Under the pieces are notes generated by a model. It did no database searches and was not told the DNA's origin. It saw nothing but the letters and a program-made list of their open reading frames with translations. 64,000 bases of DNA from Solanum dulcamara (Eukaryota > Streptophyta > Magnoliopsida > Solanales > Solanaceae). Shown piece by piece: positions 1 through 64,000 of the stretch. The position numbers and the translations under genes were made by a program. Location: contig NC_077244.1 of NCBI RefSeq assembly GCF_947179165.1, positions 69,362,144 through 69,426,143 of the forward strand, written 5' to 3'. Position 1 is the first letter of the stretch; each line of letters starts with the position of its first letter.

Positions 1-5
1 TTTTA

Positions 6-1508
6 TTATATAAAAAGGGACTCAAACAAAACCCTATTGCTCAAAAACTTTACAATACACTTATAAACAAACGAACCCGGGGGGGCAGTCTTATGGACTT
101 CCCGCACCGCCTCATCTAATTGAGCGTAATACGCACAATTATTTAAGGACTTTGACACATCTGCTAGAGAAATTCGGAATTCCTCGAGATGCTCCTTGTC
201 ACTGATATGCTTAGCCCCCAATTTGGATATGATTTTCAAGGGGTCAACATATACTATAGCACCTCTGTCATGATGAATAACGTAACGGCCGCAGAAATAG
301 CCATACGTTTTCTTGAACAGTTTAGCCTCAAAATTCCACATCAGATTTGCACAACTCTGTATATTGGGTAATTCACAACCCTTCGGTAAATAGACAAGAC
401 TATCATCGCCGCAAAATGCAGCCTTGATAACTTTCTCCATAGGTAACATTGAAGCCATACATGCTGCAATAATTACTGTATTACCAATAAAAGTTGTTAC
501 ATCACCACTCTTCCTTTGGTACCATAAACAAGTTTTGATACCGGCTGTGTAATCCTTTAGAGTTGTTTTTCTATGACCTTGTTTCCACACTTCCGCCAGG
601 AATTCATCTATTCCGAGCCTTTTCCAGATTTCGTACTCTACTGCACAATGGAACTCATTTTGGCTTTTGTCATATTTGCTCACATCAAGCTCCAACACTT
701 CCATCGGCTGATGAGCATCAAGATCAGAGAAAAATTCTTCAATTTGCTCTGGAGTTTTCCTTGTAAAAAATAAATACCTCGAAGTATCAATTGCAGATAA
801 CATCTGACGCGTAAGCTCCGAAAAAATCGGACCAAACAGCGCGTTGATCTTCTTCGAATGGTATACTATCGTTTGCAACGAAGGATACTCGCTCTGGATT
901 GACAAATCCAATTTTTGTTTCGGCTGGGCTTTGATGATATGTCTGTACTGATCTATGGCAGGTAAATCTACAAAATCGTAGTCCGCCAATTGACCAATAG
1001 TAGACTTCTCTTGTTTCTCCATCCAGCGAATGAGAGCTTGCCTATCTATAATATTTTTTCCCCCGGAGTCGCCTAAACTACAACCGGAGAGTTTATCTTT
1101 TAAAAAATAACTTTCAAAAAACCTATCAGCAACTACGGAAGCAGTATTTTCCATATCCACAGTACCAGAAAGCTCAGGACTGTTGAAATTCCTTTTTATC
1201 ATAGCAACCAAATTTTCCAGCAATCCCTGAGACCTAGGTTTTTCTGCGGCGGTTCTAATGACAGGCGTCATCGGAACTTTAACATTATCCTTCGGTAAAG
1301 GGACAGATTTGGAGAAGTCCAAAACGCAATCTTTAACATTAAGAGAAATGTCTGAACAGTTCATAGTAACAGCATCGAAATCATTCAATACTGTACTATT
1401 ACCTGGCAGACATTTATCATAGTAAAATTGCATATCTTGAGCATCTCCAGATTTGGGCGCTTGCACAAAAAGGTTTTCTGATAGATAAACACTGCTTACC
1501 TGTAATTG
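6..1508 (-). CDS. Endogenous tobamovirus polymerase domain, inverted copy
   Basis: Mirror copy of 5441-6943, with the same protein on the minus strand. The GDDS motif lies at 399-410 and the frame ends at base 6. It is the readthrough continuation of the minus-strand helicase frame across the TAG at 1511-1509. The two polymerase copies show no difference in their translations. The movement-protein start of this copy would lie just outside the window. Confidence 0.9.
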
Positions 1509-3115
1509 CTATGCACTCACACTATCTACCATATACACATCTAATAAGAAGTTACTCACACATTCTAAATCTCTGACTAATTTAACAAGAGGGTCTAAGA
1601 CTACGGTGTAATACTTGAAACTACGAGTATGCCTTGTTAATCCAACTAGTACATGAGGACTTTCTCTTGAGATTATGTGGATCGGAGTAGGGGTTAACCT
1701 AACCAAACTCACTTCATCATAAGTTTCGCCCTGAATCTCATGCACCGTGTTCACATCTTGGTAACCTCTGCCGAGCAGTGTTAATTTGTCACTCTGAGTA
1801 AATGTTACCACTTTCCCTTTCAACGGTTTAGTAACTGGATTCATTACAGCAGCGCCATTGACAACCTCTAAACCCACAGATCTTTGAGTTTTTGAAGTCG
1901 TTGTTACAGCGCCGTCGTAACACTGATTCAAGAAATGAGTTACGTCAACCGGACACCTCAGTGTTGTCCTCCTCTTCTCAGTTTCATCAACAATCAATTT
2001 GCTGAAATGCTGTGGAAACGGGAAATTTTGCACACGATTGATATAAGGAATTTGTTGAGTGTCTCCGAACACAAAAGCCTCATTGCACAAGCTTAGTTTA
2101 ACTAAAAAGTAAACACAGCCTGGATGGAGCATTAATCCTTCGTCAACAAATAACCTTTTGAATTGACACACCGGACCTTTACCTAGATTCATTAAAAATG
2201 AATCCACAGTCTTTACATTGTCATTGTTTGCCACTATTCTTCCACTCTGATTGGCTCTTTTCCTTATCATTGCTGCAGCTTCCTTCCCAGGTACTAAAAC
2301 CAAATCCTCGGAAAAATTCACTCTTCTAAGGATTTCCTTCGTTTTCCCACAACCTGGAACACCATCTACTAGTGTAACCTTTGCAGAACTCACAGAAATA
2401 GGCATATCACCTATCGACTTTCTCAGAACTCTCAATTTCGCCATATCAGAATAAACCATCGACTCATTAGAAACCGCCACTTTAGACCAATCTGCATCGC
2501 AAATAGGGCTTTCGTTGTCGTATGACAGAAGTGCTAAGACGCACTTTCCGTCAAACTTCTGAACAACCCCCCACGAATGGTTTTTCAACGTCGGCTTAAT
2601 CAACCATATTTTCTTGCGCGCGTCGAACACACCCACCTTTGATAAGCTATCTTGGAAACCAACGCTTGAATCTTTAACCAGCTTCTTCAAATTAGAGACT
2701 GTGGCCGATAGAGATGCTGCCAGACTGTCTACATAGTTTTGCATTTGTTGCACTTGTAGCGGTCCGGAGTAAACTATCGAAGCCATCTTGCTACTAATGA
2801 CTGATTCAGCTGCGAGCATATGATACTCTTCAAGACTATTGATTTCCTCGTTCCTCACAAAGGTGTCGCATGATATCTCGCTTGCAATTCCATATAGAGG
2901 TAAACTTCCGCTTGTAACCATCGATCTGCTTGTCAAGTCGGTGTTATCAGTTTGGGACTCCAGAGTCAATACTTCATCCTTTTCTCCACTTCTCATAGCC
3001 TCAGCTACGTTGCCTTCAGTCGGTTCTTTGAAAGGTAAGGTCACACCGCTCTCATTTGAAAGAACTGCTACTACGATCTTTGCAGCTATATCAGGATTGA
3101 CATTATTAATGGCAC
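1509..3115 (-). CDS. Endogenous tobamovirus helicase domain, inverted and shorter copy
   Basis: Minus-strand copy of the helicase region. It is shorter than the plus-strand copy: the viral part begins at 3115, about 230 codons further into the gene than the other copy. A few junction codons (3116-3134) precede it, and no ATG lies at the front, so independent translation is doubtful. Walker A, Walker B and the later helicase motifs are all present and identical to the other arm. The frame ends in the leaky TAG at 1511-1509. Confidence 0.88.
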
Positions 3116-3833
3116 TACAAGAAAACTTTGGCAATGCTCAATTCTGAGAAGATAGTGCTAGAAGACAGTTCTAGTGTCAACTACTGGTTCCCAAAGATGA
3201 AAGATATGGTAATAGTACCGCTTTTTGATGTCTCGTTAGAGACTCAGAAGAGGACGAGGAAGGAGGTAATAGTCAGCAAAGATTTTGTATACACAGTGCT
3301 AAATCACATCAGAACATATCAGGCTAAAGCTCTGACTTACAATAATGTGTTATCCTTTGTCGAATCTATCAGGTCGAGGGTAATCATTAATGGAGTTACA
3401 GCTAGGTCTGAATGGGACGTGGATAAAGCCTTGTTGCAAAGTATGGCAATGACCTTTTTCCTTATTACCAAACTTTCAATGCTTAAGGACGAACTGTTAG
3501 TGTCCAAGTTCACATTGAGTGCTAAAAGCGTGCACGAGCACGTATGGGAAGAGATAAAAAGAGGATGTGGTAACATGTTTCCCAGTCTGAAGGAAAGCCT
3601 CTTAAAAAGGAAAATGATTAGCGGATCTGCTGAGAAGCTGGAGATTAAGGTGCCGGATATGTATGTCACTTTCCACGATAGATTCGTGGCAGAGTACAAA
3701 GCATCTGTTGAAATGCCAACGATTGATATTTCAAAGGATCTGTCCGAAGCGGAGAGTTATTACTCCGCCTTGTCTGAATTGTCAGTCCTAGAGAATTCTA
3801 AAGATTTCGATCTTGAAAAGTTTTCTAGGATGT
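3116..3833 (+). other. Loop of the inverted repeat (single-copy viral segment)
   Basis: These 718 bases separate the two arms. From about 3121 they are viral coding sequence in frame with the right arm: the end of the methyltransferase region and the linker before the helicase. About 5-10 bases at 3116-3125 form the junction where the truncated 5' end of the left copy meets the truncated 5' end of the right copy, head to head. In a transcript this segment would be the unpaired loop of a hairpin. Confidence 0.85.
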
Positions 3834-5440
3834 GTGCCATTAATAATGTCAATCCTGATATAGCTGCAAAGATCGTAGTAGCAGTTCTTTCAAATGAGAG
3901 CGGTGTGACCTTACCTTTCAAAGAACCGACTGAAGGCAACGTAGCTGAGGCTATGAGAAGTGGAGAAAAGGATGAAGTATTGACTCTGGAGTCCCAAACT
4001 GATAACACCGACTTGACAAGCAGATCGATGGTTACAAGCGGAAGTTTACCTCTATATGGAATTGCAAGCGAGATATCATGCGACACCTTTGTGAGGAACG
4101 AGGAAATCAATAGTCTTGAAGAGTATCATATGCTCGCAGCTGAATCAGTCATTAGTAGCAAGATGGCTTCGATAGTTTACTCCGGACCGCTACAAGTGCA
4201 ACAAATGCAAAACTATGTAGACAGTCTGGCAGCATCTCTATCGGCCACAGTCTCTAATTTGAAGAAGCTGGTTAAAGATTCAAGCGTTGGTTTCCAAGAT
4301 AGCTTATCAAAGGTGGGTGTGTTCGACGCGCGCAAGAAAATATGGTTGATTAAGCCGACGTTGAAAAACCATTCGTGGGGGGTTGTTCAGAAGTTTGACG
4401 GAAAGTGCGTCTTAGCACTTCTGTCATACGACAACGAAAGCCCTATTTGCGATGCAGATTGGTCTAAAGTGGCGGTTTCTAATGAGTCGATGGTTTATTC
4501 TGATATGGCGAAATTGAGAGTTCTGAGAAAGTCGATAGGTGATATGCCTATTTCTGTGAGTTCTGCAAAGGTTACACTAGTAGATGGTGTTCCAGGTTGT
4601 GGGAAAACGAAGGAAATCCTTAGAAGAGTGAATTTTTCCGAGGATTTGGTTTTAGTACCTGGGAAGGAAGCTGCAGCAATGATAAGGAAAAGAGCCAATC
4701 AGAGTGGAAGAATAGTGGCAAACAATGACAATGTAAAGACTGTGGATTCATTTTTAATGAATCTAGGTAAAGGTCCGGTGTGTCAATTCAAAAGGTTATT
4801 TGTTGACGAAGGATTAATGCTCCATCCAGGCTGTGTTTACTTTTTAGTTAAACTAAGCTTGTGCAATGAGGCTTTTGTGTTCGGAGACACTCAACAAATT
4901 CCTTATATCAATCGTGTGCAAAATTTCCCGTTTCCACAGCATTTCAGCAAATTGATTGTTGATGAAACTGAGAAGAGGAGGACAACACTGAGGTGTCCGG
5001 TTGACGTAACTCATTTCTTGAATCAGTGTTACGACGGCGCTGTAACAACGACTTCAAAAACTCAAAGATCTGTGGGTTTAGAGGTTGTCAATGGCGCTGC
5101 TGTAATGAATCCAGTTACTAAACCGTTGAAAGGGAAAGTGGTAACATTTACTCAGAGTGACAAATTAACACTGCTCGGCAGAGGTTACCAAGATGTGAAC
5201 ACGGTGCATGAGATTCAGGGCGAAACTTATGATGAAGTGAGTTTGGTTAGGTTAACCCCTACTCCGATCCACATAATCTCAAGAGAAAGTCCTCATGTAC
5301 TAGTTGGATTAACAAGGCATACTCGTAGTTTCAAGTATTACACCGTAGTCTTAGACCCTCTTGTTAAATTAGTCAGAGATTTAGAATGTGTGAGTAACTT
5401 CTTATTAGATGTGTATATGGTAGATAGTGTGAGTGCATAG
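3134..5440 (+). CDS. Endogenous tobamovirus small replicase subunit, N-terminally truncated (helicase)
   Basis: Open frame of about 769 codons from the first ATG at 3134; the frame is open from 3110. It matches the C-terminal two thirds of a tobamovirus 126K-type replicase protein. Visible superfamily 1 helicase motifs are Walker A GVPGCGKT near residue 485, Walker B DEG near 558, GDTQQIP near 585 and a final GLTRHT motif near 727. Most of the N-terminal capping methyltransferase domain is missing, so this cannot encode a complete replicase. The frame has no internal stop, although as an integrated RNA-virus sequence it should decay without selection. It ends at a UAG in tobamovirus leaky-stop context (see 5438). 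No promoter is recognised upstream. The family assignment rests on motif order and readthrough architecture; I made no alignment. Confidence 0.9.
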
Positions 5441-5446
5441 CAATTA
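5438..5446 (+). promoter_or_regulatory. Leaky UAG readthrough site (TAG CAA TTA)
   Basis: The helicase frame ends in TAG followed directly by CAATTA. This fits the CARYYA context that lets ribosomes read through UAG in tobamoviruses to make the larger polymerase-containing product. The frame stays open after the stop until 6943. The same site is present in mirror image on the minus strand (TAG at 1511-1509). The site overlaps a sequence that looks like a plant splice donor, CAG|GTAAGC at 5447-5455. Confidence 0.88.
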
Positions 5447-6943
5447 CAGGTAAGCAGTGTTTATCTATCAGAAAACCTTTTTGTGCAAGCGCCCAAATCT
5501 GGAGATGCTCAAGATATGCAATTTTACTATGATAAATGTCTGCCAGGTAATAGTACAGTATTGAATGATTTCGATGCTGTTACTATGAACTGTTCAGACA
5601 TTTCTCTTAATGTTAAAGATTGCGTTTTGGACTTCTCCAAATCTGTCCCTTTACCGAAGGATAATGTTAAAGTTCCGATGACGCCTGTCATTAGAACCGC
5701 CGCAGAAAAACCTAGGTCTCAGGGATTGCTGGAAAATTTGGTTGCTATGATAAAAAGGAATTTCAACAGTCCTGAGCTTTCTGGTACTGTGGATATGGAA
5801 AATACTGCTTCCGTAGTTGCTGATAGGTTTTTTGAAAGTTATTTTTTAAAAGATAAACTCTCCGGTTGTAGTTTAGGCGACTCCGGGGGAAAAAATATTA
5901 TAGATAGGCAAGCTCTCATTCGCTGGATGGAGAAACAAGAGAAGTCTACTATTGGTCAATTGGCGGACTACGATTTTGTAGATTTACCTGCCATAGATCA
6001 GTACAGACATATCATCAAAGCCCAGCCGAAACAAAAATTGGATTTGTCAATCCAGAGCGAGTATCCTTCGTTGCAAACGATAGTATACCATTCGAAGAAG
6101 ATCAACGCGCTGTTTGGTCCGATTTTTTCGGAGCTTACGCGTCAGATGTTATCTGCAATTGATACTTCGAGGTATTTATTTTTTACAAGGAAAACTCCAG
6201 AGCAAATTGAAGAATTTTTCTCTGATCTTGATGCTCATCAGCCGATGGAAGTGTTGGAGCTTGATGTGAGCAAATATGACAAAAGCCAAAATGAGTTCCA
6301 TTGTGCAGTAGAGTACGAAATCTGGAAAAGGCTCGGAATAGATGAATTCCTGGCGGAAGTGTGGAAACAAGGTCATAGAAAAACAACTCTAAAGGATTAC
6401 ACAGCCGGTATCAAAACTTGTTTATGGTACCAAAGGAAGAGTGGTGATGTAACAACTTTTATTGGTAATACAGTAATTATTGCAGCATGTATGGCTTCAA
6501 TGTTACCTATGGAGAAAGTTATCAAGGCTGCATTTTGCGGCGATGATAGTCTTGTCTATTTACCGAAGGGTTGTGAATTACCCAATATACAGAGTTGTGC
6601 AAATCTGATGTGGAATTTTGAGGCTAAACTGTTCAAGAAAACGTATGGCTATTTCTGCGGCCGTTACGTTATTCATCATGACAGAGGTGCTATAGTATAT
6701 GTTGACCCCTTGAAAATCATATCCAAATTGGGGGCTAAGCATATCAGTGACAAGGAGCATCTCGAGGAATTCCGAATTTCTCTAGCAGATGTGTCAAAGT
6801 CCTTAAATAATTGTGCGTATTACGCTCAATTAGATGAGGCGGTGCGGGAAGTCCATAAGACTGCCCCCCCGGGTTCGTTTGTTTATAAGTGTATTGTAAA
6901 GTTTTTGAGCAATAGGGTTTTGTTTGAGTCCCTTTTTATATAA
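5441..6943 (+). CDS. Endogenous tobamovirus RNA-dependent RNA polymerase (readthrough domain)
   Basis: In-frame continuation of the helicase frame after the leaky UAG, 500 codons ending in TAA at 6941-6943. It has no ATG of its own near the start, as expected for a readthrough product. Polymerase palm motifs are visible: motif A with DVSKYDKSQ near 6263, motif B around GNTVIIA near 6463, and motif C GDDS at 6539-6550. The frame is complete and uninterrupted over the whole polymerase, unlike most old endogenous viral copies. Without the methyltransferase region and a viral 5' end it should not be replication-competent. The mirror copy is at 6-1508 on the minus strand. Confidence 0.92.
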
Positions 6944-6947
6944 TAAA

Positions 6948-7283
6948 ATGTCAAAAGCTATTGTCAAGATCGATGAGTTCATTAAGTTGTCCAAATCTGA
7001 AGAGATTCTACCTTCAACATTCACTAGAATGAAGTCGGTTAGAATATCAACGGTGGATAAAATTATGGCCAATGAAAAGATCTCTCCGTCGGTTTTTGAG
7101 GCCTCCCTATTTAAAGACGGAAATTTTAGTTTAAGTTTACATTATGTATTATATTTTTACAAGTTAAAACGGTCGATGAAGAAATTACCGTCGATTTCCA
7201 AGGCCTTCCATGTTTATAAGACGAATGCTATTTTTAGTTATTATTATTATTATTATTATTATCATAATCATCATCATTATTAA
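6948..7283 (+). pseudogene. Truncated tobamovirus movement-protein start
   Basis: The ATG at 6948 lies four bases after the polymerase stop, the position of the movement-protein gene in tobamoviruses. The first 45-50 residues, including [12 protein letters not shown] and the following VDKIM, look like a tobamovirus movement-protein N-terminus. After about 7090 the translation becomes low-complexity and runs into a TTA repeat ending as poly-Tyr/His, so the viral homology is lost inside this gene. No coat protein or viral 3' UTR follows. The frame can also be read from an upstream ATG at 6924, which overlaps the polymerase end and is probably irrelevant. Confidence 0.75.
7230..7283. repeat. TTA/CAT microsatellite at the viral 3' edge
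   Basis: A run of TTA units is followed by CAT-type units. It lies just after the point where movement-protein homology is lost and marks, within about 150 bases, the passage from viral to plant sequence. Confidence 0.85.
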
Positions 7284-7289
7284 TATTTA

Positions 7290-8340
7290 TCCCTCACTAA
7301 CACTTTATCAAGTCTTTTACAGGTATTCAGAACTGCTTTCCGAGGAAGCTATTCGAATTAAGTTCGAATAATATTTTAAATTTATTATTGTGTATATTAT
7401 TGACGTTAGACAAATATTAGGCCGTTCCTTATATTATTGCTTTAATTTACTCTTATGTATATTTCATTATATATTTGTGCAATATTTTTTATCTCCTCAA
7501 TTTAAAAAATGAGTTCAGTTGGGATTCACAGTTGTGGATTTTTGAAGGATGCTAATACCTTCTCTTCGGAATAAATCCATTGGTTTTGCAGGCATTTTAA
7601 AATAATTAATTGGTTTTTTTAATTATCCTAAAATTATGGTGACTCATTAAATTAAACTATTTTTGAACAATCGAATTGATTTTTTTACGAATCACCATGA
7701 CATTGCTCCTTATTTGCAAAAAAAAATAATATAGAGATGTAACAGTTATTATAGTTACGCATCTGAACCCACCATATAATAGAATTCTATTTTTTATAGT
7801 ATATATAAAGATACATATATTTAAAAATTATTTTAATTATTCTCTACTAATATTTTGTCAAGCATTTGTATTCAGAGATATTTTACAAAAAATAATATTT
7901 AATAGTGTTCTTCTTTTCATATGGTAAAAGAGTTTTTTTTTCTATACATTTATATTATTTTCTCATATTTTTATACATATAGTTGACAATAACATACATT
8001 ATTTATTTGATTCATATTCTTTTTATACATATGTTTTATATAATTTTAATAAATATTTTTTACATATATATGTGTTATACTTGCAAAATAGTAATATTAT
8101 CCCTCCCTCATTGATAAATTAAGTCTAGCCGGGTACTACATTTTGTGGATTTCAAAGGATGCCTAACACCTTCCCTTTGGAATAATGTAAACCCTTACCT
8201 AGAATCTAAACTGGTTTTTCGTAGATCGAAACGTGAATCATACAGGTCATGCATCAAATAGGTTTTCCTTATTTTCCTTAATAAATTAGGTGGCGACTCT
8301 ATACAATAATCAATCCTTTTAGAGTCAATATGTTGTGCTT
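7290..8340 (+). repeat. Two diverged direct repeats, LTR-like
   Basis: Two related stretches follow each other. Both begin with a C/T-rich ACTAAT-type stretch, then TTTTGTCAAG-like and GTATTCAGA-like words (7292 and 7842). Both later contain TGTGGATTTT(G/C)AAAGGATGC-like text (7535 and 8142), then ACCTTC(C/T)C and a GGTGACTC/GGCGACTCT end (7645 and 8291). The second resembles the end of a widespread Solanaceae Ty3/gypsy-type LTR, but I saw no gag-pol between them. They could be two solo LTR fragments or a tandem duplication. Confidence 0.4.
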
Positions 8341-8655
8341 TATCTAACCTCGGTTAAAAATAGGGCATAACAATGCACACCCCTACTAATGGGTGCCTTG
8401 TTGACGACAAATGTGTCTTTGAAGAAGGCATATTCGTCATTGAAAGGGAGGTGATAATTAGTGAATGTCTGTCCATGTCCTTGCTTTGTCTTACTTCAAG
8501 TGGAAGGGAGGGTAAAATGGGTTGGAGTGTTGAGGTGGCATGCCACGTGGTCCACCTCATGAAAATGTTAGTGTCACGTGGAATTGGGTGTCCACTTTGG
8601 ACAGCCCTAACAGAGAAAGGGGTATTTTTGAACCATATAGGTAAGGGATGGGTAT
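8341..8655. other. Spacer before the old copia element
   Basis: About 315 bases holding open frames in both directions (around 8354-8693) but no recognisable protein or repeat. Codon patterns do not suggest a gene. Confidence 0.5.
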
Positions 8656-8950
8656 TGTTTTTATTACAATTCAATTTCGTTAAGCACACTTAAAAGAAGT
8701 TGTTAGTGGTGGTTAGAAGGTTGTTAGGAGGTATATGGGCCATGTGAGTCTGTTAGAGGAACATGTCAGTGAACGCTCTATATATATAGAATGGTGTATG
8801 GATCCTGTGGATTATAACAAAAATGTGATACTTCTCTTAGGCAGAGAGATATGTAGCTACTGAGTTTTGCTCTGCATCAATATTGTTTAATACAACAATT
8901 TCTTCTTGTTTTGCAAGTGTAAGAATGTATGTAGATTCTGCAAATTAACA
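8656..8950 (+). repeat. 5' LTR of old copia
   Basis: About 295 bases ending TTAACA immediately before the primer-binding site. Clear identity with the 3' LTR starts at GTTAAGCACACTT (8678). The start at TG 8656 is inferred from the length of the partner LTR and is uncertain by about 20 bases. Confidence 0.75.
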
Positions 8951-9037
8951 TGGTATCAGAGCTTCTAGTTGCGATCGAGATTCAGTGAGATACATCTAGT
9001 CTAAAGAGGCCATTGTTCGATTTCTCAAGCTTCGATA

Positions 9038-12000
9038 ATGGTGGAAAATCAGAATCCTCTAGCTACTGAGGATCCTCAAGTAGATCCTCAAACAAATCAC
9101 AATCATCCGCTGCACCTACCAGCATCGGACATTCCCGGAGTTGCTTTAATATCGATGAAGCTCACAGGCCCTGAGAATTATGACGTGTGGAGCAGGTCAA
9201 TGCGTCTCGCGTTACTAGTCAAAAACAAACTTGGATTTGTGGATGGCACCTGCGCGAAGAGCTCATACAAAGGAACGATGCTAAATAAATGGGAGAGGTG
9301 TGATGCAGTGGTACTATCGTGGATTAGTGCAGCTATTGCACCGGAATTGTTGACAAGCATAGTTTATGCTTCTAGTTCAAAGAAGATCTGGGCAAATTTC
9401 AAGGAAAGGTTTGATAAATCGAACTTAACTAGAATCTTCTACCTATGGAAGGAGATCAGTATGTTAACACAAGGAACAAACTCAGTCACAACCTACTACT
9501 CGAAAATGAGAGACCTATGGGATGAGATCGATGTGATGGTACCAAGTCCTTCATGTGACTGCGAGACATCTATGCCTTACACTTAGCTCATCAAACAACA
9601 ACAACGATTATTGCAATTTCTGGTTGGCTTGACTGGGAGCTTTGCTCAAGTAAGGAGCTCTATTCTCCTGAATGCAAATATTCCTAGTGTAAATCAGGCA
9701 CATTCGATGGCTATACAAGAGGAAAGTCAGAGGAAGTTAGGAATTGTAGATGCAGGAAATGACCCCTTGATAATGCTGGCAGGAAGAAACTTCAACAATC
9801 AACAGCACAATCAAGGACAAGGAAGGTATCAACACAATCGGTCATCTGGTCATCATTCGCATGGTCACTCAACGCAAGAGATCAGGAATTATTTGTGAGC
9901 ACGGTGGTTACAAAGGACACACTAAGGAAACCTGTTATAGGATAGTAGGTTTCCCCACAGATTTCAAAAGTAAGAGGAAAGCAGAAAATGAAGATTTCAA
10001 ACCACAAGCCAACAATACAACAGATGAAGTTGAAGGTAGTACATGAAAGCAATTGAACTCTACTGAAGGTAGCACAGGAAAGCAATTAAACTTTCCAGGA
10101 GGTTTTTTTACCAAAGAGCAGTATGAACAAGTGTTAGGAATGATGAGTCCCACTCCAACAGGTAGTTGCAAGGCAAATGCAGCAGCAGGTATGAATACTT
10201 TGAGAAGTGCTTGTTCTGATGTAGAATGGATTGTAGATTCAGGTGCTTCACATCACACAACATATTGTGAAGAACTCTTAAATGTGTCCAGATCAGTAGA
10301 TGATTCAAGGAACAATAAGGTCCAAATTCCTACAGGAAATAGAATTCCAATTGAACACACTGGAGATACAATTATCTTAGGAAAATATTGCCTGAAGAAT
10401 GTGTTACATGTGCCAAATTTTAAATTCAATTTGTTGTCAGTTTCCAAGCTCACCAAGGATTTAAGTTGTATGGTGTCCTTCTATCCTGACTTATGTGAAT
10501 TGCAGGCTCTCTTCAGTGGGAAGGTGATTGGGATTGGTAGGGAGTTTGATGGTCTTTACATTTTGAAGCTTCATGTAACACCAACATTTGGAGCTGTTAT
10601 AAAAGACAAAAAGGACCAAAAGCTATGGCATCTAATGCTGGGACATCCTTCTATAGGAATCATGAAGCACATAGTGACATCAAAGCATAAAGTTGATGAT
10701 GATGTTCAACAAGAATGCATGATATGTCCATTAGCTAAGCAATGTAGGTTGAAGCTTCCAGTTAGTACTTCCAGTACTACTAATTGTTTTGAATTGGTTC
10801 ATCTGGATACATGGGGTCCCCATAGACACCCCACCTATGATGGAAAACATTATTTCTTGAAAATTGTGGATAATTACATTAGATTCACCTGGATCATGTT
10901 GATTCAATCAAAAAAGGAGGTAGTATTAGTATTGAAGCATTTTATCTCTATGATCTGTAATCAGTGTGGTGTTGAAATAAAAGTCTTGAGATCAGATAAT
11001 GGTACTGAATTCTCAAATGCTAGTATGACTGACTTGTTGCTTCATCATGGGATCATTCATCAGAGTAGTTGTCCATACATACCTCAGCAGAATGGTGTTG
11101 TGGAAAGAAAGCATAGACACATATTAGAGATAGGCAGAGCTATAAAATTACAATCCCATATTCCAAGTAGATTTTGGGGTACATGTGTGTTGACAGCTGT
11201 TTATCTCATTAATAGATTGCCCACTGCAGTGCTAGGTGGAAAGTCACCTTAAGAACTATTGTTTCAGCAACCACCCAATCTTGATCACTTAAGGGTGTTT
11301 GGTTGCCTATGTTTTGCCACCAGATTTCCAAAAGGAGACAAGTTTGCTGCCAGGGCTAAGAAGGCAGTATTCATTGGATATTCATCTACACAGAGTGGAT
11401 ATAGACTCTATGATATAGAAGCAAAGACTGTATTCATCAGCCGGGATGTGATTTTCAGAGAACAAGTATTTCCTTTTAAAGAAGATGAGTCACAGAGTGA
11501 TCATCTACCTTTGCTCTCACCTTTTGTGCATGATGCAGGTACATTGGTTGATAACATACCTGATAAGGTTCATGTTGCTGACCAATCCATTCCCGTCCCA
11601 GAGGATTCTGAACCATCTCATGAAGGGACTCCTGAGCTAGGGATTCTGGCCTCTACTAAAGACAATTTGGATCCTGCAGATCCTGTTGAAGATATGTTGG
11701 AACCTGAAGCACCAACCCTTTCTCAAGAGATAGACCTGGTTGTTCCACCTGGTCCCAGAACGACAGGAAGGACATCCAAACCTCCCATTTGGATCAAAGA
11801 CTATGTTGTACCATCTAAGACCAGTTTTTACTCTATTACTGATCATGTGCAATATGATCATCTGTCCAGTAGATATCAGGGATATGTCCAGTCTTTTTCA
11901 GCCTTGCTTGAACCTCAACCATTTCAAGAGGCTTCTCAAGATGACAGGTGGATTACAGCAATGCAAGAGGAGATCAAAGCCTTGGAAGACAGCAATACAT

Positions 12001-13470
12001 GGTCTATTGTGGATCTTCCACCAGGAAAAAAGGCCATTGGCTCCAAATGGGTATATAAGATTAAATATAAGGCTGATGGTGAGGTGGACAGGTTTCAAGC
12101 CAGGCTGGTAGCAAAGGGTTATACTCAGAGGGAAGGTTTGGACTATCATGAGACTTTCTCTCCGGTTGCAAAAATGGTGACAGTCAGGACAGTCATCAGT
12201 TTAGCTGCTTCCCATGGCTGGGAGTTGTACCAAATGGATGTAAGCAATGCCTTTCTCCAAGGTGATTTGTATGAGGATGTGTATATGGACTTACCTCTTG
12301 GGTTCACCAGTCGGGGAGAATCAAGTCTGCAAGCTCCAAAAATCCCTCTATGGTTTGAAACAAGCATCAAGGCAATGGAACATTAAGTTCACTGATGCTT
12401 TGTTACAAGTAGGATATTGTCAAAGTGCACATGACCATTCTTTATTCACCAAGAAGCAGGGGGATGACATAATTGTGCTTCTGGTGTATGTTGATGATCT
12501 ATTGATCACTGGAACCAGCTCCACCGTGATTGCAGAAATCAAGTCTACTTTACATCATCACTTTAAGATGAAAGACCTGGGCAAGCTAAGATATTTCTTG
12601 GGCATAGAGGTAATGCAGTCCAAAAATGGAATCTTACTAAATCAAAGGAAGTATGCACTTCAATTCATCTCAGATACAGGTCTTAGTGGTGCCAAATCAA
12701 TCAGCACTCCTGTTGAATTCAATCACAAGTTCACAAGCTTGGCCTTTGATCAGCACATGTATTACTTCTAATCCAGTGCTGGATGATATTACAGCATATC
12801 AGAAACTTATTGGGAAATTGATTTATCTGACCATCACAAGGCCAGACATTTCCTCTGGAGTTCAAGTTTTAAGTCAGTTCATGCAACAACCAAAAATGTC
12901 ACATTGGGATGCAGCCCTTAGAATTGTGAGGTATATCAAGAAATCTCCTGGTCTTGGAGTCTTTCTGAAAAGAGGAGCTACTCCAGAGTTGATTGGGTAC
13001 TGTGACTCAGACTGGGCTTTCATGCCCAAGCACTAGGAGGTCTGTGACTGGGTAAGTACTCAAATTGGGGGATTCTTTGATCTCTTGGAAATCTAAAAAA
13101 CAACAAAACTGTGAGCAGAAGTTCTGCTGAAGCAGAATACAGGAGCATGGCAACAGTTGTTTCAGAATTGGTTTGGCTTACAGGATTGTTAAAAGAGTTG
13201 AATGTACTGTCTGAGTTCCCATCCAACGTTTTTCAGATAGCAAAGCAGCAATTCAGATTGCAAGCAATCCCATCTTTCATGAGAGAACCAAACATATTGA
13301 GATCGACTGTCATTTTATTAGAGACAAAGTGAAGTCTGGATTCATAAAACCTCAGTACTTGTGCACTACTATGCAGCTGGTTGATATATTGACTAAGGGA
13401 CTTGGAACAGATCAACATGAATTTTTACCCTCCAAGCTAGGTGTGTTGGATGTGTTCCAACCACCAGCTT
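9038..13470 (+). pseudogene. Copia gag-pol polyprotein, disrupted
   Basis: Gag begins at ATG 9038 and is broken by a stop at 9584, a frameshift near 9880 that interrupts the zinc-knuckle region, and a stop at 10044. The next frame (10053-11252) has the protease core DSGAS near 10235, the GAG-pre-integrase domain near 10620, and the integrase residues LDTWGP (10804) and RSDNGTEF (10990). After a TAA at 11250 the same frame continues into reverse transcriptase, which is frameshifted near 12330 inside the GLKQASRQW block. YVDDLL follows near 12487. A further frameshift near 12750 precedes RNase H (CDSDWA near 13000), and another lies near 13050. At least three stops and four frame changes make the element incapable of autonomous movement. 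Confidence 0.9.
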
Positions 13471-13481
13471 GAGGGGAGTAT

Positions 13482-13773
13482 TGAAACTCAAGTTAGTTAA
13501 GCACACTTAAAAGAAGTTGCTAGTATGTTAGTGGTGGTTAGAAGGTTGTTAGGAGGCACATGGGCAACGTGAGTCTGTTAGAGGAACAGGTCAGTGAACA
13601 CTCTATATATAGAAAGGTGTATGGATCCTGTGGATTATAACAAAAATGTGATACTCCTCATAGGCAACGAGATATGTAGCTACTGAGTTTTACTCTGCAT
13701 CAATATTGTTCAATACAACAATTTCTTCTTGTTTTGCATGTGTAAGAATGTATGTAGATTCTGTAAGTTAACA
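13482..13773 (+). repeat. 3' LTR of old copia
   Basis: Starts TGAAACTC right after the purine tract and ends GTTAACA. It shares the TATA-like CTCTATATATAG block and the TTTCTTCTTGTTTTGCA block with the 5' LTR. Confidence 0.85.
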
Positions 13774-14491
13774 GTATGTATAGTATAACATAAGAAAATA
13801 TTGATCCTTTTGCAGAGTAGAGGGGCAAATTTGACCATTTTTCCCTTTATTTATTTAGTATGATGATGAAATGAACATGTGCTTAGATGAAGAATTAGGA
13901 ATTCATATAAGGGACCCCAACTTGCTTGGGATTGGGGTGTAGTTGTTGTATATGACTGAGAGATATGAATAAATATGAAACAAAAAAATCAAGTTTCTTT
14001 TGTTTCATGTCAGGAATTGAATGCAGTCAAGAAGCTTCAGATCAGATGCTTCATATTGAAGCTTATAAGTGAGCAAGGCAATCAGTCATCGTTTTACTGA
14101 TGCTAGCTTGGAAATGCAGTAGTGCACAAGCTGTCAGTGGAAAAGGCTGACTACATAAACCTTGTAAGACATTGGTGACAGGTTCAGCAAAACCCATGAA
14201 ATGCATTTTACCATTAGTGAAATGGAAGCAAGGGCTATTTGGTGAAAATTGATCCCGGGATGAAGTATTCTCACCTCAAATATACTGATAAACTACTAGA
14301 AGGTTTTTCACTCTTTGGATTGCAAAAGGAAAAACGAATTGTTTGTAGTACAATGGAAAAAATGATCCCAATCAATTAATTTTATGTTCTAAGAAAAGTA
14401 GCGTATTATACGACTGTCTGGCTTCGGTAAAGTAGTTAGCTCATTTTGACCTGGAATTACGAAGCATGATCATCTGGTGAATTCATATGCT

Positions 14492-14529
<38 letters not shown>

Positions 14530-15400
14530 AACGAAGGAAAACAAAGCCAAGTCTACTCTAGAACAATCTTTCTTGGGAAATTACTTACTACTGTCCAAAG
14601 TTTTATATGAACACTTGTGAACAACTCTATTTCAGAACCAGGTCCAAATAGCTAAAAGAAATTATTGAAGGAAAAGCTTCTCTGCACAAACTAATTAGAT
14701 TGTTCAGTATCCTCTTAAATTGGAAAAAAACACATCATATTACAAGGTGAGTAAAGCATGATGGGTGGTATAAGCTACATATTTACCACCTTGTCCTATC
14801 TTTAGCACAACGTTTTTAATTCTGGTCAATTGAGAAGCACTTACCATTTCAATCACAACGAAGGAGATGTTGTACTGTAATGTAGCATTAATTAGGTACA
14901 GTTGTCTAATTTCAAATAAGAATTGGAGCCAATTCCAATGCTTCTACAGGACCTGCTTTATGCTGAAGCAATTTTTGTAATTCTTCCATTTCAACTTTTT
15001 TATAGAACTCTTTCCATTTTCCAATGCGACAAAATAGAAAACATTCCATTTATATTCGATTTCACAACTTTCAACTATTCAATTTTTATACTCTAATGAT
15101 ATGTTTTAGTGATCAAATTAACTTTTCAACTATCAGACAATATTCTCCTCCGATATCACTTATGTAATGTAAAAGTCAAATCAATTTTTTAAACTATGTG
15201 TCTAGTTGAACATTGTCATATAAAATAGGAAAGAAAAGATATCAAATGTATCTGATTTTTAAGCAAAATAGCATGAGATAAGCCAAAGCTTCAAATCAGA
15301 CAAATAGAGAGATTTATAGCTCATCAATAGAGAAAATACACAACAAATCACTCTTGCAATTTAACTCTGCCCACAATGCAATAAAAATATCCTAAATATT
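13774..15400. other. Gene-free spacer with a LINE-tail scrap and a GA repeat
   Basis: No supported gene. The words ACCCCAACTTGCTTGGGATTG followed by GTTGTTG near 13917 are a familiar Solanaceae non-LTR element 3' tail. A perfect GA microsatellite lies at about 14492-14526. The rest is AT-rich unique-looking sequence. Confidence 0.55.
14492..14526. repeat. (GA)n microsatellite
   Basis: Uninterrupted AG dinucleotides over about 34 bases. A GA tract of this kind can bind BPC/GAGA-type proteins, but no gene start is next to it. Confidence 0.95.
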
Positions 15401-15405
15401 GATAC

Positions 15406-15709
15406 CTTCAGTGCATCATTTCTACTGGGAAGCTTCGATTCATTCCTCTGGCCAGCTCCTCTCGTAATAAACCGATTAATTCTTCCAAATCCTGAATTTT
15501 TTTAAAAAATATTCTAATTTCACACAGGAATGACAGGACAACAAGTGATTAATGAATTCAAAATCGATACTGAGAGTTAAGCTGATACCGTCAAATCCTA
15601 TTCTGATCTTCTTCCCTAAACCTGCAAAAGTGAAAAGATTTAGCTCATTTTTACATCAGCATCAATGAAATCCAAATCGAGATTAGGATTTATAGAAAAT
15701 ATTACTCAT
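15406..15709 (-). pseudogene. Remnant of a cytosolic GAPDH gene (first three exons)
   Basis: Three short exons can be joined by GT-AG introns: ATGA at 15709-15706, 15621-15589 and 15491-15406. They translate to KKIRIGFDGFGRINRF and a more diverged continuation with an ND pair, which resembles the NAD-binding start of cytosolic GAPDH. The intron places, one right after the start codon and one inside the GFGRI block, match what I know of plant GapC genes. No further exon was found below 15400, so the Rossmann fold is cut after about 40 residues and no catalytic domain is present. The upstream GC-rich stretch at 15720-15850 looks like a 5' UTR. It could be a decayed gene end or a captured promoter piece. 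Confidence 0.5.
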
Positions 15710-15849
15710 GATTCACAGAGAGGATATTGTGCCGGTGAGTAGTGGATGGCAGAAGAACGTAGCGTGCGTCCACGATGACTGCACTGTTCGAGACGATTTT
15801 GTTCGTGTGCGCGAGAAAGAGGGGCGTCTAGCTCATCGACTTTGAGAAT

Positions 15850-16766
15850 GAAGGGTCAGAAATTGATCCAGTCTTCGCCGCAAATTTTCGGGTCAAATTC
15901 GGGTTTTGCTTAATTCATATTTAATTTTAGAAAAACTATCTAATTACACAAATATTCCTATCATATATATTAATTCACTCTATAATTTAAAATAACTAAT
16001 ATTTATCTCAATAATTAATAATTTTATATCAAATTTCAAGTTTAGATATATCACTCCTTCAAATTTCCCCCTTTCTCTCGCTCTCTCCTTTCTTTTCTCT
16101 CACTCTCACTCTCTATCTCTCTATGCACGGATACATTAATAAATGTATCAGTGTAACTTTTTTATTTTAGATATATTCTAAAATACAAATACGTAGAAAG
16201 AGGTACGAGAGATGAGAGAGGCGAACAAAATAAGCAGTGTATCTACATACATACGAATCAAACGTAGATACAATGTAACTGAAATATATTGCACCTAATT
16301 TGACGCGCACATATTCGAGATGTATATGTTTGAATGTGCCATATACATAAATCCGACAAAGGAAAGTGATAGAAGAGGTAATTTTCAAAATTGATGTAAG
16401 TGCATATGTAATTAAGTCCTAAAGAATGGCAAATTTGTCGAGTCATAATTAATTTATATTTATTTTAAATGAGTTTTAAAATGGTTTCCAGATAATCACA
16501 ATAAGGAAGGTAAATGTAATATATTAAACCACAGATGAGGTGAATATTATAGAGCGTATTATAGAGCGAAATGTAGAAGGAGGTCTAAAATTATCCCTTT
16601 TATTTTTTTTAAAATTAATTACAATAAATTTTCTTTAACTACCAATCCACCATTCCTCTAAGATAGAGGGTCAAACTTGCTCCTAAATTACACTATTTTT
16701 GTTCACTTTTATTTATTTACTTTAAATTTTGCATATTTATTTTTAAAAATAATAATTAATATGAGT
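15850..16766. other. AT-rich spacer
   Basis: No gene supported. It holds a CT-rich tract near 16075-16120 and scattered short frames with no recognisable protein. Confidence 0.5.
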
Positions 16767-16957
16767 GAAGCGGAACCTTGGAGTAACTGGTAAAGTTGAT
16801 GTCATGTGATCAGGAGGTCACGGGTTCAAGTCTTGGAAACAGTCTCTGGCAGAAATGCAAGGTAAGGCTGCGTACAATAGACCCTTGTGGTCAGGCCCTT
16901 CCCCGAACCCTATGCATAGCGGGAGTTTTAGTGCACCGAGCTGTCCTTTTTTTAATG
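16767..16957 (+). mobile_element. tRNA-derived SINE (tobacco TS-type)
   Basis: A short element with a tRNA-like head: A-box-like region around TAACTGGTAAAG and B-box GGTTCAAGTC near 16820, both internal RNA polymerase III promoter parts. The body contains GGTAAGGCTGCGTACAATAG and ends in a T run. It is flanked by the 12-base direct repeat ATTAATATGAGT at 16755-16766 and 16958-16969, a target-site duplication made by retroposition. Family membership is from memory of Solanaceae TS SINEs. Confidence 0.85.
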
Positions 16958-16969
16958 ATTAATATGAGT

Positions 16970-18090
16970 ATTTTACTATAATATTCATATTAATTGATGT
17001 AATTTGAGAATGAACTAATTAATGCTAAGGATAAAACATGAAAAAAAAATAATGATCTTTTCTTGATATGTTAAAAAATAACTATCTTTTTCTTAATATG
17101 ACGACAATACTTCTAGATCCACCGTTGATCGAGATTTTACAGAAAAAAATCCAATTAATTTTAAATAAATGATAGACCAACCATGTCGGTCATCTTTTAT
17201 TTTTCAAATTTTGGCGCAAAACAAATCGACTGAATTCGGTGCAGTCAATTTTTTTATTTTTTGGATTTTTGCTCTAAAAAGACGATCAAATTTCACTCGC
17301 TTCTTAAAAAAGATCAAACTTGATCATTTTTCAATTTTTTCTGATCGGTTTAGGGCGTTTTCTTAGTGTTGAGAACTTGTAAACAATTAAAATGCACGAA
17401 AATTGGAGAGGTATGCAGTTTTTAGTCGTTTATTAATTACTTTCCTCTGCCTATTTTTATTTGCCTATTATTGACTTGAAACATTCTTAAAGAGCAATAA
17501 ATAACATGACAATCTTATTATATCCTTTTTTGAATATAAGAAGTTCAACATTTTGGAAAATAAGTATAGTTATTAATAAAGATAAATTAGAAACTAAGTG
17601 ATAAATTATTTCTGGATTTTTTAAATATGACAAATAAAAATAAATGATTATTTTTAATATAGTGAACAAGTAAAGATACACGGTGATGGGGAGTAGTACT
17701 CCATTTTGTTATTCTTTTTAAATTTTAATTATGGAAAAAAACATTACTCATCATAACTTAATAACATTTTCCATTTTTCAAATAGGCCATTTTAGTTTTA
17801 CGGGGGGGGGGGGGGGGGGAGTGGGGAATCTCTTTCCAACAGATCAGCATTTTTTTCTTCTAAATAATTCTGACACCAAAATTTTCAATAGAGCCTTCAA
17901 TTCTTTCTACATTAATCCTGAGATTTTTAATCCTTAATAAGATAAATATTAAATTAATTACCTTGGAAGGATAACCAGATACTTATTACTAGAATTCTGA
18001 GATATTTATGGTGAAACATTTGTTTTATGTCCTTATTATGATAATAATAGTTAGATTACTTAGAAGGACACTGAGATTTATATAGTAATC
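16970..18090. other. AT-rich spacer upstream of the P450
   Basis: No supported gene. Contains a G18 homopolymer at 17802-17819. Confidence 0.55.
17802..17819. repeat. G18 homopolymer
   Basis: Eighteen consecutive G followed by AGTGGGG on the plus strand. Such a tract could form a G-quadruplex in single-stranded DNA; it is also a place where assembly length is unreliable. Confidence 0.95.
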
Positions 18091-18096
18091 AACAAC

Positions 18097-18107
18097 TATA
18101 TATAAAT
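18097..18107 (+). promoter_or_regulatory. TATA box of the P450 gene
   Basis: TATATATAAAT lies 38 bases before the ATG at 18145. The spacing implies a very short 5' leader of about 10 bases if transcription starts 25-30 bases downstream. Confidence 0.55.
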
Positions 18108-18144
18108 GGACTAATTCACCTCAGTACTCTTATAAACAAAACAT

Positions 18145-21100
18145 ATGGAAAAATACTGGTTTTGTTTTCTTATTATATTTTGGTTTGTTTTGTTAATTGT
18201 TCAAAAAGTGGTGATTAGTCTCTGTTGGAGACCAAGGAGAATCCAAAATCATTTCTTGAAGCAAGGGATTAGAGGTCCTAAATACAATTTTTTATTGGGT
18301 AATCTTAAAGAGATTGCTGATTTACAACCTTCATCATCTCAGCACTTCCCTTTATCCCATGACATTGTTCCTAGAGTCCTTTCCTTCTATCATCACTGGA
18401 AGAATATCTATGGTATGCTTGATTTACATTCTATTAATTTATTTTGTCACTGTTTGGATCTGATTGAATTGGCTAAGAACAATATCTAGGTTATGCATAA
18501 AGGTGTTTACCGTTTAATTGCAAATTAAATTATAGCATATATATAGTCCAATTTATATAACTTAAATGTAATTGCATCATTTTTATTAGCATCTATATAT
18601 CTCAAGAGGAACTATTTTCTGTTTATTAATTATATGCCAACGTCTTCCTCTTGAACTTGAATTAGTACTAAGTTGAGTTTTAGTTATATGTACAATACAA
18701 CAAAAACGATCTTTAGCGGCAATTAATTAACGGCAATAACTCAATTACTGCTAAATATGTATTTTTAGAGGCAACTAACATTTTTTGTGAATGTCACTAT
18801 AGCCTATAGCGACATTGAATCTAATGGCAATTAACTAATGCCGATAAAGATTTTATCACTCTTTGTTAATGTGTATGTTTATTGCCGCTAAAAGATGTTA
18901 ATATTGTAGTAGCATTGACGGTGCATAAAATATTTTATTCGATCAATATATGATGAACTATGAGTTGATGGTAGCTAGGTAACTAGCATTTCAAAAGTGA
19001 GTACTGTATGAATTATATATATCGTTAATGTGTGCATAAATTCTTAATCTATCAGGTCATCTAAACAAGTATATATGCCTTCACAGAACATGGTATTTAA
19101 TTTATAATTTTAAAATTAAGGTAAACTAACTGCTACTACAGACAAAGATCAATGACATGAGTGTGACCTAGAATAACATGCATGTTATAACATTGATGGT
19201 GTATAAATTATTATTCACGGCATGAATTTATATAACTTAAATCCCTAGTAATTAAACCTCTAATAATTTTTTCTGTTATATATGTATCATGGTACAGGTG
19301 CAACATTTCTTGTGTGGTTTGGGCCAATAGCTCGTGTCACCATCTCAGATCCAACGCTAATTAGGGATATCTTCCTTTTAAAATCAGACAGCTTTGAGAA
19401 AACTGAAACACCTTCATCCGCCAAGAAGCTCGAAGGCGATGGTTTGTCCAATCTCAAAGGAGAAAAATGGGCCCACCACAGAAAGATATTAACTCAAACA
19501 TTTTACTCAGAAAATCTCAAGGCGAGTGGGGTTTGATATTCTAAAACAACAACCTCAAATGCTTTGTCAAACAATGACAAAAGTCTCACATTGGTGGTTA
19601 ATAAAATGGGTGAACTCCTTATAAGTTTTGGGCAATCCTCCTCTCTTTGAGCTAGCTTTTGGGGTGTGAGTTAGCCCTAAGACCTAAGTTTACATGGTAT
19701 CAGAGCCAAGTCAATCCCCATTTGAGCTCCCGATGCACGCTTCAGTTGGGCCTGGGCGTGAAGGGGGTGATAAAGTAGGTAAAAACTCACACATTAGTTG
19801 GGGAATGAATTTGGTGGTCTCTTTATATGGACTTGGACAATATTCCCCTTATGAGTTAGCTTTTGAGGTTGAGTTAGGCCCATTTGCCATATTTTTACAA
19901 TACTAATTATAACGGACTTCTAAATTTAATATTTATACATATAATATGGATTTCTTAACATGATAATGTTTGGACATTCTACTGAACCCTATTGCTTCTT
20001 TCTTCTCGAAATAAGTTTAACTTGTATACGCTGACATCTATCATTTTTCTTAAAAATTAAATAGCTAATGATTCCTATGATGGGGAAGAGCATGAAGGAT
20101 ATGTTGAACAAATGGTCGTCAAAAATGTCGAACGATGGCAAGGTGGAAATTGAAGTTTCAGAATGGTTCTTGAGATTGTCAGAAGATGTGATTACACATA
20201 CGGTGTTCGGAAGCAGCTATGAAGATGGAAAGACCATATTCGAGTTGCAAACACAACAATTGGCTTATGCCACTAAAGCTTTTCAACAAGTTTTCATTCC
20301 CGGATTTAGGTGCGTGCTCCTCGATCCCTCACAAAAGATTAAAGGAGTGTAACTTATAATGAATGAAATGAATCACATGCCGGTGAAGGACAAGAAGTCT
20401 GGGCTCCTTATAAGATTGCTTGCACAATCCTTCTTTCTGATGCGTGAATTAAGTCTAAGGCCTAATTTAATATGGTATTACAGTCAGATCAATGTGGGCC
20501 CTAAGAGTATCAGACATGAATTGTAAGGTTAGAAATACACAACAAACTAGATAAAATTAGAGAATGTCCAGTTTTAGGCGAAAAGAGGTGAATAAAATGA
20601 TAAATCCACATTGATAAAGGACAAGAACCCCTAGGCGATGATGAATGGAATGAATCCACACCTCAGCTATACATACAATGTTAAATTTGAATACATACTC
20701 AATTTCAGAGTATTGACATAGCTCAAATTTAAAAGGTATTATTATTTCTTTATATTTTTACAGGTTCTTGCCTACTAAGAAGAACATAATTTCTTGGAAA
20801 TTGGACAAAGACGTTAGAAATTCATTGATGAAGTTAATTGAGCATAGGAAAAGAAGTTTGGAGTGTCATCTATGGGAGGAAGGTCCGAAGGATTTGTTGG
20901 AAGTAATGATCAAAGCTAGTAGTTCAACTTATTCAAATATACAAGTTGATGACATCGTAGAGGAATGCAAGACCATGTTCTTAGCTGGCAAATATACTAC
21001 CTCAAATTTGCTGACATGGACGACCATTCTATTGGCCATGAATCCTCACTGGCAACAACTTGCACGTGACGAGGTCTGCAACGTCTGTGGAGCAAGTGAT

Positions 21101-22419
21101 ACCCCATCTAAGGACGATATTGCAAAGCTTAAGACGGTATGCATAAAGTTATACACCTTCTCTCTTGTTTACTAATTACTAATAATGAAATGTTTTTACA
21201 TAATCAATCAAAAGTATATAATCTGTTTAAGAAGGTTACTTTGATTTATTTAAGGTTATCAATCTCACCACAGTTATTTTTCAGTGACCTTGATAACATG
21301 AAATATTTATATTTGTGTAAAAATTAGACTCCTTTTGTCAGAGTTTTTATTTTATATGTACACGTCGAGAGTGTAAAATATTTTGTGTTTTCGATCTATT
21401 CTTCTTTTTTTTTTTACTTGTTTTAGCAGATTAGTGATTCTTTTTTCTAGGATACCATCTAGTATGTGACGTACACCCTCGATCACTAATCCAAATTCAT
21501 TGTAAGGTCCATTAAAGGGAAGTACTTCATATTAGATTTTTCACTTCTATTTCAATTTAAAACCTTCAATTAAGGCGGATGTGATGATGATATATAACTT
21601 GTCAAATTTTCTAGGTGATTAACTCTACTTCTTAATCATTGATAATTATTTTCTAAGTGACGTGTTTTCTCCATTCCAATTTATTTGTCTTTTTGTTTAA
21701 AGAAGAACATCTACTTTCTTTTTTGACAACTCTTTAATTTTAACTTTCCACGTTACATGTTTGAGATCACAAAATTAAAAGACATGTTGATAGATTGAAC
21801 AGTCTCATTACTTTCTTAAACTTTGAGTTAAGTCAAAACTAAAAGAACAAATTGAAACAGAAGGAATAATAATTATTTGTGTAAAATTATTTTTTACTTC
21901 ATTAGCGAATAGAAGTTAATTAAACTGTTTTTTCTTACTTTCATAAAAAAGATGTTCACTCATAATTCATGTGGTTCAACTTTGTAATGGCAGCTTGGTA
22001 TGATCCTGAATGAATCCCTCCGACTATATCCACCTCTTGCGGCAACAATGCGACGGGCCAAAATGGACACAACATTGGGAAACTTGAAGTTGCCTCAAGG
22101 GACAGAGCTACTTATACCGACTATAGGAATCCATCATGATGCAGCATTATGGGGCAGCGATGTGAATGAATTCAATCCAGCAAGATTTGCTCGCGGCGTC
22201 GCCCAAGCAGCCAAAAGCCCCACTGCATTCATGCCTTTCGGCTTAGGCGCCCGCCACTGCATTGGACAAAATTTAGCAATCATACAAGCTAAATTAGCAA
22301 TGGCTATGATCTTGATGCGCTTCTCCTTTGAACTTGCTCCTACTTACCAACATGCTCCTACTATTCTTATATTCCTATGTCCACATTATGGAGCTCCAAT
22401 CATCTTCCAGAAATTGTAG
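18145..22419 (+). CDS. Cytochrome P450, CYP72 clan, CYP734A-like
   Basis: Five exons: 18145-18412, 19298-19521, 20065-20309, 20764-21136 and 21994-22419. They join in frame to 511 residues, a normal P450 length. Residues 1-25 form a hydrophobic membrane anchor for the endoplasmic reticulum, followed by WRPRRI and a GIRGP hinge. The I-helix is AGKYTTS, with Tyr where many P450s have an acidic residue before TT. The K-helix NESLR, the NPARF block and the heme loop FGLGARHCIGQ with Cys459 as the iron ligand are all present. CYP734A enzymes inactivate brassinosteroids by C-26 hydroxylation, so this may be a hormone-catabolism gene; CYP721-type relatives are an alternative. Intron 2 appears to use a GC donor (AAG|GCGAGT). 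Introns 2 and 3 hold TRIM-like insertions. No stop or frameshift was found, so it is probably functional. Confidence 0.85.
19565..19925 (+). mobile_element. TRIM-like miniature LTR element in P450 intron 2
   Basis: A primer-binding site TGGTATCAGAGCC at 19695 follows a first terminal repeat (about 19565-19694). A short interior ends in an AAGGGGG purine tract (19761-19767), and a second, diverged terminal repeat follows (about 19768-19925). Shared words include CACATT followed by GGTGG/GTTGG, CTTATA(A/T), GGGCAAT/GGACAAT, GAGCTAGCTTTTG/GAGTTAGCTTTTG and GAGTTAG. There is no coding capacity. Confidence 0.6.
20375..20660 (+). mobile_element. Second, decayed TRIM-like fragment in P450 intron 3
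   Basis: Contains CTCCTTATAAG, GCACAATCC, TCTAAGGCCTAA and then TATGGTATTACAGTCAGATC, a mutated version of the LTR end plus primer site of the element in intron 2. The words ATGAATG(A/G)AATGAATC occur on both sides (20358 and 20640). Confidence 0.4.
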
Positions 22420-22976
22420 TTTATGGGCCATAGCTGGATCCACTATGTCATGTACTAATATTTATGAACAAATTCTTGGCAATTATTGTTTTATGGATTA
22501 ATTAATGGAAATTATTTTCTTTGTTATCATGTTTGTTTTTCTGTTTGATAAATGTTGATGATGCCCTTGATTAAGTTTGTGAGACTTGTTATCAGATCAT
22601 GATAGCAATGAGAATAAAGGTCTTTGATAAATTGATCTAAATTGGGCTTATTCGTTGAATTATTTGATTATAAATGAAGAAATGAATTTTTTAAATCATT
22701 AAACGATCAATTGTATTACGTGATATAAAAATATAGTTAGCAGCCTATTAAGATTTGACAATTAAACAAATATTTTAGAATTAATCCGGAGTTGAAATGA
22801 AGTGAGTGGCATTATATTATATTTTTTATTATTTTAAATATTTAAAAAATGATTTTAAAAATGTGATATATATATGTCTTCCCTAAAAAGAAAAATGTAG
22901 AGTTTATTTAAAATTATAAATTCACAAAAGAGGTATCCACACTGATGAGAAATTGTCGCACGAGCGAGTCAACCCA
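22420..22976. other. P450 3' region and spacer
   Basis: Contains AATAAAG near 22613, a possible polyadenylation signal about 195 bases after the P450 stop, then AT-rich sequence. Confidence 0.4.
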
Positions 22977-22989
22977 TGGGCTACGGGCC
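22977..22989 (+). promoter_or_regulatory. Site II-type promoter element of COX5b
   Basis: TGGGCT at 22977-22982 is followed by CGGGCC. TGGGCC/T (site II) motifs, often in pairs, are known to drive plant respiratory-chain genes, including cytochrome c and COX5b. It lies about 170 bases before the COX5b start codon. Confidence 0.5.
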
Positions 22990-23149
22990 TGTGCCACCTT
23001 TACGCTCTCTCATTTGGGATTCCACTCCCAAAATGCTTCTAAAAAAGAGAGCTTCAACAACGGGAAAGAGAGAGCAATAGTAATAAAGGAACTATTGATC
23101 TCGTCCACACCTGAGATCAAATCGGAACCCTAACTCCTTGAAGAAAATC

Positions 23150-26100
23150 ATGTGGAGAAGACTTTCTTCCCAGGTTCGGACTCTAAGCCCACTCCAATCT
23201 ACCTCTAAATCCAATCGCCTTTCCGCCGCCGCCAACTCCTTATCTGCTTCTCCGGCGGCTTTCCGGCCTACGGTTCCTTTCATCTCCCGCCACTTCAGCA
23301 CTGCTTCTGGTAACGCTAATTTCATCAGATCTTACTCATTTATTCACACACGCTTATATTATTTATATTTATATATAAGTATGTATGTATATTTGGTTTG
23401 TTTTTGTTGTGAATGGAAATCGTTGTTGTGTGGAACAGCGAATGTTGTTAAGAAAGTGGAGCATGTAATGCCAATTGCTACTGGTCACGAGCGAGAAGAG
23501 CTTGAAGCTGAGATTCAAGTGAGTTAGCTTCATCCTTCTATATGTTTGGTTGTGGTTGTACTTATAGTTCTAATTCAAATTTTTGATTTAGGTGTAGTTG
23601 TGAATATAACTGATACATGATATGTGTAATTTTTTTCCTGCTTAGGGAAAGGATATTCTCGGCATCAACTTTCCTGAGGGTCCTTTTGGCACAAAGGTCA
23701 GTGTGGTTATAACTTCTTGTTTTTTGTTTCATTTGTGGTTAGTGAATGAAGTAGTTTTATCTTATCTGATGTGTATTGTTATATAAGATAGAGTCAGTAG
23801 TTTGCACTTGTAATTATGCTTAGCTCTTCCTATCATGGATAATGTGCATTACTCAAAGATAGGTATTGTCGGAAGTAGCTGTCTTTAGGCATTTGACTGA
23901 CTTTCCCTATGAGCTAGTAATATGTATGAGTACAATTCTATTAGGTCACATTGAGTTTAACTAAACTGAAGTTTTGTCCCCCATTCAGTATTAATTTTGT
24001 AGGATATGTATAATACAAGTGTCTGAAAGAAAATGCACACGTTCACCTTGAAAAATTCCAATTTCTGTTCCTTCTCATATTTAGTTCTGAATTTTTTTAT
24101 AAAGCCACTGTGACTTTCTTAAGTGAAGTAATAGGCCGTATGTAGGTGCAGCATTTGATCCATCATAATTAGTAAGACCTGGATTGCTGTTTCAAACTTC
24201 CATAGCAAACATGATGTTGTGTTTCCTTTAAGGAGGGGAGGGGCATTGGAGTGAGTTCGTTTACTTCCCTTATGTTTTTTGGCACGAGTGAAGTAGAAAT
24301 AGATGACTTCACCTCCCTCTTATGTTCAATTTTGAAAGGGTTAGAAAGGAGTGAGGACTATCAATTCTCTATACTTCACTTTCTAACCAAACGGGGGAAT
24401 AGAATCTTGTCCCACTTCCTCTCCTTTCCATTCTTGCTTCAAGCATGTGTAATCATATTTATCACGGGAAATGGTCAAAAATGCCCTTGAACTATGCAAA
24501 ATTGAACAAAAATGCCCTCAGTTAATAGTTTGGTCTGAAAATGCCTCTGCCATCAATAGTTTGGTCCAAAAATGCCCCCTATTGTTCCTTAATGGGTCAA
24601 AAAAGCCCATTTTTCAAATAAATATATTATTTCATTTCCTTTTAAACACAATCCTTTCCTAATTATAATTTTTTAATCAACAAATGCTTATCCTACTTCA
24701 ATTCGAAAAAGATTAAGAAATACAAATATTTTCTATTATTATAATTTTTTTTAATTGTTATCGAAATGAAATTAATGATGGTCTTATTATGATCTTAGAT
24801 ATATGACCTTTATTATCAGTTAAAAGGTATATGTAGTCATTTTATTTTAATTGATAAAGTGTGATTGAGAAGGAAAAATTATTTTCTACTTATTTATTAG
24901 TTAAAGTGATTTTAAAAGGAAAGAAACAACAATAGGGTTCTTTAAAAGTAATATTTTTATTAGGAATAAAATGTGTTCAATAAGAAAAGAAATAACATAT
25001 ATTAAAGATCATTTTTGACCCATTAAGTAACATTAGGGGTATTTTTGGACCAAACTATTGACGGTAGGGGTTGGACCAAACCATTGACGTCATGAGCATT
25101 TTTAGTCCAATCTATTAACTAAGGGCATTTTTGTTCAATTTCGCATAGTTTAAGGACATTTCTGACCATCTTCTGCATTATGAACACGAACATGTTAACT
25201 ATAAATCTATTAAATTAAAGTGCAATGTTGCTTACTTCTTCTTCATATATGTCTATTGTTGTGGAATATTGAGTAGTCAATGCTGTCTCCTTGTATGGAT
25301 CATGTTCAATGCTAGCTGTTAGATTAGACGTGAGCTCTAATGGCTAGTATTCTTATCGTTCAAATATTGCACCTAGTTGGCGTGCTTATGTTCATTTCCT
25401 AATGCTTTTCCACATTCTACTAAGCTGGAGTACAAATCTTTTCAATTTCTGTAATTAGTTTGTACATAGAAACAAAAATGATCATTTTGGATGGCATCTT
25501 CTGTCAACACTTGTACATGGAAATAAAATATGATCAAGCTTAGATGGGTTGTAACTTGTCAGCAATGTGGTTCTTAACTTGTCATCTTTTTATTTTTTAA
25601 ATGTTATTTTGGGTAAGGCATAATCTTGCACCAACAAAAAGACACGTACATGTGTGAATAAGTGCACATGCATGCGTGTAAAATTGTGCAACATACCATT
25701 TTCTTTGGTGAGTAGCGGAAACTAACCACTACAGATTCTCAGAGTGTTGTTGCAATGAAACTTCATTTTGCCAGAGTATGGGAATTTTGACCAAATCTTT
25801 CAGATTTCACCAGAAACTTTGATACCATACTGGAAGCTTTAGAACTTTTGCATGTATACATGAGGCTCTAATTGTCAGCCAAGTCTACTTTTTCTTCTGT
25901 TTATCGCTCTCCGATCTTCACTCTTTTAATCTTCTCTATTGTTGATGTTGTAAATACTGCAGCACTTAGTGCTCTTTTGACATCAATGAAATGCCATTTA
26001 CACCTTTCAAAAAAATAGAACACTAGAAACTTGTCAAATTTAAACCTACTCATGTAGTCATGTCAAGCTCATACCTGAATCCGATTCTCTCAGTACGTAG

Positions 26101-29100
26101 GTCTCCAATGTCCAATTCGTTGCGACTAAAATAATTTCCCCTTGACTTTTTGTGTGTCACATTTAAAACACTCAAATGTAATTATTTTACGGAAAAGGGC
26201 CAGAATTATCCCTAAACTTTGAAAAATAGTTTATTTATGCCCTTCGTTCTACTTTAGGGCCAATTATACCCCTACCGTTATACTTTGGGCCAAATATGCC
26301 CTTGAGTATAACAGAATGCCAGGTGTCAGTTTCTCAGTGGTCAACTTATTTCCCCTTTTAAATATGTTTTTTTAATTTTTTTAAAATCTGTTTTTAAAAC
26401 CATTTTTTTAAAATAATTTATTTAAAAAAATCTATTTCGTTTTTTTATCTATTTTTAAATCTTCTTTTTAATTTATTTTTTTAAAATCTGTTTTTTATGT
26501 ATTTTTTACAACATGTTTATTTTATTTTATTTTAAATTTGTTTTTAAAATAAATTTGCATTCACAGATTTAAAAATATATATTTAAAAAGCAGATTTAAA
26601 AATAGATTAAAATGGATTTAAAAAACATATAAAAACAGATTTTAAAAGCAAATTTAAAATAAAAAATTTTAAATCTGTTTTTTTATGTATTTTTTACAAT
26701 ATGTTTATTTTATTTTATTTTAAATTTGTGTTTAAAATAAATTTGCATTCACAGATTTTAAAAAAAAATAATTTAAAAGCAGATTTAAAAATAGATTAAA
26801 AAATTGGATTTAAAAAACATATAAAAAACAGATTTTAAAAACAAATTTAAAATAAAATTTTAAAAAAACTGATTTTAAAAAATAGATTAAAAAACAGATT
26901 TAATCTCAAGGGCATATTTGGCCCAAAGTATAACGGTAGGGGTATAATTAGCTCTAAAGTAGAACGAAGGGCATAAATAAACTATTTTTCAAAGTTCAGG
27001 GATAATTTTGGCCCTTTTCCGATTATTTTATTACCGTCAGTGATGAGATCTGCTAATGTAAAACATATTGTGTGCTTTATGAGTCTACAGAAAAAAATAA
27101 TTTAGATGTGGACTTTAGTTGCTTCTTATGTATGGTTTCAGGGTAAAGAATTATTTATCAACAAAAAACAAAGGAATTATGTGAAGATATTGTTTAGATT
27201 GATATAAGCTACTACAATAATTAGTTATCTTTCCAATTAGATGTGTGGGAACATGAACAGATAATTGAATATATTTTAACTGTAGGAAGCACCAGCTGTT
27301 GTTAAATCCTACTACGATAAAAGAATTGTAGGATGTCCAGGAGATGAAGGAGGTAAGTCTTCATTACAGATTCAGATAAATAATGTCTCTATTACTGATT
27401 TTTTCCTTTAGCCAGTTCACTTAATCTTCTTTATGGTTTTGTAATTTAACAGAAGATGAGCATGATGTTGTTTGGTTCTGGCTAGAGAAGGGCAAGCCAC
27501 ATGAATGCCCAGTATGCAAACAGTATTTTGTGGTAAGTGCAGAATTTCTATATTCTTGGGCCATAATATCAAGTTCTAGGCTGTTAGGGAATTTTTAGAG
27601 ATGTGAAAGGCCATGGCACTCCTTAATCAGGGGAAATTTGAGATTCCTTTCAGCAATAGGGGTGACATTTTCCCTCTTTTTTTTTCCTTGCAATTTTTGA
27701 ACAACATGTGGGACATGACAGCAGGTTGCATTAGAAAAGAAGCTACCGAGGTTCTTGGGGTATCGAGAGGAATCTTTGGTGGTCGTCAAGGAGATTAGTG
27801 GTGGAATGGAGAAGTACAAGGCAAAGTGAAAGCCAAGAAGGTTGCCTCTACGGAGTGGTTGGAGTGCGTGGATGAGGAGGAGAAGAATAGGCTTAAAGAT
27901 ATTGATAAGAAGGCAAAGATGAAAGCGAAATCGGCGGTCATCAGTGTTAAGACGACAACTTTTGAACGCCTGTATGTCGAGTTATGGTAAAAAGGTGGGG
28001 ATAAGAGATTGTATAGCCTCGCCAAAGCGAGAGAGAGAAAAGCACGCGATCTGGATCTAGTAAAGTGCATCAAGGACGAGGAAGGTGAAGTGTTAGTGGA
28101 TGAGACCTCTATCAAGCAAATGTGCAAGCTTACTTCCACAGATTCCTAAATGAAAAAGGAGACAGAGACATTGTACTGGGTGATTTGTCTTACTCTCATA
28201 GTCTTCGAGACTTTGGGTACTGCAGGTGTTTTAAGGTTGAGGAGGTTAGACATGCTGTTAGCAGGATGAGGAGGGGGAGAGCGACTGGGCCTAATGAGAT
28301 TTCGGTGGACTTTTGGAAGAGCACTGACAAGACAGGTTTAGAGTGGTTGACTAAGATGTTTAATGTTATTTTAAAGACTGCTAAGATGCCTGATGAATGG
28401 AGGTGGAGTATTATGGTTCTATTGTACAAGAACAAAGGTGATGTTCAAAACTGTAATAATTACAGGGGTATCAAACTACTAAGCCACACTATAAAGATTT
28501 GGGAGAGAGTGGTGAAGATGAGGGTGAGGAGAGGAGTGTCAATCTCAGAGAACCAGTTCGGATTCATGCTGGGGCAGTCGACTACTGAAACAATCCATCT
28601 TATGCAGAGACTGGTGGAGAAATTTAGAGAAAGAGAAATGGATCTCCATATGGTGTTCATTGACCTTGAAAAGACTTATGATAAAGTTCCGAGGGATGTT
28701 TTTTGGATGTGTCCGGAGGCTAAAGATGTCCCGAGGGTGTATATTAGGACGATAAAGGACAGGTATGCTGGAGCCAAGACTCGGGTTAGGACGGTGGGAG
28801 GTGACTCAAAGCATTTTCCTATTGAGGTGGGACTACATCAGGGATCTGTGCTGAGCCCTTTTCTTTTTGCCTTGATGATGGATGAGCTTACACGGTCTAT
28901 TCAAAAGGAGGTTTCATGGTATATGCTATTTGCGGACGATATAGTTTTGATTGATGAGACTCGGGACAGAGTTAATGATAGGTTGGAGGTTTGGAGACAA
29001 ATGCTGGAGTCCAAAGTGTTCAAATTGAGCAGGATCTAAACAGAATACTTGGAGTGCAAATTTAATGTTGCGATGGATGAAGAGGGCAAGGAAGTGAAGC

Positions 29101-30208
29101 TTGTCACCCAACTTATCCCCAAGACAGAAAACTTTAAATATCTTGGATCCATCATCCAGAGTAGTGGGGCATCGATGATGATGTCACGCACCGTATTGGG
29201 GCAGCATGGTTGAAATGGAGGCTAGCCTCTGGAGTCCTGTGTGATAAGAAAGTACCACCTAAACTTAAAGGTAAGTTCTACAAAATGGTGGTTAGACCAG
29301 CGTTGTTATATGGAGTAGAGTGTTGGCCAGTAAAGAACTCTCATGTTCAGAAGATGCATGTTGCAGAGATGAGGATGTTGAGATGGATGTGTGGACACAC
29401 TAGGACTGATAAGATCAGGAACGAGGTTATTTGGGAGAAGGTAGGAGTGACATCTGTGGTCGACAAGATGAGAGAAGCGAGACTGAGATGGTTTGGGCAT
29501 ATGCGGAAGGGTGTCGACGCCCCAGTTAGAAGGTGCGAGCGGTTGGATTTGGGGGCTATGTGGAGGGGTAGGGGTAGATCGAAAAAGTATTGGAGAGAGG
29601 TGATTAGACAAGATATGACGCTACTCCATATCACCGAGGACATGACTTTAGATAGAAAAGAGTGGAGGTCGCGAATTATGGTAGAAGGCTAGTAAGGATA
29701 AAATGGTGTATTGCCGTGTGTCGATTTTGGGTGGTCGTAGGTCTAGGCGTGCCTTTATAGTTGTGTTGCTATTGCCTTTGATTATCGCAGTACTTTTCTA
29801 TAGTTATTGTTGTTGTCTTGTAAATTTTGCATTGTATTTTATTTTGATTTTTTATTTTTTTCATTATGCTATATATATATTGTTTTTCTCTTGTACTTGG
29901 AACTAGCACTTTTGAGCCGAGAGTCTTTTGGAAATAACCTCTCTACCTCCATGAGGTGGTAAGGTCTGCGTACATCCTACCCTTTCTAGATCCCACTTGT
30001 GGAATTTCACTGAGTATGTTGTTGTTAATTTTTGAGCTGTAAATGATCTAATTCTAGCCATCAATTGTTACCCATGCGGACCTTAATTTCTTAAGTGTGT
30101 ACTCACAATGAAGCTCATACTGGGAATGATTCTAATTCTATGCAGTTGGAGGTGGTTGGCCCTGGAGGACCTCCTGATGGACATGGCGATGATGATCATC
30201 ATCACTGA
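23150..30208 (+). CDS. COX5b: Cytochrome c oxidase subunit 5b, mitochondrial
   Basis: Six exons: 23150-23309, 23439-23518, 23646-23696, 27286-27352, 27453-27532 and 30146-30208. All introns are GT-AG and the exons join to 166 residues. The first 50 or so residues are rich in Ser, Arg and Ala with almost no acids, a mitochondrial targeting peptide. The mature part contains [13 protein letters not shown], the zinc region GCPGDEG (Cys114) and [10 protein letters not shown] (Cys138, Cys141), and ends in an Asp/His-rich tail. Subunit 5b (Vb) is a nuclear-encoded, matrix-facing zinc subunit of complex IV that supports assembly and regulation. Intron 3 (3.6 kb) and intron 5 (2.6 kb) are swollen by two TIR elements and a LINE, yet every splice site is intact, so the gene looks active. 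Confidence 0.95.
24469..25173. mobile_element. Long-TIR MITE in COX5b intron 3
   Basis: The ends are inverted copies over about 130 bases. The left has ATGGTCAAAAATGCCC, then CAAAATTGAAC and repeated AATAGTTTGGTC. The right has the complements GACCAAAC, GTTCAATTT and ATTTCTGACCAT. There is no coding capacity between them. I could not find a clean 9-base target duplication. The structure resembles Mutator-like MITEs of Solanaceae. Confidence 0.75.
26190..27021. mobile_element. Mutator-like MITE with 9-bp target duplication in COX5b intron 3
   Basis: An 832-base element. It starts CGGAAAAGGGCCA and ends TGGCCCTTTTCCG, with terminal inverted repeats of about 130 bases that carry matching GGGCATA, ACGGTA and GGCCAAA blocks. 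It is flanked by the direct repeat ATTATTTTA at 26181-26189 and 27022-27030; nine bases is the Mutator superfamily length. The interior is a low-complexity A/T palindrome-rich stretch without a transposase. Confidence 0.88.
27735..30035 (+). mobile_element. RTE-type LINE, 5' truncated, in COX5b intron 5
   Basis: Same strand as COX5b. The endonuclease domain is absent. The sequence begins in the linker before the reverse transcriptase, with the first recognisable words near 27735. It ends with a 3' tail at about 29925-30030 (CTCTCTACCTCC, AAGGTCTGCGTACATCCTACC, CACTTGTGG, GTTGTTGTT). The reverse-transcriptase frame is broken (see next entry). No target duplication was identified. Confidence 0.85.
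28122..29692 (+). pseudogene. LINE reverse transcriptase, disrupted
   Basis: The first frame (28122-29039) holds the RT finger and palm: [33 protein letters not shown] (motif A), [11 protein letters not shown] (motif B) and FADDIVL (motif C, near 28929). It stops at 29037. After about 170 bases the C-terminal part resumes in another frame (29210-29692) with [19 protein letters not shown] and WFGHM, typical of plant RTE elements. A stop also lies near 27989 upstream. It is inactive. Confidence 0.85.
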
Positions 30209-32827
30209 AAGCGCTTGCGACTTTTTCCGCTGGAATAAATCTATTTGAGATGATAAGAGGTTTTCTTGATCTACAAACACAGGATTCCAAAGTTCTGTGG
30301 TTTTGTTTGCTTTTAGTGGATCGGTTGTTCTTACAGCTGCTGTGGCAGCGGTGAAGTTGAATAGTTTTGCTCTTAGATTTTACTTAGATGTGGCATGGTC
30401 TGTTAGAATTACAAACCCAGTATCTCCAAATGCAGAGCTCAATAATCGATAGCCACATATTGGATTTTTTTGCAAGTATTGTTTTTGTTTTGTTGGAGTG
30501 CTCATGTTGGCACAACTTGTACTTGAACTAAATGATGTTTCATCATCACCAAACTGCTGCAACATGCTTCCGCAACACTTTCTTTAAAAATAGGTAAAAC
30601 TGACCACATACTTTCTCGTGGTAAGTTACACACGAAGGTTGTATGGTTGAATGATATTCCAGTTAACCAAGAAAGATGCATTCCGAGGGAAACTGCATAA
30701 TATATCTGAACAAAATTGGAAATAGATTCTCAAAAGTGCGAAGATCAATTTGCCTTTGCACTATGATCTGATCAAATGTGAATGTTCTAAGTTATCTGAA
30801 CAAATTTGTGAAGTTAACCTATTATTGGACATGTACAATCTGCACAACAGTTCTTTTTTTTTTTGAAGACAAGGAAATATAATTCTAATACATGGTGCAA
30901 GCTTTGGTATGTAAGGCTGTGGTAGTTATGGATTCTGCAGAACCAGTACAGATCTTGTATTTCTTCTACAAAATTCACTTAATATGTATAAATAATCTTA
31001 TCCCAAACCCAATATTTAGTATCTACTATAAACTTCAAATTTTGAATCGAACATTGAGTGTACGTGTTACCATGATAGCTATCCAAGTTTAGCTTCCAGG
31101 AGGCTCAAACCTGGAATAACGAACATCTATCGAATTCCTCTATAGGAAAAAGGCAAAAAGGAATATAAAGTGAATCATATTATCAAGATGGACATGGAAA
31201 AAAAGTTGGAACAGCTGAGACAATACGAGAGAATAGAAATATTTCCTTTTCTGGTACAAAATGAATATTTCCTTCAGTTAAAACATATTTTTATTATTAT
31301 TTCCACAACTCTGGACAAGCAATTATTTCATATTCCGGTTCGAAGTTTAAAGAATAATTAAGCAGCATACAATACTCTATGATGCATGAATATTCGTGAC
31401 TCATACTGATAAGGATTGATTACTTTGCGGTGGCAAAGTCAAGATTTTCACTAAGAGATTTCAAAATATGTCAAAATATGAAAAGTAAACATACGAAAAA
31501 ATCAAAAGGGTTCAATATCTACTCTATATACTAATATTCATTAAAAACAACTATAATTATGTATAAATAATGTAATTTTCTTAATAGATCTCGAATCCCC
31601 TGGAGTCTATCTAGTTCCGCCCTGTTACCTTTTAAGGGTTAGGCTAGCTAAGAGAAGAAAGGTGCTTAAGTGTGATGGGAATAAAAATGGAATTCATTCT
31701 CATCATTAAAGCAAACAAAGAAATTTTACCAATTATAGACAAATATCAAAGAATATTGCTAGCTGTTTTGTATGCATGTGCTTCTTTTCTTTTGGGATAA
31801 AAACATACCTCAATTTTGTATCTCCAATTACAGTACGTTGGATTTGAAAATTTCTAGACGTGAAGCATGCACTTCTATATTGTAATCCTTTTTTTCTTCT
31901 TCTTATAATTGTCCCTTTATTAATATGGATAGTTAAAATTCTTTCATGGTGAATTTTTTTTTACTGGCGTGGAATTAAGAGTGAAAAAATATTTAACGTG
32001 GCGAGTTATGTGTGGAACCATCTAGAAAACTTAGCCTCAACTTTCAAGTTCCAAGCATATATTAATTTTTTTAAAGAAAAATTCGTAAATAGTTATGTTT
32101 CTTTTTTATAATGCGGGGAAAAATATTTTTTATCTTTACCTTTATAGTAAAGCGAATGACATTAAAATTCTATCTTTGTAATGGCATCTCGTTTATAGAC
32201 AGTCACATCACAACTTTTAATGATTGTGTCTAACCCTGATGTTTATAATTTTCTTTACGGGTGACAATTGGACGGATTGGATCTAATTTGGACAGATCGT
32301 AATGGATCAAGATAACAAATGAGTCAAGATTCAATTTAATTTAAATTTGCCTAGGTCAAAACAGGTCAACTAATGAATCATAGAACGGAACAAAACTCAA
32401 TCCAATCCAATTTTTACTAAGTTTTAATTATTTTATTTGTTATTTTAATTTCTAATAAAATTATTTTTTCTTAATTATGGCTCTATATAACATATTAAAA
32501 TTTTTTAAAAATAAAAATATTTTGACAAGATTTCTTATGAGTCAATTTAGGTTATATATAATTTGAATTTTCAATGAGTTGAACTAATAAATAGACGGGT
32601 CAATAACCCATTCAAACTTATACAAATTAAACAAATTAAATTTGATTTTACCACCCCAAGATTTCTTTCCGCAAGTCTTGTCAAGACACTAGCTACTTAC
32701 ATTCGTGATCCTTGACAATTAATATATCCCTCAACATCGAACAATAAGTATGTTATTTATGCATATATTAAGTTTAAGGACGGATTGAATTTTGACATGT
32801 TTGTCAATCTATGAACTTTAAATGTTT
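30209..32827. other. COX5b 3' region and gene-free spacer
   Basis: AATAAAT near 30232 may be the COX5b polyadenylation signal. No further gene was found. A decayed TIR-like element may lie at 32257-32660, listed separately. Confidence 0.5.
32257..32660. mobile_element. Possible hAT-like MITE
   Basis: Starts GGGTGACAATTGGACGG and ends TTTTACCACCCC, an imperfect inverted pair resembling common Solanaceae hAT MITEs. A target duplication is only suggestive (TTTCTTTA before, TTTCTTTC after with 4 bases between). Confidence 0.35.
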
Positions 32828-32832
32828 TAGAT

Positions 32833-32999
32833 TGTTGGAGAAGCTTACAGAGACAAAGAAAAAGAAGAGAAGAAGCAGACGATGAAGAAGCTGAAGAACT
32901 CAGCAAAGCACAATGAGGAAAGAGGAAGAAGCTGAAGAGTTTAAAACTCTTCAGCCCTCACATTTGGGGCATCCACGTGGAGCCTCCCTCTCCACATAA

Positions 33000-33036
<37 letters not shown>

Positions 33037-33249
33037 AAAATCTGCCACAAATACACTTAAATTTAAATATATTTATACCCATATATTTATGGGTAAGTAG
33101 AATATAGTTTTGCACAAAATTAAAAATAGCCCATGTCTTCTTGTCTCCATTTTAGCTATTGTACAATTCTATATAAACTAATGTACATACTAAAGATGAA
33201 TATACAGAAATTTGATATCTCAGCATCTTCCCCTCTTCAATTCTTTACA
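32833..33249 (+). repeat. 5' LTR of young copia
   Basis: 417 bases, TG...CA ends. Contains a TA dinucleotide run near 33000-33040 and a CTATATAAAC TATA-like box near 33170. Confidence 0.95.
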
Positions 33250-33375
33250 TAGTATCAGAGCTTATCTGAACTCAATCCAGATCCGTATAAAACCCATCAT
33301 CATCATCTTCAAAATCTGTATCATCATCTTCAAAATCTGCATCATCATTATCTTCAGAATCCCTATTGAAACAAA

Positions 33376-34467
33376 ATGCCTGAAACAACTCAAATTAAGT
33401 CGGGAAATGGTGAGAAAGGAACCATGTATGAAAGCAACCACCCTTACCATCTAAACAATTCAGACTCACCTGGTATGACTCTGGTCAACAATGTCTTCGA
33501 TGGAAGAGGTTATTCAGGTTGGAGGAGATCCATCCTTTTATCCCTATCAGCCAAGAAGAAACTTGGTTTCATCAATGGAACCTGCAAGGCTCCAGAACTG
33601 GAATCTACAGACTTTGAACAATGGAGTTGTGTTAATGACATGATCATATGTTGGATATCAAATGCACTCTCTAAGGATATTGCAAATAGTGTGATGAGTT
33701 CCAAAACTGCTAAGGAACTTTGGGACAGCCTGGAGCAGAGGTTTGGCAAATCAAATGGTGCCAAAATCTACCACCTGCAAAAGGAATTAACGAGTCTAAT
33801 ACAAGGGAATAGTGACATTGCAGGTTACTTCACCAAACTTAAGAGATTATAGGATGAATTGGATGGGATAAATGTAATTGCTTGCTGCTCATGTATATGC
33901 ACTTGTGATGGAAAAGCAAAGTTGACAAAATCACTAGAAGATCAAAGGTTAATCCAATTCCTAATGGGACTAAATGATGTATATGCTCAGGCAAGGGGAA
34001 ATATACTTATGATGAATCCCTTACCTGGAATGGATGTTGCATATTCATTACTTTTGCAGGATGAGAATCAAAGGGAAATGTATGCAAACACAAACTGCAT
34101 CTCTGATTCCGGATCATTTCTGGCAGCAAGTCAAGCAAAACAACAAGAGAACAAACTAATTGCTGAGTTTGCAGCATTCATGGCCAATGGACAGGGAAGA
34201 AATACACAGAGATTCAAACACCAAACAATGAAGGGAACAAACACATACCAGAACCAGAGGTATACCAACCCAGCTCAGAACCAGAGACATGATAAGTCAC
34301 AGAGCAGGTTTAAGGGTAAGAAGAAATATGATCCAAACCTGTCATGCACCTATTGTGGGAAAACATGACATATACATGATGATTGCTACAGGCTGCATGG
34401 ATTTCCTGCAGATTTTGAGTTCACCAACTCCAGAAACTATCAGCATCAGATTAAAGCAAATGCAACC
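33376..34467 (+). pseudogene. Copia gag with two in-frame stops
   Basis: Starts at ATG 33376. The gag core has YSGWRRSILLSLSAKKKLGF and LWDSLEQRFG, typical of the UBN2/retrotran gag domain. A TAG at 33850-33852 stands where a Trp is expected before DELDG. A TGA at 34366-34368 falls inside the CCHC zinc knuckle (CTYCGKT, stop, HIHDDC), in place of a conserved Gly. The frame is otherwise unbroken and continuous with pol at 34468, so only two single-base changes separate it from an open polyprotein. Confidence 0.9.
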
Positions 34468-37400
34468 TTGAATCAGCAAGCAGATGAAGACACTGGGAGG
34501 ACAGATCCTGGAATCAGTGATAAAAATTTTGAAGAACAGTTTAGCAAAAAGCAGATTGCAGAGATGATACAAATGTACAAACAGACTAAGCTGGCAGAAA
34601 CAGGAATCAATGCAAATGCAGTGGCTGGTACCATTTTTAAATACTCAAATTCTGTACCCACTAAGCTTAAGCAGAATACTTGGATAATTGATTCAGGAGC
34701 CTCAGAACACATGTGTTTTGATCCCAATTCCTTCTTATTTCTAAAACCTCTGCCTATGCCTTTGAACATTAATTTACCCAATTCTTTCAAGGTAAGTGTG
34801 ACCCATATAGGGAGCATCTCCATCTTGCCAGGGCAAGTCATAACTGATGTACTGCTTGTACCAGATTTTAAGTATAATCTACTTTCAATTCACAAGTTCT
34901 GTGTTCTGTTTCAGTGTAATGTCCTATTCACTGCTACTGGATGTTTCTTGCAGGACCTTTCAGTGAGGAGTCCTCAAGCTTTTGGTGAAGTTAGAGAAGG
35001 ACTCTATTTATTGGATTCCAACACTGACAAGTCTAGAAATAGTTTCAATTCAAATGATGTATCTTCAGATCCCATCCCACAATCATTTTCAGTTTTTAAT
35101 TCAGTACATGTTAATGCTACCCCTAGTGTGAAACTTTGGCATGTAAGGTTGGGACATCTTCCATTTTCAGCAATGAAGCATTTAAGTTTCCTTCCATGTG
35201 AATCCACCTCTGATTTTGTTTGTGACATATGCCCTAGAGCTAGGCAAACTAGACAACCCTTTCCTACTAGCAACATAAAATCCACACATATCTTTGATCT
35301 TATTCATATAGACACTTGGGGACCCTACAAGTGTAGTACTTACAATGGTTTCAGGTTCTTCCTCACCATAGTAGATGACTACAGTAGAGGGACATGGACA
35401 TTCTTGCTAAGCACCAAAAGCAATGCCTTCTCTGTACTGAAAAGTTTCCTATCCATGGTAGAAAGACAATTCAATGTCAGAGTTAAGACAATCAGATCTG
35501 ACAATGCTTTAGAATTAGGGAAAGGGACACAGGAATCAGCATTTCTTGCTTCTCAAGGAATTTTACATCAGTTGTCCTGTGTTGCTACACCTCAACAAAA
35601 TGGAACTGTTGAGAGAAAACATAGACACCTCTTAGAAATTGCAAGAGGATTGATGTTTCAGTCAAAATTGCCTATGACTTACTGGGGAGAGTCTGTTTTA
35701 ACTGCTACTCATATCATTAATAGACTCCCATCTAGTGTTCTAAAGGGACAAACACCCTATGCAGTACTTCTTAGACAAGAACCTACCTATGCTCACTTGA
35801 GGAATTTTGGATGCTTGTGTTATGCCTCTACTTTGGGACAAGGGAGAAACAAGTTTGATGAAAGGGCTACTGCCTGTGTTTTACTGGGATACCCTTTACA
35901 GCAGAAGGGGTATAAATTGTTATCTCTTGATACAAGGAAAGTGTTTGTATCCAGAGATGTCAGATTTCATGAGTCACATTTTCCTTTCAATTCACCTGAT
36001 AGCTCCCACACACCTATTTTTTTGAACTACCCTTCTTCCTCAGATCATGATCCCTTTTATCCAGCTACTCCCTCAGTACCACCACCTCATACTTCTACCT
36101 ACAGAACCCAATCAGAAGCCACACTTCCTCAGCAGACATCCCCACCTACATCACCAGATACTTCTGCCCCTGCTCCTGTCACAGACCTACCAAGAAGATC
36201 TAGCAGGATGTCTCATGAACCTGGGTACCTAAAAGATTACATTTGCAATAGTGTAATATTCACTGATTCATGGACACCTTATCTTGATCATTCTCATAAG
36301 CCAAAGGGATATGCTTTCTCCTCCTTATCTCTCCATAATCAGAAACTAATTCACTCTCTCTCTAATATCACTGAGCCTAACTGCTACAACCAAGCCTCCC
36401 AACATCCAGCATGGAGAGAGGCCATGAACTCCGAACTTCAGGCCTTAGCAACCAATCACACCTGGGATGTTGTCCTGCTGCCTAAAGGAAAGAGAGCTTT
36501 ACCTTGCAAATGGGTATACAAGATAAAGCATCTCTCGGATGGGAGGATTGAACGACTCAAGGCCAGACTAGTCGTCAGGGGGGATATACAAAGAGAAGGT
36601 ATAGATTATGGAGAAACATTTTCACCTGTTGTGAAGATGACCACTATCCGGTGCCTACTGACCATTGCAGCTAAAAAGAAGTGGTCTGTTTCACAATTGG
36701 ATGTCAACAATGCATTCTTGCATGGTGACCTCCAAGAAGAGGTTTTTATGAAGTTCCCAGCAGGACTGACACCTCCTAGCCCTAACCATGTCTGCCTCCT
36801 GAAGAAATCATTATATGGCTTAAAGCAGGCTTCCCGGCAGTGGTATGTTCGGCTTGCAGGAGCCTTAGCTTTCAAAGGCTATTCTCCATCTTTAAACGAT
36901 TACTCTTTTTTTTTCAAGCACAACGGGACACTTACTTCTATCCTAGCAGTATATGTCGACGATATTCTCCTCACTGGAAATGATCTGTATGAACTCGAAA
37001 CTATCAAATGCTTTCTCAACACAGAATTCAGAGTTAAAAACCTAGGTGAAATTCACCATTTTCTTGGGATGGAAATTTTGAGAGAAGATCAAGGATTTAT
37101 TGTAAATCAACGGCAGTTTACCATGGACCTTCTTCATGAGTTTGATGTCTCTCATCTGCCTGCAGTTCATTCTCCGCTGGATCCCTCCTTCAAGTTTCGA
37201 GCAGACGACAGCCCTCGTTTGGATAATCCCACTCTCTATCGTCACTTGGTTGGCAAGTTGAATTTTTTGACCAACACTCGCCCAGATCTATGCTTTGCTG
37301 TTCTTGCCCTGAGTCAATACATGCAACGACCCTGTTTGTCCCATTTCTCGGCTGCCTTACGCGTGTTACGCTACCTGAATACAGATCCAGCTCAGGGAAT

Positions 37401-38016
37401 CCTCCTTTCTTCCGACCCCTCATTTTCTCTACTGGCCTTTTGCGATGCGGACTGGGCATCTTGTAAAGATTCACGAAAATCGGTCAGTGGTTTTTTTATC
37501 ACCCTCGGAGGAGCCCCAATCTCTTGGAAATCGAAGAAACAAATCTCGATCTCCTTGTCCTCCGCCGAAGCAGAATACAGGTCCATGCGCCGTGTTACTG
37601 CTGAACTTACTTGGTTAGTTCGGCTTCTTGAAGACCTTTCTGCCCCAATTTCTCTTCCGATTCCGCTACGCTCAGACAGTCAAGCAGCCATCCATATAGC
37701 TCGAAACCCGGTCTTCCATGAGCGCACTAAACATGTTGAGCTCGATTGTCATTTTGTGCGCCAACAGGTTCAATCCGGCCTGATTACCCTCTCATTTGTT
37801 CCTTCTAGAGAACAGCTCGCCGATCTCTTCACTAAGCCCCTTTCTGGGGTTTCTCATCAAGCGATCCTGCGCAAGTTGAAGGCACTGACACTCCCCTCCA
37901 ACTTGAGGGGGGATGTTGGAGAAGCTTACAGAGACAAAGAAAAAGAAGAGAAGAAGCAGACGATGAAGAAGCTGAAGAACTCAGCAAAGCACAATGAGGA
38001 AAGAGGAAGAAGCTGA
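34468..38016 (+). CDS. Copia pol polyprotein (protease, integrase, reverse transcriptase, RNase H)
   Basis: 1,182 codons without a break. In order: protease IDSGASEH (near 34686), GAG-pre-integrase LWHVRLGHL (near 35133), integrase with HIDTWGP, RSDNALE and [10 protein letters not shown], then reverse transcriptase [26 protein letters not shown] and YVDDILLTG (near 36951), and RNase H CDADWASC (near 37441) with SSAEAEYR. The last 34 codons run into the 3' LTR. All catalytic motifs look intact; only gag is interrupted. The reading frame matches gag, as expected for one polyprotein. Confidence 0.95.
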
Positions 38017-38080
38017 AGAGTTTAAAACTCTTCAGCCCTCACATTTGGGGCATCCACGTGGAGCCTCCCTCTCCACATAA

Positions 38081-38113
<33 letters not shown>

Positions 38114-38326
38114 AAAATCTGCCACAACTACACTTAAATTTAAATATATTTATGCCCATATATTTATGGGTAAGTAGAATATAGTTTTGCACAAAATTAA
38201 AAATAGCCCATGTCTTCTTGTCTCCATTTTAGCTATTGTACAATTCTATATAAACTAATGTACATACTAAAGATGAATATACAGAAATTTGATATCTCAG
38301 CATCTTCCCCTCTTCAATTCTTTACA
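37914..38326 (+). repeat. 3' LTR of young copia
   Basis: 413 bases. Differences from the 5' LTR: A to C in the CACAA(A/C)TACAC word, A to G in TTTAT(A/G)CCC, and a shorter TA run. Confidence 0.95.
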
Positions 38327-38782
38327 TAGATCATGCATGTTACTCATTTATTTTTAATCTCCTCAAATTTCTATAGGAGTTACACGTTTGATGCCTTTGG
38401 GGTGTCAATTTTTGGCTCATAAAAATTTAACTAGTTTAAACTAGAGTTATTCGAATTAGATAATGATGCATTTCTCCACTTAGAATGTGTTTCATGCGAC
38501 TTGTCTTTAAAACAAATTTTAAACAGTTTGAGTGATGGAATTTTGTTGAGCTATGTCAAATGTGAAGTTTCGATGATTGACAAATGACAAATATAAAATA
38601 TATTATATAAGAATTTGTTTCTAAATATATATCTCAAATAAGAAGATGGTAGTGCTTGTGATAGACAAACAACTACTAACGAATCAAATCCTTATAATGT
38701 CTAGTGAAAAAACTTTATTACACAAATTCTATGCACAAAGTGAAGAAACGTAACCAAATCCGTCTAACAGACTGGAGACCAG

Positions 38783-38866
38783 GGCCGAAGCGACCTTGAG
38801 TATAAGGTTCATCTGAACTCCCTTCGGCAGAAAATTATATTATTTATACATAGTTAAAATAATTTT

Positions 38867-38910
<44 letters not shown>

Positions 38911-38989
38911 TGTCGAACTCCTTTTATTAATTTATGTGTCTATTCTTCAAATTTTGAATCCTCTTAATGAAAATTCTGACTCCGCCAAA
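38783..38989. mobile_element. Short Solanaceae TIR repeat
   Basis: One end reads GGGCCGAAGCGACCTTGAG and the other TTCTGACTCCGCC, with an (AT)n centre. These are the familiar ends of a widespread nightshade repeat whose left end normally reads GGCGGAGCCAG. The inverted match is imperfect. Confidence 0.45.
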
Positions 38990-39854
38990 TGATCAGCTGA
39001 TGCAAAACAGACTTCAAGTGCAAGAAGGATTTCTCGAGAGATTTGGCTTATGGAATAAACATGCGTAATAACATTTTCTCTTCTTTTTTTTTTCGTACAA
39101 ACCCAACGTGGGGCTTAAAATACAATCCCTCTCTATTTTTTTCTACAATACAACAAAACAAAATGAATAAAATAAAAATACAAGTTGTGCCTCATTGTAA
39201 GCTCTCACAGCACTGGAAGTTAGGGTCATCAATAATTAAAAAAGGGATGACTCATGCGTTGATAGTCATCAAGAACTAGATGGAATGATTCATGCATTGG
39301 TAGAGTGATCACACTACAGTGCCATAAAATTAGTAGCTTAAAGCCAATTTTTTATTCAGACATAAGTTAAACTTTTTTTTTGCGAAAAAAGCTTTCATAC
39401 ATATTTTTATTTGAAAGTATATCATTTTACTCCTTTAAAAATGCAAAGTTTATTAATAATTTTTAATAATCAATTATAGTTCTTTTCAATTGACAATATA
39501 GCTAATCAATCACATGGCTAAATAACTCTCTTTCCTTTTCTTTTTATAAAGCTTTTGTCTTTTATACATTAAAATATTTTATAAACAAAAATTAATAATA
39601 GAATCTACTATTCATTAAAGAAAATGGGACCTAAAAATTTGGAGCCCAAAGCCTTTATTTGAGAAGGGGATGGTCCATGCATTAGTAGGAGTCATCAAGA
39701 TTTAAAGGGGATGATTCATGCATTGATAAACTCAATTTGCTAACAAGTAAGCAAAATTAACAGGACGAGAGGTTAGGTCATGGAATAATTTTATCCTGCC
39801 AAGTGCCAAACTTCTTTGTTTTTTTCCGTTTTGTTATTCTTTTCTCTTAAAGAA

Positions 39855-40197
39855 AAAGTACATGTTTGGTACGAAGGAAAATATTCTTTAAAGAAAATAA
39901 GTTGGTCACTTATATATTTTCTGTTATTTGCTAAGTAAATAAAAAATATAATTTTAAAAGTAATTATATATAATTTACATAAATATTATAAGGGATTGAG
40001 TGGTTGTAAGGTGGTGGAGCTGAGATGTGTTGAAGGGTGAGGAGGTGACAATTAATGAAGAATATCACTATGTAAGAGTCATTCTTTTTTATTAAAAAAA
40101 ATCCTACTAAAAATATTTTTTTAAAATTTTGACCAACTAATCATAGAAAAATTTGAATGAATTTTTCTGAAAATGTATTCCCCCTACCAAACACGCC
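39855..40197. mobile_element. MITE with TGTTTGGTA termini
   Basis: Left end TGTTTGGTACGAAGGAAAATA and right end TTCCCCCTACCAAACACG form an imperfect terminal inverted repeat. No coding capacity. Confidence 0.5.
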
Positions 40198-41127
40198 CAC
40201 AGAGTTACAAAAAATATATAGAATAACTATTTACATACACAAAAAATATAAAGTTATTTTACACTATTAATGTAGTTTGACATGTCGTAACATTTTACTT
40301 ATCAATACTTTTCAAGCTACTCTGCATTTATTATAAACAAACTTGTAATTACCTTTTGGAATGATTTAATAGTTACAATAACTATGCATAAAAGTTTAAC
40401 TCGAAAAGTATAATAAGATTCCGGTCTTTTAGTTACAACCATTCCAAATGGCACAGGGAATTAAGGTCACTCAAGAAAATTGCAACCGTGTACAACAAAA
40501 TGTGCAAAAATAAAAAATAAAAAAAGGAGGAGAAAAAGGGACAGCCATCATTTAGAAGTTTTAAAAAGGAATTTAATTTCCTCATTTAGGCTAGTTTTTC
40601 CTTAATCTAATTTTATAGCTCAACTACTTTAATTTTTTAATTACAACTATTAAACAATTTATTTTGTTAAATCTGAACAAGCCCTCCTCCATTTCTGATA
40701 CGAGTCTTTTGATAGAGTGTTTTATTTTTAAAATAAAATTGTCTAAATTAAATATAAATTAATTAGATTTTAAAACAGATACCGGACAACGAGAATAAAC
40801 CAGAGAAACAACAATGATATACTATAGTGGCAACAGCATATATTGTCGTTGAGTTAAAAATTAACCCCACCAAAAACTGATCTTGATTCTAATTGAGTAT
40901 CAAGAGATATGATTACTAATTTATTATCGTATTTAATTATATTATACTACTATAACATGGATGACACTTTTCGTTTTTAAGTGGGGTAATGGAGTTGACA
41001 TTCAAAGATTACATTATAATTACTCTTCAAGAAAGACTTTCTTTTCAACGGAATAATTGTTGTGTCCGCAAATTCGAAATCTTTTTGAGATCACTTCAAC
41101 AAGCTGACAAATATATTCATTATGCTG

Positions 41128-41317
41128 GTCGCGGAGTCAAAAATTTTATTAGAAAAAATTCAAAATATAAAAAATTACTAAGTATATAAAAAAATCATTT
41201 AATCATTTTATTAAAAAAATCAAAATATATAAAAAAATTAAATATGCAAAAAAATAGAGAAAATTCAATATTTACTAAATATACATCCAATATATATTCA
41301 TGCCCTCTAGCTCCGCG
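41128..41317. mobile_element. Short TIR repeat with CGCGGAG termini
   Basis: Left CGCGGAGTCAAAAATTTT and right CCTCTAGCTCCGCG are inverted copies around an A-rich core of TATAAAAAAAT-like units. Related scraps lie at 43415-43470 and 44398-44465. Confidence 0.5.
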
Positions 41318-44029
41318 TTTGCATTCATGACTTATATAACTAATTGGTGGTTTGGAAATAAATAAATATTGCCTTTAATCTATGTCAATCATTCTTTTTA
41401 ATCTGTCAAAAGAAAATTATGTTATGATGATGTGTTTCAGATTAAAAATTAAAAGATATTTTTTATATGTATCAAAAGCATTTTTTTTGTAATTTTTTTA
41501 TATTCAATCAAATATTATTATATATAATGAACATAATGAAAAATATTGAATTGCCTAGTCATTTAGAGGTACTAACATAGAACATTATTGAACATAACCT
41601 GTCGAATCTATATTTGCCCATATGCCTAATAAATCTCTTGAACATATATACCTTGGTATAAGCTTCAACCAGGGCTACTCAGCATTTGTTTTTTTTTATT
41701 CACTTGAAAATATTTTTTATGCTTTTTAAAAAATTTGTGCAAGCTAAGCATATATAGGTTCAACATCTGAATGATAATTCTTTAGTTTAAAGTCAACAAC
41801 TTCAATCATGCTCTATGTGATTTTTGTTAAGTCATTCAAATTCATCTGAATACATACTTTTCACAAGGTATTATCATCACGTCGACATGTTTCTATATTT
41901 TTATGATACAAAGATATTGCTAAAACATAATGCACAAAAACACTTTCAATATGCAATATGATATTATCTTTTTTTTTCTAGATCATACATTTTTCTCCAA
42001 AAGATTTCATATTATCAATATTATTTTGTTTTAAATTTTATGATCAAACGCCTACTTAATATCTCATCGTCCACCTTAAAGCAAGAATTCCCCTAACTTA
42101 ATAAGTCCACAATTCCATCATGCACCAAAAAGAAGGGCCCATGACCCAGGCGGACAAGACTAAGCGGCGCATAATGGGCCGAGGAATCCATCTCCTATAT
42201 GGCCCCTGCATTGCCTTACAGTGGGAAGCCATATGGATTATAGCATTATTTTTTTAAAAAAAAAAATATCTCACCCTGTAATAAAATTTAAAGTAATTAA
42301 ATTGCGAAAATAATTTCAACATCCTCATTGAGAGTCATTTTGAGACTTTATTTTTGAATCGTAAGTCTCAGCGTATTTCATGTTTGCTCGCTTTTGATTT
42401 TTTTTCCGATTAGATTTTACTCGTACAGTTAATATAGATCGACTATGATATATTTAACTTCTTCTTTTATATGCTTATCTGCAACATCTAGTTGGCGCAC
42501 TCATGGGCACACTCCTCTTTGGGACGGTTTGGTCTAACTGACAATTGTTGATTTATTGTGTTTTATTTCATCAAGCTTAGGGCCCGCTTGTAATTGAAAC
42601 TTGCAAATATTTTGAAGAATTTTTTAAAAAATCTATTTTTTAACTTTTACTCACAAGCTCTTACTAATTGTTATGAACTTTATTCATCATGTATAACTTT
42701 AAGTTTTAAAAATATACTTTTAACCCCTTAAATTAAATTATCATCGGAACCCATTATATATAAGAAGTGAAGAAAGATGAGCGTTCGGTTCATGCAACTT
42801 TTGTGGTTGTGGAGTCCCTTTTCAGTATAAAACGAACAAAAAAAACTCATGATGATTTTTTAGACTTTGGACTTTGAATTTGTAGACTTTGCACAATAAA
42901 AGGACTTTGAGCCACTAATTTATAGGTGGCAAATCCAGAAAAGCTACGCTAGAGAAACAAAAACAATTTTTGAAGATAAAAAGTTCATTTACTTTTTTCA
43001 AATGTTGTCCCAAAGATTTCCAGGTAGGTCACCATATCTATATACCTTTATCTGTGCAGTATTTTTTATATTTAAAAAGTTAATATTTTATCCTTAATTA
43101 AATTAGTTATAGTCACGTAAATATCAAGCTTCAAACCTGTTACTTTTTTCTTAAACTTCATTTTCAGTCAGAAAGTTTCGCATAAATTAGATAAAAGAAT
43201 TATTATTTCACTATTACTACGAAGATGTGTGTGTATACTTGTGTGCGTGGTAGAGCGAAAATTTGAAGTTTGTGAATTCTGAATTTTGACTTTTTTAAGT
43301 TACGAAGTTATCAAATAATTTGTACATATTCAATAAATATTTGAACCAGAAGTCACTGGACATGATTAAATCTGTAGCTAACACACACTCCTTTACACAC
43401 ATGTGTATATATGCAGTGACGAATCTAGAAATTCCAATAGGAGGATTCAAAAATTAGAACATAAGCCACTACAATGAAAAGTACAATGTCATATATTATA
43501 TGTATGTATAGCTGGTGAAAACAGCAATATGGAATTTGTGCTCTCTTCTTCGAGTGCTTCATTGAATATTGTCACAATGATGATAAATTGGACGATTGAA
43601 ATTTCACTTTTTTTCCAAAAAAAAAAAAAAGTTAATGGGTATCCATCAATCATCAAACAAATACATAAATAAATGATTGATAGATATATATTTTTAATAC
43701 AAAATTGGTATTATTCCTTCTTGTTTTCAGTAATATTCTTAACTGTGGTTTGCTTTATTTATTGCCCCTGCCCAACAGGTATAGATTCTTTCTCTGTAAC
43801 GCTTTCTAAACTCAAGGGGAAAATGGACGGATGATTTTTTGTGCTCTGCTTTTATTCTCTTTTTTTATTTCCTCTGTTCAAAAGATTGCCTTCTTTTTCC
43901 TTTTCATGGATGCCCTTTTATTTCTTTATCAGTTTCTAGGTTGTATATTAGGCAGCTGGTTCACACATATTTAAGTGTTTTTTTTTGTTTTGCATATTCA
44001 TATGTCTTATTCTATTTTGGGCCTACTAT

Positions 44030-44037
44030 TATAAATA
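44030..44037 (+). promoter_or_regulatory. TATA box of the thioesterase gene
   Basis: TATAAATA about 72 bases before the ATG at 44109, a normal distance for a plant promoter with a short leader. Confidence 0.5.
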
Positions 44038-44108
44038 GAGACTACTGGTTTGGCTTGTCTTCATTGCAGTTCAGTACCATTTCTCAGTTCAACTTTGAAG
44101 AGAGAAAT

Positions 44109-47100
44109 ATGAGTTATTTAAACTCTTCAACTGGCTCTGGTTAGTTGCAATGTACAATCTGTTCTTTTTTTTCTTTCTTGATATTGGAAACAGACTCTCT
44201 ACCTGCACTAGGTAGGGCTAAGGTCTACGTAAACTCTACTCTCCGCACACTCCACTTGTGGGATTTCTAAGTTTTGTTGTTGTTGTTGCTTCTTGATATC
44301 CACCTAGTTTAGCATTGAGGGTTGTTCTGTTCTCCTTTGGAAATGTTATAATTAGCTTATGTCTTTATGGTGGTATAAGATATTGGTTTGGGATCAGGGG
44401 GCGGAGCTAGAAGTCAATGTACGGTTCTGTCAAATTCAGTAGCTTTAATTCAAACCCTGTATTTTCATTGCGAAGTTTACTGGTTATTAACACATGATAT
44501 CACTATCGTAGAATTTAGAATGCATAAAGTTCAAATCTTGGCTCCATCTGCTTGAGATGAGTTTAAATGAAGCGATATGAATAGTGAGGATTCACAACAT
44601 ATCATGATTTGCTTGGGATTGAGTCATGGTAGTTGGAGTTGTACTTGTAGTTTATTTCCTTATGCCACTAGATTTAGTAAAGCCACTTTTACATTGCAAT
44701 AGCTATAATCTATGTGGGAACTTTTTTTCTCCCTTCTCTAGTTTTATGTCTTTGCTAAACATCTTTCATGCTTCAAGCATTTGCTAGTGGATTAATAAGT
44801 TAGTTAAATAAAATTGCAGGAAGTAGAACTTCTAGGATGACATTCGAGTTCGGGAGGACATATGTAGTGAGGCCCAAAGGGAAACACCAAGCTACAATAG
44901 TTTGGTTGCATGGCCTTGGTGATAATGGCTCCAGGTAAAATCTATTTACCTTTTAAGTCGCTATTTTTTGGTTAACAATTTAACATATCAAAGACAGTTA
45001 CTTTCTTGTGCTTAGCTGTGCCTGATTTTCTTTCTGTAATTTGAAACAAATTGCAATAGCATGAAATTACCATGACAAGCCATATGTGATCAAATGTTTC
45101 ATTGTTTTCTGCAACTGCTATTACATTCAAACCTTTAGAGAAAATCACAATAACCTTTTGTGCATTTCTCATCCTCCGTGTTTTAGTGTCACTTTCCAAA
45201 ATGTAAGATATCATTAATAATATCATAGATCTCACAGACAACCTTGGTATTAGTACTGTATCGGAGAGATACTGTATTCTGTTAGTAAAGGCAAAAAGAA
45301 AGATTTGTGTATACTGTTCTCTTAGTACGGAGTTCCCTTGTATCAATTAAAAGAATCTACAAGAAAATGTGTTATTCTGCTAAGCCAGGAGAAGAAAAAC
45401 CAGATGAAGAGTATGTTACTGATGGATGTGTCCAATTAAGAAGCCGGTCATTGTAAATGTTTTTGTTGGCTCACCCTTTTAAGATAGATTAACTCTATTG
45501 ATGGGAAAAAGCAGAGGCACTTAATTCTTACTTTTAGAATATTTTTTGCTAAAACAAGGTTTGGAGAAAGCAGAAGCATTAACTATTACATTAGGCATTA
45601 CCTGTTGTTGTATTATCTTTTCTTTGTTCTCCTTCCTGGAATGAAGATCAGCAGAAACTGGATTATAAGGTGTTTATACTTATTTGTGTTTTTGGGGCAA
45701 CTACTTCACTAACTTAGTTATTTATGTGGTGGATTTTCAACATGTTAAGTAAGTTTTGTCAGACAGAATTTATCTTGAAAATCAGACTGAGGCAGATGGA
45801 GCATAAATCCTATTAGAAGAAACATTGAACTTGTTTGCAGTTGTTAGATCAAAGCTTTTGCTCTGATGCTTGTGTTTCCAGTACCTTTGTCTCTTATCTA
45901 TATGTTTGTTATTTCATCCTGAAATATAATGAATGCATTTGTTGATCTCTTCGCTTCTTTATGCAGTTGGTCCCAACTTTTGGAAAGCCTACCCCTTCCT
46001 AATGTAAGCAATGAGCTTGGATAACTTCTTAAATTTTGCTCTACATGGTTACATCTATACAACTCCTTTAACCTAGTCTTTAAACTAAATCATTGTTTGT
46101 GAAATTATATAACCTTGTAGATCAAATGGATATGTCCAACAGCCCCAACTCGTCCTGTAGCTATACTCGGTGGATTTCCTTGCACTGCATGTAAGAATGA
46201 AACCCAATAGTATCACATGTTAACTAAAATAACTGTTATTAAGGGTCCCAATATGTTATTCCAGGGTTTGACGTGGGAGAACTTTCTGATGATGGTCCTG
46301 ATGATTTTGAAGGATTAGATGCTTCAGTTGCACATATTGCAAACCTATTGTCAACTGAACCAGCAGATGGTAAGTTCCAGATAATCGGGTAATGTAGACC
46401 TAAAATACCAGTATCTCCTGTGTATTTGTTACGCCAAATTCCGTATATAATAATCATCTTATTTACTACTGTGAATGCTTAATTAGTTGACAATTCTCAT
46501 TGGCTCATATAGTTGGCTTAGTTTTTCTCTTTGCTAAGCTTACCTCTTTCTGAAAGTTTGTTATGGCAAGCTGGTTGCTTCACATGGATTTCTTAGATTG
46601 TTTTATCTAGTATTGGAATTAAATGGGACGGATAGAAAGGAATAGATGCGGAGACTAACCCCAACAAGATTGCGATTGCTGCTTTGTTGATAGATTTTCT
46701 GTAAAATATTTGTATTGTTAGGTCTGTTTTATTCGTGATCTGATTAGCAATTTAAACCGTGTGGTACAGTTAAACTTGGTATTGGAGGTTTCAGCATGGG
46801 TGCAGCCACTGCACTCTACTCAGCAACTTGCTTTGCACAAGGAAAATATGGAAATGGAAACACCTACCCAGTCAACTTAAGGGCTATCATAGGTCTAAGC
46901 GGGTGGCTTCCTGGTTCAAGGTTTGATTGCATATCATATCTCATACTTGTCGATGTAGCTGAGGAATAATATGAAATACTATCTGCATTAGATTTTAGAT
47001 AAATTATATGTATGAATTGTATGAAACGTGAGTCTTACAAATCAGCTCCCTAGATGCCTAAAGTTTCTATTATTCAAGAACTATAAAAAGGGAGGTACCA

Positions 47101-47975
47101 AAACAAAGTAAAGAGTGCTTATATGGTTACTTTTGTGTTTTCTATCTCTTCTTTCTCTTAGAAAAACAAACACATATAGGAGTTAACAACTAGAATTGTG
47201 CAGGAACGTGCGCAACAAGATTGAAGGATCACTAGAGGCTGCAAGACGTGCCTCGTCTTTGCCCATTCTACTCTGTCATGGAATGTGTACGTACTTTACT
47301 TGCAAATACTTGTATCAAACCTTTTAGTCATTTTTACCTTGTACAGTGCATAGTGCTTCTCTCTGAGGTCCTCCAAGCTCCTTACCTCTAATCTGAAATA
47401 CAAGTTACCTAAATTTACCTTGGGTATCACAAGAAACAGAAACTGCAGTTATGGAGACAACTGCTAAATTGCTATTATTAATGAGAGTATCTAGAGCAGA
47501 AATTTGTCTTTGTTGAACCAAAGTAGTGGAATTACGCTTATTTTCATAGAATATCAACTGTGTGCTCCTTGAACTCTTTTAAACTAAGTCTATCTTGACT
47601 TTCTTCAAAGGAAGGATCTTATTGTTTTCAGCTTGTAATTCGAGTTCTAGGCTATTAGTAACTTGTAATCTGCATAACCGTCTTTTACACTTTTATTTCG
47701 TAATTTATAGGTGATGAGGTTGTTCCTTACAAATATGGTGAGAGGTCTACCCTTGTCTTGAACTCAGCTGGATTCTGGAACCTTGCATTCAAAAAATACG
47801 ACGGGTATCCCTTCTTTTTTCTTTGCAAAATTGTAGTTCTAAATGGTGGTATAAAGAAGTGTTTTCTAAAACTACCATCTTATTCTCCAGGCTTGGTCAT
47901 TACACAGTGCCAAGAGAAATGCATGAGGTGTGTCATTGGTTAAGTGCAAGGCTCGGGCTTGAGGGTTGCCGATGA
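44109..47975 (+). CDS. Acyl-protein thioesterase / carboxylesterase (LYPLA family)
   Basis: Nine exons: 44109-44139, 44820-44934, 45967-46003, 46121-46190, 46265-46369, 46770-46920, 47204-47286, 47711-47804 and 47891-47975. All have GT-AG borders and join to 256 residues, the usual family length. It is an alpha/beta hydrolase with VWLHGLGDNG near the start of the fold, the nucleophile in GFSMG (Ser128), the acid in GMCDEVVP (Asp199) and the base in GLGHYT (His232). LYPLA/APT enzymes remove palmitate from cysteines of membrane-attached proteins; some plant members such as SOBER1 act as deacetylases or lipases. There is no signal peptide, so it is probably cytosolic. Intron 1 carries a LINE-type tail scrap. 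No defect was seen. Confidence 0.92.
44192..44291 (+). repeat. LINE/SINE 3'-tail fragment in thioesterase intron 1
   Basis: CTCTCTACCTGC, TAAGGTCTACGT, CACTTGTGGGATTTC and GTTGTTGTTGTTG match the tail of the LINE at 27735-30035 with substitutions. Confidence 0.65.
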
Positions 47976-49328
47976 TGAATTTACTCTAAGAGGGGTGAGA
48001 ACAAATGCATGAGGAAGCAATAATATGGGGAGTATACACTTAACAGTTGTATGTAGTTAATTACTGTATGCCTTTGGTGAGTTCTAGGACAGTCTACCAG
48101 TTTTGTCTCAAAAATAAAGGCTTGGATGTGTTTTTCTTTTCATCACTTGTAGACATTTCGTTTTCTTCAATTCCACTCAGAATTTTGGTAGTAATTGTAT
48201 CATGTTGTATCAATATTAATGGATATTGTGCTTATTGTGTATTCTCTTGTCTCTTTTTCTCACACACTAAATAGACATTTTGTTAACATCATCTATCATT
48301 TTCCAACTAGCTAAAGATTTTCAAAATCCCAGTAATCTCAACTAAAATTTTCAAGCCACTCTCTTTGATCAACTAAAGCAATTTCATCATCCGTTTCTAC
48401 TAAGTTTGGAAAGCTGGGTGTGAACTCCAATGTTTGGCTTAAAGACTAGAGTTTCCTGGTAAGACATTGTGCAGAAGTTCATATACAAATTTGATGCCTC
48501 AAATTATCACACACCAGCTGATTTCTCGCCCAAGAGTTGGTTTGAATACAAGTTTTGTTGAGATTAGTTATTTTGGGATTATTTTTATTGACTATTTGAT
48601 TTGTTGTATCAAAGATAACATGCATGGCATAATTTCTAAGAAAAAAGTTGTTTGATTGCAAAAATACTCTCAACCTTATTTAGTTGAAAAAAAGATTGAA
48701 GGACCTCAAGAGTATTTTATTTTTAATGTTTTATCCAAAAATAACTAATACTGGTATCAGTATTCCACCCTGTGGCAAGGATACCTTAGTAGAAATAGGG
48801 TTTGAGAGGCCTCAAAAATATTTTATTTTCATTATTTATCTCGGTACTATTATTTATTCTTCTAAAAGGAATAACTTATCCCGATATTTATAGTTGGCTT
48901 GATATAACTTATACCAAGATCAGTTACCAAATAAGGGATAAGGAAGTACTAAATTTTTATTCCAAGACTGATCTATGCCTGTCCAACATACCAAATGACC
49001 CCTTAAGAGCCTATCAAAGTTTTAGGATTCTTATTGCAAACATGAGGTTACCCAGAAAATCACCTTATTTTGACTGCTGTATTGTCATTTACAGAAACTA
49101 ACAATACTAATTTCAAGCAACAGACATTGGACTGGAACAATTTAATCAATTAGAGATGGAAGTGTGAAGAATGTATATTCTTCATCGTTTCCACAAATAT
49201 ATGGAAGATGGTATATCAAGTGTATTTTATTACAGCTCCCAAACCTAAAGATTACAAACTCAATGCCAGAAGTACAATAACCGTTCGACACATAGGCAGA
49301 CCAATACTACCTTCAGCAGTAATATATC
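47976..49328. other. Thioesterase 3' region and spacer to GRXS15
   Basis: Convergent gene ends with no further gene. The next gene is on the minus strand, so this spacer holds both 3' UTRs. Confidence 0.5.
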
Positions 49329-52022
49329 TCATTCTTCTTTACTCTGGTTGTCCACGATAGTTTTCAGCTTGTCCTTGAGTTCACCACTCTGCATGAAAAA
49401 AGAATCGATCAGCATTTCGCGTAACCAGTCGGACTAGATTCACATAAACAAGTCAATTTACCTGGTGCATATTGAGGATGATATCTGATCCACCGATAAA
49501 CTCCCCATTGATAAATATTTGTGGAAATGTGGGCCAGTGGCTGAAAAAAAGAAAGAAATAGAAGGGAATTTTGGGTCATAATTCCTTTATGCATACCATA
49601 GATTCTATGAAGACAGAAATAGCAGGGGCTCTGGAAAGGTGACAGAGACAACATATAGCCTGAAAAACAGATGACCAAGATTTCTTTCAGGTGTAATCAA
49701 AATAATGTTTTGCGACAAAGTGTTCGGATCATTGTGCAATGTCTTAATCAAATGCCTAGTGGCATGATCAAAGCCGATGATCGTAAGCTATGTCCTCCAT
49801 CACGATCTTGAATGAAACTATCCATGGAATCGTGCGCCGTGTGAAACGTATATCATCGCCGTTCTTAACCGGGACTCAGGTTAGCTCTGTCTCGGAACCT
49901 TGTGGGGTTAGGAGTAAAGCATACCGAGGTTGGCGCATCTCGTTGAACGTGGAGAAGCATTGGGAACCCCAATTTTTTAATTCGGAGCCGTTTCTTTTTC
50001 CGTCCCCCCGCCCCGGCATAGCGCTTCGCTTCCGGTTCTTCGGAAGAATCAACTTACGGTGTATCCAAGGGTGTGGCCTAGTGGTCAATGAAGTGGGTTG
50101 AGATCCATGAGATCTCAGGCTCAATCCCAGCAGAGACAGAAATACTAGGTGTTCATCTGTCCTAGCCTTGTCCTAGCCTTGGTAGACAGAGTTACCTAGT
50201 ACGTGTTGCTGGTGGGAGGTGACAGATATCCTGTGGAATTAGTCGAGGTATGTGCAAGATGGCCTAGACACCACGGTTATAAAAAAAAATATGTTCTGCA
50301 GTACCGAGGATTAAATTGATCTTTTGAGCTCTTTAGAGATAAACTACTCGTAAAGTTTTGTAGCATCCACTTGATGCTCTTTAAAATACAACCCTACATA
50401 TACCTCAAATAACTACAGAGCCACAGAGTCATCACCAAGACTGTAAATGTTGTCATCACCCAGGTGAATCAATGTCATACCATACTTCATAAAAATAAAA
50501 AATCCATGCCATACTATAAGAGTGAAAAGAACCAATTTTAACCACATGTAGTCACAAGAAAAAAGTATGAGCTGCCTCGACACTCAAATATCATCTGACC
50601 TTATGAACAAACCATTAATCATTTCCAGAGTTACTACGATATTTAAATGGCAGCTGATATCCCATCAGCATTATGTCTACTCAAACGACCCTGGTTTCTC
50701 TCAAGGATGTGCGTTAATGTTAAAAAAATATTTCTCAGGTCACATCAGAGGGCGAAAGGCAGCCACTTAACATCTAGAATTGTGTATCAATCCCTTTTTC
50801 AAAATGCAAATAAATTCATCAATAAAAATTTTCATAGCCATAGACAATTTGGCATCAAATTTACCTGAAAGCTTTTACAGCATTCTTAAGCTCAGGATCT
50901 TCTAAGATATTTCTGGCACTTATAGGAGCATCTGCAAAGACCATAGTAATTGGTAAGAAGATGAAAACCAATTAAGGGCCCATTGACCTCTACCAGAAAC
51001 CTACACTTGCAAGTGAAGAGGATGCAAAATCCAACAACAAGAGACATCACTTATAGCATATGGACTTACTGTATTCTTTGAGAACTCTAACAGCCAATGA
51101 GCTGAATCCACATCGAGGAAGATCTGGCACACCTTTCATGTATATCATCACAGGATTTTCCTTGACATCCTACAATAATGGGCCGACAGAATAACTAAAT
51201 CTGAACACTTAACAGAACAGCATATAAGCAAAAAAGGGTAACACAATCTCTATATTCAAAGATTGAAAACAAAAGAGCTTTGACTTGCCAACAAGCAGAA
51301 AATGTACAGATATTGACTAAAGCTACCTGCTCAACAATATTCTCCAGAGAAAGACCTGAACTCTCAAGCTTACTAGTAGGTCTAAAATCTTCATGAGTGT
51401 CAGGGTCACTAGGCACAGAAGTTGAATACCGCACTTCACCCTGGTGGATAGACCTGGATGTCTATTACACAAATCAAGCAACTGTTAAGCATAATGTTTT
51501 TGAACAGGCATAAAAGAAAGAGCCTTTATAAAAATACGTCTAATCCCGTCTATGGGCTAAACTCATTAATCAATGCTCCAAAATTTCATGAGAAGATGCC
51601 GGATGGAGACACATAGTAGGAGGATTTGAGCAAATAGTCTTTTTTTGGGGGTGGGGGGATATAGATTGAAGCAAATGTTCATAGTTTATAATATAACTTA
51701 CAGATACAGCATGTACCCCAGATTGTATTTAGCTAGCGAGAGATAAACTATAGTGTCCATCACAGAGCAATGGGGTGCACAAAGTTCAAACAGAAGAAAG
51801 AAAGAAAGGGGAGCTCTTCATAGTAAAACTCATTTTTTTTTTATTTTGCAAGCAAACCAGCTAGGTCAGACAAAGCAGTGGAAAAAAGACATTAGTTGAT
51901 GCGTTGTTAATAGTAAGCACAAACAGGATGAGAGTAGTGTCTTTTCTCACAATTGCAGATGAACGTGCAAGTGGATAGGATGCAAAACGCTTCAACATCA
52001 TTTGAGATAATGATCTCGCCAT
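49329..52022 (-). CDS. GRXS15: Monothiol glutaredoxin S15, mitochondrial
   Basis: Six coding exons on the minus strand: 52022-51951, 51461-51327, 51169-51070, 50931-50865, 49540-49462 and 49388-49329. They join to 170 residues. The N-terminal 65 or so residues are basic and Ser-rich ([13 protein letters not shown]...), a mitochondrial presequence. The class II glutaredoxin domain follows, with NPVMIYMKG, active site PRCGFS (Cys89), [17 protein letters not shown] and GGSDI, which bind glutathione and a shared [2Fe-2S] cluster. GRXS15 carries iron-sulfur clusters in the matrix for lipoylation and related pathways and is essential in Arabidopsis. A 5' UTR intron lies at 52999-52056 (donor GTGGTAAAT, acceptor CTGCAG). 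The intron at 50864-49541 holds a SINE and a GC-rich foreign-looking segment. Confidence 0.93.
49716..50052. other. GC-rich, possibly organelle-derived segment in GRXS15 intron
   Basis: A stretch much richer in G and C than the intron around it, with an open frame at 49790-50101 and C-runs (CCCCCCGCCCCGG near 50004). It ends directly at the SINE start. The texture resembles plant mitochondrial DNA, but I cannot name the source. Confidence 0.35.
50053..50290 (+). mobile_element. Au-type SINE in GRXS15 intron
   Basis: A tRNA-derived element: GGTGTGGCCTAGTGG is the A-box region and GGCTCAATCCC near 50124 the B box. The body contains CCTAGCCTTGGTAGACAGAG, GTTGCTGGTGGGAGGTG and GTGGAATTAGTCGAGG, and it ends in CACGGTTATAAAAAAAAA. 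CCTAGCCTTG is duplicated in this copy. It lies in antisense orientation to GRXS15. The flanking duplication was not resolved. Confidence 0.85.
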
Positions 52023-52508
52023 AATATAAGAGCCGATTTGCTCAAACTCTTTCGGCTGCAGTGATAATTAAATAAGAAATATATACAAATCAGTTCTTAG
52101 TGCTTCACACTCTCAAAAAGATAGTAAAAAACCTGAGCTACAAAGCATACTACCCTTATGGGACCAATGAAGCTAAACTATCAAAATTATGTTCAGGGCT
52201 TCAGGCAGAGACCACTTTAAAATACTCCAGTATTTAAATGAATAGGGGTTTAATGGACCAGAATGGAGAAAATAGATTCATATATCTGACTGCAACTAGT
52301 AAAGGGATTAAGGCACTTCTGCCATTGTAAATAATAAAAAATGGATTCAAGTTTCACTACTGTTGTTTCTTTTACCTTGGTTATTCTTACTATGAATTAC
52401 GCCAATCCTTTTATTTTCTTCGATATTATTATCATAGCTTGTTTTACTCTTTGCATTTTTCAAACCTGTTTTGAGAAACACTTTTCTTGAGCCAGGGTCT
52501 ATTGGAAG

Positions 52509-52605
52509 CAAGCTCTCTAATCCACACAAAGGTAGGGGTAACTTCTGCATACACCCCACCCTCCCCAAAATCCCACAATAGGTATGTTATTGTTACTTGT
52601 TGGTA
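52509..52605 (+). repeat. LINE/SINE tail fragment in GRXS15 5' UTR intron
   Basis: GGTAGGGGTAACTTCTGCATACACCCCACC, AAAATCCCACAA and GTATGTTATTGTTA match the tail of the LINE in COX5b, diverged. Confidence 0.6.
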
Positions 52606-52999
52606 TTATCACAGACATCCCATCTCTATGACCCAAGAATCAATGTAATCTCTCATCCGAGATTCTTTAACCTAGCCAAAATGTTTTAATTTCAAATTAG
52701 GGTTGAGATACAACATTATATTAACACCAAATTCATAGAAACAATTCATCGAACACCTACAAGCATAAAACTTAAAAATCTCAAACACCCATTTCAGCAA
52801 ACGATAAAAAGATTGGCTTTTGATTTTCAGTCAATGAAACCCAATTCACTGTTCAAAAACAATCGAAGAGAGCACGCAAAAGTTGAAAATTTACACGAAA
52901 ATACTGATGCCTACAGAAATCTGCTGGCTTGCCAAGAGAATAATAACACAATTAGGTAAAGATTAAAGAATGAATAGATGGGAATAATCGAAAATTTAC

Positions 53000-53090
53000 C
53001 ACTCAGGAAAGAGAAGAACACAGCGAGTCCTTTCGGTTAGGCTTTATATTTTCTACTTCTAAAACCCCTATTTCAGGTTTCCATTTCGGT
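53000..53090 (-). other. GRXS15: 5' UTR exon of GRXS15
   Basis: Minus-strand exon ending in GTG before a GTAAAT donor at 52999. It would be spliced to 52055, 33 bases upstream of the ATG. The start is uncertain. Confidence 0.5.
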
Positions 53091-54025
53091 ATTTAGCCCA
53101 AAAGGGTAATGAAGAAAGAACGAAAAACGTGTATTACCATTTTTGCCCCCAGGCCTTAAGGTTTATTTTTATTTTTTGGTTTCCAGATCCAGATTACACT
53201 AACATTAGCAATAAGATTTTTTTAATACTCAGAATTTGAATTCGAAACATATAATTTAGATGAACCAGCTTCACCACTACACCAAAACTCATATCGATAA
53301 GGCTTTACTTAAATAGCTTGAAGAGTGAAGACAACTCATGTTTTCTAAGTTCTCAAGTAAATTTCATATAGATCTAATTAGAAGTTGAATTAATATATTT
53401 TATTTTATTTAAAAAAGAAGGATATCACAAGTGACTCTTTAGACATTCATTGGTCCTTTAAAAAACTACCCGGAAATTGTAAACTTAATTTACAAGTTGA
53501 GTTAATAAAACAATCAAGTACTAAGTAAATTACCTTTAAATTTTCACGTTCAAATATCTTATATCTGTTTTATCGCGAAAAAATATTTAAATTCGTTACT
53601 TAACTGCATTTGCAAAGTTCGTAAAGTGCCTAACACCTTGCTCGGTAGATCACCTGAGCTCTTATCCTTTTTTGATTTTCAAACAAAGGTTTCAAATGCC
53701 TTACCAAAATGACTTTCTAATTTCCAAAATAATTAGTTGATGACTTTGTTTTCATACAAGTAACCAAGTTATGAGACATTTCTAATCAAGTTTTTTTAAA
53801 AAAAAAAAAGAGTTAATTATAACACTCTACTTATCATGCCCCTGAAGCTTACAATGCATACAAATAACTTGATAAACAATCATATTATATTTGTTGCCAT
53901 TTCGATCTGATTTCACCAGTTTCTTCATCGGTGCAGTTAATTTGTATCCTCTTTGGTAACTCCATTAGCAAATCTACCTTAACTTTCACCCAAGCATAAC
54001 TAGGTCTTGTTTGATTATTAGTTGT
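53091..54025. other. Spacer
   Basis: AT-rich sequence between GRXS15 and the LINE scrap; no gene or repeat recognised. Confidence 0.5.
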
Positions 54026-54307
54026 CTAATCGATCACTAATAGCTTTCGAATTGCATTAGCAATGGATAACATTGAATTTTTATCAAACAAATTTGTTGG
54101 CGATCCTGGAAAGGATATCCAGGCTATGGCAATAGTTGTTTCCTCTTCAGGATTGAACCATGGATCCCACTTTAAGAATCGTAAGAAGAAATATATAGGT
54201 TCTCCATGCAGAAAAGCAATAGGCTTGATATCAAGATGTTCTTGAACTTTTTGTGTGTTGTCTTTGCTTAGATTTTTGGATGCTGTAATAGGATTCATAG
54301 TGGTCAT
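54026..54307 (-). pseudogene. DUF4283-type LINE gag fragment
   Basis: A 93-codon piece with PIAFLHGEPIYFFLRFLKWDPWF, then IAIAWISFPGSPTNLFDKNSMLSIANAIRK. This is the pattern of the DUF4283 domain found at the N-terminus of plant L1-type LINE ORF1 proteins. No zinc knuckle or reverse transcriptase lies next to it, so it is an isolated scrap. Confidence 0.6.
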
Positions 54308-55458
54308 GCAAAGGCAAGCCAGCCCCAGTAGGAGGCTGACGGCTGCCCGGCCTCATAATTTATTTATTTATTTGTAAATTTAATAATTTTCATATATATA
54401 TTTACACTTCGTATAAAAAATGTTGAAATCAATTGAATCACTATAAAGTAAGTATTAGGTTGTATATATACAACTTTGGATAAAATATAGATAACATCGA
54501 TACATATGTGAAAAATAAATAATTGGTGGATTTAAACATGCCGTTCACAAATCTCAAATGAGCTTACCTAATATATAGCTCCAAACTCGAGAGTGTTTCA
54601 TAAAGTAAACACGCAATTCATACATCCACCTATAGGCTATAGTATATAACAAAGTTACAAACGTCTTGTGCCTTGACTAGTATTTGTTGTGCTCTATGTA
54701 ATACGAAATATTTGAAGTTTGTTAAAATTTTATTTTCAGCTTGCGTTTAGTCAAATACAAAGTTTATGTAAAGTATAATGATACACACTATCCATTTATT
54801 AGTTCAGTGTATGTATAACACGTAAATGAATATCTTCCTATTATGTTCGACCTTTCTACACCATATATCTCATTATCTTATAGTTGCGGTTTTATTGCAA
54901 GTACTTGCAAATGTTGAAAACGTTATAGTGGTCCAATACTGAAACGTATGCCACGGCGGGAAAATTACGATATAAAGGTTGGAAAACAGACATACTATAG
55001 GAAGACATACGGTTAAGCTTAACATCCTTTAAAAAGAAATCCCTTATGATCTTAACAAGCTGTGTGTTTCATATGTTCAGAGCTAGTAAACCAGTAACTA
55101 TAACTTCATGAGGGGGGAAACACTTGTTCTTAAAGTATCAAAGTAAGAAGGGAAAAGAAATGAAATGACAATGGTCATTTGAGAGTACAAATAACAGGAA
55201 TTATGACATGAAATTCCTCCATTCAGTGATGACAAGATACCCGAAAACCAAAGAACTTCAATCTGAAAGGAATCAAGCATTAATTCAATGGTTTAATGCC
55301 CGAAGGAGCTGGGCATGCGCCTTGATGACCTATTGTGTCTCCTCCTGTTGCTGGTCTTTCCCCCTTGATTATCTGATGTAGCTTACCTCCTGGGTCTCCT
55401 GTTTTCGGATCTAGCACGTCTGTGATCGACTAGCACACATTCCATCATCATCACCTCT
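54308..55458. other. Spacer and DUF1644 3' region
   Basis: No gene supported; AT-rich, with the DUF1644 3' UTR expected in its right part. Confidence 0.5.
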
Positions 55459-56283
55459 TCATATGTCCCAAGTCACATATGGGAAGTTATTCAGGAAGGG
55501 GAACTCAATTGCCAAATCCATTAACAAATTGTTGTCTTCACTTGAGCCATCCTCAGTCTCAGGGTACACATCATCTAGGAAGTCAAACATACCAGCAGGC
55601 AGCTGAAAGAAGTCATCTGGAGGATAGAGTTCACCTAATGGCGTCTGATATGCACTGAGAGTATCCCCAGCGTCTCTTTGAGTCTCCAACCTTCTCCAAT
55701 CAGACAGTCTTTGAAGGTCAGCCTCGGCTGGCCTGTCTGAGGGATGCTCAAGCCTGGCATGCTTTCTTAGTTCTCCATAATTGCCATTAAAATTGCATGT
55801 CTCCAAGGAACAACTCCTCTGTTTGGAATTCATGAATTTACGAGCTGCATCTGCAACAATCCATCCTTTAATCTGTCCCCGGCAAAGAGGGCAGACAAGC
55901 TCTGGTTGCTGTCCCCAAGTAGACCAGGTTGTTCTTGATGAAGGTTGTCCCTGATTTCCCCTGTGGAGCATCGTCTCTGATATAGTACTTCTTTCTTGTT
56001 GAACTTCTGATTGTGTTCCAGATGATAGTTTACAAAATTGATCAAGACAATTTGAATGACGGTAACTTGTGTCGCACATATAAGGCAGGCAACCCTTTTC
56101 CCCTGATGAACAAAGTAGAAGGACAGCATTGTGTGGATGCTCCATACATATGACGCACCTAACTTCTTCCCATTCTCTTTCATTCTCTACTGGTGGTAGG
56201 TCAGTATTCTTTGAGCTGCAAGCATAAGGAGATACCCTTGCCCCATTGAAGGACGAAGAATTCACCATTCTATCTTTCGGCAT
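55459..56283 (-). CDS. DUF1644 zinc-binding protein
   Basis: A single coding exon of 274 residues. The N-terminus is short and Ser/Asn-rich. Residues 37-95 contain WEEVRCVICMEHPHNAVLLLC and a following GCLPYMCDTSYRHSNCLDQF, Cys/His pairs that define the DUF1644 family and resemble a degenerate RING or C2H2 finger. A second block, LVCPLCRGQIKGW, follows near residue 131, then SLETCNFNGNYGELRKHARLEHP, a C2H2-like pattern. The C-terminus is acidic. Rice relatives respond to salt and abscisic acid; the molecular function is not known. The ATG at 56283 is the first in frame and lies 52 bases after the 3' end of a 5' UTR intron. Confidence 0.92.
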   Translation of the reverse strand: MPKDRMVNSSSFNGARVSPYACSSKNTDLPPVENEREWEEVRCVICMEHPHNAVLLLCSSGEKGCLPYMCDTSYRHSNCLDQFCKLSSGTQSEVQQERSTISETMLHRGNQGQPSSRTTWSTWGQQPELVCPLCRGQIKGWIVADAARKFMNSKQRSCSLETCNFNGNYGELRKHARLEHPSDRPAEADLQRLSDWRRLETQRDAGDTLSAYQTPLGELYPPDDFFQLPAGMFDFLDDVYPETEDGSSEDNNLLMDLAIEFPFLNNFPYVTWDI

Positions 56284-56335
56284 GTTGAGCTGTTGGAAGT
56301 CACTAGATTTCTACTTATATGCTCCAATACTGCTC

Positions 56336-58527
56336 CTGTAATGGGCAGAAGAAAAATAAGATAAATAACCAATTACAACTAATCATCAATGGACAGTCGA
56401 AACACCAGAACTTCATATAATCTATGTTGCTCGGACTCTTTAAAAATATCAAGGGGATTGTTTCAATCCTCCATAAGTATTACATTTTGGGGGGTTCTGA
56501 CATGGGTGCAGCAACATTTTGGAGTGTCCGAGCAACATAATATATAATTATAAAGTGACACTTCCTTTTAATATCAGGGATACTATGCAACTTCCTTTTT
56601 TGTCTCTTCTTTCCAAGTGGGAGACAAAAGTACTCTCATTTTGATAGTCACATGACAAATAAATCAAACATTCCATGATGTCTTCTTATGAATAACTATA
56701 GCTGTGAATGTGAAAATTTTATTACAAAAGTAACTCAACTCTTGATGCCAGACAACTGCACTAAGCCTTGACAGCTGAAAATCATATTCAGTTCTTCAAT
56801 TCACAAATAAAGGTTCCTCATCTATTGAAGTGTTCTTCACCCTTTCCCACTTGAGCTTTAATCCAGTTAACTGCATCAACTACTAATAATGGCTGAGTAC
56901 ACTTTATCATATCAATTCAACCACTGAGGACTAAGAAATGAATAATACAGATGCATAAATCCCTCAAACTTCCCAGCTAAGCCATTAGCAAAGAACTTCT
57001 GTGATCCAGCCTTTATTTTTAGTATAACTCAACTAGCAGCCCATATAGCAATAAATTAAAAATAGCCCTGTTCTTTTTGGACTACCCGTCTTAACAGCTC
57101 GGCAGTGATTCTTTTAATTTTTTTAGCCGATTAATCACAACGCAGAGTGGTCCATTAACTAAGCCTACATTTTAGGAAATAACTTCTAATAAATTACCTA
57201 ATCCTAGATTATTATTTTTTTGATGAAATATCTAAGCCTGCATTTTTGGATGTAACAGATGACAACCATTTGATCTAAAACTAGAAAAAATCATAATTAC
57301 TATGCAGATGCATTGGACAACGTATATCTGATCTCACACACCACTTTTTACTTTGTCTTTATCTCTACCATCTTTCTCTTTCTATTTTACAGTGGTCAAC
57401 ATTTTTCAATCCCCAATGTATCTTCCTCTTTGAAATACTACTACCTTTCTCCCTTTTCATCTATGTACCTATATCCTTCTCCATAATTTCACCACCAAAT
57501 TTTTTAGATCTATGTGTCTTCCTTAGCAAAGGTCTAAATTATTCTCTCTCAACTTCATGGATTTTTCTGAATTTTATCTTCATCTACTTTGGGTGCTTGG
57601 GTACAGAGGCCTCAATGAGAACCTTAGTAGGTGTTGATGGTAGGAAATGAAGAAACTATGGAGGTTTTATATCTAAAAAATAGTGCAGTGAAAGGTGTTA
57701 GAAAGTTGTCCAAGGGTGCAATGATGGAACTTTAGATGGTGTTATTGTTGCTCTCATGGGTTATTCTGTCAGTGTTGAGAGGAAGTACCTTGAGTAACCT
57801 TCAAATATACACAGTATGCCTTGTATAATCATTGCTTTCTCACTGTATACCTTATGAGAGATGTATGCCTACTGCTATGGTGTAAAATGGTTTTGGCCAG
57901 GTGTGAATACACTGTATATCCAATGTCTATTAAGTGTACAATCAATGTATGAGGTATATACATAGAGTATGTGTAATATCAATTGTCTAAACCTAGGAGT
58001 GCAAAGTCCAATCTGCCTAAACCTAGGAGAAAATAGCAAATACCATGTAAAAACACAAATTTAATTGATCAAATTCAATAAATGCCTCTGTCAAAATCAT
58101 CAATAAAACGATGAACAAAAATCATCAGCCATTGTCTTTGTTGGGATAAATATCAACAATTAGCTTCTTTCGTCCCTTAATTAGGGTTTAGGCAAGAATG
58201 AACATGGCAGAAACCCTACACCTTAATTTCTCGAACTAATAAGGTCATCCATAAAAGTACTACTTATATGATGAATTAACCTTTGCTTTGTCGAATTCTA
58301 AAAGGGCGGATTGGATGCAACAGATATTTACCGGTGTTGATTCAGATCTCAATTCTCCGGTGACGGAATAAGAAGAGAAGCCACCGGAAAATGAAACTTC
58401 TACCAAAGCATATATAATCGCCGTGATTAAACACATTTCCGAGAGAATTATCATATAACCAAAAAAAATTGACAATTTAAAGCTGAAAAATGCACATGAA
58501 AAACAGAATTCAATTAAAATGACGAAC
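56336..58527 (-). other. 5' UTR intron of the DUF1644 gene
   Basis: On the minus strand CTAGCAG|GTTCGTC at 58528/58527 is a donor, and CATTACAG|GAGCAG at 56336/56335 an acceptor just upstream of the ATG. This gives an intron of about 2.2 kb. The first exon would occupy about 58528-58720, which is GC-rich as expected near a transcription start. No transcript evidence is available here. Confidence 0.5.
56422..56543. mobile_element. Short MITE with TATGTTGCTCGGAC termini
   Basis: Left TATGTTGCTCGGACTC and right GAGTGTCCGAGCAACATA are inverted copies about 120 bases apart. This is a common small repeat in Solanaceae. It lies inside the 5' UTR intron of DUF1644. Confidence 0.8.
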
Positions 58528-58739
58528 CTGCTAGTAGATTTACAAGGTCAAGCCTGAACTATCACCAGGTGGAGCTTACAAAAGTTTCCACAGCAAAAAA
58601 AAATGACGATTTGAGGTTTGGAGGTTGAGGAATCTGCTGAAATGATCTTAGACTCATGACCTTGAACTTGAAGGAGGCGCCGCCGCGGGCCACCGGTAGA
58701 ACTCGGGCAGTGGGGCACCAGGTAAGAATGGCATGGGCG

Positions 58740-59028
58740 GATAATATTTTTGTTTATATATGCTGCCAGGCGCCAGCATAGTTTCTGTTTTGTTTTTTTT
58801 TTACATTAGCAAGTACCCACTTTTTTTATTTTTTGAGTTATTACTTACACTTTTTGTGAATAATTACACAATTACACATCATTATCTATTAAATAATTTT
58901 GATTATTATGAATAATTTAGTCACCTTTATAAAGTGGTAAGATTATTTACATACTATACTCCCAATTGGTATGAAATTATATTAAATATATTATTTTTAT
59001 ATTAATAAATTCAAGTTGATAGTGGTAG
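58740..59028. other. AT-rich spacer beyond the DUF1644 promoter
   Basis: No feature recognised apart from T runs. Confidence 0.4.
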
Positions 59029-59762
59029 GTAGGGGTGTACAAGTCAAATCGCCAAGTCAAATTAAATTGACAAACCAAATCAAACCGACAAAAAAAACCG
59101 AATCGTGATTTGGTTTGGTTGGTTTGGCATTGAAAAAAATAAATCAATCATTATTAGTTTGGTTTCGTATTAATAGAAAAAAAGTCAAATCGAATTCAAA
59201 CCAAACCGACATAATACATATATAATTTTATTTTCTTATACATAAAAAAAATATTATAATATGCTTTGTAAGTATTTTTAAAATTGGTTTATAGCTTTCA
59301 ATGTTTACATATATTATTTCATATTTGGGCTTGTAATATGACTAAAAAAATTGACATGTTTTATGTATTTTCGTGTAAGTTTTTTATATATTTTTCAAAT
59401 ATAATATCTTGAAGATGTCATTGTACATCTTCTTTTTTTTGATTTTATTTGTTCAAGTGTCTTTGAGATGTCATTAAGCAATATAATCACACAATCAAGG
59501 GAACAACCTTCAAAAAGAACTTCAAGTGCGGTATTAAATCACAATCAAGAGAACAACCTCTGCAATTTGATCTCCTTTTCAATTACGGTATAATTGTAAA
59601 AAAAATTGAAAAAATCAAAAAATCAAAAGAACCGACTAAACCGAAATTGAAAAAATCGACGTTAGGATGATTTGATTTGGTTTATAAATTTAATAAACTG
59701 ACATAATTGATTTGGTTATTTTTTAATGAAAAATCAAACTAAACCGACCTATGTACACTCTT
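59029..59762. mobile_element. hAT-like MITE
   Basis: Starts GTAGGGGTGTACA and ends TGTACACTCTT. It is flanked by AGTGGTAG (59021-59028) and AGTGGCAG (59763-59770), an 8-base target duplication with one mismatch, the hAT length. Near both ends it has repeated words such as CAAACCAAATC/GATTTGGTTTGG. No transposase. Confidence 0.75.
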
Positions 59763-59838
59763 AGTGGCAGTATCCCGTAAAATTAGTCGTAGTGCGCAAA
59801 AACTGACATGGACACTACTGTCATAAAAAAAATCAAGT

Positions 59839-59867
59839 TGATATATATATATATATATATATATATA
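59839..59867. repeat. (AT)n microsatellite
   Basis: Uninterrupted AT dinucleotides just outside the hAT-like MITE. Confidence 0.9.
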
Positions 59868-60096
59868 CATGATCCAATAAATCGGTCACCTTAATGGCAT
59901 AACCCGTGATCAATTAAAATGTGTTGAGAATTATCATTTTTTAGATTCGAATGTTAACAAAAACAAAGTAATAAGTCATAATTTATAATAGTTTAATATT
60001 TTAATGAACAAAGATATTTAATATTTATGCTAGTAAAAGATAATAAGTATTTTGTAAAGTCAACATGCATGTAAATAAACTCAAACACAACAATTA

Positions 60097-60840
60097 GGGG
60101 CCGTTTGGTTATTATATAAGGGCAAAGTTAATATATGAATAAGTTGGTTATTCATGTATTAATTTTATATCATGTTTGGTTTTTATGTTTTCAATTTATA
60201 CAATTTTTGGTTGGTGTATTTTGAAATGTTGTATAAAAGTTATTCTTGTATTGATTTTACACGGTATTTAGTTGTATTTTTGTACATAATTAATACTCGC
60301 ATAACTTTTGAGGAAATTTATGTATAATTTTATGCGGGGTAGAATGTGAAATAGGTTATGAGGGTATTAGTTATACATGGATTAAAATATTAAATTACAT
60401 ATTTACAACTATCAATTTACTTTTAAATCTTTCAACTCAATATTTTTCATCATTTATCAAGACCTTCGAATTAGTTTATCAACTCAATATTTTAGTTTAC
60501 GTCTTAATTAGTTTAAGTCTTTTTCTTTTGCTCTCGTTCAGTAATTAACTTTTAAATCCTTTTTTTTTACCTGATGGATTTTGTTACTTTTTTTTATTAA
60601 ATAAAAACGTTCCATGTGCCAATATATGTGTGTGTATGAAGATAACAAATTAATAATTTATGGATTATATTCTCTATATAACTAAATCCTACATAAATAA
60701 TACATGCATAAGTAATACTTTCATAACTTATTCCTACATAACTAATACTCACATAACTTATTCTTACATAACTAATACCTGCATGACTTATTCCTGCATA
60801 ACTAATACATGCATAACTCTAACCAGTAACCAAACACCCC
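60097..60840. mobile_element. Tourist-like (PIF/Harbinger) MITE
   Basis: Starts GGGGCCGTTTGGTTA and ends TAACCAAACACCCC, with the 3-base target TTA on both sides (60094-60096 and 60841-60843), as in PIF/Harbinger elements. The right third is a minisatellite of CATAACTAATAC-type units (60688-60825), read in one frame as a spurious Thr/Ile-rich peptide. Confidence 0.78.
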
Positions 60841-60843
60841 TTA

Positions 60844-61697
60844 TAACAAAACCAAAAAAGTCCAAACACCCAAATTGGTTAATCTACTAAATGTCACTAT
60901 TAGTTACTCAATTAAGTGAAAAAGAAGTTAATAGCAATTCGCTTGACATCTAGAAAAAAAATTTAAACACCACCCATTACAGAAATTTCTAAAGAGGATT
61001 AGAAAAATTCAAGAATATCACATTTAAGATTCAAACTTTTAGAGTCAATAAATTAAAGGCTCACTCAATTACTAAAATTTATTTAGTAAAGTCATTAAGC
61101 TTTGTTTTATATAAATAAAAGTACTCAATTTTAGGCTTTTATCTATCATACTAGTCTAAAGTACGTGCTTTATATATATACATTGTGTCAATTAATATAA
61201 AGAGATAAAAGCAACAATTGTTTGAGAAAAAACTATTAATGTTACAATAAACGCTAACATAAGTTTAAATAATAACAATGAATGTTATTATATTGATACA
61301 ATGATTGAATTTGATATCTTATGAAAGCATAAATATGATGGATTTAGTTGAATTTGATATATAGTATTTATAACACACGATAAAATATTCTTATTAAACA
61401 CTTTTAATTTTTATTTATTTTTGCCTATTCTCAAGCGTCTATTATACAGTTTAATTAACCACGTAAAATATGTCACCTCCTTTGATAGAAGCCTAAAATT
61501 CTATGACTTATTGAGGCTAATGTGTATAATCAAAGAAGGTGATAATATTTGAATAAGAAGTGTCTAATCGAAATACTTTATCATGTGCTCACAGAGTGTT
61601 ATATATCATGTTGTTCTATCACATTCGTAATAATATTCATTAATTTTTTTTATAATTTGGTTGGTCAATGAAATTTTAAAAATTAAATATTAATAAT
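60844..61697. other. AT-rich spacer
   Basis: No gene or clear repeat, apart from the GTACGTGCTTT word near 61160 that recurs as GTACGTGTTTT near 63628. Confidence 0.45.
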
Positions 61698-62525
61698 AAT
61701 ATCGAAAAAAATCAACTTGTTTCCTTCCTTGCAAAAATAAGATCTCGAGTCCATAAGTAAATGATATGGACCTAATCAAAAGTATGCTGAACAACAATTT
61801 CAATCAAATAAATAAGAAAATAGAAATAGATTACATCACAATTATGACAAAAATTTCAAAAACTTGAATGAAAGTACATGGAAAGAAATTTACAACAATT
61901 GACATATATAAAAATAATATCGAACAATATAAATTACCTGTTTCATCTTTTGAATAATATAATATCGAAAACACTTAGTTTCACCCAAGCTTCATCCTAA
62001 TCATGGATAGATCACCTAGATTCGGGTCCATAAGCAGTGACAATTGCCCAAATCAACTTTATTTTCTTCCTTGTGAAAATCTTGAGACCACAAGTACATG
62101 TCATGGACCTAACCAAAAGTTTGTTAAAGAACAATTTCAATTAAACAAACAAAAATAGAAACAAATTAAATCAAAATTAGGACCAATTTTTCAAAAACTT
62201 GAATGGAAGTACAAGAAAAGAAACTCACAACAATTGACATATATAAAAATAATATCGAACAATATAAATTACCTGCTCTATTTTTTGAACAATATAATAT
62301 CGAAAACAAATCAATTTTGCTTCCTTCCTCGTGAAAATAAAATTCCAAAACCAACAAGTACATGTCATGGACCATTGGACCTAATCAAAAGTTTGTTGAA
62401 GAACAATTTCAATTAAATAAACAAAAATAGTAATAGATTAAATCACAATAAGGACAAACAAAAACATGAATTGAAGTATATGAAAAGAAATTTACAACAA
62501 TTGACGTATATAAAAAATAATTAGA
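61698..62525. repeat. Three-unit tandem repeat
   Basis: Three related units start near 61698, 62046 and 62298. Each has AATCAA(C/T)TT, TTCCTTCCT-like, GTCATGGACCTAA(T/C)CAAAAGT, GAACAACAATTTCAAT-like, AGTACA(T/A)G(G/A)AAAG and ACAACAATTGAC(A/G)TATATAAAA words. The units are about 250-350 bases and moderately diverged. No long open frame is shared. Confidence 0.75.
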
Positions 62526-64000
62526 AAGGAGCATAAAAAGTTGTCTTTTGCAAATTGAAGTTAAATAATTTTACGAAGTATCTAAACATGACAAGGTATA
62601 TCTAACTTGAAGTCTTTAAAATTTTTATTCATTTTTAATTTCAAAAAAAGAATAAATTTGTGTAAGGGTAGCGTCCCCCCTCCCCACAAACAAACAAACT
62701 AATGCACGTATAAAGAATCCCAGATTATTTCAATCCTTGTTTTGAGCAAAAAATTATATTATATTGTATTGAATTCACTCAAACATTAATTTTCCTTTTC
62801 ATATATTTTATTTTAAGAGTTTTTTTCTAACTCTTCTTTCAATATATTTTAGAAGTCTACCTTAATTCTACTAACACTTCTTACCATATATTTTAGGACT
62901 CGTTTATTTTTCTTCCCATATATTTTAAGACTTTTTTATTTTTTCTTTTCGTATATTTTAGTAATTAATATTATATTAATAAAAATTAATTGATTTAGAA
63001 GTGTTCCATAAACTTAGAATTTAAGTGTTAGTATAAAACTTTTGACTAATTGTTTTTCGGCCATATATTTTTTTTGACTTTTTTTTTAAAAACCTTTTTT
63101 GGACCTTTTTTTAAAAACCTTTTTTACCTATTATTTTGAAAGTGTTTTAGTATATTTCTTAAAACTAAAATAAATATGAACTTGAAATAGGTACAATACA
63201 TTAGTTTCCTTCTTTAATTTTGTCTTGAAATAGGTATATTACGTTAGTTTCCTTCTTTAATTTTGTTTAGTATTTCTCTTATAATTAGTTAGTTTAATAA
63301 AAAAAGGAAGGTTATAGGTTAATAAAATTGTAATTGATTTTAAAGTCTTAAATATTAGGATTTTTAATATAGTTTAAATAAGGAAAGATTTAAATAAAAA
63401 ATAATTTATTATTTTTTGGATCAAGTATGTTTTAGTTGAAAAAAGATTCTTCTTAATTTAATTTTCATTATGTTTATTATAGTCAATATTCAATGTCATT
63501 AAAATAATGATATAACAATTGAAGAACAATGGTGAAAAGACGATTTTGTCTAAAGCGAAGTCTTTTAATGAAGGGCAAAAAGTTCAATTAACATTTTAAG
63601 GGTCTTAATACTTGTATTAATTTAGAGTACGTGTTTTGCATGTGTGCATCGCGTTAACTAGTAAAAAAATGTATATAATAAGAAAAAAAATATTAATATA
63701 AAGTAGTTGACATTAAAATCTATGCAACATTTGTGTTGGGATCAAAATAGCAGAGCATTGACACAAAAAAATTCTAATTAAATATATATTATTATTTGAT
63801 CAATTGACGACTACTACTACTAATATTTTTTTAAGTTATCAAGGTTGTAAAATTGTCATTAATGTAGCGAAAATATTTATTCGAGAAAAGCAGTAGCTAT
63901 CAAAATCAACTCATATTTATATTATCAATTGACTCTGATTTTCGTGGCATAACAAAAATTTTGAGAGATCTTTGTCGTTATAACTTTATGCGTTAATATA
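62526..64000. other. AT-rich spacer to window end
   Basis: No supported gene. T-rich stretches around 62940-63130. A possible Helitron-type end (CTAGT at 63656-63660) is not supported by a hairpin that I can confirm. Confidence 0.45.

Follow-up and report, generated by a model that had tools for sequence, protein, structure and literature searches.

The window analyzed in this study, 64,000 nucleotides of Solanum dulcamara chromosome 8 (positions 69362144-69426143), opens inside a long palindrome of tobamovirus sequence, the features of which are listed in Table 1. A repeat search of the window found one inverted pair (1-3115 and 3834-6948) of 3,115 nt, 100% complementary and with 718 nt between its arms, and a base-by-base comparison of the two in-window arms gave 0 mismatches, in agreement with the arms of at least 3,115 bases and the loop of 718 bases claimed in the initial annotation. 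These arm limits arise because the window edge cuts the palindrome. In the assembly, from which the structure is read, the whole palindrome occupies 69360720-69370515 of chromosome 8 (9,796 bp, window -1423 to 8372), and its full arms of 4,543 bp differ by one mismatch and one gap, that is, they form the long near-perfect inverted repeat characteristic of a hairpin-RNA locus. Arms of such length are not a chance match. The loop starts at a W residue of the 126K protein and covers the last part of the methyltransferase domain (PF01660, E 7e-9). The viral DNA adjoins plant LTR and copia sequence and thus has host flanks; the window belongs to the interior of the 79.5-Mb chromosome 8 (assembly 942 Mb), and a contig-end fold-back artefact, suspected from the window edge, was dropped on that ground.

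Table 1. Features of the chromosome 8 palindrome and of the insertion that contains it (window positions)
Feature	Position	Strand	Remarks
Left palindrome arm within the window (antisense to the virus)	1..3115	-	extends to window -1423
Tobamovirus RdRp part, left arm	6..1466	-	frame open
Tobamovirus helicase part, left arm	1509..3110	-	frame open
Fold-back point, 6 bases TGGCAC	3110..3115	.	common to left arm and loop start
Single-copy loop, virus sense	3110..3833	+	718 bases plus 6 shared
770-aa open frame, loop and helicase part of 126K	3128..5440	+	96% identity, Obuda pepper virus P0051
Right palindrome arm, virus part	3834..7065	+	helicase, leaky stop, RdRp, movement protein start
RdRp part, right arm	5483..6943	+	frame open; 91% identity to P0001 (compared with database proteins led by P0001, not with Obuda pepper virus by name)
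Movement protein start, cut at LTR junction	6948..7065	+	first 39 codons
LTR 3' part, 1.31 kb, read as R-U5	7066..8372	+	ends GGGCATAACA; outermost right arm
Target duplication ATGCA, right copy	8373..8377	.	left copy ends window -2506

Profile searches identified the tobamovirus helicase (PF01443, E 5e-56) and RdRp (PF00978, E 2e-158) in both arms, and ToMV_Hel_N and RdRP_2 domains in the viral part. Two helicase-plus-polymerase copies thus stand head to head, and the natural tobamovirus replicase hairpin in a plant chromosome that had been proposed from the window is borne out by the domains and by the chromosomal location; the earlier reading of the arrangement holds, and what it lacked were the LTR family and the two sister palindromes described below, both invisible in the window. 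The 770-aa frame of 126K shares 739 residues with Obuda pepper virus. Judged by its sequence, the viral part is an endogenous tobamovirus element, derived from a virus close to Obuda pepper virus. In the right arm, the helicase and RdRp parts are separated by the leaky stop context TAG CAATTA, and the movement protein start gives a weak match to PF01107 (E 0.003), which falls short of the curated cut-off. Scans of IMG/VR with both the helicase and the RdRp found no relatives. For an Obuda-like virus of S. dulcamara, the protein is given as 91% identical to Obuda pepper virus over an amplified part of 247 residues (PMC13120279); the identity is 96% for the chromosome 8 part of 126K against 91% for the part of that virus. 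An origin of the Obuda-like reads of that paper as transcripts of the chromosome 8 locus was considered in making this comparison.

The palindrome sits inside a 10,878-bp insertion, extending from 69359638 (TG start) to 69370515 (CA end) of chromosome 8, with the ends TGTTGACACC...GGGCATAACA and the 5-bp target duplication ATGCA on both sides; TG...CA ends with a short target duplication are those of an LTR retrotransposon insertion. In its outer 1.3 kb, each palindrome arm consists of the 3' portion of a retrotransposon LTR, and the PBS (GTT plus TGGCGACTCTGCTGGGGA) adjoins the palindrome in inverted orientation, on the left side only. Two direct LTRs around a PBS, an internal region and a polypurine tract are absent from the chromosome 8 insertion, which is one composite LTR-ended unit. 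Its PBS copy joins U3 at TCCCCAGC. Of 17 non-viral LTR stretches compared, 5 have this sequence in that context and 12 lack it there, although several of the 12 may end before the site. The 34-base PBS-U3 junction occurs twice in the genome, on chromosomes 8 and 3. Since the U3s at these two loci represent different subtypes (59 bases missing from the chromosome 8 U3 are present in that of chromosome 3), the jumps onto U3 appear to be separate. A solo LTR formed by LTR-LTR recombination was also considered: no donor with the same composite LTR was seen (both RdRP_2 matches in the genome are those of chromosome 8); an old donor may be lost.

On chromosome 8, the virus-LTR join coincides with the point below a promoter-like stretch common to 12 of the 13 non-viral copies viewed, which carry a TATA-like motif some 25 bases upstream (CTATACATA in 9 and CAATACATA in 3). 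The join point (window 7066; the TGGCCAATG point in the canonical LTR) is read as the predicted transcript start, from which we infer where R begins. The chromosome 8 element lacks the part of the LTR that carries the TATA-like motifs. A canonical copy of the family on C23 has the two-LTR layout and the target duplication ACTGC, as read from its ends. Neither Gag/Pol nor any listed frame longer than 79 aa is present in L013 1-2903, part of the 3.57-kb internal region of this copy, and the LTR family is read as non-autonomous. Rfam searches at gathering thresholds gave no match in L011, L014 and L015.

Chromosomes 3 and 11 each carry a further palindrome of the same LTR family; these two contain tymovirus replicase, and their virus-LTR joins lie at most 5 bases from the join point of chromosome 8. 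The three loci have three different centres. In genome-wide counts, which cover the viral helicase and RdRP_2 profiles, all six viral-helicase matches fall inside the three palindromes and both RdRP_2 matches inside the palindrome of chromosome 8. Of 170 R-start sites, the 100 listed include divergent pairs less than 15 kb apart only in the three palindromes. The chromosome 3 palindrome belongs to a more complex, multi-part insertion, and the chromosome 11 locus has a third, partial virus copy and, over the 40 kb read, lacks a U3, so that the clean final product is seen only on chromosome 8. The three virus captures look independent, and non-palindromic insertions of other virus families may exist in this genome.

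We suggest that the chromosome 8 unit is, in all likelihood, a single integrated DNA. It would stem from aberrant reverse transcription inside a particle of the non-autonomous LTR retrotransposon into which tobamovirus RNA had been taken up. Minus-strand DNA primed at the PBS would copy the 1.3-kb U5-R to the 5' end of the retrotransposon RNA, after which its end would jump to tobamovirus RNA, landing near codon 40 of the movement protein, and continue toward the viral 5' end. Near codon 340 of 126K, a short complementary match (6 bases at the tip, with 10 more close by) would let the DNA end fold back and prime the copying of its own strand via the helicase, RdRp, movement protein start and R-U5 into the primer, giving the PBS copy. 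Finally, the end would jump by an 8-base match onto the LTR U3, yielding DNA that correctly begins with TG and finishes with CA, which integrase would insert with the 5-bp target duplication. We infer the step order and the primer from the sequences, junctions, duplication and genome counts observed; the fold-back would be later than the virus-LTR join because the palindrome holds the LTR part on both sides. In the viral part, the fold-back tip GTGCCA has a single occurrence, at the site where copying would have resumed, and complementarity equal to or better than that at the fold-back was found at 3 of 400 random points. Such a route would give virus hairpins by construction, and the tymoviruses on chromosomes 3 and 11 were probably caught by a route of the same kind. 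The proposed sequence of steps is deduced from a single end product.

An ordinary virus insertion, doubled later in inverted orientation by break repair of the DNA, appears improbable: fold-back repair can give inverted duplications, but here the whole unit lies inside one target duplication, the PBS copy and the jump onto U3 are features of reverse transcription, and three loci have a common virus-LTR joint and palindrome form. Very improbable is a hairpin made as RNA by the viral polymerase and then reverse-transcribed and inserted; copy-back defective RNAs indeed combine a fold-back with a unique loop, but the LTR part, which viral RNA would not carry, is mirrored on both sides within the palindrome, which is therefore not a hairpin of viral sequence only. 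Long perfect palindromes are a recognized type of assembly artefact, arising as false palindromes from fold-back reads. This explanation has an equally slight chance, given the location inside a chromosome of a HiFi assembly (27-fold, QV 57.2, as described in PMC10585204), the loop, the mismatch between the arms, the unlike ends and the target duplication, and three such loci with different centres.

If the chromosome 8 hairpin is transcribed, processing by Dicer-like enzymes would be its expected fate. As the element is without the TATA-like LTR stretch, transcription would need another promoter. Further, perfect inverted repeats of plants are described as tending to methylation and self-silencing (PMC9263138), so that an antiviral role is not to be assumed. 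We consider it somewhat probable that the locus is an inert by-product, that is, a failed retrotransposition product, methylated, untranscribed and without effect on infection: the promoter-like part of U3 is lost, the repeat would be prone to the self-silencing just mentioned, and at so young an age (1 mismatch in 4,543 bp) nothing indicates that selection has long maintained it. Against this, three seemingly independent captures in one genome make siRNA production, at least, worth testing.

It is doubtful, by comparison, that the locus serves antiviral silencing, its transcripts forming dsRNA from which Dicer-like siRNAs would restrict matching tobamoviruses; such a role would be compatible with the retrotransposon origin. 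In its favor, the arms are near-perfect over 4.5 kb, a virus hairpin transgene is reported to give resistance in plum (PMC6423057), and both an Obuda-like tobamovirus (PMC13120279) and the Dulcamara mottle tymovirus (PMC7284659) are recorded from S. dulcamara. However, the role is a predicted one, the TATA-like LTR stretch is missing, perfect inverted repeats readily undergo methylation and self-silencing (PMC9263138), and the few mismatches between the arms are also explained by youth alone. Slightly more doubtful is a heritable memory of RNA viruses, in which the LTR family would make chromosomal hairpins, with infecting RNA copied at the end of strong-stop DNA before the fold-back, and siRNAs would protect the offspring against the same viruses. 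Every viral-helicase insertion found (3/3 loci) is a hairpin, and viruses of both kinds are on record from this host (PMC13120279, PMC7284659).

The junctions suggest a concrete route, used repeatedly by one LTR family, by which plant RNA viruses may enter chromosomes, and its product is a hairpin, the same structure as that of engineered virus resistance. Heritable virus memory in plants becomes directly testable at three loci, with public HiFi and RNA-seq data for S. dulcamara (PMC10585204), a species from which viruses of the captured kinds are themselves recorded. The few differences between the arms indicate very young captures, and such palindromes would date virus encounters.

Pieces of plant RNA viruses in chromosomes are known, and what is added here are palindromes with LTR junctions. 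In mouse cells, an LTR retrotransposon reportedly recombined with an RNA virus, and the resulting cDNA became integrated (LCMV-IAP, Geuking et al. in 2009); that case was experimental, concerned an animal virus and is not known to involve a fold-back. Hairpin transgenes with virus arms, which serve RNAi resistance, are man-made and have a promoter, whereas the chromosome 8 locus is natural, no promoter of the LTR was found in it and its siRNA output is only predicted. PAI is a host gene. Its PAI1-PAI4 arrangement in Arabidopsis Wassilewskija is likewise a chromosomal inverted repeat (PMC9263138). In mosquitoes, too, antiviral small RNAs arise from DNA that was copied from RNA viruses (PMC6797480), but the pathway is that of animal piRNAs and the small-RNA role is demonstrated, while it is only predicted for the S. 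dulcamara palindromes. The nodavirus-like element of Bursaphelenchus xylophilus (PMC5177903) is also a positive-strand virus replicase within an LTR element; in this nematode the element is of the Bel/Pao type, the virus protein lies between two LTRs, and the word 'inverted' does not occur in the main text of that paper. Finally, the endogenous plant virus sequences of Chiba et al. 2011 (PMC3136472) are likewise RNA virus pieces in plant chromosomes; a retrotransposon reverse transcriptase was suspected there and the mechanism called unknown, and the words 'tobamovirus', 'tymovir' and 'inverted' are absent from the main text. In S. dulcamara, by contrast, a route is indicated by the junctions, the PBS copy, the LTR ends and the target duplication, and what results is a palindrome.

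The virus palindrome on chromosome C8 is larger than the initial annotation, confined to the window, could show. The exact inverted repeat described there (window arms 1-3115 and 3834-6948, 100% complementary, with a 718-base spacer) showed zero mismatches in a base-by-base check, and its chromosomal location holds (C8:69362144-69426143, in an assembly of 942 Mb in 32 contigs). The arms, put at "at least 3,115 bases", extend beyond the window: the full palindrome occupies C8:69360720-69370515 (9,796 bp), and its arms of 4,543 bp each differ by one mismatch and one gap. Both copies of a tobamovirus replicase noted there were found, with a helicase and an RdRp in each arm, with uninterrupted frames on the left and right alike, while the loop contains the end of the viral methyltransferase. 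A 770-residue frame on the right side is identical to the Obuda pepper virus 126K protein at 739 positions (96%), and the RdRp part has 91% identity to the database protein P0001. The leaky stop reads TAG CAATTA on the right side; the left arm has TAG. For the assembly, daSolDulc1.2 of Solanum dulcamara, the available text of PMC10585204 gives 27-fold HiFi sequencing, hifiasm and QV 57.2.

The palindrome lies in a 10,878-bp unit that starts with TGTTGACACC at 69359638 (window -2505), ends at window 8372, and is flanked by ATGCA on both sides. The unit consists of a 1.05-kb LTR start, an inverted primer binding site (PBS), the inverted LTR 3' part, antisense virus, the loop, sense virus, and the LTR 3' part; the LTR middle is missing. 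The C23 copy of the same family is a two-LTR element with 5.49-kb direct LTRs, a 3.57-kb internal region, and the target duplication ACTGC. Its LTRs have the same start, a middle, and then a 3' part of the C8 type ending in GGGCATAACA. No listed frame exceeds 79 aa in the part of its internal region examined (positions 1-2903 of the fetched stretch L013).

Features of the three palindromes and of the window
Feature	Position	Remarks
3' part of LTR	right copy window 7066-8372	outermost 1,307 bases of each C8 arm
C3 palindrome	C3:78221459-78232571	11.1 kb, enclosed by same LTR part as C8
C11 palindrome	C11:53579128-53590226	11.1 kb, enclosed by same LTR part as C8
Degraded copia element	window 8662-13773	frames for gag, integrase, reverse transcriptase; adjoins C8 insertion
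Cytochrome P450 pieces	window 20768-22419	
Reverse-transcriptase (RVT_1) frame	window 28122-29692	
Second copia element, apparently young	window 33376-38016	1,182-residue open frame
DUF1644 gene	window 55462-56283	among named proteins closest to Solanum (88%)

Direct repeats of about 290 bases at window 8662-8950 and 13479-13773 may be the LTRs of the degraded copia element.

Two further palindromes, on C3 and C11, carry tymovirus sequence. Over 5,537 bases the C3 arms differ by three mismatches plus a 3-base gap; the C11 arms differ by one mismatch over 5,522. Pieces of their long frames match the viral methyltransferase, the tymovirus endopeptidase (PF05381), and the viral helicase; one C3 piece matches the RNA replicase polyprotein chain 4a5u_A, which we take to be the TYMV protease. 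The final pieces beside the LTR gave no family match. In an ungapped comparison of 1,200 codons, C3-C11 differences number 91 at first, 55 at second, and 479 at third codon positions; one of 12 blocks of 100 codons is unusual (2, 4, 7). This is the pattern of viruses under selection, and thus the two were probably captured separately. Genome-wide, both RdRP_2 matches are the C8 arms, and the six viral helicase matches (20 candidates scored) come one per arm from the C8, C3, and C11 palindromes. With 0.65 to 1.3 substitutions per site every 100 million years, the arm differences give ages of about 7,000 to 42,000 years for the three palindromes with a wide error (1, 3, and 1 events), and gene conversion, copying errors, or polishing could move this estimate in either direction.

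Aberrant reverse transcription is the best reading of the origin of the C8 palindrome. An end-of-template jump would join LTR-copying DNA to the virus, the DNA end would then fold back, self-copying would continue into the primer, and a second jump, onto U3, would be followed by integration of the finished molecule. Since the mirrored sequence includes the LTR part, the virus must have been joined to the LTR before the fold-back.

At the first junction, the virus meets the LTR at window 7065/7066. Sixteen further LTR stretches were retrieved, and the 12 whose alignment begins at this point were inspected alongside C23 (n = 13; L020 and L021 are both LTRs of a single element); L026, L029, L032, and L033 were excluded because their match starts elsewhere or is broken. 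A promoter-like stretch directly upstream is common to 12 of these 13 copies, the exception being L024, and contains CTATACATA (nine copies) or CAATACATA (three copies) at -25/-26 and CTATAGAA at -47/-48. We infer that this point is the R start, the presumed transcript start. In C3 and C11 the joints are at most five bases from it, at almost the same viral place, which the common TGGCC letters may explain. The R-start 35-mer has 170 sites genome-wide with up to three mismatches. Among the 100 matches listed, the exact ones (19) represent 13 loci, three of them the C8, C3, and C11 palindromes, and divergent pairs up to 15 kb apart occur only in these palindromes. The sequence upstream of the R start in L024 (C3:10110695-10118195) is very different, which might reflect a rearranged U3 or a further capture.

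At the fold-back, the loop frame follows the virus from window 3110 and the left arm mirrors up to 3115, leaving six bases in common. The minus-strand end additionally matches the resumption site across AAAGTTTTCT, and that site holds the only GTGCCA of the viral part. Equal or better complementarity was seen at three of 400 random points. The C3 and C11 centers comprise mere tens of bases; by our reading these are reverse-complemented sequence from the viral 5' end. The two fold-back points are unlike each other.

At the third junction, the inverted PBS meets U3 at TCCCCAGC. Of the 17 non-viral LTR stretches (C23 and the 16 retrieved), five have this sequence in the same context (C23, L020, L021, L023, and L028); it was not found in the other 12, some perhaps too short or too diverged. 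The 34-base PBS-U3 junction (up to three mismatches) occurs twice in the genome, in C8 and C3. The C8 U3 lacks 59 bases, as do L020 and L021, whereas the C3 U3 retains them, as do C23, L023, and L028; therefore the two jumps look like separate events. No U3 was found at C11 within the 40 kb read.

The C3 palindrome is within a multi-part insertion, with pieces of an older LTR subtype around it; a full internal region adjoins it (C3:78218494-78239217; L014, L015, L034). Immediately outside the C11 palindrome (C11:53577821-53579084; L016), part of the tymovirus 5' region is present for a third time, in line with further template switching.

As to function, the C8 palindrome is probably an inert by-product; that siRNAs are made without protection is distinctly less probable. 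The antiviral role suggested in the initial annotation, siRNA-based protection of the plant, is favored by the hairpin structure itself, by the recurrence of virus palindromes, and by records from S. dulcamara, in the available texts, of an Obuda-like tobamovirus (RT-PCR, one of eight plants; PMC13120279) and of Dulcamara mottle tymovirus (PMC7284659), but it is unlikely given the promoter-like LTR stretch missing from the unit, the youth of the locus, and the self-silencing of perfect repeats described in the accessible part of PMC9263138. In the tobamovirus survey (PMC13120279), both ObPV-like contigs, which came from solanaceous weeds including S. dulcamara, align according to the text available solely within the RdRp region (47 reads), and transcripts of C8-type loci should be excluded before such reads are called infection.

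By titles and abstract starts, no natural virus hairpin of the C8 type was found in the literature, which is weak evidence because the search was confined to open-licence PMC text. Judging from the portions available, the closest cases in print are those of Chiba 2011 (PMC3136472) and the nematode nodavirus capture (PMC5177903).
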